Assembly: GCA_035578905.1 (NCBI GenBank)
Contig: JAQJVL010002644.1
Coordinates: 1-64,000, forward strand
Origin: Stictocephala bisonia
Taxonomy: Eukaryota; Arthropoda; Insecta; Hemiptera; Membracidae
DNA: 64,000 bases
Direction: 5' to 3'
Shown here: positions 1 through 64,000 of the stretch, piece by piece
How positions within the stretch are numbered: the stretch's first letter is position 1
How the letters are laid out: every line of letters begins with the position of its first letter
Position numbers and translations under genes: made by a program
The notes under the pieces: generated by a model
The model's database searches: none
The model's input: the letters and a program-made list of their open reading frames with translations, nothing else
Told to the model about the DNA's origin: nothing

Positions 1-231
1 AAATACAAATATCGCTTTAAAAAGCAAATTAGCTCTAGAAAAATCTGCAGCATAATTTTTCCTTAAAGAATATAAAATGGTGTACACTATACAATTAGTT
101 TAAAAAATATTGCTTACTTATTTTACATTTGACAGCAAGTTAAAGCTCAGAGTTTTGTCATTTCAGACCAGTGGCGTGAGGCCGTTCCGCCAGTAAGTTA
201 TTTTATTCGAACTATAGCAAGGAGATCACTC
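1..231. other. AT-rich non-coding edge
   Basis: No open frame or RNA gene is seen. A CAGTGGCGTGAG string near 170 resembles hAT-type transposon ends, but no partner end or target duplication was found. The decayed LINE that follows may reach into this stretch. Confidence 0.4.
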
Positions 232-950
232 CTCCACACAATCTCAGCACCAGTGGATGTCCTGAATCCAACTTATCCTCATGCATGATTCCCTTGGTGT
301 TTGATACTAAAGATCTGAATTTGGCAACTATAGTCTACTCTTCAAGATGCCGAATCAAAACTCTAATTCTTCTCTCCAACTCATTCCTAGATTGTAATGG
401 CAGATCGTCCGCGAAAGCAATCCATTTAGTCTTTTCTAGCTTTGGCATCTTTAAAAATAAGAGTTCATGAGAACTTTTCTCCATAAGTATTACTATTAAC
501 ACGTCCCCTTTCTCTATTTTGGCAAGTTTTTGAATGAGATAGCTCTTGAATATCCAAAATATGTTCTAGGGATCTCGAAGCGCCCAAGGATAGTCAGGGC
601 CTGGGGCCACCAGACCGAATCAAAAGTGCGCTAAATGTCCAACAAAGTTGCCATGACATATCTGTCTGGACTCTTGATGATAAAATCCACAAGTGCCGCA
701 ATAGCATCCAGAATGCTTCAACCGGCACTAAAGCCAATGTGGTTCTCACTAACTAGGTCGTTCCGTTTAATTTTGTCCATTTCCTTGTTACAAGTTTCTC
801 ATAGGTCTTGCCTAGGACGAACAGTCGTTTTTGTCTATATGATCTTAAATCTGTGCAAACCCATTTCACAGCTTCCTTATAATTGTCACTTGAACAATCT
901 TCCAGTTTTTTCTTATTTTTTTGTAGAAGGTAAGCTAAGTAGATAGGATC
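232..950 (-). pseudogene. Decayed R1-like non-LTR retrotransposon reverse transcriptase
   Basis: Reading the minus strand from about 950 downward gives LINE reverse-transcriptase blocks in the correct order, broken by stops and frameshifts. A motif like LGKTYEKLV lies near 800. IGFSAG followed by ILDAIAALVDFI covers about 735-680. RTFDSVWWP, the motif-A region with WWP typical of R1/LOA-type elements, is at 604-630. IPRTYFGYSRA lies near 550, and the catalytic FADDLP box (YxDD equivalent) is at 399-416. The intact enzyme would copy LINE RNA at a nicked chromosomal target; this copy is dead. Neither the endonuclease nor the 3' end can be placed. Assignment to the R1/LOA/I group rests on the WWP and FADD context only. 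Confidence 0.75.
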
Positions 951-1625
951 AGCAATAATTATACTTCAAGTTTGAGGAAAAAGAATATCGTTTGTTAAGA
1001 AATAAGTTATTTTTTTAGAAAAATTGGGCACATGTATATTTATGTATAATTTTAAAGAAGTATCTCTAGATGCTACGTAATTTTCGTGGTAAAAAAGAAT
1101 TTGATCAAACTTAACGTATATCTTCTTCCTCCTCAACTATGCACCTAGTCGATTCATCATTTCTATAAATTTTAAATTGTAGGTTCTCTAAGTCTTGGTA
1201 TCTCCCCTCAACCTTCCTTTAGATTATTATAGCCATCAACAGAACCACTAATCTATTCAAATCGTTCCATAAGGTCAAGGGCCTGCTTATCGGAGTGGTA
1301 AACATAAATAAGGCTCTAAATTTTCAAATTCCTGATTATAGTCTTGTACCTACAATCGATGTTTGATCTCTCAGATAGCTTCTTGTATTTGGGTTCTTCC
1401 ATCTCAAGACTGACATCTCCAATACAACTACATTGATGATAGATATAATATTGCTAATCAGGATTCAGAAAATATACGGTCCCTCGGTCAAGTTATATAC
1501 GCTGTTGTCAGAGCAAAGAAAACCCTCCTCTGTGAAGAAAGACCTTATGGAATTATCCGAACAAATTAAGACGTCCTGTTAGGGTCCATATGAAGCCAAA
1601 GGGTGGGTTTAAGGGAAGAGACCTT
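951..1625. other. Unassigned intergenic DNA
   Basis: No recognisable gene, tRNA or repeat in either strand. Frames are short and interrupted. It separates the LINE remnant from the satellite array. Confidence 0.4.
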
Positions 1626-4600
1626 GCGGACCACAACACCATTGTCCCCGTCATTGATCCATGTTATGGATACACTACGGTTGAGGCACTAACACGACTC
1701 TTCACCCCGCGGACCGACATCACCACTTGTACCCGTAATTGATCGATGGACACGCTACCGTTGAGGCACTAACACAACTCTTGACCCCATGGACCGCCAT
1801 TAACATTGTCCCCATCATCGATCCATGCCATGGACACACTACCGTTGAGACACTAACACGACTCTTGGCCCCGTGGACCCATCGTCCTCGTCATTGATCC
1901 ATGCCAAGGACGCTACCGTTGAGGCACTAACACGACTCTAGACCCCGTGGACCGTCTTCACCACTTGTCCCCGTCATTGATCTATGCCATGGTCACGCTA
2001 CCGTTGAGGCACTAACACGACTCTTGACCCCGTGAGCCGCCATCACCATTATCCCCGTTATTGATTCATGCCATGGATACGCTACCGTTGAGACACTAAT
2101 ACGCCTAACTTCGCGGACTGCCATCACCATTGTCCCCATCATCGACCCATGCTATGGACACGCTACCGCTGACGCACTAACACGACTATTGGTCCCGTGG
2201 ACACCATCACTATTGTCCCCGTCATTGATCCATGCCATGGTCATGCTACTTTTGAGGCACTAACACGACTCTTGACCCCGTGAGCCGCCATCACCATTAT
2301 CCCCGTTATTGATTCATGCCATGGATACGCTACCGTTCAGACACTAATACGCCTCTCTTCGCGGACGGCCATCACCATTGTCCACATCATCGACCCATGC
2401 TATGGACACGCTACCGTTGACGCACTAACACGACTATTGGCCCCGTGGACACCATCACTATTGTCCCCGTCATTGATCCATGCCATGGTCACGCTACCGT
2501 TGAGGCACTAACACGACTTCTTAACCCCGTGGGCCGCCATCACCATTATCTCCGTTATTGTTCATACCATGGATACGCTACCGTTGAGACACTAATACGC
2601 CTCTCCTCGCGGACTGCCATCACCATTGTCCCCATCATCGATCCATGCTATGGACATGCTACCGTTGACGCACTAACACGACTATTGGCCCCGTGGACAC
2701 CATCACTATTGTCTCCGTCATTGATCCATGTCATGGACATGCTACCGTTGAGGCACTAACACGACTCGACCCCGTGGGCCGCCATCACCATAGTCCTCGT
2801 TATTGATTCATGCCATGGACACGCTACCGTAGAGGCACTAACACGACTCTTGACCCCGCGGACCGTCATCACCACTTGTCCCCGTTATTGATTAATGCCA
2901 TGAACACACTACCGTTTAGGCACTAATACGACACTTGACGCCACGGACTGCCATCACCATAGTTCCCGTCATAGATCCATGCCATAGACACGCTACCGTT
3001 GAGGCACTAACACTCTTTTGACCTCGCGGTCATGGGGACATCACCATTGTCCCTATGATTGATCCATGCCATGGACACGCTACGGTTGAGGCACTAACAC
3101 GACTCTTGACCCCGCGGACCGTCTTCACCACTTCTCCCCGTCATTGATCTATGGACACGCTACCGTTGAGGCACTAACACGACTCTAGACCCCGTGGACT
3201 CCATCACCATTGTCCCCATCATTGATCTATGCCATGGACACGCTACCGTTGAGGCACTAACACGACTCTTGACCCCGTGGACCGCCATTACCATTGTCCC
3301 CATCATCTATCCATGCCATGGACACACTACCGTTGAGACACTATCACGACTCTTGGCCCCGTGGACCCATCGTCCTCGTCCTTGATCCATGCCAAGGACG
3401 CTACCGTTGAGGCACTAACACGACTCTTGACCCCGCGGACCGTCTTCACCACTTCTCCCCGTCATTGATCTATGGACACGCTACCGTTGAGGCACTAACG
3501 CGACTCTAGACCCCGTGGACTCCATCACCATTGTCCCCATCATTGATCCATGCCATGGACACACTACCGTTGAGACACTATCACGACTCTTGGCCCCGTG
3601 TACCCATCGTCCTCGTCATTGATCCATGCCAAGGACGCTACCGTTGAGGCACTAACCGACTCTAGACCCCGTGGACCGTCTTCACCACTTGTCCCCGTCA
3701 TTGATCTATGCCAAGTTCACGCTACCGTCGAGGCACTAACACGACTCTTGACCCCGTGGGCCGCCATCACCATTATCCCCGTTATTGATTCATGCCATGG
3801 ATACGCTACCGTTGAGACACTAATACGCCTCTCTTCGCGGACTGCCATCACCATTGTCCCCATCATCGACCCATGCTATGGACATGCTACCGTTGACGCA
3901 CTAACACGACTATTGGCCCCGTGGACACCATCACTATTGTCCCCGTCATTGATCCATGCCATGGTCACGCTACCGTTGAGGCACTAACACGACTCCTTGA
4001 CCCCGTGGGCCGCCATCACCATTATCTCCGTTATTGTTCATGCCATGGATACGCTACCGTTGAGACACTAATACGCCTCTCCTCGCGGACTGCCATCACC
4101 ATTGTCCCCATCATCGATCCATGCTATGGACACGCTACCGTTGACGCACTAACACGACTATTGGCCCCGTGGACACCATCACTATTGTCTCCGTCATTGA
4201 TCCATGTCATGGACATGCTACCGTTGAGGCACTAACACGACTCGACCCCGTGGACCGCCATCACCATAGTCCTCGTTATTGATTCATGCCATGGACACGC
4301 TACCGTAGAGGTACTAACACGACTCTTGACCCCGCGGACCGTCATCACTACTTGTCCCCGTTATTGATTCATGCCATGAACACACTACCGTTTAGGCACT
4401 AATACGACACTTGACGCCACGGACTGCCATCACCATAGTTCCCGTCATAGATCCATGCCATAGACACGCTACCGTTGAGGCACTAACACTCTTTTGACCC
4501 CGCGGTCATGGGGACATCACCATTGTCCTATGATTGATCCATGCCATGGACACGCTATGGTTGAGGCACTAACACGACTCTTGACCCCGCGGACCGTCAT

Positions 4601-4866
4601 CACCACTTCTCCCCGCCATTGATCCATGGACACGCTACCGTTGAGGCACTAACGCGACTCTAGACCCCGTGGCCTCCATCACCATTGTCCCCATCATCGA
4701 TCCATACCATGGACACGCTACCGTTGAGGCACTAACGCGACTCTAGACCCCGTGGACTCTATCACCATTGTCCCCATCATTGATCCATGCCATGGACACG
4801 CTACCGTTGAGGCACTAACACGACTCTTGACCCCACGGACAGCCATCACCACTTGTCCCTGTCATT
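1626..4866. repeat. 84-bp satellite array with higher-order repeat
   Basis: Roughly 38 head-to-tail copies of an ~84-bp unit, recognisable by CATGCCATGGACACGCTACC and GAGGCACTAACACGACTC. Copies differ by substitutions and small indels (about 76-86 bp). A block around 2180-3120 recurs at about 3660-4590 with an offset of 1476 bp and shares private variants such as CTCTTTTGACC followed by GCGGTCATGGGGACATC, so there is a higher-order layer. Because 84 is divisible by 3, frames of up to about 130 codons run through several units (for example 2445-2759 and 3921-4235). They only translate the repeat and are not taken as genes. The unit contains the CCATGG palindrome. Confidence 0.95.
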
Positions 4867-5544
4867 AACGTCCAAAGCCTCTCTATCACTCTCTAATACG
4901 TAATTTAACGCCTTCTCTTGGCCTCGTAAAAGAAACTGCGGTCGGATTCCTCAGGTTTTATTCGCGCCGCTTTACGATGCCGGTAAATCTGCATATTTAT
5001 TCACCGCGATGGCCTGTTCGCTGGGAACCGAGGTAATGGTCCACAGAAGCCCTCGGTTCCCTATTACCGAATTAAGAACGTCTTCAAAGCGGTCATTTTT
5101 TTTAAATTGTGCGATGACACTCCCGAATTTTAGTGTGTTTGTAGTTTCGGAATGCCTGAAATTTCTGCCGAGACGACATTTTACCATTGATTTCATCAGA
5201 TTTTTCTGTCGGCGAAAGTTTGACAGGAAAGTTTACTTAAGTGGTCATCAGTTTCAAAATGAATTTAATCGGATTCCGTTGAAATTGAGGATTCCGTGGT
5301 AGTAAATTAAAATTTCTTTCCTGTTTTACGAGTTAACTTGAAGTGATTTGCTAAAGAGCCGTTTTTTGCCAAAAGTAATTGGCCATCACGATTCCTTGCA
5401 AGGCCTTTAGTACAATTGGTGGGTCGCCGGTTTACCTGGTTCTTCCTGCATTATCGACTATTTATTTGTACATTTTTTATCCACCGAACTATATAACAGT
5501 TATAATATAAAATAACAATTGAGCACTCTTCAAAATTTTATTAA
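4867..5544. other. Unassigned DNA between satellite and PLE remnant
   Basis: Two overlapping short frames on opposite strands (4972-5196 minus, 5009-5302 plus) match nothing I recognise and lack gene-like context. Base composition is less AT-rich than the surroundings near 4880-5060. Confidence 0.35.
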
Positions 5545-5592
5545 ATCATCACCGACCGGTTTCGGCAATTATGCCATCTTCATAGGTGTTTA
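5545..5592 (-). ncRNA. Degenerate hammerhead-ribozyme-like motif of PLE
   Basis: The minus strand reads CTATGAAGA, then TGGC-loop-GCC, then GAAA, then the palindrome CCGG, then TC. This matches the compact hammerhead plan (CUGANGA, stem II, GAAA, very short self-complementary stem III, UH cleavage dinucleotide), except that the first box position is A instead of C. Small hammerheads with such stem III are known in PLE terminal repeats and act as dimers. The right-hand copy near 6366-6402 has AACAGC in place of the palindrome and looks dead. Confidence 0.5.
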
Positions 5593-5786
5593 CTTTTCAA
5601 AACTGTACAAAACAAATAAAATGAAATAAATAATTATCATAAAGAAAACATAAATTGAATTGGTAAATATTTGTGATTTGGTGGTTAGTTGTCATTGTGT
5701 GTGGTGTTTCTTATATGTATAATTGTTTCGAATATTGGGTTTCTTTTTTGTATTAACATGGTGTTAATTAAATTGTTGGGATTTTC

Positions 5787-6200
5787 TTGGTTGTGTTTAT
5801 AAATTTCAAAATTGGATTTAAAACAAATAACAACGCATTTAACCTAATACAAAAGAAATCCACCTCAAAATTACATAAAACCCAAGAAATATTTGACAAA
5901 TCAGGAATTTACAAAATTGAATGTTCAGACTGCCCAAACTATTATATTGGACAAACAGGACGATCATTTAAACGTAGATTTAATGAACACATACAAGCTC
6001 TAAAATTAAACAACAGAACTTCAATGAAATCTTCTTTTGCTGAACACTTACTAAACAAAAATCACAACAACACAAATATGAATACCAACATGAAAATTCT
6101 AAAATTGGGTTCAAAAAGCAAAAAACTATATTCTCAAGAAGAACTTGAAATTTATAAACACAACCAAGAAAATCCCAACAATTTAATCAAAACACGTTAA
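5787..6200 (+). pseudogene. PLE C-terminal GIY-YIG endonuclease fragment
   Basis: A 137-codon open frame whose residues from about 38 onward form the C-terminal endonuclease of a Penelope-like protein. The visible core is SGIYKIECSDCPNYYIGQTG, followed by arginines and EH (RRFNEH). A CxxC pair lies between GIY and YIG, as usual in PLE endonucleases. The first ~12 residues come from the inverted left arm, so the ATG is not the native start. The reverse-transcriptase domain is absent. In an intact element this domain nicks the target for reverse transcription. The sequence differs clearly from the PLE at 46886-48787 and belongs to a different PLE family. Confidence 0.8.
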
Positions 6201-6405
6201 TACAAAAAAGAAACCCAATATTCGAAACAATTACACATATGAGAAACAACACACACAATGACAAATAACCACCAAATCACAAATATTACCAATTTTAACA
6301 TATGTTTTCTTTATGATAATTATTTATTTCATTTTATTTATTTTGTACAGTTTTGAAAAGTAAACACCTATGAAGATAGCATAATTGCCGAAACAGCACC
6401 ACCAA

Positions 6406-7438
6406 AATATACATTATTCGTTGGGGTTTTGTAAAATTAAAATATTTTGCTAAATCTGAAGTTTGAATGTCAGTAGCGTACATTATGATATTTTTTAGGT
6501 AGATTGTTACTTTGGTAGACTTTTCACTGTGGCTCTAGTAGACGATTATAAAATATGTTTTAAAGACCTCGCCGAAAAAAATCAAACATTAAACCTTAGT
6601 ATATTTAATGCTGCAACAATATTTTTATTTAAGTTAACTGAACTGTGAGCTTTTGTTAATAACCAACATTCTCGTTACATAAGGTAAAATAATGATAAAC
6701 GAATTTCCCCTTTATTTATCTTCTAAAACATCGGATATCAAAAATAACATTTTAAAATCTAAAACTATAAAATTAATTGATTTGCTCCATTAATTAAACG
6801 GGCTTTACAGAAAAAATAAATATATTTTATTACATTTGATACGAATAAATTAGTTACATTTTAGTTAGTCCAAATAATATCCAGTGTGGAAGAAAAGTCC
6901 CGGAACAGATTATTAATTTCTGAACGATTACAGATAAAGCAATAAAACTTGGCACATCAAGATTGCACCTATTAATCTACTTGTTGATGTAACTACCGTT
7001 TTTCCGTCATATCAGGAGGATGGCCCGCAAGGATTGAGAAGAAAATCTTAAATGAGAGCATAAATCAATTGGTACATCAAATTAAAGGTCTATAGTAGTA
7101 GAACATAAACCCACAAATCGGACCCCAAAAGGTCCACTCCTTAAAAAAGGTGGTGGTTTAAAGTTTTAATAAGATACAATGAAAGTCCTGTTTTAGTCGG
7201 TTATTTAGTCTTTTCTTAGCTCAACTTGGGAAAGTTAGACTTTGTAAATGCCTACTGGACTTAATAAATAGTTTTTTATGAAAGTTGGTGACTCTTCACT
7301 TCCATTGGATGATGGTGCACGAGGAGTTCGACAAAAATATTAAAACAAGCATAGGTCAAGCATGTATATGATTTTAAAGGGGTTGTCTAGCACAAATGAA
7401 TGCCACAAACAACACTTAAAAAGGTTGATCCAGTACAG
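6406..7438. other. AT-rich DNA, possible unclassified dispersed repeat
   Basis: No coding frame. The stretch 6880-7400 has a less AT-rich, repeat-like texture (GAAGAAAAGTCCCGGAAC near 6890, then GGAGGATGGCCCGC near 7015). The former resembles terminal motifs of mariner-type elements, but no second end is visible. Confidence 0.35.
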
Positions 7439-8392
7439 CATTTTTATTTTATTTTATTTATTTATTTCAACGGTAACACCATTTTACATAATATAATACA
7501 AAGATGGCAATGCAAAGAGATCAGCAAATACGGTACACAAACCAACAACCTCATATAACTAAGAATAACAAATTAAGTTGAATCAAACAGCCATACAAGA
7601 CCAGCACTTAACTGATTAAATTACATGTGGATGACAAAGAAAGTGAAATTATTGATAACATAAGTAAATAACAACAAGTAACAATAAACAAACATTGAAC
7701 AAATATAAATAAATCAAATGTACAAGAAAAACAATACAAGGATTTTTTGACAAAGATACAATGGTGGGTATCCCATTTTTGTACCTTATAGTAAGATCCT
7801 TTTCACCATTCCTAATACGCTCATCCAGTTTAGTCCTCAGGGAGTTTAAGAATTTGCGCTCATTGTCAGTTCTATCTCTGGAGGCAGAAATGGAAGAGAA
7901 TTTATTATCAGTGCCCCTCAATTTGGCCTTGGAAAATTTATCAAGGAAAGATTTAACTCCAGTCACAGATTGAAATATAATCTTCAATGGGCGCACACCT
8001 CTTGATCTGGATTTTCCAACTCTGAACAATTTAACATCTTCAACATTTAGGACAAGCCCAATATCCTGCGCCAGCTCCAGTAGCTGATCCCTATCATGAT
8101 TGACCCTAACAGCAAGATCCTTGCTATGACTCTCAGGTAAATTAAAGATCATCACATTGAGGGCACGCCTATTCCGATCACTGATTTCACCAATCATTTG
8201 CTCAAGATTATATTCAGAGGAGCTTCCATCATTCTGCAAGGACTTCACTTTAATCTCAAGGTCATCCACACGAGACTCAACACTAGCAAGACGAGTCTCA
8301 ATACTTTCACGTAGCTTCTCAATCCCATTGTTAATAGAATTTACCTCATCCTTGGTAGCCAATTGATTTGATACTACTTACTAGTAGGGTTT
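7439..8392 (-). mobile_element. LINE-derived unit: ORF1 with (AAAT)n-type tail
   Basis: A minus-strand retroelement copy. An ORF1-type reading frame starts at 8362. A short downstream region is followed at 7439-7470 by a TTTTATTTTATTTATTT tract, which on the minus strand is an AAAT-rich 3' tail. No ORF2 (endonuclease/RT) lies between ORF1 and the tail. The copy is therefore either an internally deleted LINE or an ORF1-only non-autonomous unit. No target-site duplication was recognised. Confidence 0.65.
7649..8362 (-). CDS. Non-LTR retrotransposon ORF1-like RNA-binding protein
   Basis: A 237-codon frame. Residues about 1-60 have heptad-like spacing (SINNGIEKLRESIETRLASV, then VESRVDDLEIKVKSLQ), expected of the trimerising coiled coil in LINE ORF1 proteins. 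Residues about 75-150 carry the RRM-like block, with ALNVMIFNLPES, HDRDQLLELAQDIGL and KLFRVGKSR followed by RPLKIIF. A basic C-terminal part follows (TDNERKFLNSLRTKLDERIR). The last ~30 residues are a hydrophobic run that reads into the 3' region and is probably not native, so the protein is C-terminally altered. The role in an intact element is binding its RNA as a nucleic-acid chaperone. The exact LINE clade is not determinable here. The frame is open and the start ATG sits just upstream of the coiled coil. Confidence 0.7.
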   Translation of the reverse strand: MATKDEVNSINNGIEKLRESIETRLASVESRVDDLEIKVKSLQNDGSSSEYNLEQMIGEISDRNRRALNVMIFNLPESHSKDLAVRVNHDRDQLLELAQDIGLVLNVEDVKLFRVGKSRSRGVRPLKIIFQSVTGVKSFLDKFSKAKLRGTDNKFSSISASRDRTDNERKFLNSLRTKLDERIRNGEKDLTIRYKNGIPTIVSLSKNPCIVFLVHLIYLYLFNVCLLLLVVIYLCYQ

Positions 8393-9545
8393 CTTTAATT
8401 TCATTAATCGATATTAACTATCGATACTTCATCATAATTTTCTTTTTTATCACTCGATGGAAACGGTCATTCGATTATCATTTATGATAGTATATTACTC
8501 TTTCCAGTAATGTCTGTAGTACTTGGTTCAAAGAACTAATTAACTTATATATTTTCTGTGTTAACTAATTTTTTTATGATATTTTCCTGACATAATATCT
8601 GTAGAAACTTCAATTTCACAACATAACTACACATGTTTAGTTATAATTACCTAAATTAAAATATACCATGTTTTTCGAAAAAAGTTTATAGGAAATAGAC
8701 TTTTTCTGTACCATAAACATGTAATCAAAGCTAAAAAAATATTTTGATAGAACTGACATAAATAATTAGACCATTAATTTTTATAAAATATTTACGTTTT
8801 TATGGAATACGTACATTGCACCTTAAAACACCTCCCAACTTGAGAAAATAATTACCTTTTTTTAGCTTTTTAAAAGTATTTATTGAATAAAATGCACTTG
8901 ACTCAAAAACATTGTTCTTCTAAAAGAAACGGTACGCGTAAACAGATCTTTTAGGTACCATATTTAAGTATTTCACGAATGATATCACTTACATTTAATT
9001 TTTATGTTTTAAGACTAATTACAAAATTAAAATTACTAAAACATTTTATTTTAATCTAAATTATTTAACTGCGAGAACAACTTGCCTGGATTCTAAAATC
9101 AAGTAATAGTAAGCTATACAAAATAAATATATAAAATAAAAACACTTTTATGTATCTAATGCAAAATGATTTATTAAAATTTTGTTAGTATAAAACTACT
9201 AAATAATTAAAAACTTATGAAAATTACAACATTTATGTTACTATAAATATTTTTCTTACTGCTTGATATTTACTTAAGAGGCTCTCCGCTGCAATACAAA
9301 ACGTTATGTTGGGGAGACTTTACTGAATTAAACTTTATTATTTAATTAATCTAAACCTTCAATACAGGTTTAGGATGAACTTTCTAACTATAGATTCGTA
9401 ATGTTAATAGGTGGTTTAAAGGAATGTTTTCTATAAGTCTTATAAACTTCATAATTGCAAATATCGTAACGTACAATTAAACAACAAAAACAATGTTTTG
9501 ATTGGATTTTCTTTAGGCCTCTAACTTTCTTAGTAAACAACCACC
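8393..9545. other. AT-rich non-coding DNA
   Basis: Nothing recognisable. Short frames only, homopolymer-rich, no repeats with internal structure seen. Confidence 0.4.
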
Positions 9546-9745
9546 AAACTCGGGTACACATAATTTCTCCGCCGACAGTAGTGGTTAGCACGTTTGCTTC
9601 ATGGGAAGAAGGTCACGGGTTCAAATCCCAGGAGGTCCACTTATAATTTGCCAAAGGGGTTTGGACAGTTGTCCCTTAACAACGTTTATATATTCTTGTA
9701 TAAAATTCCACCGGCGTAGAAAAACAAACAAAAAAACATCATTTT
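9546..9745 (+). mobile_element. tRNA-derived SINE candidate
   Basis: The head (about 9575-9640) has an A-box-like TAGTGGTTAGCACG and a B box GGTTCAAATCCC with the spacing of a pol III promoter. The acceptor and anticodon arms do not fold as a functional tRNA. A ~75-bp unrelated body follows, then an A-rich tail (AAAACAAACAAAAAAAC, 9721-9738). This head-body-tail layout is that of a SINE. Only one copy is obvious in the window. Confidence 0.6.
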
Positions 9746-10104
9746 GAAGTTATTTGAAAATGCACATAAACCGGCACTATGACGTCCGGATGTTTGGGAG
9801 CTAAGAGGTTTGGAGATTGCGGGCGATAGATTCTGTTCTAGTCATCCTCAGTAGTAATTATTGACGTGAAAATTATTGGAGAACGTAAGTTATTGGATTC
9901 ATAAATCATCCAACAAAGAACAAAACAAAGAGGGAAAGAAAGCAAGAGTAAGGGAAGTGGAAATGACATTTCTTCTAACAAATAACGTGTACAATAAATA
10001 AGTCGATATCCATTAATCAGACAGTATAGAACAGTGTTTATACCTGAATATCTGTAAATATATGTAAGTTTGCGAATGTACACTAACAATGCACACTAAC
10101 AATG
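9746..10104. other. Non-coding DNA with short direct repeat
   Basis: Contains ACAATGCACACTA-type triplication at about 10080-10112. No gene recognised. An 83-codon minus frame (9838-10089) has no recognisable domain. Confidence 0.35.
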
Positions 10105-10305
10105 CACACTAGATCAACAATGGTGAGAACAATCATAAGAAGAGTGCTTGGGCTGAGATTCGAAAATGTTAATTGGAGGCTAAGCAGTAATAGAGAGGCA
10201 GAATTGAGAAAATGGGAGATCCGATTAGGAAAAAAATAAATTTCTACGCTCATTTGAAACGAATGAATGATGAAAGGTTGATAAAAAAAAGAGTTTCTTA
10301 AGTAA
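10105..10305 (+). pseudogene. LINE ORF2 C-terminal scrap
   Basis: The plus strand reads RTIIRRVLGLRFENVNWRL, then SSNREAELRK, then after a stop FYAHLKRMNDERLIKKRV. This matches the conserved tail of many insect LINE ORF2 proteins (R-K-I-G followed by W-R-L-R-S-N-E-E and a G-H-L-x-R-M block). It is isolated and interrupted, with no reverse-transcriptase core nearby. Confidence 0.5.
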
Positions 10306-11285
10306 TGTCTTTTGTCATTTTAACGTAAATTTAATTTATGCACATTAATTAGTTGGAGCCCTAATTTGTCCTTGATAATTTTATTTATTTTCGTATTATT
10401 ATTGTTTGTTCATTGTTACAATAATATTGATTGCCAAAAATGGCCTATTTGGGTATTTATCCCCTACATAGGTTGGAATATTTTTTTTAGGTTGGAATAA
10501 AATGTATTAGGAATATTTTCCTAATAAATTTTAAAAATACATATTTATATAATTAAATGATATTCACAGTTAAAAATTATTTTTAAAATTAAATAACTAT
10601 GAAATTCTAAATTTTTCCTTTTACCTTCTTTTTTGCCGATCAGTTTCCAGGTTTTTTTATTTCGTGGATGGTGTGTTGATAAGTTTGAGGCTTGAGATAT
10701 GTATTTGCTCGTTAACCAATTCTTAGTAGGTACAATGGTAACTAAAGACTTTTATAACCAATATTATTTTAGTTTTGTAGGTATTCTTTTTTTAAATCTT
10801 CATAATTTTAAATATTGAATTTTAATACAATTTCTTATATAATATTCAATAGTTTTTCGTGATCATGTTTTCTAAGTCCAATAATTTTGTGTGTTATAAT
10901 ACACAATGGTTTGAGAGATGTATCATGTAGTCCTCTTCATCTAATCATACCAGAAATTATTACAATACTTTGAAAAAGAATTTGTATTAATTTTTCTTTT
11001 TAATATTTATCTTTTTATGTAGAATGCATACACTAGATTAGTTATTTTTTAATTTTTTTTATTGAAAATTGATTTGTAAATTTTATGTGAAGTTACAGAC
11101 AAATTTGATACCAAATTATTGAGTGTTTGTCATTGTCTCCAACCGAACTCAATCTATCTTTCTATCTATACTATCAGGAATTCAGTTTTTATGATAACAA
11201 AACTTTTGAAATAGATTTTTTAAATATTTGGTATCAGTTGTTAAATTATACACACGAATAAACAGAACATGTTTATTTCACATCG
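10306..11285. other. AT-rich non-coding DNA
   Basis: Long poly-T and poly-A stretches. No gene, RNA or array seen. Confidence 0.4.
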
Positions 11286-11880
11286 TTTCAGCTATTTCCA
11301 TCTAGTTTTGTCCTTTTGCCGTAACTAGAATCGCATTCATAAGCAAATAGTTCTTTATGATCAACTAATACATCATTTATATAAAATAAAAATAACGGTG
11401 GTCCTAGAATTGATCCTTGAAGTACTCCAACAATTATCTGAATTGGTTGACATTTGGTTCTATTTACCTAACAATTTGAATCATATCTTTTAAATAAGAC
11501 CTAAACATAAAATATTATTCCCATATTATATTATTTTATAATATAATTGTTTGGTTAGCTGTGTTAAATGCTTCACAATAATCTAAAAAAGCAGTCGTAG
11601 TTGCAATGAGAAAGACTGTCATATATATTATTATTCAATACAGCTATAGCATCATACGTGCACTTGCCTTTTAGCAATTCTAATTGTTCGTCACAAACTA
11701 TTTTGTGTTTAGTTTCAAAATTATAACCTCCAGTAAATTATTATTTTAAAGATTTTTGCAATATTTAAAATAATGCAATAAGTCGATAGTTAATTTGAAT
11801 CCGGGCAAATTTTTGTCTTTAAATTGTGTTGAATTTATACCTAGTGATACAGGTATAATAGTGTTATACCTTCTCCTTAT
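11286..11880 (-). pseudogene. Decayed Jockey/CR1-type LINE reverse transcriptase
   Basis: On the minus strand the catalytic neighbourhood survives as GVLQGSILGPPLFLFYINDV (about 11385-11445), the classic motif-B region of Jockey/CR1 elements. Upstream on that strand (about 11560-11600) DYCEAFNTANQTII matches the motif-A block normally reading D-x-S-K-A-F-D-T-V-N. Stops and frameshifts break everything else, so the copy is inactive. Confidence 0.65.
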
Positions 11881-12913
11881 ATGTTAAGGATTTACATTAA
11901 TAATTCATTGCATTTTTCTTATTTTATCGTTTTAATTCATTTTGTCTCACGTTTGCATATCACATTCACTAATCATAATTATATACAGTATATATTCATA
12001 AGTTTTTAATATGAAAACCAGAGCCACCTATCATAAAGGCTGTATCATAATTACTGAATTTCTCCTTCATTCAATCGTCAGTTCTTCTCCATTTTCTCTC
12101 TCTCATTCTCCTTATCTCATTACAACCTCTTCCATATTTCTCTTGTGTATTTAATTTTAAACTCAAAATTGCATAAAATGTCTCTTTTATTCATAAAAAT
12201 TAAATTTTGTTACAACTGCAATTCTCTTTACAGTTTATTTTGAATCTGAAGACAGTATTCAGTTGTAGCCTAGAAGCGTTTGGTCTGGCCAGACAGAAGA
12301 AAGAAGGCTGATATAATAACTCTGTATGGTAAACAAAATTGTTATATTGTAATTCATTAATTGTATAATCACTACTAAAAATTATATAATCATTTAACAT
12401 TTAATTCCAGTCTGTACATTTGTAATACAACCACATTCATATTTAACCTAGGTCTACTTTTTTTTCTGATCCCTATCTCATTCCTGATTTTGTCCGGTGA
12501 TCCTCCATTTCACACCCTATATCTAACATAATAAAAAAGTTTGTTATAATAAACCTCACCAAAGTAGTCCGATGACATTTTAGGCGTTGTTGCCATATCG
12601 TTTTTGAGAACTACCCAACCACATGTTTCATCTAAGACAAGTATGCATATGTTATTTTTATTGGTATTTAAAACAAAAGACTGTCAATTTTATCGGTATT
12701 TTGTTTACAAAACAACTGTATGAAACTATTTAAAGAACTCTTAAAATGGTAAAATTAATTATGATATTTATTAATACAGAAAGTTTTTGTACAGATTAAT
12801 GTTGATGTAAATATTTTATATTTTGTAGAAAGTACTATACAAAAATGTTTAACAAGTGAAATAACTAATTTTTATCCGTAATTACATTAAAAATGCATTC
12901 CATACAACAGTTC
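11881..12913. other. AT-rich non-coding DNA with pyrimidine tract
   Basis: A CT-rich run at about 12085-12145. A 66-codon minus frame (12200-12400) has no recognisable domain. Otherwise nothing seen. Confidence 0.4.
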
Positions 12914-13304
12914 TTAAGTCCCATACACACGGTTAGTTCGAATTGACCGTGTGTATGCAAAATCCTTTCAGTTCGGCCTGAGCTCAGCCAACTGATGGAC
13001 TGATGAAAATTCGTCAGTTCTAAGGTACAGTTAGAACTGATGGCAGGCCGGAAGGACCGTGTGTCCTTCAGATCTAACTGAAAATTCGAATTGTAGGTGG
13101 GCCGAACTGAACATGGTCCTTCAGTTCGGCCGGACGACAGTTAGAAAAACGAACGCTTCCGTCTCCTTTTTCTTTGTGCCACTAGAGATACCACTGCACT
13201 CCAGAATAGTAATAGTTCTTCATTAGAAGCCTATACTGGAAACACACAAGACACACTGTTGAAGCGAGTGTAGGTTCTGATCTGGCCGCGTGTATGGGGC
13301 TTTA
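12914..13304. mobile_element. piggyBac-like MITE (TTAA-flanked TIR element)
   Basis: Left end TTAA then GTCCCATACACAC (12914-12930). The right end read inward is TAAA then GCCCCATACACGC (13304-13288). The ends match at 11 of 13 positions and are equally spaced from the TTAA and TTTA flanks, as expected for a TTAA-specific transposon with one mutated target site. The left end itself forms a 12-bp hairpin (CATACACACGGT with ACCGTGTGTATG). The interior has reiterated GTTCGGCC and AACTGA words and no coding capacity (383 bp). The superfamily is inferred from the TTAA spacing only. Confidence 0.6.
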
Positions 13305-13697
13305 TGCTTAGTTATCGCTGTTAGTCAGTACTGCGTAATGCTTTTGATATTTATCTATAAGTCTAGGCGATCACGAAAGTTGAAACTGATGTTTAAATCA
13401 TATACTATAGATAACGTTTGATAGGCATGTTTGGTACTGAAGAAATTAAATTTCCCTGGCCAGAATTATAAACCTTGTCAGTCCACAACTCTGGCGAAAA
13501 TAAAAATTAATTCTAATATATTTTTAACTCACCAAAAAAGACACAGAAAGAAATTAATAATTAACATTGTTGAACATATTTTTATTAATTATAAACAAAA
13601 TACAGTCACATGTTAAAGGAAATATCAATTTAAATTGTATTAAAAGCTCCATTTAAATATAGGCCTACTATATGCCATATCATTCACCTTCGCATAC
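13305..13697. other. Short AT-rich gap
   Basis: A 61-codon plus frame (13431-13616) has no recognisable feature. Nothing else seen. Confidence 0.35.
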
Positions 13698-14338
13698 TTA
13701 ATTTTTAAATTCGTCGCCATCGTCATCACTACTGTCATTTAGGTTTATGACGATAGGTTCGATAATGACATCCCTGGAACACTGCTGCTGAAAGTCAGCT
13801 TCTTGGAGGCCTTCTGCGTGTCTTACTCATTTGGCCCAGTCAGCGCGTGATACAATATTTAAGGCTTCTGCTAGTTTCTCCACGTCAGCCAGTTTAAAGG
13901 TGTTGTTTTTTAAGGCGACTTCCCTCTTCACTTGACCCCATATCAACTCTATTGGGTTGTACTAGGGGGGCATGCGAACCACTTCGTGACCCATTTCATT
14001 GGCAACATGATCAAGATAAAAAGATTTCCTTTCTGACTTTACTTCATTTATAGATAGAAGTTCAGATTTTGTATAAGTGGGATCGTGTGGTATATTATTT
14101 GATACTAAACATTGAACATTATCGGTTTTTTCCATTTTGATTTTGGAACCTTGTCTTTGAGCACTGAAAGGTAACTTGTATTGTCCATAACAATAACACA
14201 CCCCTCTTCAAGATTACATAGTAGCTGATCAACAAACCATTGCTTAAACAAAGTGCCATCCATCTCAGTTTGGTAATCACACTGCTGAATTATTTGCCCC
14301 CACGAAATACAAGCTTCGCTCCTGGAATTTTGCAGCAC
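13698..14338 (-). pseudogene. Decayed DDE transposase (IS630/Tc1-like, insect type)
   Basis: The minus strand, read across frameshifts, gives the catalytic half of a DDE transposase of a type widespread in insect genomes. It begins QNSRSEACISWGQI, then MDGTLFKQWFVDQLL. The second catalytic aspartate is in VIVMDNTSY, and the usual following histidine is replaced by leucine. Then come KVPKSKWKK and LDHVANEMGHEVVRMPP. The glutamate is in NPIELIWGQVKREVAL, followed by NTFKLADVEKLAEALN. The N-terminal DNA-binding part and the terminal repeats are not visible. Several stops make it inactive. Confidence 0.7.
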
Positions 14339-15536
14339 CTCCTGAATAAGCAGACTTTTTAAAAGTGTTTAGTAATATTGTTCAATTTATATTTATTTAA
14401 AAAAAGAAATGTAACTTACTGTTTTGAAAATGTGCTTTAACTTTATTTAATTTAATGAAACCACCAGTAAAATTAAATATAGTTTTTTATGTTTTAGTTT
14501 AAGGCGTAAATAAAGTCTATGAACGGCTTTCACTGAAACATTCAGTTTATGTTTTCAGGACAGCATGAATAGTCAACAGCGATACCGGTTGGCAGATCTT
14601 TGCACACAGAAGGCGTCAACTGGTTCACTTTCTACTCGACAATGCGGCAAGACAAAGCGAGATCTGATAACTCTATCGATATAATTGCTTCTTATCTTCT
14701 CTTAGCGCACCTGTAATAATCGCCTTGCGCAACCACTATCAGCTGTTACACAACCACTGGTGTCCTGCAAACATAATTCATGACGTGATTTCCTCACCAG
14801 GGTAACAATTAATTCGGGGGAATCGCTGACGAAATCCGGTTATATCACCCGTTTTCACTGGACCGCATATTTTTAGTGGCCTTTTTAATGAGCTCTCAAC
14901 ATTTTACATGATGTATGTTCAGGATGTTTTTATGGACTCAGTTTTAATCGCCATTTGATTCGGTTAAATCATTTTAATTGTTACACGTTCGAGTTAATTA
15001 GCTGTCATGTTGAAGTAGGTCAATATAAGGACGAAGAAAAATATGTTTAGTGATAAAGTTATGCAAAAATCTTTTCCGTAAATAAGGCAATTTTCTTGCA
15101 CAAGCATACACGTACGGTAGTAATAAATACTACTATGATATTCAATAAAATGTACGGAGTGTAGGGTGAGTAGGTTTATTAAAGTTATTTATTTAAAGAT
15201 CACCAAATGAACGTTAATTTTTTATTTCAAATTATTTTCGAATTTTCGAATTTTCGTATTTTGCTTTGTTAAAAATATGTACGTAGAAAAAAATGGACGC
15301 CTATTGTCATTGAAAATAATTCGTTCCGCAAACATACTGGTACGGTACCTGACAAAAACATACAAGTGACAGTAATATTTAAGAAAAATAATTTAAATTA
15401 TGTCTTATTTTGCAATGTGAAGTTAATGCTAAATCCCTCTCTAACACTTGGGGTCCAACGGCGTAAAGGAGAATTCCGAACCACCACCAGTGACCGGCTA
15501 GGCAGGCTGCGTGGAAGAACGGTATCCCTCACTACT
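14339..15536. other. Non-coding DNA with a less AT-rich island
   Basis: The stretch 14540-14900 is compositionally distinct from the AT-rich surroundings, lacks open frames and contains E-box-like CAGCTG and palindromic TCGATA words. It may be a conserved regulatory island, which is inference only. The remainder is featureless. Confidence 0.35.
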
Positions 15537-15672
15537 AGCTTTAGAAATAAAACGTTTGTCTTTATTCACTCGGTTTGGTATACAATTGCTTGGTTTCCGC
15601 AGCACCAAGCTACTCCTACCCCTCAGCAAATGCTAGCTTTTTATTCACTTAAAACCAAGCAGTTGCTTTTTT
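15537..15672 (-). repeat. Solo inverted copy of the 18.6-kb element's terminal region
   Basis: Nearly identical, in reverse complement, to 18627-18760, the left subterminal part of the TIR element described at 18578-20008. Shared words are GTGAATAAAAAGCTAGCA and GAGGGGTAGGAGTAGC. It lacks the outermost ~45 bp of that terminus. Confidence 0.8.
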
Positions 15673-15728
15673 TCAACTTTCAAATTTTTTTTTATTTTTT
15701 TTATTTATTTTATTATAAAACTGTTTTT

Positions 15729-16638
15729 CAAATTTCAAAACTACATAGATATAAGGAATTTTAGGCTAAGTGAAAAAAAAAACTTGAGTAGCCTATAAGT
15801 TTATTGTATAAACTTTGAATTTATGACTACAGAAACTAGACAGCTCATAACCTATTCGTTCTAAATTAATAGAATTTCTAAATCTATAAAAACATTTTTT
15901 TTAATTATTCCAAATTAATTAGTTAAGATTTTAAAAAAAGGAAAAAAAATTATTTCCTATCAAAAAAGAGTTATGAGCCTATCCAAAATTGATAGAACGT
16001 CAGTATAAAATGCTACACGAATACTTTTGCGCACATCTTTAGAGGTTGGACGGTGAGCACCAAAACTGATTTTTCAGGACAGTTATCGATATTTTATTAA
16101 CAGACACCTCGATCGAAGGGCTCCGATGTCATCGTAAGAGAACTGCGTCAAGCAACTAGAGTGTAAGTTCCTGGACTACTAGTAGTCACCCGTTCCAGGA
16201 ACTTACACTCTAGTTGCTTGACGCAGTTCTCTTACGATGACATCGGAGCCCTTCGATCGAGGTGTCTGTTAATAAAATATCGATAACTGTCCTGAAAAAT
16301 CAGTTTTGGTGCTCACCGTCCAACCTCTAAAGATGTGCGCAAAAGTATTCGTGTAGCATTTTATACTGACGTTCTATCAATTTTGGATAGGCTCATAACT
16401 CTTTTTTGATAGGAAATAATTTTTTTCCTTTTTTTTAAATCTAAACTAATTAATTTGGAATGTTTAAAAAAAGTTTTTATAGATTTAGAAATTCTATTAA
16501 TTTAGAACGAATAGGTTATGAGCTGTCTAGTTTCTGTAGTCATAAATTCAAAGTTTATACAATAAACTTATGGGCTACTCAAGTTTTTTTTTTCACTTAG
16601 CCTAAAATTCCTTATATCTATGTAGTTTTGAAATTTGA
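15729..16638. repeat. Near-perfect palindrome, ~445-bp arms
   Basis: Left arm 15729-16174 and right arm 16195-16638 are reverse complements with only a handful of differences and small A-run length changes. The 20-nt spacer itself contains ACTACTAGTAGT. A transcript would fold into a ~445-bp hairpin. No reading frame of note and no terminal motif of a known transposon. Options are a foldback element, a recent inverted duplication, or a hairpin-siRNA locus. The near-identity of the arms implies recent origin or strong gene conversion. Confidence 0.95.
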
Positions 16639-17770
16639 TTGTTATTTCTACCAACACGTAATTTGTTAATATTTAAATATAAGTCAACAATAGCCATAAT
16701 GAAATTAACTACCGTTAAAATGTTTAAGAATATACAATAAACATGGCACGAGATATTGTTTGAATTAATTTATTGATTCATCCAAAAGCTATAAAATTAC
16801 TTGGGGACACTTCTTATTCTTTTATTCTTTTAAGCGTCACTTACTCGTATAATGATATAATTTTGTTACTTTTTTAGATTTATTTAAGATCATTTGAAAA
16901 TTATATTATGTTATTTGTGTCTCAAACGCTCTAAATTGTGTTTCGTCATTTATTATCTTCTGAATATTATGGGTCTTTTATGTTATTTTTTCTAAGTAAT
17001 AAATAAATTTCGTCAACCTTAGGTAAAAAAAAAAAAATAATAAATAAATAAGATTGTTAATCACCTGTAGAGCCTCTCGGATGGTCTATTATTATTGAAA
17101 AGTAGGTATCGAAAATGAGGGTAACAAAAAAGTAATCGAAAAATAAATAAATAAATTCAACACATAGTTGATAAGTTGTGGTTAATTTAGTAATCTATTT
17201 CTGAATCTTATTCATAAGATCATAAAAATACACTGACGAAGTTTTTTTGAACATCCACTATTTTATCCTTATTACTCATAAAAATAAAAAAAGTCGTTGA
17301 ATAGTTTAAGTTTTGTAAACTTATAACTGAAACAGTGTCATAAAAGCTATAATGAAATTAATCGGGATATAAATCTGTATTTAAACACATTATCAGGTGA
17401 TGGTAAATCGTTAGCTTTGAATGATTATGAATATTTGTTTTGTATAAGTCTTTCATACCTGAGTATAGATTACTTAATAATATTATTTGAGGCTATTGTA
17501 TTGTTCTTCATTAATTATTGCTAAGACACTGATCATTGTGATATGGGCGAGTATGAGAAGTGAATGAATGTGATGAGTCTACATAAACGAGTGTGGTCAT
17601 TATTATTAATTAAGGTCGACTATTCCTTAGAAAGAGCCATTTATTATAGTTGAATAGCCAGGACACCCAAGGAACCTACAGTGACTAGAATGTCACAATA
17701 CTCAGCGCCCAACAGGAAAGAACCATTTAGATTTTTCATAGTGAGCTTGAAAACCAAGTACAGTTCAGTA
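16639..17770. other. AT-rich non-coding DNA
   Basis: Poly-A runs near 17026 and many short frames. Nothing recognisable. Confidence 0.4.
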
Positions 17771-18502
17771 AATTTAATATAGCATTACTGCATGGAGGAC
17801 CAAAATAGTGCTTTATAACAGTGTTTGTTCAGTAACGTTCCTAACGACAGTAAACTAACAGTCTTTAATGTAGCATTACTGCATGGAGGACCAAAATAGT
17901 GCTTTATAACAGTGTTTGTTCAGTAACGTTCCTAACGACAGTAAACTAACAGTCTTTAATATAGCATTACTGCATGGAGGACCAAAATAGTGCTTTATAA
18001 CAGTGTTTGTTCAGTAACGTTCCTAATGACAGTAAACTAACAGTCTTTAATATAGCATTACTGCATGGAGGACCAAAATAGTGCTTTATAACAGTGTTTG
18101 TTCAGTAACGTTCCTAACGACAGTAAACTAACAGTCTTTAATATAGCATTACTGCATGGAGGACCAAAATAGTGCTTTATAACAGCGTTTGTTCAGTAAT
18201 GTTCCTAACGACAGTAAACTAACAGTCTTTAATATAGCATTACTGCATGGAGGACCAAAATAGTGCTTTATAACAGTGTTTGTTCAGTAACGTTCCTAAC
18301 GACAGTAAACTGTCTTTAATAGGACCTTACTGCATGGAGGACCAAAATAGTGCTTTATAACAGTGTTTGTTCAGTAACGTTCCTAACGACAGTAAACTAA
18401 CAGTCTTTAATATAGCATTACTGCATGGAGGACCAAAATAGTGCTTTATAACAGTGTTTGTTCAGTAACGTTCCTAACGACAGTAAACTAACAGTCTTTA
18501 AT
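17771..18502. repeat. 91-bp tandem array, eight copies
   Basis: Units begin AGCATTACTGCATGGAGGAC at 17781, 17872, 17963, 18054, 18145, 18236, about 18323 and 18414. The period is exactly 91 bp except for one 87-bp copy that lacks AACA and has AGGACC for AGCA. Copies are almost identical, so expansion is recent. A related CAGTTCAGTAAATTTAATAT precedes the first copy. No coding frame persists. Confidence 0.95.
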
Positions 18503-18577
18503 TTTAACGATTAAAAAAATGTACTGCTGAAGATGTATACTAATAAATATTACAAAAACATAGAAAGTGTAAAGTAT

Positions 18578-20008
18578 AATGGGTGAAGTGAATAAAACCT
18601 AGCACTTGCTACGTCTTAGAAATGTTTAAGCAACTGCTTGGTTTTAAGTGAATAAAAAGCTAGCATTTGCTGAGGGGTAGGAGTAGCTTGGTGCTGCGGA
18701 AACCAAGCAATTGCTTACCAAACCGAGTGAATAAAGACAAACGTTTTATTTCTAAAGCTAGCAACTGCTAGGTTTTTCTTAAGTCAGTTATGGGGCATGC
18801 TAGCTTTTAGTTAGTTGTTTGTTACATACCAACACACTAACTTACATAGGTAAAAAAAAAAAACACATACATTCAAAAGTCATACAAAACAGACATTCGT
18901 ACAGACATATTAGTTTTTTTATGTGTCTTTTTGGTAGATGGAATTGACGTTACAAGGATTATTCAATCAGGTTATATTTAATAAAATTATAAGTTTTGGT
19001 AAACTAAAAAAATCTTCAAAATCGGTTTGAGAAGCAACTTTTTTTAAGATTCTGATTTCTCACTTCCAATTTTCGTTTTTACTCTTTCAAGTTTTATTTT
19101 ATTTAACTGCATTTGTTGTAGCAAAACTATAGGTTGAAGTTGAGGTATGGATATGTTCTTTGTCTCATCACTCTCATAATCCATAAAAGTTTTGGCACTT
19201 GTTCTAATTTTATTTAAAATTTGGTTGGCACAACAACCAGTTTCTTCATTTATGTTGTTGTCATCCTCAAACTGCGTAATTTCAATGCTTGCTGTTCCTG
19301 ATAATGATGGATTGCTTGCTGCTAAAATAGAATTACTACCTGTTACTTTGGAGAATATAGGGTGTTGTGCTTGGCTAATAAATTCAAAGAAGTCGTTTTC
19401 CCATAACTTCATTTCATTTTCCCCATAGTTTTTGTCTGTTTTCTCTGTTTCTATTACTAAAAATCTTATGAAGTCTCTTGCTAAAAGAAACAAAATTTTC
19501 TAGGCTTGTTTTATTTATTTATTTTTTTGCTTTTACAGATGTCGGGGTTTTTGAATTTTCAAGAATTTATTGAGTTTTGAACCAAAAGTTTGCCAAACAA
19601 AGCCCTATCTAAATACTTACCCCCACCAACATCTTCTTTACTGGACGACATCTTCTATGACGGTAACAAATAACTTCTCTAGTTCCTCGGTACCAGATGG
19701 TACTTCATTGTCCCAGTGTCTATGTGATGAATCCTGGTTGTAATGGAAGACGGACGGCGGACCGGCGAAAGAACCTGGTGGAAGGGAACAGAAGTCACAG
19801 CATGAAACCTAGTTGTTGCTAGACCTAGCAAGTGCTATGTGTAGCAGTTGCTTCAGTTTTTCTGGAACCTTCTTAAACTCGGCTAGATGTTTCTAACTAG
19901 GTCTAGCATTTCTTTATTCACTCCGTTTTGAGCAAGACCTAGGTCTAAGGGTTAGGTCTTAACCACTAGAGCCTACTAGTAGGTTTTATTCACTTCACCC
20001 ATTATATC
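18578..20008. mobile_element. TIR-bounded 1.4-kb element carrying a two-exon gene
   Basis: The left end (18578) reads ATGGGTGAAGTGAATAAAAC and continues CTAGCA. The right end (20008) read inward is the same word. The match extends outward as TATA on both sides, so the exact terminus and target duplication are ambiguous. Subterminal regions (about 18578-18790 and 19795-20008) are full of reiterated GTGAATAAA and CTAGCA-x-TTGCT words, like transposase-binding arrays. The interior holds one spliced gene on the minus strand and no recognisable transposase. A Harbinger-like two-gene element that lost its transposase is one possibility. Confidence 0.65.
19044..19651 (-). CDS. Two-exon gene of unknown function inside the TIR element
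   Basis: Exon 1 is 19651-19621 (ATG, ten codons MSSSKEDVGG plus one base) and ends at a strong donor GTAAGT. The 140-nt intron (19620-19481) ends in a pyrimidine tract TTTTGTTTCTTTTAG. Exon 2 is 19480-19044. The phase-1 junction completes a GCA codon and leads straight into the open frame ARDFIRFLVIETEK, giving a 155-residue protein. It has an acidic middle (ITQFEDDNNINEETG) and a Q/K-rich C-terminal segment (LLQQMQLNKIKLERVKTKIG) that could form a helix or coiled coil, like the C-terminal parts of Myb/SANT-type transposon accessory proteins. That comparison is weak, and no domain is truly recognised. No signal peptide or membrane segment. An AATAAA lies about 290 bp downstream on the minus strand. 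The splice signals and preserved frame argue that it is or recently was a functional gene. Confidence 0.6.
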
Positions 20009-20510
20009 ATCAATTTGATCACTCACGCAGTCTTTAGCTATGTGAAGATTTATTAACTGAACCTATATCTATCTATACCTAGAACAGGCAAATACCACTG
20101 ATTCACTCATCGCTGTAAAAAAAGTACTAAGCCTACGAGGCTGAAATTTTGTAGAGTCAAAGGTCTTATGCTGTAGACGTGCAATAAGAAGGGACTTTAA
20201 AAAATTCTTAGTAAATCGAAGATGGTGGTCTGGGTCAGCACCACCCTTACACAATACGTGTCCGGACTGAAACTGACCGCGATAAAACCTCGTGTTGGAT
20301 GAAGGGTTCTTATATTAGCTGGCTTACGGTCCTCCGCCGGCTGAGCCTGACTCGCCTCCTCGACGGAATACGCGTCCTGAATATCTCCAAGGGTGAAACC
20401 GACAGGTTGACTGCCATTAGGTATTTCCTGGAGCCATGGGTAACCTGCCTACATCTACTCTTATCGTCGTAGTCACTAGAGAAACAAATATGATCCTTCT
20501 CATAGGTACT
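20009..20510. other. Unassigned DNA, less AT-rich
   Basis: Frames on both strands are short and match nothing I know. The stretch 20290-20480 is comparatively GC-rich. No repeat structure noticed. Confidence 0.35.
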
Positions 20511-21080
20511 TACACGCACAGTGGTATTAACCCACTCACCCACCCAAACACACAGAGGTATTGACCCACCCGCCCATCCATACACGCACAGTGGTATTAA
20601 CTCACCCACCCACCCATACATGCACAGTGGTATTGACTCATCCACCCATCCATACATGCACAGTGGTATTGAATCACCCACCTAACCATACACGCACAGT
20701 GGTATTAACCCACTCACCCACCCAAACACACAGAGGTATTAACCCACCCACCCATCCATACACGCACAGTGGTATTAACTCACCCACCCACCCATACACG
20801 CACAGGGGTATTTACCCACCCACCCACCCATACACGCAGAGGGGTTACGTGTGTGGGTGGGCAGGTGGGTCACTACCACTGTACGTGTATGAGTGGGCAG
20901 GTAGGCCATTACCACTGTACGTGTATGGGTGGGTTGTACCACTGTACTGTATGGGTGGGTCAATACCACTGTTCGTGTATTGGAGGGCGGGTGGGTTCTA
21001 CTACTGTACGTGTATGGGATGGCAGGTGGGTTAATACCACTGTGCATGTATGGGTGGGTTAATACCACTGTACGTGCAAC
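20511..21080. repeat. 36-bp minisatellite in two opposed blocks
   Basis: 20511-20838 consists of about nine 36-bp units built from CACGCACAGTGGTATTAA and CCCACCCACCCATA. From about 20845 to 21076 the same unit continues on the other strand (GTGGGTTAATACCACTGTAC and TGTATGGGTGGG). The array is thus head-to-head, about 250-330 bp each side, and can form a hairpin. The period divisible by 3 creates long overlapping frames on both strands (20310-20681, 20561-21034, 20775-21164) that are repeat translation, not genes. Confidence 0.95.
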
Positions 21081-22844
21081 ATATACCTGCGTTGTTTTAC
21101 TGCTACTGCCAGCGGCAGATTGTAGCCTTACATTCCCACCGAGCAGATACAGTGTGAGGGTCATTATTTGAACCTTTCAGTTGACCGAATCATACTTAAC
21201 ATACATTAAAAATCTCCTTGATTTTATTCAATCCTTTACACAAAAAAACTTAACAGATATATGTTATCAGTAAAAGTATCTAGGAACATAAATAATAGAA
21301 TAAACAGATAATCAGTGTCGTACTGGACCTATCTCCCTAGGGGTTATTACCCCTGACAGCATAGTACGATGTTTTAAATTACTAACTTATAAATTTAAGT
21401 TTATGTATCAAGAAAGTTAACGTCAAATCAAATCACAAGATCTACTCAAGACATCATCATCATATGAATAGATCTTGTCAGTTTTCATGTCGTCTTGATG
21501 GTGTCCAAATGACTTGATATTTTGTACATAGGTTTATCTTGGCCCCTAGAGGCTCACCAAGAAAGAATTTTCCTCTTCGATCTCACGACTTCGTTCCACT
21601 GGCCTCGAAAATTCCCATGGTATTCTTATGGAGCTATATTAATTGATTGATTTATTTTACAGCTGTTAAATAAAAACAAATAGAATAAAATTGTGGTAGA
21701 CTAAACTTTTTAGTTTAGTATAGTTAACTAAACTTTATAGAGTAAACTTACATAACATCTGCTGTTCTAAACTGGAAATAAATTGGATACAGTGTAAACT
21801 GAAAAGTTGCTGCACATTTCAATTATACAATCAAAACTCAATATTATGACTGGCGAAGCGGGCGGGTACAGCTAGTAAAATAATACGAATCATCTACCTA
21901 TAGTTTTACGTGGAATCCAAACCACGAAGTAATGGTCTTATTTTCAGCTAAATGACAAGTCTGATACTCAGTTTTGTTCTCTACACAACATGGCTACTAC
22001 AAAAAATAACACTCCAGACTTCTCTAGTACTTCACCACCCTTTGTCCACAAGCAGCTGGATTACAGCACTTGTTTAATTTATTATTCAAGACCATTAATG
22101 AATAAATTGTGAATTGCTTGATGAGGAGAATTAGTATCCATCACAAATCTTCTCGTTGCCTACACCTGTAACCGAGCAATAAAGTCGTCTGATTCATTTG
22201 AGCATCCTGTGTATCTAACAGGTAAATTAATTGTGTCTGTGGGACGGTCTTCCAAAAGGAATAGTGAATCGGAACGTGACACTGATGTTTTCAGCTCGTC
22301 TGATAATTAATTTGAGAGATCCGGCAGCAGATATAATCAGCGAGTGGCATTGTGGACGCCAGTAATCTGATTGCGGACCCACAGCTCTGAAATGCATTGA
22401 CAGAATGGAATACTCCACGCCAATCTATCTACTTTTTGAACTCAGCCGCCAGCGTGTGATCTTATAATCAATCAGGGTGGTAATTAAATAGCTTTAAATG
22501 TTTTACTAAGCACTGACATATTTACAACTTTATACCCACCGTCTCTTTATTATGTTTAATTACGATTCAAATTAGAGGATACAATTTAGGGTGAGTAGTG
22601 CAGAAGGTTTCGAGTTCATTTGGAACAAATGTACGTGTATGGGTGGGTGGGAGGGTCACCAACTAGGTAATCTAGGTGTAGGAGATGTGTTTTGCCTTCG
22701 TTCAATCAGTAAAGCACCTCCTAGTTTTTGGCGCAGATATTTTATTTTACAAAATCGTTGTCACAGTTACACACTAAAGAACATCTAATGATATAAATAT
22801 TTTCAATTTAACACCAGAGTTGAACCAGGAAAACGATAACCTTC
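21081..22844. other. Non-coding DNA with possible Helitron-like end and a unique island
   Basis: At 21848-21876 the string GGCGAAGCGGGCGGGTACAG runs into CTAGT, resembling 3' ends of Helitron-like non-autonomous elements. A small inverted repeat (CGTACT at 21320, AGTACG at 21363) surrounds CCCTAGGGGTT. The stretch 22090-22430 is less AT-rich and could be a regulatory island. A piece at about 22630-22655 resembles the GTGTATGGGTGGGTGGG minisatellite word. No gene. Confidence 0.35.
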
Positions 22845-23510
22845 CATATATGGGTCAAAATCGGTTATATGCCCGCAGAGTTTTTTTCTTAACAGTCCTG
22901 TTTTAGAGCTGAATCGAGAAACATTCTACCTAATCTAACCAAACCCAAGATGATCACGGTTGCTTCCTAAGCTGATCACGGGTTCTACCCAAGCTGATTA
23001 CGGGTGCTTCCCAAAATGATCACGGGTGCTACCCAAGCTGATCACGGGTGCTTCCCAAACTGATCACGGTTGCTACCCAAGCTGATCATGGGTGCTATCC
23101 AAGCTGATCACGATTGCTACCCAAAGTGATCACGGGTGCTACCCAAGCTGATCACGTGTGCTAACCAAGCTGATCACGGGTGCTACCCAAGGTGATCATG
23201 GTTGCTACCCATGCTGATCATGGCTGCTACCCAAGCTGATCACGGGTGCTTCCCAAGCTGATCACGGGTGCTACCCAAGCTGATCACGAGTGCTACCCAA
23301 TCTGGTCACGGGTGCTTCCCAAACTGATCACGGGTGCTACCCAAGCTGGTCACGGTTGTTATCCAACCTACACCGGCCGGATTGGCACTAAATCACTGTT
23401 GGTTACCCCTAGTTGGTCTTCTAACAAAATATCATTTAAGACCGCTCTAAGTTGATAGGAAAAAGTTTAGATTTTGTGGGCATACAATCGATTTTGGCCC
23501 ATATATGTCT
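22845..23510. mobile_element. Inverted-repeat element with internal 22-bp minisatellite
   Basis: 22845-22875 (CATATATGGGTCAAAATCGG followed by TTATATGCCC) is the imperfect reverse complement of about 23478-23510. Between these ends lies a 22-bp tandem array, 22945-23370, about 19 copies of GCTGATCACGGGTGCTACCC plus AA, each with the TGATCA palindrome. A minisatellite held inside inverted ends is a known design of some non-autonomous DNA elements. No reading frame of significance. The ends of the unit are inferred. Confidence 0.7.
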
Positions 23511-24013
23511 TAATATTTATTGTTAATATTAATATTATTGACAGTAATGTAATTAGTTAAACCCAGGTTCATGTTCTAAAGGTACAAAGTTCAACCCCAT
23601 CATAGTAAAGCAAATTTTAAAGGGTTGATTTATTTATGGATGTTTCATTAATTTTTTTGCTATTAATTATTGACAAGTCTAAAAATAAGGAGATATTTTT
23701 TGTAAAAAATACTCCATACACTCATTCCCACTCTTCCCAAGCATTATCAACAAATACTCATCAATTCATTGGTAATCTTAGTAACAAAAAACTTGTATTT
23801 ATAGTTACCTTTTCAACAAATATGTAGATGTACGTTAATTTGTCACCCGCAAGAGATGATCTGTGCATGGGAAAGGCATTTTGAATTTAAATTGAAAGCA
23901 AACTAAATATAAGTATATGGATCTTCATATATCATAAGACTGCACTTCTGATTACAGATAAGTTAACCGCTGACTACATTGCTAATGTAATAACATTGAA
24001 TAAAATAAACTGT
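23511..24013. other. AT-rich non-coding DNA
   Basis: One 63-codon plus frame (23636-23827) without recognisable domain. Nothing else. Confidence 0.35.
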
Positions 24014-24181
24014 ATAATCTTCGAACTTAAGTTTAAGCGGCCAGTGTCATAACTAGAATCTACATTTTCCGGTGACAACCGCGTCAAGGTACTATCTACA
24101 ATATTTTCAAGATAACCTGAAGTAAATATTGTAGATAGTACCTTGACGCGGTTGTCATCGGGAATATAGAATCTAGTTATG
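24014..24181. repeat. Hairpin element, copy 1
   Basis: 24048-24181 folds on itself: CATAACTAGAATCTACA at the left pairs with the right end, and the arms include GACAACCGCGTCAAGGTACT and continue through ATCTACAATATT. The loop is about 20 nt and the arms about 55 bp. A 34-bp leader (AATCTT to GCCAGTGT) is shared with copy 2 at 28147. Shape and size suit a small foldback MITE, or a miRNA-like precursor if transcribed. Confidence 0.85.
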
Positions 24182-24404
24182 TATCAATTTAATCTCAAGA
24201 TTTGCACTAATACTGATAATTATCTTATAAAGTATAAATAAAATTTATAAGAAACACGAGCCAATGTTTATTTCAACTATAATATAACGTGTCGTACTAT
24301 ACCTTTGTTATTGGTAAAGAAATATGTTTTTATCCGTATGAAAACAATATTACATCTTAAACAAATATAGCTGAAATGAAAAGAAATTATATTAAATTGA
24401 AATT

Positions 24405-24475
24405 AAATTAAAAATTACTGTATTGTACGCACAATTGGTGAGGTTAGGACTAAAAAGTTCTCTCTTACACCTAAC
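24405..24475 (-). repeat. LINE 3'-end fragment
   Basis: The minus strand reads GGTTAGGTGTAAGAGAG, then TCCTAACCTC, the same tail word found downstream of the Jockey/CR1 fragment at 26720-26765. It is a 5'-truncated tail-only copy of that LINE family. Confidence 0.6.
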
Positions 24476-26175
24476 CCTAAAGTAGTTATCAAATAAAAAT
24501 ATTTCTTATAGTAAAAAATTAAAATCTAGGTAGTAAAAAAATATTTCTATGTAGCATCTATTAAAATGTATGGAAATACGCTTTTTTGGTGCAATTATTT
24601 AAAAATAATAATTAAATAAAATGGGAACCTTTTTGTTAATAGTTTGATAGATTCGCTGATGAGGTAAATCGTTGGTAGTTTTCTAATTGGTTACCCCACT
24701 AATTACTTAAACGTTCATTTATTGCAGGGGACGGAATATTTATGAAACTATTCGATTTGTCCATATGAGATTTCAAGATGGGCAGTAAGTAGATGGAGGA
24801 GTCTAGCTAGGACGAGTTAGCAACACTGACAGGCCTCATTCATCACACCGTGCCTGCGTAATCAACGCAATGCTAATAGATTTAACAATTAACCGAACGA
24901 CCCAGCTAATGGTGGAGTCGACGATCCGTGTTCTGATTGCCAGTTGATGGGTTGATCGATGTTTGTTTCGAAACCTAAACCCAACTGTATTGGTTGTTTT
25001 AATTAATATTGTAACCAGTGATACACGATGGCTACTTGTTTCCCGTGTGAAAACACTTACGTGCTGTAACTTAACAGTACTAATGTTAATTATATTTAAA
25101 GTTATTCTAGGAGTTAATGAGCAGTTATTTCTCTATTACGAATTGAGGGAAATGTTTATAAACACTTATTAAATTGACTTAACTTAAAAACTTAACTGTA
25201 ATGTCATTTCCTCTCAATAATTATTTTAAAATATAAATTAACTACAAAATACTAGAATAGCCGTGTTTATTTTGATGAAAAATGTATTAATAAAATAAAA
25301 CTTCAAAAAAAAATTACGCCTATGACACCAGTGTTACTGTAATAAAAGAAATATTTAATTTAAGACGATTTTCTAGCATATTTAGCGTATAGTGTAATTT
25401 AATATATTTATGTATGCATGATAATGGGGAGTGCTAATAAATGTGTGTGTGGATGTAAATTGATAATACCGTGTTTGTCTGATAGATAATGGGGGGGGGG
25501 GGGGTTAATAGTTTGTACGTTTGTAAAATGGGTGCAAAGTATAAAAAAATCTTTAGGTGTGTAAAATTAAAATAATCTTGATACATGAATGAAGTAAGGA
25601 TGATAGTGTTTATTTTAATTTAATTTATACATTTAATTGTAAACTATCTTATCGCTAAAATTACTTTAAACATTAATACATTTTCTTTAGGAAGAACCTT
25701 TTTTGATAAATGGTTTTAGATTATCGGGCAGTTTTGTTTTACGTAGACAACATACTGAGGTATTTTATAAAAATACTAAGCTAGTGGTGATGATACTAAA
25801 CATTGTTTATTGGCCTAGTATCGTAATTGTTAGTGTGTTGTCCAGGCTTAAGTAGTTCAAAGTTATTATTAGACGTTAAAAAATAAGAAGTGGGGAGAGA
25901 GAAATTTATATGAACTGTCTGAAGAAGGTGATTTTTATAAGATAAAACAACGACATAATGCAGTCCCCGACCTCAAATATGACAAACAAAGTTGAAAAAT
26001 TTAGTGTGATAAAAAATGTCAATATCTGTGAGTATGTGTGTGTTTTTTTTTTTTTTTTTTATTAAGAATTATAATAATTTGAAAACTATTTCACAAAACT
26101 ATTGTTTTCGTTTTATTTCCAAACTTTGGTAAAGAGATCTTTTAACGCTCTTTTAACGTTTTATCTATTTTAAAA
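24476..26175. other. AT-rich DNA with an island and homopolymers
   Basis: 24640-24960 is less AT-rich and unique-looking. A 14-G run sits at 25491-25504 and an 18-T run at 26043-26060; both are error-prone. No gene recognised. A 69-codon plus frame (24963-25172) has no domain I know. Confidence 0.4.
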
Positions 26176-26790
26176 TTGAACAGCTTGGCCTATCTGTCCG
26201 AGCGTTTCTCTTTTATTTCAGAAATTATTACTAGGAACACTCGACGCGGATCTTCATTGTTATTGATTCCCATTCATAGATCTTCAGTATACAAAAAATC
26301 TTTTATAGTATCTCCTTGCCGACTATGGAACAGTCTACCTAATCACACCAGAGGCATCGACCGGCGCGCTCGGTTTCGGGCTAAGGTAATAGGCTCGCTT
26401 TTGGTCTTGCAGACTGACGGTATCGCGGCGCTGGGTGTTATAAATTGACGGTACGGTATGGAAGATGTATGTTTGGATTTAATTTAGTATTTTGTTTTCT
26501 TTTTCTAAGTTTGATGTAAATATTCACTTCCTAAAATATCATGTTTATAGGTATAATATTGTTGATATTTCATTTATTTTCGTTTAATAATTATTGCTTT
26601 ACTACTTTTCATGTTATATAAGTTATTCATTTATTTACTTTTATCTTTTACCTACAAACTGTTGCAATTCATATAAATTTATCTACAAAGATATAAATTA
26701 ATGGAATATTTAGTAATAATGGTTAGGTGTAAGAGAGGATTCCATAGTTCTAACCTCTCCATTTGTATAAGAAGAAAATGCAATTAAGAC
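26176..26790 (+). pseudogene. Jockey/CR1-type LINE 3' end (RT C-terminus plus UTR)
   Basis: The frame 26176-26448 ends a LINE ORF2. LSERFSFISEIITRNTRRGS, then IPIHRSSVYKKSF and RLWNSLP are the conserved C-terminal block of Jockey/CR1 polymerases. The distal part has drifted. A ~300-bp AT-rich UTR leads to the family's tail signature GGTTAGGTGTAAGAGAGG and TTCTAACCTC (about 26720-26760). The catalytic domain is missing (5' truncation), as is usual for LINE copies. Confidence 0.75.
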
Positions 26791-28132
26791 ATTTTTCATT
26801 TCATTTAAAATTTATTGAAATGATAACGTAAACATTTAACATGAAAACTGATGAGGTGACATTAGTTAAGAGTAAATTAGAAGATTTCAAGAATTTTAGG
26901 AATCGGATTCCCGAAGGATATTGGGCGATAATTGTTACAATCAGATTCGCAGACTTCCTTCTGGAAGAGTTCATTCTAGAAACACACCAAGATTTGATCC
27001 CCGAGTTAGATGAGAAGTGGGGCTAGAATATCGGTAACTTACTTTAGCAGATTGGTTGAAATACTGTCACTTCCAGTTGATTTAGTGGACATTCTTATAT
27101 TTGTAGTTAGATCATAAATCTTATGCACTGACCTAGAGGAGGTGTGATGACATACATACATTTGCGATATTTATTGAGTTCTACTAGGGCTCATTGTGGT
27201 TAAGATTTGGCCAACATACTTGGACAAAACTAGATAACCTGTGCCCAAATAATGGTAGTACAAACAAAATTTCGTTTCTGATCTGAAATTGTATCTCACT
27301 GAAAAAAAGGTATTTGTTAGAACTTTTGTTATTGATTTCATCTAAAAGGACTTTAGAATAATTTAAATAGTTATTTATTTGCTGTAATATTCTGATAGAT
27401 ATTTCTGATGAAGTAGCCTTCCATTATTATCTCTTTATCTGCAAATAATAAGTGGTTGAGAGAAGTTTAAGTTCACAGATGATGTATATAATGCATAACT
27501 CGTAGCTCTGAGGACAATATTCAAGCTCTTGAAGGCTTACACCAATCTTAATTTTTACAGTAAAACAATTAAATTAAAATGAAATTTTAAAGTTGATACA
27601 CATGTCAAATGTTGTCATGTAAATCAACAGTGGTAAAATCATAATGTCAGTCTTAAGAGTTTAAAAGCTGCTTAAAACAAGCTATATCAGCTTTATAAAA
27701 CCTGCGCCCTATTAATCGGTCATAAAGAAATGTTTATAACATAAATAAAGCTTCCCACAAATATCGAGGAAAGTGCAGTAACTACTACCCTGATGTAAAA
27801 CATATCAAGTTCGACTGTGTAGTATTACCTTAAATATTAAAGTAAATATTAAAAAGCTATGGCAAATCTGATTTTATCTAATAACGATTCATTAGTAAGC
27901 GAATCAGTGAAACAATAACATTTTAATGTTTTTATCTGATCTTTTTAATTTGTAATTTTTTTTATATTTTAAGTTTTTTACTGTATGGCATGTATAATAC
28001 AAATCATGAAATATAATCTTTTGATTTTTATTGATATTTTGTGTTAAACCATTCTTATTTACAACAAAAGAAAAATATTAAATGAATAAGTAGTTTTTAA
28101 TTCATTTAGTTTATGTTCTACATTTTATAAAA
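26791..28132. other. AT-rich non-coding DNA
   Basis: A 61-codon plus frame (26841-27026) is somewhat less AT-rich than its surroundings but has no recognisable domain. No RNA gene or array. Confidence 0.4.
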
Positions 28133-28316
28133 ATATAATATTTCACAATCTTAGAACTTAGGCTTAAGCGGCTGGTGTCATAACTAGAATCTACAGTTTC
28201 CGGTGACAACCGCGTCAAGGTACTATCTACAATATTTACAAGATGACCAGACGTAACTGTTGGTCCTTGACGTGGTTGTCACCGGAAACTGTAGATTCTA
28301 GTTATAATATTTCACA
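28133..28316. mobile_element. Hairpin element, copy 2, with 14-bp flanking repeats
   Basis: Same family as 24014-24181. ATAACTAGAATCTACAGTTT at 28180 pairs with its reverse complement ending at 28305. The inner part of the right arm is shortened compared with copy 1. The direct repeat TATAATATTTCACA occurs at 28133-28146 and 28303-28316, consistent with a target-site duplication if the element is 28147-28302. The pairing loses part of the CTATCTACAATATT arm seen in copy 1. Confidence 0.75.
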
Positions 28317-28904
28317 GATTAATTGAATTTAATTTAAGACCAATTAGGAAATCTGTCATAATTTTGAAAGACTTAATTTTGAATAAACTGAAGTAGTAAA
28401 GTATAAATTAAGTTATAAATGTGTTTTTGTTGTAAGTGTATTTAAATACATATTATTTCAAAAAGTACTATGCAAAGTTTTAAACTCATTAAATGATGGA
28501 AAAAAATAAATATGGTTTGTTTAATTTAGTTGATTAAATACCATACATTTATAATGCAAATGTAATACAGCCATAGATAAATTTGTATGGTGATTTTTAA
28601 TTCTTACTAAAAAAGTATAATACTTCAATGTTATGAAATTATTATGATTTTGACAATAATAACCGTTTAAAATGAGATTCAAGTTGATTTGACGCAATCA
28701 TAGAGGAAATAAGTAGTAAATTATGTGATTTTTATCCCTAAGAGTTGGGTGGTTTTATCCCAAACATGTGGCGTCTTCCGCTGCTAAACCTGTCTTGTGT
28801 TCATGTTTATTTTAATCGAACCTAATGAAGCTAATTAAATATTTCACCGGGCCTGTCGGGTGTGCGGAACCAATCGTAACTGCGCGGTCGTGAGCTAACG
28901 GACT
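28317..28904. other. AT-rich non-coding DNA
   Basis: Nothing recognised. Composition becomes less AT-rich after 28740. Confidence 0.35.
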
Positions 28905-29040
28905 GTTGTCACGCCGTAAACGTGGGAACAGCGGGCATCACTGAGAACAGGAGCGGATCAAGTGTACGACCTTGCGGGACCCCTTGCCCTTTACTTGATG
29001 ACGTTCTCGGTGGTCTCAGATCCGGCATCTCTCCTAATTG
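28905..29040 (-). pseudogene. LINE reverse-transcriptase scrap (motif B)
   Basis: The minus strand reads RPPRTSSSKGQ directly followed by GVPQGRTLDPLLFSV, the motif-B loop of LINE reverse transcriptases (usual form GVPQGSVLGPLLF). Nothing else of the enzyme is preserved on either side. The match is short but at an informative position. Confidence 0.5.
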
Positions 29041-30354
29041 CCCCCCAATATGCAGCTTGTATTAGCATATATTATTAATTCATTCCCCTCTCATCCATTT
29101 GATAGACAGGTTGTAGTACCACGAGCAAGGCGCATCATTTCCGTACTTCTCGACCGTTGTTTTATAACCTAGCTAGTCTTTTACGGTAGACATTCTTTGC
29201 TAACTATAAATACATCATCTTAGCGAACTGGTATAGTGACTTCAAGTAGTGACATGTGATCTTTTATAGATGCCGGTACTTTTAACTATAAATGCAAATT
29301 ATAGAGATTGCATGGAACGCTTGAATAACTGCAACCCTTACGATAATATTCTTGTCCCCCACTCATAACGTATAAAACTATACGACGGTCTCTTTACCTG
29401 TCTGTAATAAAATGCCCCTCCTATGAAGTGCCCGTCAGGTATATTGTTACGAGGAAAGTAATAAGCTTGAATAATGTTAGATTTTACAACTGCAGCCTGA
29501 TAAACACTGAAGTATCTGACAATAACAAAAAACATGAATGTTGAATTCCATGAGGTTTGATATTAATAGAGATTTAGAAGAATACTATATGTATTGTAAC
29601 TTTAAAAATATCGTTTATGTAGAAATTTGATAACAAAATTACTTCCACAGTTCGGCAGAGCTTTAACAAAAATTACTAAGTTAGTTAAAGAGACTGTGAT
29701 CCTATATTTGTATTGTAACAAGCATATAACATTTATCATACTAAACCAACAATAATATTAATGAAACATTTTTTTATTCACTTATTTGCACTAAAGATCT
29801 GAAACTTGTATAGTATTAAAAATATGTTATAACTTAAATGGGCGTAGGATATTAAATACTGTGTTTAGGCTATAAATTAACAATATAACTATATTGATGA
29901 TATGTAAAATTATAATTAAGTAACTATATGGATTGCAACCGATACTAAGATGAAGCTTTAAAAAAAGCCCAGAAGTCAATTAGTCTCCCAAAACATGTAG
30001 GGGCCATTTTTAACTTTTATTGAACTATAAGATTAAAATAATAATTTATTATTTATTAAAATAATTGTCGTATGTCATTATAAAATAAGTTTAACCATTT
30101 TTCGTCACGTAACATAATTCTAACTAAGTACTACTATTTTTAATTTAATTGGTTTTAACAGTAATTAATTGATCAATGTTTGCGTAATATGTATTTTAAA
30201 GTTATATTAATCATTGTTGAGCATGTTTTTAAATTAAAGTCTTGTTTTAAAATATTTATTATTACATTAAATTTGTAGAATCGAAAAGTATAAAATAAAT
30301 AATGTCCCTCAAGCAATAAGTCTACCTTCCTGAAACCGACTACAATCAAGCCTC
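29041..30354. other. AT-rich non-coding DNA
   Basis: A 65-codon minus frame (29338-29535) has no recognisable domain. No repeats seen. Confidence 0.4.
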
Positions 30355-31356
30355 CCTGTTGTAACAGTGGTCCATTTTAGATCTACTCCATCAATGCGTT
30401 CCTGTGTCGTAAGTCGAGGGATGCTGTTCTTTCCTGTCGTCACAGTGGGTCAGTTGAGATCGACCCCATCACATCGAACGTGTGTCGACAATCGAGGGAT
30501 GCAATTCCTTCCGGTCGTCACCAAGGTCCAGTTTAGATCGACTCAATCTCTTCGATCGTTTGTCGACAATCGAGGGATGCAGCTCCTTCCTGTTGTTACA
30601 ATGGGTCCAGTTTAGATCGACCCCATCTCTTCGATCGTATGTTGACAGTTGAGGGATGCTGTTCCTTCGTGCTGTCAAAGTTGTCCAGTTTTAGATCGAC
30701 CCCATCACTTCGATCGTGTGTCGACAGTCGAGGAATGCATTTCCTTCTTGTCGTCACTATGGTTCAGTTTAGATCGACCCCTTCGATCGTCTCGACAGTC
30801 GAGGGATGCATTTCCTTCCTGTCGTCACAGTGGTTCAGTTTAGATCGACCCCTTCGATCGTGTGTCGACAGTCGAGCGATGCAGCTCCTTCCTGTCGTCA
30901 CAGTGGTTCAGTTGAGATCGACCCCATCACTTCGATCGTGTATCGTCAGTCGAGCGATGTAGCTCCTTCCTGTCGTCACAGTGGTTCAGTTTAGATCGAC
31001 CCTATCTTTTCGATAGTGTGTCGACAGTTGAGGGATGCCGTTCCTTCGTGCTGTCAAAGTGGTCCAGTTTAGATCGACCCCATCACTTCGATCGTGTGTC
31101 GTGAGTCGAGAGATGCAGTTTCTTCCTGTCGTCACAGAGGTTCAGTTTAGATAGACCCCATCTCTTCGATCGTGTGTAGACAGTCGAGCGATGCAGCTCC
31201 TTCCTGTCGTCACAGTGGTTCGGTTTAGATCGACCCCCTCTCTTCGATCGTGTGTCGACAGTCGAGAGATGCATTTCCTTCCTGTCGTCACAGTGGTTCA
31301 GTTTAGATCGACCCCATCTCTTCGATCGTGTGTCGACAGTCGAGGGATGCATTTCC
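30355..31356. repeat. 79-bp minisatellite, about 13 copies
   Basis: Units contain AGATCGACCCCATCTCTTCG, GTGTGTCGACAGTCGAGGGA and TCCTTCCTGTCGTCACAGTG. Spacing is 79 bp, with shorter ~71-bp variants around 30780-30860. GATCGA and GTCGAC palindromes recur in every unit. Frames through the array on both strands are interrupted and simply translate the unit. Confidence 0.95.
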
Positions 31357-33151
31357 TATGATGTGTCCGAATATATAATTGGTTGCGTGTAGAATGCAAA
31401 TCACGCTCGACTAGTGCATGTTTTGTTCCCCCAGACTTATAATAATTTTTATTGTCGCGGCAGAACATGCGAACAGCGAGTGCGGGAACCTGTTCGGCCA
31501 CAATGCTGTTGATTTGTCTGCTCCCCTCGTCTTGGACGGTATCCAGCCCGTACTTCATTTCCATACTATTTATTTATGCGCTCGGCCGTGTAGCGACAAT
31601 GGCCGACTCACCTCTCTCGCTTATCGCTGTACTTTTAATTACTCCCAGACATGTTAATTAACTTGTGCTCCTTTTGTGTGACTCTAATCAACATAAATAT
31701 TTTATTCCTCTAAATGAATACATTCGCTGCAATGAGCGTATATTTGTTATTTATCGTAAAGCCCCATTAAGGAGCTCTGGTAACCACTGCAATGCCGTTC
31801 TACAGCCAAGCCCTGTTTTTCTGCTCTGATCGAATTCCCCGCTTTCGTGATGGAGATATCAGACGGGTTGCTATCGAATGTACTTCATCTTAACCACATT
31901 AAACATTGCCGGCTGCTTTTCTCGGGCGCTTTCTACTTGTCGCATTTGTTTTATTGGCTTAATCAGCGATAGTGTATGATTTATTATTAGTACAAAATAT
32001 TAATTACTTTAAAGTCAAAGCTAAAATATTACTTGTTATCATGAAAAATCAAACGAAACTATTCAACCATGGTTATATAAGTGTAAAAAATACAACTATT
32101 AAGTAAAAAAAAAAAAAAACTATACAGTTGTTATAATTAGATTAGATATATAATAAGTGTTACAAATATAAGATGTTTTCAATTAAATAACAGTAATATA
32201 GGTTTTATCTAAAATATATTTAACCAATCTATTAATTCTTCAAGTCTAAAGTCCTTGAAAACTGAGTAAAATATTCTACAATCAAAATAAATTTCATCAT
32301 TTATGGAGAGGTTGAAAGAAAATACGTTGACACATCACAACATTTAATTTATAAGACCTGTAAATGATTTATTTATCCATTCATTATAAAAAAGTACACA
32401 CTATTTAACAGATATTAAGTACAAATCTAGCCTTTACATACATAAAAAACAGCAAAATGCAAGAATAATTTCCTCAGAAAAATATAGTCAAGTTGCATTC
32501 TATCAATTAACAAACAACCAACCATCAACACAGTTAGGGTTGCAATCAAACTTAGAGAAGCAAGGAACGGAAGCTAAGAAAAGTTAAAATGGAAAACAGT
32601 AGGGCACATGCAAAAGTCGTCTGCGTCCACGTTTTAGGGTTAAATATTAGTGAGGACTTTACTGTTCTAACTTCACCCCTTAATAGAGGCGTTTTTCTTT
32701 TCATCTCCCGTTCACAAATTGTGGATTCATAGAAAAATATAGCATGAACAACAACAATGAAAAGTAGTGATTGAGTATTTCACCACTGAATGGTATATTC
32801 AATTGAAATTTTGGGAGTTTTAGATGTCAGGGGAAATGTTTCAGCCAGATCTAAAATGTAGCATGCTTTTAGGTAGGAAATCTTTCTGTCATGTTAAATT
32901 TGGGAAGTACTAAGCCTAGAGAATGTTTCAGTTATTCAATATAAAGTTGTGAAGTGAAACTTTAAAACACTAGAATTTTTGACTCTACATATTTCATCAT
33001 GGAGAATGTATCAGGTTCTTTTGTAGATAAATAAGGGATGAGAGAGATTAAAAAAAAGAAATTGATAGTAAATTATGTTACGATTTTTATTATAAATTGA
33101 AGATCAATTAAATTATTATTTAGTTGCTTTTAAAACAGTTAATTAGTGGTT

Positions 33152-33153
<2 letters not shown>
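31357..33153. other. Non-coding DNA with a unique GC-elevated island
   Basis: 31440-31960 is clearly less AT-rich than its surroundings, with overlapping short frames but no recognisable protein. It could be a regulatory island or a lost exon. The remainder is AT-rich, with a 15-A run near 32106. Confidence 0.35.

Positions 33154-33183
<30 letters not shown>
33154..33183. repeat. (TA)n microsatellite
   Basis: About 15 TA dinucleotides. Confidence 0.95.
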
Positions 33184-33187
<4 letters not shown>

Positions 33188-33246
33188 GATTGCAACCATT
33201 TAATTGTAAAGAGAAAATTAGCCACTTTAAAGTATTGTATGCAAGT

Positions 33247-33247
<1 letters not shown>

Positions 33248-33277
<30 letters not shown>
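33248..33277. repeat. Poly-T run of about 30
   Basis: Uninterrupted T tract; its length is unlikely to be exact. Confidence 0.95.
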
Positions 33278-33278
<1 letters not shown>

Positions 33279-34394
33279 TAAACAATGACTGGTTGATCTT
33301 TACAATTGTCTATGAAAAATATTATTACAGCTATTTGAAGTAATCTTTTGATGTTGAGAAATTTTTTTGAAGGATGGTTTTTCGTTTTGTGTGGAGATAA
33401 AATCAATTTCCTCCCAAAAGTGTAATTATTAGTTACAAGAGGATTGACTTGATTGATAAATTCACAATTCTAGGATTTTTGGTAATATAGGTAAATACGT
33501 TCTGGATAATGCAATAAGTTTAGTCATAGTTAAAGCCTGCTTTAGTGTTTGACATCGTACAGTGAATGTGACCATGGAGTTCTTGCTCCGAAACCGGTAA
33601 CCCGATAAATAGGGTTTTGTAGCTGACGACGACAAAGGTACGGTAACCTTACTATTACTCATAATACAATAAGCTTTGATGAATGTAAATCAAGGGGTTT
33701 TTCCTCTCCATAACAAAACTTAAGCTTCCCCAAAATATTATAATGACCTTATAAATAATATTTTGTCAATAATTGTAAACAAGTGTTTATACTTCTGTAA
33801 TGGACCTAGTAATCTTAAGATCCTATACGAGCTAACAGAGATAAGTAACATTAAAGAGTTTATAAAGTCTTGTAATGAACTCGGAGTGGTTCGAATTGCG
33901 ATTATACCATGATCACAAATATTTTCATGGTGAAAGTAAAAATGACATTAGAAGAAAAGAAACTAGAATTTAGCGAAGGAAGAAATCCACATGTGAAGTG
34001 ATTTGATATATCAAACTGAAATGCTATTTATTACAGTAAATTTGTAAATGTAGAATCACAATTGTAATAACAAAAAGTGTTGTGTGTATAGTAATTTAAC
34101 AAAACGAATTCCAAATTCACATTTCTTTTTTATTACAGAGTTATTACCAAGGATTCGACTTTCTCAAGTATACAATTTTATTTATACCGTAATTTGAGTT
34201 TTAAGAAGCTCAACCAGCAAATTAACACTTATCTAATATTTTACCAGAAAGTGGTGACTGTTACCATGTTTGGTGGATTACCAAGCATAGTGAATTATCC
34301 ACTGTAATGCACACAGGCATCTTTAAGTGCACTGATGGTAAAAAATTCAACAGTTCTTGGATACAAATTTATAACTAATAGTTGTGGGCCCCCT
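33278..34394. other. AT-rich DNA with a hammerhead-like trace
   Basis: 33568-33600 reads TGACCA, GGAG-loop-CTCC, GAAA, CCGG, TAA, resembling a decayed PLE hammerhead. No PLE coding sequence is next to it. Otherwise nothing. Confidence 0.35.
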
Positions 34395-34430
34395 AAAATC
34401 CACCGCTCTACCAAGTGAGCATCCAGAGGA
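34395..34430 (-). pseudogene. tRNA-Tyr 5'-half fragment
   Basis: The minus strand reads TCCTCTGGATGCTCACTTGG followed by TAGAGCGGTGGA, the acceptor, D arm and anticodon-stem 5' strand of the tRNA-Tyr family found downstream. It breaks off before the anticodon. The box A region is damaged. Confidence 0.7.
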
Positions 34431-35274
34431 TAAAAATAAAAGAAGAAAGTGAAAGTTTTAAGTAAGATTTCAATTATATATTTCGTATGAACGTTTTTGG
34501 GGTTGCAAAACTGAACTTCACTTGTTTCACGGAAGAACTTTTTCTCGAGAAATCATTGTTGACGCTTATCGTTATATAATAATTAAATTTTTATTTAGTG
34601 CTATAATATGATTTTCTCATCTCGCTTTAAGATTTTAGATATTCTGATCTCTGCATGATTTAAAATGTTCATAAAGGATTGAAATTTTCTTTCTACACTC
34701 ATTCCAATATCCAATTACTTTAAAGAGTGATTTTCTGGTGTTAAAAAACATCAGGTGTTTAGTATGAGAGTTTATAATATATTTGCTGCAATCCAATGAA
34801 TTACAAAATAAACATACCTCCAATTAAGCTATTGTATAATCCCATAGATACGTGGTCGAGCTTTCATTTACAACAAATTAAACAGTTTCATTCATCATCC
34901 AACAATTTCGCCACTATTATGGTTATTTTTTTTGCAAGTACGAGAGAGAAGACCCCTTTATCATTTATTTCCTTAACGTTCACATATTGGGAGCAAGTAT
35001 TTTAAAGAAGTTGTTTTCCAGGTTAATGTATGGTTATGTTAACAAGAGAGAAATGTAGTAATTATTGGATAATGCATTGTTTTTAGTAAATCGCCCTAAG
35101 GAAGTAGAAATTGTGAACTATTTTTTGACTGATTGTTTCAAATATGCGGATTTTTCATATAAAAACCAAAGAGTAAACTTGGTTTGCCAAAAAATGATTT
35201 GCTAAGTTCGGTTTTACAAACACGTTCACATGAAAAATGTCATTAAGACTTTCAGTTTCTTCCATATTTTATAT
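34431..35274. other. AT-rich non-coding DNA
   Basis: Two overlapping short frames without domains (34635-34823 minus, 34796-35005 plus). It leads into the duplicated tRNA units. Confidence 0.35.
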
Positions 35275-35366
35275 CCTCTGGTAGCTCAGTTGGTAGAGCG
35301 GTGGAATGTAGTTGATTGTTCGTATCAGTTATCCATAGGTCGCTGGTCCAAATCCTGCCCAGAGGA
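35275..35366 (+). pseudogene. tRNA-Tyr(GTA) with intron, probable pseudogene
   Basis: Acceptor CCTCTGG pairs with CCAGAGG, the anticodon GTA is retained and a 19-nt intron follows position 37. The T arm reads GGTCCAAATCCTGC, which breaks the B box and a T-stem pair, and loop position 32 is A instead of C. The damage argues against function. Confidence 0.8.
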
Positions 35367-35893
35367 ATTCTGTTTTAGTAAAATATTTATTTACCGTAGC
35401 AACACAAAGACAAGCTTCTTCGTTTTTACTATTTATTTGGTGTTTTTATATCAGGTTTTCCTGGTCTAAACGAAAAACTTAAACAAATCGGGCACTTGTT
35501 CTACTTTGAAAATACAATTATCGTTATGAGTTATTTGTGATTAATCATAGTAAATTAGTACAAAAAATGCTTTGGCAAATATTGATGATTAAAAACTTCA
35601 TAACATGAAAGATAAGTGATAACAATTCAGTTAACAAACGCAAGAAGAATAATTGAAGATTTTAGAGAATTTGGACTAAAGCAGTAAAATTTTATACAAG
35701 AGCCTTGTCGATATCAGGTCAGCAGAACTTTATATTAAACTTAGAGTTTTTGAAGTATTTATTAAACATTGGAGCTTCGAAACCAGCAGTATGTGGATTC
35801 AACAAATGAAAACACAACCTTAAAAACAAATGTTTCAATGTTAAAAACGAACAATTAAAACACAAGACTTTCACCTTCCTCTGCAAATCGTAT

Positions 35894-35985
35894 CCTCTGG
35901 TAGCTCAGTTGGTAGAGCGGTGGACTGTAGGTGGTTGATCATATCAGTAATCCATAGGTCGCTGGTTCAAATCCGGCCCGGAGGA
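35894..35985 (+). tRNA. tRNA-Tyr(GTA) with 19-nt intron
   Basis: Folds as a complete tRNA: acceptor CCTCTGG/CCGGAGG with discriminator A, D arm GCTC/GAGC, anticodon stem GTGGA/TCCAT, T arm GCTGG/CCGGC with TTCAAAT loop. Anticodon GTA at 35927-35929. The intron is 35931-35949, at the canonical site after position 37, as in eukaryotic tRNA-Tyr. A and B boxes are intact. The terminator role could fall to the downstream TTTT runs. Variable region AGGTC. Mature length is 73 nt before CCA addition. Confidence 0.9.
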
Positions 35986-36344
35986 TTGTGTTTTGGTAAA
36001 ATATTTATTTTGCGTATCAACAAAAAACATAGATTCCTCGTTTTTTACTATTTATATGAGGTGTTATATGAGGCTTTCCTGGTCTAAACGAAACATAAAC
36101 TATTCAGGTACTTGTCTTACTTTGAAAATCTAGTATTTGTTATGAGTTATTTGTGATTGATCATAGTGAATTTGTAACGGAGAATCCTTTGGCAAATATT
36201 TACGATTTGAAAACTTAATATAATGAAAGAAAAGTGATAAAATGTCAGTTAATAAAAGCAAGAAGAATGGTTGAATGTAAGCTATACGTATAATTTTCAT
36301 TTCATTTCATTTTCATTATAAGTTGGAGATTTGAATTAACTGAA

Positions 36345-36535
36345 GAGGTGATAAAACGTATTTGGGAAACTACCACCCTATATGCTTCTTCTTATACTTG
36401 GAAAACCTTTTGAAAGAATAATATCTAATGATAATCTGAAATTTATTTCTCTCAACTAAATTTTAATAGAATCTCAATTCGATTTCATCGAAAATAAATT
36501 AACTAATGAAACATATGATTTCTTCTGTAAAGCTC
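36345..36535 (+). pseudogene. LINE reverse-transcriptase scrap within a tRNA unit
   Basis: The plus strand reads NYHPICFFLYLENLLKE, then ESQFDFIENKLTNETYDFF, equivalent to the N-Y-R-P-I-S-L-L and Q-F-G-F-R blocks at the start of a Jockey/CR1 reverse transcriptase. It has stops between blocks and is truncated on both sides. The following 36550-36780 has a B-box-like GGTTCAATTCTCG of unknown origin. Confidence 0.6.
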
Positions 36536-36850
36536 TTCAGTCTTTGAATCGTGGTGAATTGGCACCAGGAATCTTCTAAGATTAGAACAGGGCCTTTCCC
36601 GTTGTGTATCACGGGTTGCTCTTAAGTAAGCACGAGTTCTACGGCGTGGGGGCCATGCTTACTCTCTTTTCTATTCTTATTTATGTGGTAGGCATCAGTA
36701 TGTTGATTTGGTGGGTTCTGGTGGGATGGTGGCATCGCAGCTTACTCCTGTATGGCACACGGTTCAATTCTCGGACCATTACAAACGTTGCAATGTTAAA
36801 AACAAACAATTAAAACGCAACACTTTCACCTTCCTCTGATATATATGTAT

Positions 36851-36942
36851 CCTCTGGTAGCTCAGTTGGTAGAGCGGTGGACTGTAGTTGATTGTTCGTA
36901 TCAGTAATCCATAGGTCGCTGGTTCAAATCCGGCCCGGAGGA
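36851..36942 (+). tRNA. tRNA-Tyr(GTA) with 19-nt intron
   Basis: All arms are intact and identical in the mature part to the copy at 35894. The intron differs (TTGATTGTTCGTATCAGTA). The upstream flank CACTTTCACCTTCCTCTG is shared with the other units. It is the last unit before the PLE/gypsy composite. Confidence 0.9.
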
Positions 36943-37264
36943 TTGTGTTTTGGTAAAGTATTTATTTTGCGTAGGAACAAAAAGCAACGCGTTTTTACTA
37001 TTGTTGTTGGTGTTATTTGGCTTTCTTAGTCTAAACAAAACCTACAAAATTTAGGCACTTGCCCTACTTTGAAAATATAATATTTGTTATTAGTTATTTA
37101 TCATTGATAATAGTAAACTGGTGACGGAGAATGTTTTATCAAAAATATTGATGAATCATGTACAATGAAAGAAAAATGATAACATGTAAATTAAAAAAGC
37201 AAAAAGTGTGTAAGTGTATGTTCAAATTATATAATTTACAATAAAACCAATATATTTTTAATTT

Positions 37265-37312
37265 TTAACTAGGCCTTTCGCCAGCAAAGCTGGCATCATC
37301 AGGCAACACAAC
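37265..37312 (-). ncRNA. Hammerhead-ribozyme-like motif, left PLE copy
   Basis: The minus strand carries CTGATGA, the hairpin GCCAGC-TTT-GCTGGC, GAAA, GGCC and TA, the same as the right-hand copy at 48905-48955. See that entry for interpretation. Confidence 0.7.
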
Positions 37313-37421
37313 TTTATTTGTAAACAAACAAGACAATAATTAGTTCTGAAAACAGATGTAAATAATTTAAAGAATATAAGTATAAATATATTGTAAAAAA
37401 TGTATAGTGTGTATATGTATA

Positions 37422-39321
37422 TCAGAGTGTATAATTTTTAATAAAATAAGTTGATAATAAACAAGAATTTTGAATAGGTCCATTTTCATTGTTCATTAAA
37501 GATGAATTACTCTTGTTTATAAAATATGTTTCCCAGGCATTCAAGTATTTAGAAGATGAAACTGATTTTATTATTTTTGAATTTTCTTTGCTAATATTGT
37601 GATTTGTTGTTAAACAATGTCTAGCAACTGCTGACTTTTCTTCTCTGTTAAATTTAATGTGTGAAAAATGTTCTTTAAATCTTTTTTTTAAATTTCTTTT
37701 GGTTTGTCCTATGTATTTTTCTTCGCAGTTATCACAGTTAATTTCATAGATTCCTGATAGATTTTCATTTTTAATTTTATCTTTAGGGTTATTCAGTTTG
37801 TTTTTTAATTTGTTTGTAGTTTTGAATGTAGGTTTGATATTTGAATTTTTCTTGAATGAGTGTTGAATGGTTCTTGACAATTTTGTGTTAAATGTAAAAC
37901 TTGCCCAATAATTTTCTTCTTTTTCTTTTATTTCTTTTAATGTAGTCCTTGATCTTTTAATTTGTTTTTTAACAGACTTTTTTAAAATATTATCAATTAG
38001 TATAGGATCATATCCATTGTAAACAGCAATATTTTTGATATAGGAAAGTTCTTTTTCAAAATTGTCCATTCAAAGGCGTGTTTAATAATCTATAAATCAT
38101 GTTGTTGAATGCTGTTCTTTTTTGAGTTGGTGGATGATATGAGTCATTGGTGATGAATCTGTTGGTGTGAGTTGGTTTTCTATATATGTTAAAATCAAGA
38201 TTTTGAGAAATTTCATTTCTTGAAACTAAAATATCTAAAAATGGTAATTTTGAATTTGATTCAGATTCATATGTAAATTTTATTGTTGTGTAAAAAGAGT
38301 TCAATTGACTAAGAAAGTTATTTAAATTTTGATTTGTGTTAAATATTGCAAATATATCATCCACATATCTAAACCAATATTGGGGAAAATATGGTAAAGT
38401 TTCTTTGGCTTTTATTTCAAAATTACTCATAAATAGATTTGCCACAAAACAGGATAATGAATTTCCCATAGCAGTACCTTCTGTTTGTTGATAGAATTTG
38501 TTGTTAAATTGAAATATATTTTGATTTATACAAGTGTTAATTAATATAAGATATTCTTCTTTTTGTTCTTTGCATAAATTTATTGAAGTGAACCATTTTT
38601 CAAATAATTTCATTGTTTCTTTTAAAGGAACATTTGGATATAGAGAAGTAACGTCAAAAGAAACCATTATTTCATTTTCTTGTATTTTTAAATTTTTGAC
38701 ACAGTTTATGAATTCATATCGATTTTTTATTGCTAAAGATGGGAAAGGATCTAATTGTTGTAGTTTTTGTGCTAACCATTTTGATAAGTTATAGTTTGGA
38801 GCATTTATCGAATTTACAATAGGACGCATACTTTTTCCTGGTTTATGGATTTTAGGTAAACAATAGAGTCGTGCGATTGAAGGATTAGAAACATGTAAAT
38901 GTTTTATAAGATCTGGATTTATTAGAGTTTTGCATTGTTTCAAGGAATTCATTGTAGAAGTGATAAATTTTGGTAAAAGATTTTTGTCGAAAATTATGTA
39001 GGGACCAGAAATTAGCATGTTAGTCACTCTATTAAAATATTCTGTTTTGTCTAAAATAACAATAGCATTACTTTTGTCAGCTTTTAGATAAAATACATCT
39101 TTGGATTGTAATGACGTTAGTGTTTTATGATTTTGTTGTTCAATTTTGTTGTTTTTTCTTGTTTGTTTCAGATTTAATATTGTAGATTCAATATCTCTTC
39201 TAATGATATTTTTCTTATTTTCATTTAAAAATTGAATATTTGACTCCACATCAATGATTACATTTTCAATATCATTTTTGCAACTCAAATTAAAATTTAG
39301 TCCTTTATTTAGTAGGTTCAT
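37422..39321 (-). pseudogene. PLE reverse transcriptase and GIY-YIG, frameshifted
   Basis: The minus-strand counterpart of 46886-48787. The RT part is 39321-38056 and the endonuclease part continues in another frame, 38069-37422. The break is a 2-base deletion near 38070 (AATGGACAA here, AATGAGGACAA in the right arm). Motifs present are SFDVTSLYPNVP, EGTAMGNSL, FRYVDDIFAIF, YRKPTHTNRF, and SGIYEINCDNC with YIGQTKRNL. Two further residue differences from the right copy are visible (KKRFKEH and KSAVARH here). Without correction this copy cannot make the fused enzyme. Confidence 0.9.
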
Positions 39322-39544
39322 TTCTTCATCGGTAAACTTATAAGATGATTCATTATAAACTAAAACATCATCTTGAAAAGGATTTGTACATATGTTATTT
39401 TGTTTTGAGTCATTCGTATTTAAGGATATTAATTATTATTTTTTTTTATTTATTTATTTTTTTTTTTTTTATAAAATAATAATACAACATTAATAATACA
39501 AATTGAAGCTGAATAATTTCTTACTTGTACTCTCTCACCAATCC

Positions 39545-41591
39545 TTAATGATTTGTACATGCTGGTTGTTGAACCTTGTTCTTATCTGAGGAAGGGGGAA
39601 AGATAAGGTTTAGCTTGGTGCGAATATTCCAACCCATAAACTTTTCAGCAGGAGTTGCTCCGCAAGCTAAAGGTGTAGCCCGGAACCTAAACAATATTGA
39701 ATGTAGTTTCAGACTCAATGATTCCTTTTCTTCCTCCAACGACTTTAACCTCTTATTTAGGATCTGAACATACCGCTCCGCTTGCCCATTCGTCGCCGGG
39801 TGGCCAGGAGCTATAAATCTTTGCTTAATGCCATTTCTGATACAAAAATCTATAAACTCTCCAGAAGTAAATATTGAAGCGTTGTCACTCACCAAAATCT
39901 CTGGAAGGCCATTCCGAGAAAATATTTCTCGTAGCATCGTTATTGTAGATCCAGTGGAAGGAGAGCTGTTGATCATTTTAATTTCCGGCCACTTAGATTT
40001 AGCATCCACCAAAACTAAAAAATGATGCCCCTTAAAGGGCCCGGCATAATCCAAATGAACACGCTGCCAGTTTTTCTCTGGAACTTCCCAAACATGAAGA
40101 GGAGCCTTTTCGGGGTTATTCTTGATATCACAACAGGCCTTACAGTTTCTCACTGTATGCTCTATGTCAACATCAATATCTTTCCAGTAACAAAATCTTC
40201 TTGCTAATGCTTTCATCTTAACAATGCCAATATGTGTATCATGCAACTCTTGTAACACTTCGTGCTGGATTTGTTTAGGTATTACTACTCGTTGCCCTCG
40301 GAATATTATACCTCTGTATAAATGAAAGTCTGTAGAACGATCTTTGCCACTGATTAAGTCCCGTTTAAGCCTTGCCAAGTCTGGATCCTTATTAGTCTCT
40401 TCTACAATTACAGAATGAGTCACGGTCCTAGATGACACAGAATTAATCGTATGTTCCAACATTTGATCATCTTCTGATACACTTTCGATTATCGTATGAA
40501 GTGGAGTTCTTGATAAGTAATCGGCGTTTGCATGTTGCTCTGATTTCCGGTGCTGCACATGATAATTGAAATTACTCAAAAATGCGGCATACCGAAGAAG
40601 TCGAGTAGCTGATGTAGTAGGTAAAGCCTTGTTGGGATGGAAAATAGTTTGTAAAGGTTTGTTGTCGACAATTTAGAGTAAACTTCCTGCCAAATAAATA
40701 TTGGTAAAATCTATTGAATGACCAAAACACTGCCAGTGCTTCCTTGTCCAACTGTGAATAACCTTTTTCAGCAGGTGTCAAAGATCTTGATATGAAAGCA
40801 ATAGGGTGTTCTTCTCCATTTATGATATGAGATAATACTCCTGAAATTCCTTTCGGTCCTGCGTCTGTTGCAAGTGTCAATGGAAGACTTGAATCAAATG
40901 GAACTAGCACTCTGTCACTGATGATCTCATTTTTAATTTCTACAAAAGCATTTTCACAATTACGTGACCAACAGAATTTGACATTCTTATGCAACAACTG
41001 GTTTAAAGGCTGAAGTATTTCAGACGATCTTGGAATAAACTTTGAGTAATAGGCAGTGAGTCCAAGGAAACTCCTAAGTTCTTCTGTGTTCGTAGGCCGA
41101 GCTGATTCAACTATTGCTTTAACTTTTTCAGGGCATTTCTTTAAGCCATTGACCCCAATTACATGACCTAAGTATTTTATTTCCTTTTTGAAAAATTGGC
41201 ATTTATCAAGATTGATGTGGAGGTTCAATTTTCTCATTCTGGTCAAACATTTCTCTAGACGCTCCCTACATTCTAAAACACTTGTTCCCTGAATAACAAT
41301 ATCATCAAAGTAGGAAACTGTACCTTCCAGGTCGCGTATTGCATTATCGACAACTCTCTGAAATTCATTGGGCGCTGTTTTAATTCCAAACGCCAGCCGA
41401 TTCATTAAAAACGTACCTTTGTGGGTAGAAATAGTCTGTAATACTTTAGCTTCATCATCAACTTCCAAATGGTGATATGCCTTGTGAATGTCGAGGGTAC
41501 AAAAGTACTTTCCCCCTTTCATTTTATGGAATATATCTTCTATTAGAGGTATAGGATATCTTGCATCCATTAACTGGGGGTTAAGAGTCAT
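39545..41591 (-). pseudogene. Ty3/gypsy pol (RT, RNase H, integrase), frameshifted, left arm
   Basis: RT from 41591 downward has LDIHKAYHHLEVDDEAK, the catalytic SYFDDIVIQG and FLGLTAYYSKFIP. RNase H follows with LATDAGPKGISGVLSH. An extra A in CTCTAAATTGTCGAC (about 40670) shifts the frame. Integrase (40579-39545) shows the zinc-binding LHDTHIGIVKMKALARRF with C-x2-C (NCKACC), then catalytic D in HLDYAGPFKG, D in LVSDNASIF and E in HPATNGQAERY. It ends early at ACTNH, because the copy stops before the normal integrase C-terminus. The same frameshift occurs in the right arm. Upstream, RT begins in the gag-protease frame, and a 4-base insertion at about 41640 separates the two. Confidence 0.9.
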
Positions 41592-41622
41592 TTTGTAATC
41601 TATGCAAAGGCGGACATCTCCA

Positions 41623-43335
41623 TTAGGCTTCGGAACTATTTATTACTAATGGTGAACCCCAGTCTGAATACTCAGTTTTTGTGATGATTCCTTGATTTTC
41701 TAGTTCTTCAAGTTCTTTTTCAACCTTTTCTTGAAGTGCGTAAGGAACAGGTCTATGTTTTAAAAACACAGGCTTGATGTTAGGTTTTGTCTTAATAGAG
41801 CATTTGTAATTGGGTATTTTTCCAATCTTCTTTTCAAACACATCACTGTAGGATGCTACGATTTCTTGCTTTATTGATCCTAAATCATATTCAGCAGGTG
41901 TACTCGATTCTACTTTATTGATGCTTATGTATAAGCGTCGGAGCCATGTACGTCCTAATATTGCTGTAGAAGATGTTTCCACAACATATAAATCCTCTAC
42001 GGATTTTCGTCCATCATATTCTACCAGGACTCGTGCAACTCCTAAAGGAGAGAAACTTTCACATGTATAAGTCCTGAAACGAGCATCAGTCTTCTTCAAA
42101 GCATGGTCTATCTGTAAATTCTTGAATTCTTTACTATTCATAATACTAACTGGACTGCCAGAATCAACTTCAAACTCAACTACTTTATTGCCGCTTATTG
42201 TAATGGGCACTATAAACTTTGAATCATCTAGCAACACTTTCTTGGTGTTATTAATTTCAATTAGTTTGTTGACATCAAATCGATCTGTAAGATCTGTTTC
42301 TGCTTCAAAACCACGTTCAGATTCACCTACTTCTCGTACATTCTGCTGCCTCATATTAACGTTTCCAGATAATGATTGAATGCACACTTTAGAAACATGA
42401 CCGAACCGATTGCAAAGTTGGCATTTTAATGTTGACTTTTCTCGCTTACAATTCTTAGCAATGTGGTTTCCATATCCACATCTGAAACACAGATTATCGA
42501 TTCCCAGAGTTTTAAAATCAAACTTTCTAATTCTGGTTACATCATTCGCAGGCATTGAGTTGCTCCCTCTCGTAGACGGCTTTCCTTCTCTCCTGGCTGA
42601 GCCTCCAGCATTTGAAAACACTTTATTAACAGATTCATTAAATTTAGAGCCTCGAGACATTTCTAAATTTCCCAACTTTGACGCTTCCAGAGCAAGAGCG
42701 ATTTTACAGGCCTTGTCAAATGTCAAAGACTTTTCATGTAACAGTTTTTCCCTGATTGATGTATCGTATAATCCTCTTATGAATTGCGCTCGTAGAAACT
42801 GATCTGCTATAGATTTTCCACAATCTTTGTTTTCACAGATAAATTGGCATGTTATTGTTAATTTTCGTAGAGCTGCAATAAATTCAGCAATAGATTCTTC
42901 GGGTAACTGAACGCGGCAGAAAAATTTATGTTGTTCCGTATGAACATTAGGGCCTGGGCAAAGATGATTCTCCAACAAGGCAACTAAGTTGTCATAAGGC
43001 TTAGAAGAAGGTATATCGGGAGCTGTAAGACTCGACAGAAGTTGATAATATTTGATCCCAATACTGTTAATCAAAATGCGGGCCTTCAGTTCTTTATTCT
43101 CATCGATTGAACCAAGCTTGAGAGCAAAAAAGTTTTCCAGTCTTTCCCTATAGCATCTAAACGTCTCCTTAGACTCATCAAAAGTATCGAAACTTATTAC
43201 ACCTAATGTAGGCTCATTTATTTCTGCTCTGTTTATTTGTCCTGTTGTCGCAGCCTCGAATTTACTAATTAATAAAGAAATTGCGTGCGTCAAAGCTGTA
43301 ATGTTTTGATCTGCCATATAAGAAATGTAATGCAC
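41623..43335 (-). CDS. Ty3/gypsy Gag-protease with start of RT
   Basis: A 570-codon frame starting ATG at 43335. Residues about 40-235 form the capsid-like Gag region (SFDTFDESKETFRCYRERL and AEFIAALRKLTITCQFICEN are characteristic of Gag in insect gypsy elements). Two CCHC zinc knuckles follow: CFRCGYGNHIAKNC and CQLCNRFGHVSKVC (about residues 283-320). The aspartic protease is at about 385 (FEVDSGSPVSIM). The RT N-terminus (KHRPVPYALQEKVEKELEEL, EYSDWGSPLVI) runs to a frameshift caused by a 4-base duplication near 41640. Only this half of the composite retains gag; the right arm starts at the RT. No envelope gene exists. The frame itself is intact, so the protein could still be made. Confidence 0.9.
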   Translation of the reverse strand: MHYISYMADQNITALTHAISLLISKFEAATTGQINRAEINEPTLGVISFDTFDESKETFRCYRERLENFFALKLGSIDENKELKARILINSIGIKYYQLLSSLTAPDIPSSKPYDNLVALLENHLCPGPNVHTEQHKFFCRVQLPEESIAEFIAALRKLTITCQFICENKDCGKSIADQFLRAQFIRGLYDTSIREKLLHEKSLTFDKACKIALALEASKLGNLEMSRGSKFNESVNKVFSNAGGSARREGKPSTRGSNSMPANDVTRIRKFDFKTLGIDNLCFRCGYGNHIAKNCKREKSTLKCQLCNRFGHVSKVCIQSLSGNVNMRQQNVREVGESERGFEAETDLTDRFDVNKLIEINNTKKVLLDDSKFIVPITISGNKVVEFEVDSGSPVSIMNSKEFKNLQIDHALKKTDARFRTYTCESFSPLGVARVLVEYDGRKSVEDLYVVETSSTAILGRTWLRRLYISINKVESSTPAEYDLGSIKQEIVASYSDVFEKKIGKIPNYKCSIKTKPNIKPVFLKHRPVPYALQEKVEKELEELENQGIITKTEYSDWGSPLVINSSEA

Positions 43336-43486
43336 CTACCTAGTTGAATATACCAGTACCAAGGTAACTTTGATTTTTATTGAAGTAGGCGGATTTACCT
43401 ACCAAAAGTCATAAATGAAAAAAAAAACAACAACAAACACGTTCTAAAACTTGAAAGAAAACTAATTACCTGATTATCCTCGTCAC

Positions 43487-43605
43487 CAAATTATTAAATA
43501 CTAACTGAATTCGAACAACATTTTTCAATGTTGTTGTTTAAGGTTTTTAAAAATTAAACAAGTTTTTTTTTAATTTTTTAATTATTTAAATATTAATTTA
43601 GAAAT
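43487..43605 (-). promoter_or_regulatory. Putative gypsy leader: R-U5 remnant and primer-binding site
   Basis: On the minus strand, TGGTGACGAGGA (43498-43487) follows ATAATT directly. The TGG-start and position ~150 bp upstream of gag fit a tRNA primer-binding site just after an LTR. Only ~105 bp lie between it and the junction with PLE sequence (43605), less than a full LTR but the expected size of R-U5. That would mean the gypsy part was copied from its RNA. The primer tRNA is not identified. Confidence 0.45.
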
Positions 43606-43710
43606 CGAAAGGCCTAGTTAAAAATTAAAAATATATTGGTTTTATTGTAAATTATATAATTTGAACATATTATTAAATGACCAATATCAACTCTCAACTT
43701 CACTACTGAA
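43606..43710 (+). repeat. PLE terminal repeat (pseudo-LTR), 5' copy
   Basis: CGAAAGGCCTAGTTAAAAAT at 43606 and the following ~100 bp to CTTCACTA match the right end of the composite (48939-49038). They start inside the hammerhead motif, at its GAAA box. This is the partial tandem terminal repeat (pseudo-LTR) typical of PLEs. Confidence 0.75.
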
Positions 43711-44545
43711 ATGACACTCAAGTCAAAAGAGTTGAACAAATTACACAAATTGAAACAGAAAGCAAGACTCATAACCCTAGACATCAAATTCCTCAAACAA
43801 TGTAAGTATAATAAAGTTTTTCCAAAATTCATCAAAATTAACACACCCATTAAAAATAAAACAACTGAAAAAGTAATTCTAAATGCAAAATTTGATTGGC
43901 TTAGACTAGAAATTAAAAACATGTATGCTAAACAACAAGATTTGGAACTGAAGTCACTTGAACAACACTTGTACATAACCAAAAGTTTAAATGGTGTAGA
44001 ATCAGATTATTTCAACGAAAAATATAATAATATATTAAACTCTATTGATTTCAAATATAATAAAAAGAAAATAACACTAGATAAAAAATTAATATCCTTA
44101 AATACGAATGACTCAAAACAAAATAACATATGTACAAATCCTTTTCAAGATGATGTTTTAGTTTATAATGAATCATCTTATAAGTTTACCGATGAAGAAA
44201 TGAACCTACTAAATAAAGGACTAAATTTTAATTTGAGTTGCAAAAATGATATTGAAAATGTAATCATTGATGTGGAGTCAAATATTCAATTTTTAAATGA
44301 AAATAAGAAAAATATCATTAGAAGAGATATTGAATCTACAATATTAAATCTGAAACAAACAAGAAAAAACAACAAAATTGAACAACAAAATCATAAAACA
44401 CTAACGTCATTACAATCCAAAGATGTATTTTATCTAAAAGCTGACAAAAGTAATGCTATTGTTATTTTAGACAAAACAGAATATTTTAATAGAGTGACTA
44501 ACATGCTAATTTCTGGTCCCTACATAATTTTCGACAAAAACCCTT
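43711..44545 (+). pseudogene. PLE N-terminal part, truncated
   Basis: An open frame beginning MTLKSKELNKLHKLKQKAR, about 277 PLE-derived codons, ending when PLE sequence stops at GACAAAAA (44541) and the TAA-repeat region begins. It contains the basic, helix-rich N-terminal region and the first RT block (DKSNAIVILDKTEYF). The last ~440 bp (from about 44093) are present again at 46784 onward as the start of the right-hand PLE, so this fragment supplies exactly the 5' region that both arm copies lack. It has no catalytic residues. Confidence 0.85.
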
Positions 44546-44573
44546 TACTTGTCGTAATAATAATAATAATGTC

Positions 44574-44615
<42 letters not shown>

Positions 44616-44620
44616 TAATA
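44546..44620. repeat. (TAA)n tract at the PLE-gypsy junction
   Basis: GTCGTAATAATAATAATG repeats, followed by about 14 TAA units, then ATGACTC of gypsy RT. It marks the inner boundary of the right arm. Confidence 0.9.
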
Positions 44621-46754
44621 ATGACTCTTAACCCCCAGTTAATGGATGCAAGATATCCTATACCTCTAATAGAAGATATATTCCATAAAATGAAAGGGGG
44701 AAAGTACTTTTGTACCCTCGACATTCACAAGGCATATCACAATTTGGAAGTTGATGATGAAGCTAAAGTATTACAGACTATTTCTACCCACAAAGGTACG
44801 TTTTTAATGAATCGGCTGGCGTTTGGAATTAAAACAGCGCCCAATGAATTTCAGAGAGTTGTCGATAATGCAATACGCGACCTGGAAGGTACAGTTTCCT
44901 ACTTTGATGATATTGTTATTCAGGGAACAAGTGTTTTAGAATGTAGGGAGCGTCTAGAGAAATGTTTGACCAGAATGAGAAAATTGAACCTCCACATCAA
45001 TCTTGATAAATGCCAATTTTTCAAAAAGGAAATAAAATACTTAGGTCATGTAATTGGGGTCAATGGCTTAAAGAAATGCCCTGAAAAAGTTAAAGCAATA
45101 GTTGAATCAGCTCGGCCTACGAACACAGAAGAACTTAGGAGTTTCCTTGGACTCACTGCCTATTACTCAAAGTTTATTCCAAGATCGTCTGAAATACTTC
45201 AGCCTTTAAACCAGTTGTTGCATAAGAATGTCAAATTCTGTTGGTCACGTAATTGTGAAAATGCTTTTGTAGAAATTAAAAATGAGATCATCAGTGACAG
45301 AGTGCTAGTTCCATTTGATTCAAGTCTTCCATTGACACTTGCAACAGACGCAGGACCGAAAGGAATTTCAGGAGTATTATCTCATATCATAAATGGAGAA
45401 GAACACCCTATTGCTTTCATATCAAGATCTTTGACACCTGCTGAAAAAGGTTATTCACAGTTGGACAAGGAAGCACTGGCAGTGTTTTGGTCATTCAATA
45501 GATTTTACCAATATTTATTTGGCAGGAAGTTTACTCTAAATTGTCGACAACAAACCTTTACAAACTATTTTCCATCCCAACAAGGCTTTACCTACTACAT
45601 CAGCTACTCGACTTCTTCGGTGTGCCGCATTTTTGAGTAATTTCAATTATCATGTGCAGCACCGGAAATCAGAGCAACATGCAAACGCCGATTACTTATC
45701 AAGAACTCCACTTCATACGATAATCGAAAGTGTATCAGAAGATGATCAAATGTTGGAACATACGATTAATTCTGTGTCATCTAGGACCGTGACTCATTCT
45801 GTAATTGTAGAAGAGACTAATAAGGATCCAGACTTGGCAAGGCTTAAACGGGACTTAATCAGTGGCAAAGATCGTTCTACAGACTTTCATTTATACAGAG
45901 GTATAATATTCCGAGGGCAACGAGTAGTAATACCTAAACAAATCCAGCACGAAGTGTTACAAGAGTTGCATGATACACATATTGGCATTGTTAAGATGAA
46001 AGCATTAGCAAGAAGATTTTGTTACTGGAAAGATATTGATGTTGACATAGAGCATACAGTGAGAAACTGTAAGGCCTGTTGTGATATCAAGAATAACCCC
46101 GAAAAGGCTCCTCTTCATGTTTGGGAAGTTCCAGAGAAAAACTGGCAGCGTGTTCATTTGGATTATGCCGGGCCCTTTAAGGGGCATCATTTTTTAGTTT
46201 TGGTGGATGCTAAATCTAAGTGGCCGGAAATTAAAATGATCAACAGCTCTCCTTCCACTGGATCTACAATAACGATGCTACGAGAAATATTTTCTCGGAA
46301 TGGCCTTCCAGAGATTTTGGTGAGTGACAACGCTTCAATATTTACTTCTGGAGAGTTTATAGATTTTTGTATCAGAAATGGCATTAAGCAAAGATTTATA
46401 GCTCCTGGCCACCCGGCGACGAATGGGCAAGCGGAGCGGTATGTTCAGATCCTAAATAAGAGGTTAAAGTCGTTGGAGGAAGAAAAGGAATCATTGAGTC
46501 TGAAACTACATTCAATATTGTTTAGGTTCCGGGCTACACCTTTAGCTTGCGGAGCAACTCCTGCTGAAAAGTTTATGGGTTGGAATATTCGCACCAAGCT
46601 AAACCTTATCTTTCCCCCTTCCTCAGATAAGAACAAGGTTCAACAACCAGCATGTAAATCATTAAGGATTGGTGAGAGAGTACAAGTAAGAAATTATTCA
46701 GCTTCAATTTGTATTATTAATGTTGTATTATTATTTTATAAAAAAAAAAAATAA
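44621..46754 (+). pseudogene. Ty3/gypsy pol, frameshifted, right arm
   Basis: Counterpart of 39545-41591. RT frame 44621-45640 (AYHNLEVDD here, AYHHLEVDD on the left), catalytic YFDD, RNase H DAG motif. The same extra A after TTTACTCTAAA (about 45540) forces the frame change, and integrase is in 45633-46754 with the H-H-C-C, D, D and E motifs intact. Gypsy sequence stops after RIGERVQVRNYS (about 46705), in the integrase C-terminus. It continues into an A-rich tract (TTATAAAAAAAAAAAATAAA) and then PLE. No gag or protease precedes this copy. The apparent ATG is simply the first methionine after the arm boundary. Confidence 0.9.
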
Positions 46755-46885
46755 ATAAATAAAAAAAATAATAATTAATATCCTTAAATACGAATGACTC
46801 AAAACAAAATAACATATGTACAAATCCTTTTCAAGATGATGTTTTAGTTTATAATGAATCATCTTATAAGTTTACCGATGAAGAA

Positions 46886-48787
46886 ATGAACCTACTAAAT
46901 AAAGGACTAAATTTTAATTTGAGTTGCAAAAATGATATTGAAAATGTAATCATTGATGTGGAGTCAAATATTCAATTTTTAAATGAAAATAAGAAAAATA
47001 TCATTAGAAGAGATATTGAATCTACAATATTAAATCTGAAACAAACAAGAAAAAACAACAAAATTGAACAACAAAATCATAAAACACTAACGTCATTACA
47101 ATCCAAAGATGTATTTTATCTAAAAGCTGACAAAAGTAATGCTATTGTTATTTTAGACAAAACAGAATATTTTAATAGAGTGACTAACATGCTAATTTCT
47201 GGTCCCTACATAATTTTCGACAAAAATCTTTTACCAAAATTTATCACTTCTACAATGAATTCCTTGAAACAATGCAAAACTCTAATAAATCCAGATCTTA
47301 TAAAACATTTACATGTTTCTAATCCTTCAATCGCACGACTCTATTGTTTACCTAAAATCCATAAACCAGGAAAAAGTATGCGTCCTATTGTAAATTCGAT
47401 AAATGCTCCAAACTATAACTTATCAAAATGGTTAGCACAAAAACTACAACAATTAGATCCTTTCCCATCTTTAGCAATAAAAAATCGATATGAATTCATA
47501 AACTGTGTCAAAAATTTAAAAATACAAGAAAATGAAATAATGGTTTCTTTTGACGTTACTTCTCTATATCCAAATGTTCCTTTAAAAGAAACAATGAAAT
47601 TATTTGAAAAATGGTTCACTTCAATAAATTTATGCAAAGAACAAAAAGAAGAATATCTTATATTAATTAACACTTGTATAAATCAAAATATATTTCAATT
47701 TAACAACAAATTCTATCAACAAACAGAAGGTACTGCTATGGGAAATTCATTATCCTGTTTTGTGGCAAATCTATTTATGAGTAATTTTGAAATAAAAGCC
47801 AAAGAAACTTTACCATATTTTCCCCAATATTGGTTTAGATATGTGGATGATATATTTGCAATATTTAACACAAATCAAAATTTAAATAACTTTCTTAGTC
47901 AATTGAACTCTTTTTACACAACAATAAAATTTACATATGAATCTGAATCAAATTCAAAATTACCATTTTTAGATATTTTAGTTTCAAGAAATGAAATTTC
48001 TCAAAATCTTGATTTTAACATATATAGAAAACCAACTCACACCAACAGATTCATCACCAATGACTCATATCATCCACCAACTCAAAAAAGAACAGCATTC
48101 AACAACATGATTTATAGATTATTAAACACGCCTTTGAATGAGGACAATTTTGAAAAAGAACTTTCCTATATCAAAAATATTGCTGTTTACAATGGATATG
48201 ATCCTATACTAATTGATAATATTTTAAAAAAGTCTGTTAAAAAACAAATTAAAAGATCAAGGACTACATTAAAAGAAATAAAAGAAAAAGAAGAAAATTA
48301 TTGGGCAAGTTTTACATTTAACACAAAATTGTCAAGAACCATTCAACACTCATTCAAGAAAAATTCAAATATCAAACCTACATTCAAAACTACAAACAAA
48401 TTAAAAAACAAACTGAATAACCCTAAAGACAAAATTAAAAATGAAAATCTATCAGGAATCTATGAAATTAACTGTGATAACTGCGAAGAAAAATACATAG
48501 GACAAACCAAAAGAAATTTAAAAATAAGATTCAAAGAACATTTTTCACACATTAAATTTAACAGAGAAGAAAAGTTAGCAGTTGCTAGACATTGTTTAAC
48601 AACAAATCACAATATTAGCAAAGAAAATTCAAAAATAATAAAATCAGTTTCATCTTCTAAATACTTGAATGCCTGGGAAACATATTTTATAAACAAGAGT
48701 AATTCATCTTTAATGAACAATGAAAATGGACCTATTCAAAATTCTTGTTTATTATCAACTTATTTTATTAAAAATTATACACTCTGA
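46886..48787 (+). CDS. Penelope-like element RT plus GIY-YIG endonuclease, open frame
   Basis: An uninterrupted 633-codon frame. RT motifs in order: DKSNAIVILDK (about 78-88), LYCLPKIHKPGKSMRPIVNS (about 151-170), catalytic aspartate in SFDVTSLYPNVP (about 221), EGTAMGNSLSCFVANLF, YVDD in WFRYVDDIFAIF (about 320), KLPFLDILVSR and the PLE signature YRKPTHTNRF. A linker leads to GIY-YIG: SGIYEINCDNCEEKYIGQTK (about 527-546), then R in RFKEH, H in VARHCL and E in AWETYF. The protein would nick the target and prime reverse transcription in the nucleus. The first ~130 codons of the native protein are missing (an in-frame stop lies just upstream, near 46774), so the copy is N-terminally truncated. 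The catalytic residues I can see are all present. Confidence 0.92.
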   Translation: MNLLNKGLNFNLSCKNDIENVIIDVESNIQFLNENKKNIIRRDIESTILNLKQTRKNNKIEQQNHKTLTSLQSKDVFYLKADKSNAIVILDKTEYFNRVTNMLISGPYIIFDKNLLPKFITSTMNSLKQCKTLINPDLIKHLHVSNPSIARLYCLPKIHKPGKSMRPIVNSINAPNYNLSKWLAQKLQQLDPFPSLAIKNRYEFINCVKNLKIQENEIMVSFDVTSLYPNVPLKETMKLFEKWFTSINLCKEQKEEYLILINTCINQNIFQFNNKFYQQTEGTAMGNSLSCFVANLFMSNFEIKAKETLPYFPQYWFRYVDDIFAIFNTNQNLNNFLSQLNSFYTTIKFTYESESNSKLPFLDILVSRNEISQNLDFNIYRKPTHTNRFITNDSYHPPTQKRTAFNNMIYRLLNTPLNEDNFEKELSYIKNIAVYNGYDPILIDNILKKSVKKQIKRSRTTLKEIKEKEENYWASFTFNTKLSRTIQHSFKKNSNIKPTFKTTNKLKNKLNNPKDKIKNENLSGIYEINCDNCEEKYIGQTKRNLKIRFKEHFSHIKFNREEKLAVARHCLTTNHNISKENSKIIKSVSSSKYLNAWETYFINKSNSSLMNNENGPIQNSCLLSTYFIKNYTL

Positions 48788-48904
48788 TATATATATATAT
48801 ATATATACACACTATACATTGTTTACAATATATTTATACTTATATTCTTTAAATTATTTACATCTGTTTTCAGAACTAATTATTGTCTTGTTTGTTTACA
48901 AATA

Positions 48905-48955
48905 AAGTTGTGTTGCCTGATGATGCCAGCTTTGCTGGCGAAAGGCCTAGTTAAA
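48905..48955 (+). ncRNA. Hammerhead-ribozyme-like motif at PLE 3' end
   Basis: CTGATGA (48917-48923), stem II GCCAGC/GCTGGC with TTT loop (48925-48939), GAAA (48940-48943), palindromic GGCC (48944-48947), TA (48948-48949) as the putative cleavage dinucleotide. These are the hammerhead core elements in order and spacing. Stem III would be only a self-complementary GGCC, which can pair only between two molecules, as reported for small hammerheads associated with Penelope-like elements. Stem I pairing is weak by eye. It would process PLE transcripts at the terminal repeats. Confidence 0.75.
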
Positions 48956-49292
48956 AATTAAAAATATATTGGTTTTATTGTAAATTATTTAATTTGAACA
49001 TATTATTAAGTGACCAATATCAACTCTCAACTTCACTAGTGTAAGTGTAGTCTATTCGTATAACTTATACTGTATTTAAGTTGAAGACTTGGCCAAAATA
49101 GTAAAAGTCTTTTCGGTTTCAGTTCAGTAGAACCTTAAATTAACATTTCATTCATTTAGTGTTTTTGAAGTATTTACTAAATCAGCAGTATGTGGACGCA
49201 ACAAATGAAAACATAATCTTAAAAACAAACGTTTAAATGTTAAAAACGAACAATTGAAACACAAGACTTTCACCTTCCTCTGCTATATGTAT

Positions 49293-49384
49293 CCTCTGGT
49301 AGCTCAGTTGGTAGAGCGGTGGACTGTAGGTGGTTGTTCATATCAGTAATCCATAGGTCGCTGGTTCAAATCCGGCCCGGAGGA
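49293..49384 (+). tRNA. tRNA-Tyr(GTA) with 19-nt intron
   Basis: Mature sequence is the same as the copies at 35894 and 36851. Intron GTGGTTGTTCATATCAGTA follows position 37. All stems and both internal promoter boxes are intact, and upstream CAAGACTTTCACCTTCCTC is conserved. It lies just right of the composite, belonging to the unit series the composite interrupted. Confidence 0.9.
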
Positions 49385-50039
49385 TTGTGTTTTGGTAAAA
49401 TATTTACTTTCCGTAGCAACAAAAAGCAAAGTTTCTTCGTTTTTATTACTGCATTTCGTGTTGAATTATTAATAAAAATTCAGTTTCGTACCAACATTAT
49501 TGGAAGGAATGACTTTTACCTCAATGAACATTTCCTAGATGTCTGCCTGTTATGCTAAATATATGACAGATCAATTGTGTATTTCTTGAATAGTATGTGT
49601 CTGTAACTTGTATGTTTCACGTATACTTGAAACACCGTACAATAACAACATACACTCAAAATTGTGTCATCGACAAGATTATTTTTATGAACTAATGAAA
49701 TATAATACGGAAATTAAAACCAACAAGCAATTTTCTTACATTCCTTGTTGTTGCAAGTAGATGGCGACAATCGTTTATAATTCAACAAAAAATAAAAATT
49801 CCTGCAATACAATTTCAAACAACAGCTTAAATGACTAATAGAACAATAAACGTTTAACATAATTTCGCAAACTTTTAATAATAATTCTTAATTTACATCC
49901 AGTACAACATGTTTCTCATAAATTGCATAGGAGATACAGTCGAGGTATTGAAAAATTATAAATATTATACATGTCACGAATAGTCCTCAAGCAATACATA
50001 AATTGACACTAATGAAAGATATTCCAAGATATTTTGCTG
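49385..50039. other. tRNA-unit trailer and AT-rich DNA
   Basis: The first ~70 bp are the conserved downstream flank of the tRNA unit. The rest is featureless. Confidence 0.4.
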
Positions 50040-51000
50040 ACATTTAGAGGGAAGTTAGCTTTTTCATCATAGAGACCCACTAAGAAAGTATTCTGGAAAT
50101 TCCATTCCTAAGGGGTAGAAAAGCCCCTTACCGTTTCATTTTACTTTCTTCCATATACGTTAGCATAGAGAATGTAATATGATCGTAAAAAAATTTTTTT
50201 TACAAGTTGGTCTAAAAATCTATTTTAGGGTCCCCTGAACCCAAAAAAGTTTTTTTCGAAACTAATGTTGGTGTCTGTCCTTATGTGTGTCTGTCTGTGT
50301 GTATGCAGGTCACTGGAGACTAAACGGAAGGATACATTTTTATGGAATTTGGTATTTAAGTGTATTTGGGCAATATTTCCAGACCATTTTTCATTTTTTG
50401 TTGTTGTTGAAATTTTAGTTTTTTAATTTTTGTGGGCAAAACAATACAAAAATAGAATTTTCTCAAAAACCGCTCTAACGATTTTGATTACGTTTTCAGG
50501 AAATATGTAAATTACAGTTTAAAATATTTTATTAAAAACCGCATGTCTCTAACTTGACTAGTTATTGATTTATAGCAAAATCACCTTATTTGGGAATCAA
50601 AATGGTAATTTTCAAAATTTTGATTTTTAGTGTTTAATATGGTGATAAGTTTGTGCCAATTCTTAGGAAACATTTATTTTCCATAAGATTAACATTGGAA
50701 TTAATTTAATTTAGAATTAAAAACCTTAACATGATACAATAAGCTTTGCTAATTTGGTTTTCGTTGTTAAGTTTTTAAGGGTTTCAGGTCAGTTTTACTA
50801 ACTCTGACATCAATTACTTCTATGAATCCCCACGAAGAAAACTTACAGGGGTTTCTAAACTATAACACTTTGTTATGAAGGAGAACGGCAGTGAGCTCAG
50901 CTTTTTATATTGATGTGATGGTTTAGAGAGAACCATAGAGGGAAGGGTAAACAAACCTAAAGAACCACTCCTTAGCGAAGCATGGGCGGTTCTAGTAGTT
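50040..51000 (+). repeat. Dispersed repeat family, copy A (Helitron-like end)
   Basis: Shares ordered blocks with 54955-55428: TTCCATTC-x-AAGGGGTAGAAAAGCCCC (near 50100), AAGCTTTGCTAATTTGGTTT (near 50741), GGAGAACGGCAG and TTTTATATTGATGTGATGGT (near 50880-50930), then AGAGAACCATAGAGGGAAGG. It ends near AGCGAAGCATGGGCGG and CTAGT (50975-50997). An internal GT/CT-rich TGTGTGTCTGTCTGTGTGT block is present. The CTAG-T terminus and lack of inverted ends hint at a non-autonomous Helitron. Unproven. Confidence 0.55.
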
Positions 51001-51106
51001 ATGCTAGTACTCGTATAAACATTTAAATTATCTCAAAAATATAAAGCCAAATCCATATTCCACATGCTTGCCAAGCGCCTCGGAGTAGAGGAATCTAAAT
51101 AAAATA

Positions 51107-52390
51107 GCATCCTGCTAGTTCCGATAAGTAAAGGCAGCATCCTGCTAGTTCCGATAAGTAAAGGCGACACCACAGGCAGCATCCTGCTAGTTCCGATAAG
51201 TAAAGGCGACACCACAGGCAGCATCCTGCTAGTTCCGATAAGTAAAGGCGACACCACAGGCAGCATCCTGCTAGTTCCGTTCCGATAAGTAAAGGCGACA
51301 CCACAGGCAGCATCCTGCTAGTTCCGATAAGTAAAGGCGACACCACAGGCAGCATCCTGCTAGTTACGATAAGTAAAGGCGACACCACAGGCAGCATCCT
51401 GCTAGTTCCGATAAGTAAAGGCGACACCACAGGCAGCATCCTGCTAGTTACGATAAGTAAAGGCGACATACGCAGCATCCTACTAGTTCCGATAAGTAAA
51501 GGCGACACCACAGGCAGCATCCTGCTAGTTCCGATAAGTAAAGGCGACACCACAGGCAGCATCCTGCTAGTTCCGATAAGTAAAGGCGACACCACAGGCA
51601 GCATCCTACTAGTTCCGATAAGTAAAGGCGACACCACAGGCAGCATCCTGCTAGTTCCGATAAGTAAAGGCGACACCACAGGCAGCATCCTGCTAGTTCC
51701 GTTCCGATAAGTAAAGGCGACACCACAGGCAGCATCCTGCTAGTTACGATAAGTAAAGGCGACACCACAGGCAGCATCCTGCTAGTTCCGATAAGTAAAG
51801 GCGACACCATAGGCAGCATCCTGCTAGTTCCGATAAGTAAAGGCGACACCACAGGCAGCATCCTGCTAGTTCCGATAAGTAAAGGCGACACCACAGGCAG
51901 CATCCTACTAGTTCCGATAAGTAAAGGCGACACCACAGGCAGCATCCTGCTAGTTCCGATAAGTAAAGGCGACACCACAGGCAGCATCCTGCTAGTTCCG
52001 TTCCGATAAGTAAAGGCGACACCACAGGCAGCATCCTGCTAGTTCCGATAAGTAAAGGCGACACCACAGGCAGCATCCTGCTAGTTCCGATAAGTAAAGG
52101 CGACACCATAGGCAGCATCCTGCTAGTTCCGATAAGTAAAGGCGACACCACAGGCAGCATCCTACTAGTTCCGATAAGTAAAGGTGACACCACAGGCAGC
52201 ATCCTGCTAGTTCCGTTCCGATAAGTAAAGGCGACACCACAGGCAGCATCCTGCTAGTTCCGATAAGTAAAGGCGACACCACAAGCAGCATCCTGCTAGT
52301 TCCGATGAGTAAATGCAACACCACAGGCAGCATCCTGCTAGTTCTAAGGAGTAAAGGCAGGTAAGTAAAGGCGACACCACAGGCAGAATC
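51107..52390. repeat. 42-bp minisatellite, about 30 copies
   Basis: Unit CAGCATCCTGCTAGTTCCGA plus TAAGTAAAGGCGACACCACA plus GG. A variant with a GTTCC insertion (CCGTTCCGATAAG) recurs at about 51278, 51700, 52000 and 52213, giving a higher-order pattern with other variants (TTACGATAAG, CCTACTAG). On the minus strand every unit encodes MLPVVSPLLIGTSR, so frames up to 197 codons exist. The 5-bp insertions shift them, and there is no flanking gene structure. Treated as non-coding. Confidence 0.95.
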
Positions 52391-52548
52391 TTAAAAGGCG
52401 TTAATATTAGTAGCCTTTACTTGTATTCAAAACCTCCCTAAATTGACCTGTTTTGATTTGTGAAAATTGTGATCTTAATTTACGTTGTATCAAAACGCAA
52501 ACGTGAAGAATTTAAAAGGCTCAAAAATGGCAGGGCCAAAAGTTTTCT

Positions 52549-52869
52549 ACGAAATTTATCTCTTCTGAAGGAGTGGTATTGGGATATACCTCTCAACGTT
52601 TTGTAATTTTTCTTTTTTACTTGTAGCTACGAAATATGTCACTTATAAAGGAATGGTATTCGGATATACCTCTCAACGTTTTGTAATTTTTCTTTTTTAC
52701 ATGTAGCTACGTAATGTACCACTTATGAATGAGTGGTATTCGGATATACCTCTCAACGTTTTGTAAAGTTTCTTTTTTTACATGTAGCTACGTAATGTAT
52801 CACTTATGAATGAGTGGTATCCGGATATACCTCTCAACATTTTGTAATTTTTCTTTTTTACTTGTAGCT
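52549..52869. repeat. 80-bp tandem repeat, four copies
   Basis: Each copy has GGATATACCTCTCAACGTTT, then TGTAATTTTTCTTTTTTAC and TGTAGCTACG. Copies are 80-81 bp and somewhat diverged. Confidence 0.95.
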
Positions 52870-53737
52870 CAAAATAGGCATACAATACTTCCTTTAGATG
52901 TAATGAAACGATATGTATTTCTTACTTTAGTAATAGCACCAAAATCTGTACATGAAATTATATTTCTCGTCAGTTAGCTAAAAACGTTTTTCGATTTTTA
53001 CCGGTGCAACGTAGAGTTACATAGTCCGACACTATTAAGTATATCTTACAGCTTTGTTCGAAAAAATAAATCAATATATTTGTTCAGCTTATATTTTGAA
53101 TAAAATATTTGATAATTATAAAATATAGGTCCGTCGATTTTCAAGATTTTTTTAACTAGTCAATATTAATCTCACGAACATGAACACCTAGAACATTTCG
53201 GTTGAAAATCGAGTTTTGATAAAAAATATAAAACATGTTTTTACAAAAAAAAGCTAAGCATATTACGTTAATCGTGTTTAGTGTATTTCTCCTGAACACG
53301 AACGTGACACTACAATACTCTGTAGAATACGTGACACTACAACACATACGACGAATAATAACTGAGATATTCAACAAACAAGTGGGTGAGGTTAGTTTAA
53401 GCTGTGTAGGTTCGATTAGTATATGTTGACATTGAATTCAAACATATTGCTAACCGTACTCTAACCTAACATAACCAAACATATTTTGTTAAATGAATCT
53501 GAATAGTTTTTATTTGTGGGAGAGAGGAAGAACTGGATGTCATATTCTTGTTCAGGAGAAAAAAACATAAGTTTAGTATAATATAATTTTTTTTAAAAAA
53601 AATCAGTATATCCGATGAAACCTTTTTATGTATTCGTGTTCATGAGGTTGATTCTGAGCAGTTTAAAAAAATCTGGTAAGGATCCCTATATTCCATATTT
53701 ACCAAATATTTCAAAACTATTACAACTGATCATTGTA
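52870..53737. other. AT-rich non-coding DNA
   Basis: Overlapping short frames on opposite strands (53156-53377, 53235-53429) without domains. A small imperfect repeat ACGTGACACTACAA lies at 53303 and 53330. Confidence 0.35.
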
Positions 53738-54079
53738 AAGACCTTTACCGATTGTAAGATGCGTCACTTATACCGTCACAGCTATTACAAACAGAAGAAG
53801 TTGGTTGATCGAAGGAAGAGGTGATGGAAGGTTTACGTGGCGAAGAGAACAAAGAGTATGTACTCGCAAGGTAAAACACCTTAACCGATTGTAAGAAAGT
53901 ATGCGCCACTTATACCGTCACAGCTATTACAAACAGAACAAGTTGGTTGATCGAAGGAAGAGGTGATGGAAGGTTTACGTGGCGAAGAGAACAAAGAGTA
54001 TGTACTCGCAAGGTAAAACACCTTAACCGATTGTAAGAAAGTATGCGCCACTTATACCGTCGCAGCTATTACAAACAAA
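53738..54079. repeat. 142-bp tandem repeat, 2.4 copies
   Basis: GCGCCACTTATACCGTCACA occurs at 53761 (variant), 53903 and 54045 (variant), exactly 142 bp apart. The full copies include GGTTGATCGAAGGAAGAGGT and GTATGTACTCGCAAGGTAAA. The copies are nearly identical. Confidence 0.95.
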
Positions 54080-54954
54080 CACTCTAGTGGCTCTGATATA
54101 TGTGAGAGAGGGCCTCGTGTAGAAGTGAACCTTTGTGAATTGATGAATTGCCCCGAGCCGTGGCGCTGCCGGCACGCTACAGGCACCCGTCCAATAATGG
54201 AATTAACAGGCAATTTATAACAGATCGCGTTGATTTATCCGAGCCTGGACTCACCAGGGGACCGGCGGGTCTGCCGCGCGGCACGGTGACGTATTCCGAG
54301 AGAAATCGCGCGTCAAAGCGTCTAGTAATTAGGGTAACTGACAAAAAACACAATTACTAGATCGTAGATGCGTGCATAGGCTACAGTTAAAAAGTAAAAT
54401 GTTATCAACCTTTCGGTTTTACTAAGTTAAAGAATAAGTAGAAACTCTTTACTTTCAAAAAACAAACTAAAATTCGTAACTTGCGATTAAGGTGTTGCAC
54501 GAATAAACCCTACATAGAATTTAGTTTAACATTATTTTCAGTACTATTAAGTGCGTCAAATCCGATTAGCTGCTCCCCAAACCCAAACCAATTCTATCGA
54601 AATAACTACCAAAATATCTAAAGTATTAAGTTATTTTGAAGAAATGAAATGCTTATATAACTATCAGCAGTTTCTTATAGATCTGATGGAGATAACTGAA
54701 AGCCATGCGTTACTGCTTTCTCTAAACAAGCACTCCTATACATGCTCATGTTGAAAATTAGGTTAGGTTGTATTTCGTTGAGATAAAATTGTTGCTTAAT
54801 ACTTTCGACATATTTTATTAGTTTAATTTGATTTGTTGCTATACAAAATCGAAAATCAAGTTGGGGCAGCTAGAGGATTTGCACTTTTCTTTGTCTCTCT
54901 CAAAATAAAGAATAAGCAGATTACTGATTATTTATTACTATCTAAAAATGATGT
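54080..54954. other. Non-coding DNA with GC-elevated island
   Basis: 54110-54330 is markedly richer in GC than its neighbours (GAGCCGTGGCGCTGCCGGCA and TCTGCCGCGCGGCACGG) and contains CpGs and TAATTA-like words. Its 70-codon frame (54148-54360) has no recognisable protein. A regulatory island is possible. The rest is featureless. Confidence 0.4.
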
Positions 54955-55428
54955 ATTAACTCTGTATTGACTCATCCATTCAGAACCACTGAACGGATTT
55001 TGATGAAATGTGGGGGGAAGTTACATTTTGTTTTGTAGGGTCTCACTTGGAAAGGACTTCTCGATATTCCATTCTCAAAAGGTAGAAACAGCCCCTCAAA
55101 TGTTCCTTTTCCCCTTAAGAGTAACGTTGGCAATATTTATTTTAATAATTTATTTCAAACATCTTTTAAAACATAAACATTACACAAAAGCTTAGCTAAT
55201 TTGTTTTCATTGTGAAACGTATACTGACTGCACTACTTTGCACTCCCCTAAAACACCTATAGCGTTTTCTAGACTGCAAAACCGTATCATCTAGGAGAAC
55301 GGTAGCAGATTCAACGTTTATATTGATTTTACGGTTTACAGAGAATTACGGAAGAAAGGGTAAGCAAGGTTAAAGAACTACCCTGTGGTGATTCTACCCT
55401 AGAAGCAAGGGCTCTAGGCTAGTGTATT
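54955..55428 (+). repeat. Dispersed repeat family, copy B
   Basis: Same family and orientation as 50040-51000, lacking much of the interior. It starts near ACTGAACGGATTTTGATGAA and has TTCCATTCTCAAAAGGTAGA, AAGCTTAGCTAATTTG, GGAGAACGGTAGCAG, TTTATATTGATTTTACGGTT and GAGAATTACGGAAGAAAGGG. It ends near CTCTAGGCTAGT (55417-55428). Confidence 0.55.
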
Positions 55429-57247
55429 TATAAGAAGATAGAACTTACTCTAATATTCGTAATTAAATCAAGACTTGATAAAAAGGATGTTGCCCAAGCA
55501 TGTTCGTCACTGTCAAATATGCATTACATAGGAAACTGAATAGATGAAAACAACATAGAAGAAAGAAACAGAGGTCGTGTCGAAAGGTGTGCTGAACGTG
55601 TGTCGTGTCCAAATTATAGAAATTTTGGGTTTCGAGTAATTAGTTTTCCAGTTCTTCGCGAGGACGTGAGGATGGCAAATATTTTCAACATATCTATATA
55701 TCGAATTACCGATAAATCGCAAAAAGAAAAATATCAATATATCGGGTAACCGATATATCTAATTGTAAATGATTTATCTGTATAAAATTATACACTTCCT
55801 CATATGTAATGACCAAAAATACTGTATACTCATGTTTTCGTATCACTATTTAGAATAGCCTACTGAATGTAAAGATGAAATGCGTTAATCTACACGAAAA
55901 AGTTGTGGTCTGCGGGGTTGAAAGAAAAAAAATCAAAATAAGAATAAATATACCTTTAATTATTATGCTAGTTATGAAATTATAATGTTATATCAAACGT
56001 ATAGGATCGCCAGCTGTTCCACCCTCTGGACTATAATAAACTACATTTTGGTGCGTTAACCTGATGTAAAAAAGCGAAATAAAGTTACTTTATTTTTTCA
56101 ATGCATGTTTTGTACGCATAAGAGGCAATTTAAACGTGTTTTTTTTTTTTTTTAAAATCGTGACGATTTTGATGAGAGAGAATAACGTCAATATTTATTG
56201 TTATGATATATCGGATCAAAATATCGATATGGCCGGTATTATCGAAAGAAAATATCGATACTTATATATCGAAACGTATTTATCGATATTTCCGATATAT
56301 CTTTGTCATTCTCTCCCTTAATCCTTTCCAAATCCTGAAGGACAAACGTAATAATTCATTGTACAAATATAAGAATATTTACATTATTGGTAACTGCTAG
56401 TCAGGTGTTCGCAGTTTTGTTTTCCCTCTTTGATTAAACGTAGCTTCTGTAAAATAATTTCTGTAAACATTCATAAAATAAAAATTAGTTAAATGTCAAT
56501 CTTACACAGAAGTCAGTCAAAACCAGAAACAGATGATAAATAGATTAATAACGGATGGTTTTTACAGAAATTATGTAATAACAGATATTACAAACTCGGT
56601 TGTTGGATGGTCCAAACTGGACCTCCCGAGGAGTGTGTCTGCATGAATTAAGGAAAGTTAAAGGAATGAATTATGAATATAAACAGGTTTGTCGACCCAT
56701 AAATATACATCTTGGCAGTACAGTAGCAATAATTCCGGACATGAAGCCTAAATTGGTACAAATAATTTGAGGAATATCATTAAAAACTTAATTTTGATTG
56801 CAGGGCCAAACACAGAGCTGAGAAATCGAAAAAAATAATATAATCCACATTTATAAGTATGTTAATAGTTTTACTGAAAAAGGTTGGATTGGAAAATCGT
56901 TTACTTAAATTCAGGTTTGGTTTACTGCATTTAATAGTTTGCTTGAATTCTTGTGATATGTGAAATTTTTAATCTAAAACTTAATTAATCAGAAAAACCT
57001 TAATAATAATTGTTTATGAACTTTAATGTACCTACTATATAATTTAACTTTAAACATTATAAACTGGTCCTTGAAGTTTATAACAAAGCATTAAATTTTC
57101 TTTTGACAGTTAAAAAAAATCACAATGCATGAATATATACGCGGATCACATAAAGTAATGTTATTTGATAACCATCTATGCAGTAATGAAAACAAAGTAG
57201 CTACATCTTCTGTGTAATCCAAAACAAATATTTTACCAAAACACAAG
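55429..57247. other. AT-rich DNA with two clusters of TATCGATA-type palindromes
   Basis: 55690-55765 and 56205-56305 are dense in CGATA, TATCGATA and CCGATATAT words, resembling DREF/BEAF-type insulator sites or the ends of an unknown element. A 12-T run at 56141. No gene recognised in the remaining DNA. Confidence 0.4.
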
Positions 57248-57339
57248 TCCTCCGGGTCGGATTTGAACCAGCGACCTATAGATAACTTATATGAACAACC
57301 AACTACAGTCCATCGCTCTACCATCTGAGCTACCAGAGG
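57248..57339 (-). tRNA. tRNA-Tyr(GTA) with 19-nt intron, diverged copy
   Basis: Acceptor CCTCTGG/CCGGAGG, anticodon GTA and intron TTGGTTGTTCATATAAGTT are retained. The anticodon stem has changed on both sides (ATGGA/TCTAT) yet still pairs. The T arm ends CCGAC, giving one C-A mismatch with GCTGG, and the D loop has AGATGGTA. The downstream TTGTGTTTTGGTAAAATATT matches the other units. It may be functional or a young pseudogene. Confidence 0.75.
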
Positions 57340-57522
57340 ATACATTTCATCGAAGAAAGTGAAATTTTGACGATTTAGTTCAATGTTATCTTTTTTATGT
57401 GTTATTGAAATTCTTTATATTTACATAAGAATTCTAGGCAAGTGAGGAGTAATTCACAAATCAGGGAAAATGCTTAACTCTACTTTTATATCTTTAGAAA
57501 GATTTCAGTGAAAGGCTAGAAT

Positions 57523-58675
57523 CCATAGTATGTGTAAGGGTGGATAGATGGGTTTATTACTACCACACGCATGAGGATAAGTGAGTGTGTTATAACTATG
57601 GTCCACGTACGTGTGGGTTGGTGGGAAAATATCATAGTATGTCTAAGGGTGGATAGATGAGTTTATAACCACCACACGCATGAGGATAAGTGAGTGTGTT
57701 ATAACTATGGTCCACGTACGAGTGGGTTGGTGGGAAAATACCATAGTATGTGTAAGGGTGGATAGATGGGTTTATTACCACCACACGCATGAGGATAAGT
57801 GTGTGTTATAACTATGGTCCACGTACGAGTGGGTTGGTGGGAAAATATCATAGTATGTCTAAGGGTGGATAGATGAGTTTATAACCACCACACGCATGAG
57901 GATAAGTGAGTGTGTTATAACTATGGTCCACGTACGAGTGGGTTGGTGGGAAAATATCATAGTATGTCTAAGGGTGGATAGATGAGTTTATAACCACCAC
58001 ACGCATGAGGATAAGTGAGTGTGTTATAACTATTGTCCACGTACGTGTGGGTTGGTGGGAAAATATCATAGTATGTCTAAGGGTGGATAGATGAGTTTAT
58101 AACCACCACACGCATGAGGATAAGTGAGTGTGTTATAACTATGGTCCACGTACGAGTGGGTTGGTGGGAAAATACCATAGTATGTGTAAGGGTGGATAGA
58201 TGGGTTTATTACCACCACACGCATGAGGATAAGTGTGTGTTATAACTATGGTCCACGTACGAGTGGGTTGGTGGGAAAATACCATAGTATGTCTAAGGGT
58301 GGATAGATGGGCTATAACCACCACACGCATGAGGATAAGTGAGTGTGTTATAACTATGGTCCACGTACGAGTGAGTTGGTGGGAAAATACCATAGTATGT
58401 CTAAGGGTGGATAGATGAGTTTATAACCACCACACGCATGAGGATAAGTGAGTGTGTTATAACTATGGTCCACGTACGAGTGGGTTGGTGGGAAAATACC
58501 ATAGTATGTCTAAGGGTGGATAGATGGGCTATAACCACCACACGCATGAGGATAAGTGAGTGTGTTATAACTATGGTCCACGTACGAGTGAGTTGGTGGG
58601 AAAATACCATAGTATGTGTAAGTGTGGATGGATGGGTTTATAACCACCACAAGCATGAGGGTAAGTGAGTGTGTT
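57523..58675. repeat. ~109-bp minisatellite, about 10.5 copies
   Basis: Units contain AAGGGTGGATAGATGGGTTT, ACCACCACACGCATGAGGAT and GGTCCACGTACGAGTGGGTT. Spacing is 109 bp, with ~105-107-bp variants lacking GAGT or GTTT. The word GTACG-GTGGGTTGG vaguely echoes the 20.5-kb minisatellite. Frames on both strands are repeat translation. Confidence 0.95.
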
Positions 58676-59210
58676 AAAACTACTGTACATTATATATACT
58701 GTGTGATGAATATAGTAAATTTAGTTTAAGAGTTGTTAAATAAGTTTTACTAACGTTGCTTCGTTGGTCATTTTTATTTCACAGGCAAACTTTAAACAAA
58801 GACAAAATATATGTGAGGAAGATTATTTATAAATGAACACATACCATTATATATCCTTTGGGGGAAACCTGTATATTATTATTTACTTGCATTACTTTGT
58901 CGTCAGTATATCACTCTATTACGGTTTAACTTGCTTTGAATATTAAGCTAGTTAAGTTCAACAATATTAACAATTCACTTTCACATAGTTATCAAAAATT
59001 TGTCAAAGACACAAGATGTCGACTCAGTCTGACTTGTGTACCCTGACGGTGAAATTCCTATTATAGGTTATCAAAGTAGTATGATAACTAGAAATGTTAT
59101 TGTTAAGTTTTAATTACTAATGAGTTTTAATAATAACTAAGCTTTTATTTTGTTATTCGGGCAAGTGAGGAATAATTCACAAATCAGGGGAAAATGCTTA
59201 ACTCTACTCT
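58676..59210. other. AT-rich DNA ending in a duplicated segment
   Basis: 59156-59210 (GGCAAGTGAGGAATAATTCA followed by AAATCAGGGGAAAATGC) is a copy of 57435-57490. Otherwise featureless. Confidence 0.5.
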
Positions 59211-59895
59211 TACGAGGTATATTAAAAACGTTCCCGGAATTGGTTGAAATATGTTTATTGGACAAAGATAAAATCCAAACGTGGTAATGCGGTGCTTGAC
59301 TAGGTAGTTACGTACTAACAAGAATCGTCATGCAGCAAAATCCAATTGTTTTATACTCATTTTTTAGGCTCTTTTCTCCTAATGGCATCTCGTAAGCGCC
59401 TAAGAACTTTTGTCTGGATAAATTAACCTTATATGCTTCATCAATTGTTATTCTTCAGTTTGTATGGACAGTTTGCGGAAATCACTCAATGTTGTCATCT
59501 GTGGTTGCAGTCGAAGGGCGTCCACTCCGAGAGTCATCTTCAATGTTTATGCGACTTTCACGAAAACGTTTGTGCCTTTCGTAAAATTGGCTTTTCTTCA
59601 TCGCCTTAGTTCCGTATGTTTGAATTGACATTTTAAGTGTCCCAGAAGATGACTTTTGAAGTAAAAAACCAAATATAATGTTTTTTAGCTGTTCACTAAA
59701 TAAATTTTCAAAACACAACAATTTAAACATGCAATACACGAAAAGTACTCTTCAAGGAGGAACAATGGCGGCTGGGCGATACTAACACTACCTACATCCC
59801 TTCTCCAGGAGTAGATAGACAACGAAATTCCCACCGGCAACCACGCTGTGTGTCTCTGGACATTGATTCCGGGAACTTTTTGACTGTACCTCGTA
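59211..59895 (-). mobile_element. Internally deleted mariner transposon with TA target sites
   Basis: TA (59211-59212) plus CGAGGTATATTAAAAACGTT at the left. The right end read inward from 59893 is CGAGGTACAGTCAAAAAGTT, followed by TA (59894-59895). Both continue CCCGGAAT. The interior encodes only the N-terminal helix-turn-helix of a mariner transposase; the DDD catalytic domain is deleted. The same flanks occur uninterrupted at about 57464-57510 (ACTCTACTTTTATATCTTTA), an empty paralogous site. Confidence 0.9.
59482..59739 (-). pseudogene. Mariner transposase N-terminal (HTH) fragment
   Basis: 85 codons. Residues about 27-85 match the mariner paired-like DNA-binding domain: FLLQKSSSGTLKMSIQTYGT, then KAMKKSQFYERHKRFRESRI, then EDDSRSGRPSTATTDDNIE, including the G-R-P-S linker. 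In a complete enzyme this domain binds the terminal inverted repeats. The frame ends in unrelated residues after the deletion point, and no catalytic aspartates remain. Confidence 0.85.
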
Positions 59896-60862
59896 TCTTT
59901 AGAAAGATTTCAGTGAAAGACAATCAGTTCATGTTACAAAAATACGCAGTGAGATACTGTAAGTGAGAAAAACAAAATGAAATTGAACCATTGACGTATA
60001 TCATGGTTAATGCGAGTGTTTGTATATACATGACCTCCCTGAACAATTAATTCTCCTGACCCTTACCTAGGCTGCTGGTTTCCTAAAGAGTGCGCGTGTG
60101 AAGCGTAACTTGATGCCCTGATAGTTGGCTAAGGCGCGGAGTCCGGTGTTTAACAAATTGCCCGCGCAACTGAGATAAGCGCTATGTGATACAGTACGCA
60201 TGCGCACAATGAACTATTATTGTCCGTTAGATCCCATCGTCCCTCAGTCTGCAAATAATACATGATTAGAGGAAAGTTCATTGCATATATTGCATAAGAC
60301 AGATATAGAAACTTGCACAGAAGGAAGGGATTACGCAAAAATTACGCAACAATAATTTTATATTTAGGATTAATATAATTATAGTGAAATAAAATAAATG
60401 ATTTATGTTGATATACGTAGATTGTGTAAAATATCTTTGATGATTTATGATACATATTTAAAGTGTATAAATCACACATAATCAGTAAGACAACAATTTA
60501 ACATCTGAAGACGTTCATGAACATATCTGTATCAAAATTCTTTTAATTGTTATAACTATTTTTTTACATCCTAAAGTATTGTACAAGTATATAATTTTGT
60601 TATTCAATTCGCCAAATTAAATTTAATTTCTGTTTGTGTTATCTTTACTACACCATTAGAAATTATAGTTATTTCTTAATTAATTTAACTATTTAGTTCG
60701 TATAGGCTTAATTTTTTTATCTGCTATCACTATTTTCATTAAACATACAGGCGTATGTAATATTTAGTTTTTTTTTCAATTGAATTGTTGAAGAATAATC
60801 TCGATGAATATTTTAATAAGTATCGAGAATTTTGGAAAAGGGATTGGGTCTAGAATGTTCAT
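59896..60862. other. Non-coding DNA with island
   Basis: 60055-60245 is less AT-rich and holds ACGCATGCGCAC, an NRF-1-like palindrome, but no gene. The rest is AT-rich. Confidence 0.4.
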
Positions 60863-60955
60863 TAGCGATGTCTACATATAACGCAAGGACAACTGGCGTT
60901 ATAACACGTACAGCGATGTCTACCTATAACGCAAGGACAACTGGGACTATTTCTG
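60863..60955. repeat. 48-bp direct repeat, two copies
   Basis: AGCGATGTCTAC-TATAACGCA at 60864 and 60912, ending GGACAACTGG. Confidence 0.9.
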
Positions 60956-61000
60956 TTTAACCTCTTCATCAACAACACTAGCAGGGCTATTTTATCAACA
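60943..61000 (+). pseudogene. LINE reverse-transcriptase scrap
   Basis: Reads LGLFLFNLFINNTSRAILST, like the block after motif B in LINE polymerases (G-P-L-L-F-N-L-F-I-N-D-I-S). Very short and isolated. Confidence 0.4.
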
Positions 61001-61296
61001 TATTAATAATGATTAATGGTGGATCTTAATTATAGCTAACTATAATCAATTAACTAAGGAAAATTCCATGGAACTGAATCATATATCACAATATATTATA
61101 CTTACATTTCGAAATGACTTATCTTCTGGGTGTTGTTTTAAACTCTAAAGTATCAAATTTCAATATTTTTCAAAGGTGTTATACTTAATAGACATAACTC
61201 AGACCCTCATAAAGATATTTAGAATATCTCATCTCCTTTAATAGAATACTTGAATATCTTACCAGCTCTATGTAGTTGAAATAATTGCTCAATTTA

Positions 61297-61635
61297 TCTT
61301 CCGCTCATGAGCTTCTTCAAACCAAGTTTAAAACTGAAGATGTCATAGGTTCGGTTGCTGATCAACTGCAATCGGCATCTATCTGAAAAGATCCAATATA
61401 TCGAAACCTCCACCAGTTAGTAAATGTTCAGAGGAATTCTTAGTTCTAGAACGCATACCAATAGAAAGAGCTTAGAATTTTGGTTTATTTAAATTAATGT
61501 TTACAAAATAGTCAGCCAGTTGACAAAAGTCGTTCTGAAAACTTCGCGAGGTGCCGGTTAGGCTACAGTTTTTTAGCAACCAAACATATGACAGCTTCAG
61601 TTTTCAACTTTGTTTGAAGAAGCTCATAAGCGGAA
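61297..61635. repeat. Inverted repeat, ~65-bp arms
   Basis: CTTCCGCTCATGAGCTTCTT at 61299 and its reverse complement near 61632. Similarity continues through CAAACCAAGTTTAAAACTGA and TCATAGGTTCGGTTGCT. The loop is about 215 bp. Unclassified foldback. Confidence 0.75.
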
Positions 61636-61877
61636 GGTGAAATCTAGGTACAATCTCAACTTAATATTGAATCATCCTTCATACCAATGCTCTTGAATTT
61701 ACCAGCTCCACTGACGTTTCTGTGATAAACCCCTAACTGACTCTTACTCCAGGCTTTGGTCCGATTATACTATCAGAATCAAAAAATAACCTCCGAGAAA
61801 TGCAAAAACATTGTTGTCTTCTTAAAATCAATTTTTATATTGGAGTGTTTACTATAAACATAGAAAGTTGTTCAAAT
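61636..61877. other. Unassigned DNA
   Basis: No feature recognised. Confidence 0.3.
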
Positions 61878-62030
61878 GCTTGTCATCCCTACATCTTCCT
61901 ACAGACCATTTGTTAACTTGATACCCAATTTTGTGAAAATTGTTCGATCAAATATTAAACCAAATTCTGTTTTGGATCAGCAGTAAATCCATTTCTCTTA
62001 TCGACTAGGTTCATTCACTAATCATACACT
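61878..62030 (+). pseudogene. LINE reverse-transcriptase scrap (N-terminal block)
   Basis: Reads SSYRPFVNLIPNFVKIV, then after a stop HFSYRLGSFTNHT, corresponding to the S-Y-R-P-I-S-L-L and Q-F-G-F-R-x-G-R-S-T blocks. No catalytic motif follows. Confidence 0.5.
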
Positions 62031-63614
62031 GGGACGGCAATGGTATACACCATCTTCCTGGATATCACCGAGCCTACCGGCCGTACGCCGTCCCACGGCT
62101 GACATATCGCCTGTAAAATGCCAATTCATTATGTCGCACTTACTTCTCTAGATATGTGATATTTGTCACATTACTCTGACAGCCGCGCTGAGATGAAGAA
62201 TAAAACCTATCTTACTTTATAATTAAATATTTTTTAATGTCAGAGATGAAGATTGCTCTTGATATGTCTGTCATATTAGTGAATTAGAACGTCTGTCATT
62301 AAGTGTTCTTGGTACCATTTAAGGTTTTTGGTCCAGATTTTATTTTTTGGAAATATTTATAATATATTATTATTATTTTATTAGTCACTACAGATGTACT
62401 ATACATACTAATATTTTCGTATGTATTGCAGTGATTTGCTAGCGTCTTGATTGTTTATTATTTTTTTCTCTTCATTTTCGGCAATATCTTTATGAATGTC
62501 TGTTTTTTATTTTGTTAAACCGGCGGGTTTCCCTAAAAGTCACCCGACTCAGGTCAAGTTCGAGAACTGTGAGATTATGAATTAGTGTTTACAAAAGAAA
62601 GAGCCAATTGTGGATTGTAACCAACAGAACGTCTGAATTCTCTCCAATACTCAGTGGCGTAGCTAGACCTGTGGGGTCCAGGAACATAACAAAGTACAAC
62701 CCCTCCAACCCAAAAATGAAATACATTACATTTTATATGTATCAATCTTCCTTATCTCGTATATTGATATTTGCCAAATGATTAAAAATTGTACATATTA
62801 CAGAAGAACAATAAGTCAATCTTTTTAAATTTTTTTTAAGTTTATTGGTGGCCTAAATCAAAGGTAAAAAAATACAATGTACATTTTAAATTAAAAATAA
62901 CTGTTATAATACGAGATAAGAAAAAAGATATCTACAACTTTACAATTTTACAAAAACGTCTTATTGTCGGCGCAGAAATGATGTAACTTATACCCGAGTT
63001 TGAGGGTTGTTTACTAAGAACCTAAAGGTCTATGATATGTCCAATCAAAAAATTATTTTCCTTGCCTAATTCTTAGTAATGACATAACATGTACTTTTAA
63101 GTATGATTATGTTTTAGTTGTTTTTTTTTCAGTTGGAATACTAGTTTTCAGCGTGCATCAGCTTTATACTTTCATTACTCAATAACCCGTTTTGTGTCCC
63201 ATTTATATTTTGAAACGTGATTAACGGGAATGTTTTCTACAAGTTTAATACATTTCAGAATTGTAACTTTTTAAGATAAAAATGTCTTATCAATTTCCAG
63301 AAACAAACGTTTTCTTGACTTCTAGATGTTGAAAAACTAATTATTTGGTCACATTGTAATCTTTAAAACTTTTGACCAAGTAACCTTTATAAATTTTACA
63401 TGGATTAATTTAAATTTATTTAAATAAATTTAAAATCACTACATTTACTTACGCATATAAGAGTAGTGTATGGTGGTGACTATAAATTTTATAAAGATTA
63501 GAATGTGACCTAGTAATTACTTTTTCAACATTTAAAATCCAAAGAAAAGGTTGGATATTATGTTTCTCGAAAAGTTAAAACTCGGAAATTTAATAAACTT
63601 ATATATATAAGAAG
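62031..63614. other. Non-coding DNA
   Basis: CAGTGGCGTAGCTAG near 62652 resembles the start of hAT-like non-autonomous elements, but no partner end was found. The stretch 62050-62110 is GC-rich. Remaining DNA is AT-rich and featureless. Confidence 0.35.
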
Positions 63615-64000
63615 ATTCTTCACTCTTTTGATGTACAAAATATGTACTCAAACATTCCAATTAATGAAACAATAAAAATTCTTCGTGGACATTTAGAAAA
63701 AAGCATGAATAGCCTAACTGAATCAAACATCAACGATATAATCAACCTAACAAAAGTAAGTGTAAATCAGAACCACTTTGAATTTTATGATATATTTTAC
63801 AAACAAGAGCAAGGTTTGGCAATGGGATCTCCTCTTTCAGGTCTTCTTGCTGATATTTACATGAATGATATAGAATCATCAAAAATCACTAATGATAAAA
63901 ATCCCTTTAGAAACAACTTAATTTATTGGTTTCGATACGTTGATGATATTAATTGCTTATTCAAAGGAACAAAAGATCAAAAAATTCCATCTCTAAAACA
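63615..64000 (+). pseudogene. Penelope-like element reverse transcriptase, cut by window end
   Basis: An open frame to the window edge carries the PLE catalytic core: SFDVQNMYSNIPINETI (motif A), EQGLAMGSPLSGLLADIYM (motif B) and WFRYVDDINCLF (motif C with YVDD). The 5' part is missing; the frame emerges from a TATATA tract at about 63601. It differs from the PLE at 46886 (GSPLSGLLADIY here, GNSLSCFVANLF there), so it is another PLE family. Whether the endonuclease follows cannot be seen. Confidence 0.85.

Follow-up and report, generated by a model that had tools for sequence, protein, structure and literature searches.

A head-to-head Penelope-like insertion with Ty3/gypsy sequence in both arms in Stictocephala bisonia

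In Stictocephala bisonia, a 64-kb stretch of DNA (contig JAQJVL010002644.1, positions 1 to 64,000; referred to here as the window) contains an 11.8-kb insertion (37219-49038), in which two head-to-head arms have each been confirmed to consist of a 5'-truncated, endonuclease-bearing Penelope-like element (PLE) fused to Ty3/gypsy pol. The whole insertion is enclosed by one 11-bp target duplication, GTGTAAGTGTA. A single PLE integration in head-to-head form, with a gypsy-PLE chimera as its template, is the origin towards which we lean.

Architecture of the insertion and its target site

The target of the insertion is a tandem array containing tRNA genes. The segments of the locus are as follows.

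36851..36942, + strand: intron-containing tRNA gene, Tyr by eye, of the targeted tandem array (Rfam RF00005)
37208..37218, + strand: target-site duplication, left copy GTGTAAGTGTA (exact match)
37219..39437, - strand: left arm, PLE 3' part (RT, GIY-YIG), 5'-truncated, without tail, frame broken near 38068 (Pfam RVT_1, GIY-YIG; family copies)
39438..39505, - strand: 68-nt AT-rich filler (94% AT) at the PLE-gypsy joint, not gypsy sequence (missing from 10/10 fetched gypsy copies; composition)
39506..43527, - strand: left arm, Ty3/gypsy (gag, RT, RNase H, integrase), pol frame broken (Pfam; 10 fetched gypsy copies)
43528..43605, no strand: 78-nt AT-rich filler from gypsy 5' end to PLE 5' end, head-to-head centre (composition; missing from gypsy copies)
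43606..44548, + strand: PLE 5' part, with two private variants in common with the PLE of both arms (copy comparison)
44549..44619, + strand: 71-nt (TAA)n-rich filler from PLE 5' part to gypsy pol (composition)
44620..46706, + strand: right arm, gypsy pol (RT, RNase H, integrase; inverted copy of 39506-41592)
46707..46769, + strand: right-arm AT-rich filler, joint as in the left arm (arm comparison; joint pattern search)
46770..49038, + strand: right arm, PLE 3' part, open frame of 670 aa (RT, GIY-YIG; Pfam)
49039..49049, + strand: target-site duplication, right copy GTGTAAGTGTA (exact match)
49293..49384, + strand: following tRNA gene in the target array (Rfam RF00005)

The two copies of the duplication are the only exact ones within the 64-kb window; they are in direct orientation, and both of the outer ends that they adjoin are PLE 3' ends. 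The flanks, when joined across the insertion point, align to neighbouring array units (35245-36045 and 35826-36312), which together with the single target duplication indicates one integration event. The single target-site duplication described in the initial annotation is thus borne out as an exact, direct pair located at PLE ends, and the accompanying claim that the gypsy sequence was captured by PLE machinery is supported.

The insertion had also been described as a palindrome. Alignment verified the inverted arms (37217-41592 and 44620-49002), but the structure is asymmetric, as the left arm continues through gypsy gag to 43527, whereas the right arm begins only within pol, at 44620, after a stretch of (TAA)n and a third PLE piece. 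The central region between the arms comprises the gypsy 5' part, found in the left arm only, and this PLE 5' piece. An assembly or library artefact, such as a hairpin read or collapsed copies, might be suspected in a short contig (88,177 bp) with many repeats, but is highly improbable given the asymmetry, the nine substitutions and several indels that separate the arms, the termination of the palindrome at PLE ends and the target duplication, and the occurrence of head-to-head PLE pairs on 13 other contigs examined.

In the right arm, RVT_1 (1.1e-12) and GIY-YIG (4.6e-07) were matched within the one 670-aa frame by Pfam, while a search of solved structures with the PLE protein gave no match up to E 0.01. 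The 3' end of the window PLE repeats its 5' end, in a partial tandem of the pLTR type, and a PLE tail forms the last 36 nt of the right arm (49003-49038), at the right end only. Within 36000-50000, a search of Rfam with a cut-off of E 5 gave no hammerhead ribozyme; by eye, a CTGATGA..GAAA core, a possible hammerhead motif, is visible.

The gypsy cargo, its joints and the two arms

The Ty3/gypsy cargo shows the order RT, RNase H, integrase, with weak Pfam matches for gag and protease. Its source in the S. bisonia genome is an LTR retrotransposon of about 4.7 kb with an LTR of roughly 143 bp, and the window copy shares 98.3-99.0% identity with ten fetched copies. Unlike copies of the source family, the window copy lacks an LTR pair and is truncated on the 3' side, without a clear poly(A) tail; it starts with the last 36 nt of an LTR and breaks off about 430 bp before reaching the 3' LTR. 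Since self-comparison and the ten fetched copies revealed no LTR pair at this locus, just these 36 nt of LTR, the gypsy element did not reach this site through its own mode of integration, and no integrase-type target duplication was found for it at the locus. The gypsy part starts about 30 nt downstream of a TATA-like TAAATAAG (read by eye), so that its 5' end falls where the promoter would be predicted to start gypsy RNA, a position that may also be due to chance.

Serial insertion of nested gypsy and PLE copies, followed by an inverted duplication of the DNA, is improbable. PLE copies do take in other elements, as on contig C2356, where about 2.5 kb of extra sequence within a PLE was considered as a capture and rejected as, by eye, an ordinary element insertion. 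At the present locus, on the other hand, no LTR pair surrounds the gypsy, no inner target duplication was noticed (the sole one found being outermost), and a later inverted duplication would not place directly repeated target copies at the two outer PLE ends.

Gypsy and PLE are joined in the same sense. The A-rich junction noted earlier in both arms is indeed the same joint in each (39438-39505 and 46707-46769), but rather than a simple poly(A) tail it is an AT-rich filler of 63-68 nt. At the joint, the A tract follows about 30 nt of different AT-rich sequence, which leaves a poly(A)-tailed gypsy RNA unsupported as the jump site. All three kinds of inner joint carry AT-rich filler; nine fillers at PLE joints measure 17-78 nt with 80-94% AT, compared with 75% for the PLE itself and 65% for the window outside. 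A 41-nt pattern spanning the gypsy-PLE joint, with up to 3 mismatches allowed, occurs at two places in the 1.68-Gb assembly, both in this window. The chimera has therefore not visibly spread, and an amplified chimera was ruled out. Neither this pattern search nor a further search in which the best 40 candidates were scored revealed a donor locus with the joint, and no PLE copy close to the arms was found among the best 40 candidates scored per search; the chimeric RNA is hypothetical on these grounds.

The differences between the arms are distributed unevenly. The gypsy part shows two substitutions and one 2-bp indel over 2,087 bp and the inner PLE part no substitutions over 1,364 bp, while the outer PLE part has seven substitutions over 851 bp, in addition to a (TA)n stretch of unequal length and, where it borders the inner part, a 2-bp indel (outer versus inner substitutions, Fisher p = 3e-4 when gypsy is included in the inner class). 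The gypsy-PLE filler differs by three inserted or deleted bases. The seven outer substitutions compare with a median of 5 (0-8) in other pairs of the PLE family. This sequence comparison suggests that the outer 0.85 kb differ in the manner of separate PLE copies, pointing to a template switch; separate PLE sources for the whole arms were ruled out for the inner part and retained for this outer stretch. Alternatively, mutation combined with arm-to-arm conversion of the inner part could account for the seven differences, and eight of the nine substitutions between the arms are states found in no comparator, as expected for new mutations.

Common to both arms and unseen in comparators (10-29 gypsy rows per site from at most 19 separate places; 5-12 PLE copies) are six gypsy and 11 PLE substitutions. 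The pol frameshift previously reported for both arms is present in each and missing from all nine gypsy copies in which the site was found (ten searched). Because the joint, the private substitutions and the frameshift are common to them, the arms derive from one chimera, and the fusion preceded the duplication, as the initial annotation had proposed. Two sites close to the end of the PLE 5' piece distinguish it from the arms, and it is thus not an exact copy of the arms' molecule.

Other insertions of the PLE family

Two PLE queries returned 2,276 and 610 candidate places in the assembly. Among the best 40 of the 2,276 that were scored, opposite-strand PLE pairs within 15 kb were found on 10 of 24 contigs, with the 3' ends outward on all ten; on C4861 the pair is present twice, so that the two units there face one another as well. 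This PLE family commonly inserts head-to-head. Inverted copies are often near-identical in other insertions (at most one substitution on five of the eight contigs measured), but can also differ (5 in 483 on C6938, 3 in 449 on C35). A tail is present at exactly one of the two inverted ends in all three insertions with both ends seen, namely those of the window, C644 and C345, with target duplications of 11, 11-12 and 12 bp, respectively. The tandem PLE units on C345 are 2,642 and 2,644 bp apart.

AT-rich fillers were present at eight of the 14 head-to-head centres read, and foreign sequence at two: gypsy in the window and, on C345, 725 bp from a leucyl-aminopeptidase gene, with one mismatch to the gene. 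As in the window, the capture on C345 joins separate sequences in the sense orientation inside a single target duplication. The aminopeptidase gene, on C234, is uninterrupted over the captured piece, and comparison of spliced with unspliced forms is therefore uninformative. This PLE family thus seems to have picked up foreign sequence at least twice in the genome. The generality that had been suggested is upheld to the extent of this second capture but does not include propagation, the search for other PLE-gypsy junctions with the same breakpoint having found none beyond the window.

A possible route of integration and its known parallels

In the single integration that we favour, the PLE protein would cut both target strands and prime first-strand synthesis on each of them. 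The two resulting strands would be read inward from PLE 3' ends, one from the tail site and the other from the inner site, and would copy a chimeric template that extends between a gypsy 5' end and a PLE 3' end. The left strand would run to the gypsy 5' end, at the predicted start of gypsy RNA. The right strand would begin on a different PLE RNA, switch after about 0.9 kb to the chimera through homology, leave gypsy at 44620 through (TAA)n for the 5' part of PLE RNA, and stop just 3' of a short hairpin there, whereupon the two strands would meet and be joined via 78 AT-rich nucleotides. The chimera itself may have arisen, earlier or in the same event, by a jump of the PLE RT from truncated PLE cDNA onto gypsy RNA, or else by read-through transcription from a gypsy copy bearing a truncated PLE.

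A fold-back within one event, the form suggested in the initial annotation, is less probable, though it deserves consideration. The first strand would jump from PLE RNA to gypsy RNA, anneal back via (TAA)n to the gypsy part and copy the arm, with the far end closed by a second, separate PLE cDNA joined by homology; in a variant, a second strand, instead of the 3' end of the first, would anneal back. Such a route requires no chimeric donor, and none was found; it agrees with the nearly identical inner arms, with the resemblance of the outer 0.85 kb to two templates, with the near-identity of inverted copies elsewhere in the family, and with the position of the 44620 joint in (TAA)n, adjoining a short match with gypsy. 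Nevertheless, the + strand must also gain 943 nt of sense PLE between gypsy and (TAA)n, and, since the left arm lacks the tail found at the right end, the right end cannot have been copied from the left one. Moreover, the purified protein of PAc, a Poseidon PLE of Anolis, primes on both target strands (PMC11167929), so that head-to-head copies are possible without fold-back and are more simply explained by both-strand priming.

PLE integration is poorly known, and the many similar head-to-head insertions constitute a natural record of the reaction, with target duplications, a one-sided tail where both ends are seen, often near-identical arms and AT-rich fillers. The two captures provide marked templates from which the order of two-strand priming, template jumps and joining may be read. 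We tentatively propose that the PLE RT is prone to abandon its own RNA, to add AT-rich nucleotides and to move on to nearby host mRNA or LTR-element RNA; combined with both-strand priming, this would turn foreign transcripts into PLE-framed retrocopies and make PLEs a second route, beside LINEs, for copying and shuffling genes and elements. The two captures also suggest that some retrocopies and hybrid elements attributed to LINEs may be PLE products.

A literature search found no report of PLE capture of LTR-element RNA, whereas PLE capture of host genes has been published. Movement of foreign sequence by PLE machinery is described for Penelope of the rotifer Adineta vaga with a captured NRPS gene, which resembles the present case in a foreign gene within PLE terminal parts, a PLE part in inverted orientation, a single target duplication, of 8 bp there, and trans-action of PLE enzymes; its (AAT)n-rich inserts were proposed to stem from self-priming and template jumps (PMC3846280). 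The captured gene there has introns and lies between direct pLTRs, whereas the cargo here is LTR-element sequence carried by each arm and, in the C345 insertion, part of a gene that is uninterrupted over the captured stretch. Chimeric retrogenes of Magnaporthe, formed by LINE template jumps, likewise fuse separate transcripts in one retro-insertion; they depend on LINE machinery, and head-to-head arms do not feature in the pertinent part of that account (PMC2104539). The PAc study concerns in vitro work, and foreign capture does not feature in the part of it drawn on here, yet it offers a GIY-YIG PLE that occurs in tandem copies, cuts and extends both strands, and has two neighbouring start sites, which match the optional tail (PMC11167929).

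Structure and target site of the insertion

The insertion lies on a contig of 88,177 bp (C2644), of which the window covers bases 1-64000, from a 1.68-Gb assembly of 11,105 contigs. Its Penelope-like element (PLE) encodes a reverse transcriptase and a GIY-YIG domain (Pfam), and its gypsy portion encodes a reverse transcriptase, RNase H and integrase (Pfam); gypsy gag and protease gave weak Pfam matches, under the curated cut-offs.

Features of the insertion (window coordinates)
37208-37218: target duplication, left copy
37219-39437: minus strand, PLE 3′ part, left arm
39438-39505: AT-rich filler, 68 nt
39506-43527: minus strand, gypsy, left arm
43528-43605: filler, 78 nt
43606-44548: plus strand, PLE 5′ part
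44549-44619: (TAA)n-rich filler, 71 nt
44620-46706: plus strand, gypsy pol, right arm
46707-46769: AT-rich filler, the same as the left-arm gypsy/PLE filler
46770-49038: plus strand, PLE 3′ part, right arm
49039-49049: target duplication, right copy

The single target-site duplication proposed in the initial annotation was confirmed, as GTGTAAGTGTA is found at the two borders of the insertion and nowhere else in the 64-kb window. The joined flanks align across the insertion point to two adjacent units of a tRNA-bearing tandem array (79% and 80% identity), which are paralogous, not allelic, empty sites. It is very probable that one PLE integration carried the gypsy sequence.

The target is a tandem array of intron-containing tRNA genes (window 35275-36942 and 49293-49384), assigned to Tyr by eye and by ARAGORN to Leu in two of four cases, with no name for the other two. 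A further tRNA gene copy is located at 57248-57339 (minus strand), and long tandem repeats occupy 1637-4866 (unit 83 bp), 30351-31357 (78 bp), 51132-52358 (42 bp) and 57523-58682 (109 bp).

Gypsy copies elsewhere extend past both ends of the gypsy sequence in the window. Of ten fetched copies, seven have LTR pairs measuring 141-149 bp, one has a shorter pair and two have none. The window gypsy begins 36 nt before the LTR 3′ end and breaks off ~430 bp ahead of the 3′ LTR. Because a TATA-like TAAATAAG is located ~30 nt upstream of the start point in the LTRs of other copies (by eye), the start may correspond to the position where gypsy RNA would begin. TGGCGACGAGG, adjoining the gypsy LTR, resembles a primer-binding site.

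Common origin and divergence of the arms

The initial annotation placed the fusion and a pol frameshift before the inversion, and both proposals were supported. The frameshift is present in both arms and absent from all nine gypsy copies in which the site was found (ten searched). The arms also share the joint, plus 6 gypsy and 11 PLE private substitutions that are absent from the fetched family copies (for gypsy 10-29 rows compared at each site, drawn from no more than 19 separate places, ten of them fetched twice; for PLE 5-12 copies). Both halves of a 461-base joint query matched at just two places, both in the window, the other 38 of the best 40 of 140 candidates being gypsy alone. A 41-nt pattern over the gypsy-filler joint (≤3 mismatches) occurs at these two places and nowhere else in the assembly.

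PLE copies are many in the genome (2,276 and 610 first-look candidates for two queries; 111 and 140 for gypsy; the best 40 scored in each). A 1,271-bp stretch of the inner PLE is identical between the arms, with the next copy 61 bits lower among the best 40 of 610 candidates. The PLE 5′ piece carries two private PLE states of the arms and lacks two others near its end (partly by eye).

The outer 851 bp of the arms differ by 7 substitutions and the inner 1,364 bp by none; with the gypsy part included, 7 of 9 fall in the outer fifth (p = 3e-4). Other family copies differ from each other over the same outer stretch by a median of 5 substitutions (range 0-8). An optional 36-nt 3′ extension, the tail, is present at the right end of the insertion only, and a 2-bp difference between the arms occurs near 38068. 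We read this pattern as suggesting that each end was copied from a different PLE template, with a switch by homology. Alternatively, the outer differences may represent mutation plus arm-to-arm conversion of the inner part; at eight of the nine sites one arm has a state seen in no comparator, and at the ninth the left-arm state recurs in one other copy (L004, on contig C2087).

Head-to-head organization and gene capture in the PLE family

Opposite-strand PLE copies ≤15 kb apart were found on 10 of 24 contigs (best 40 of 2,276 candidates), the 3′ ends of the pair pointing outward in all ten; C4861 holds the pair twice, so its two units face each other too. On this 40.6-kb contig the same centre occurs twice (L045, L046), as though the whole insertion had been duplicated. 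The second PLE query, taken together with the first, added four contigs (C141, C6938, C1174, C97), and the centres of all 14 were read. Twelve lack foreign sequence. In six of these the copies abut, with ≤~6 nt intervening (C644, C292, C90, C35, C5457, C4861), and six contain AT-rich fillers (C2087, C224, C97, C1174, C6938 and C141, whose filler count of 29 nt includes ~13 nt of PLE). Foreign sequence plus fillers is found in the window and on C345. Some of the AT-rich fillers at L048 518-549 (C6938), L049 481-523 (C97) and L004 1254-1297 contain short inverted or trinucleotide repeats.

Within a single insertion, the inverted copies differ by ≤1 substitution on five of eight measurable contigs (C644, C2087, C292, C345, C90), the others having 3 in 449 (C35), 7 in 1,265 and 5 in 1,264 (C4861) and 5 in 483 (C6938). 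The PLE 5′ ends of the window, C6938 and C5457 lie no more than ~5 bases apart, immediately 3′ of a short hairpin (by eye), and the tail is on exactly one of two ends in all three insertions with both ends seen. At L007 from 2640 (C2356), a PLE is broken by ~2.5 kb of other sequence resembling a DNA transposon (by eye).

The insertion on C345 begins with an inverted, 5′-truncated PLE copy. An AT-rich filler of 17 nt separates this copy from 725 bp of a leucyl-aminopeptidase gene (L039 2869-3593; Pfam Peptidase_M17_N), which is followed by a tandem PLE array; the whole is bounded by two copies of TAGTTGATATTA, a 12-bp target duplication. L039 includes two complete PLE units followed by the beginning of another, with further copies to the right. 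The captured piece has the same sense as the array, is internal to the gene at both sides and shows 1 mismatch in 725 to a gene on C234 that is uninterrupted over it. We read this capture as a probable template jump, the RNA template being putative, and it supports a jump for gypsy as well, though in the window the gypsy cargo occupies both arms.

Proposed mechanism and comparison with known systems

According to Frangieh and colleagues (PMC11167929), a purified lizard PLE protein cleaves both strands of the target and extends each of them, with synthesis beginning at either of two neighbouring sites within the RNA that match the genomic tail. From this we infer that priming on both target strands would yield head-to-head copies and that two start sites would leave the tail on some ends. 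In the window, a gypsy-PLE chimeric template would have been copied from both strands, an account we favour slightly; fold-back copying inside one event is rather unlikely. A further alternative is self-priming on an antisense template, which is how Arkhipova and colleagues (PMC3846280) read the head-to-head form. These authors also report pLTRs in inverted orientation, a tail that is optional, and an intron-bearing NRPS gene captured within a duplication of 8 bp; the N-rich inserts that they describe are ascribed to self-priming and template jumps.

A literature search covering few subscription papers returned no PLE-gypsy chimera among the titles and abstract openings listed. The capture of foreign genes by PLEs is already known; LTR-element sequence captured and present in each arm, alongside a separate capture of a gene by this PLE family, appears to be a new variation on it.
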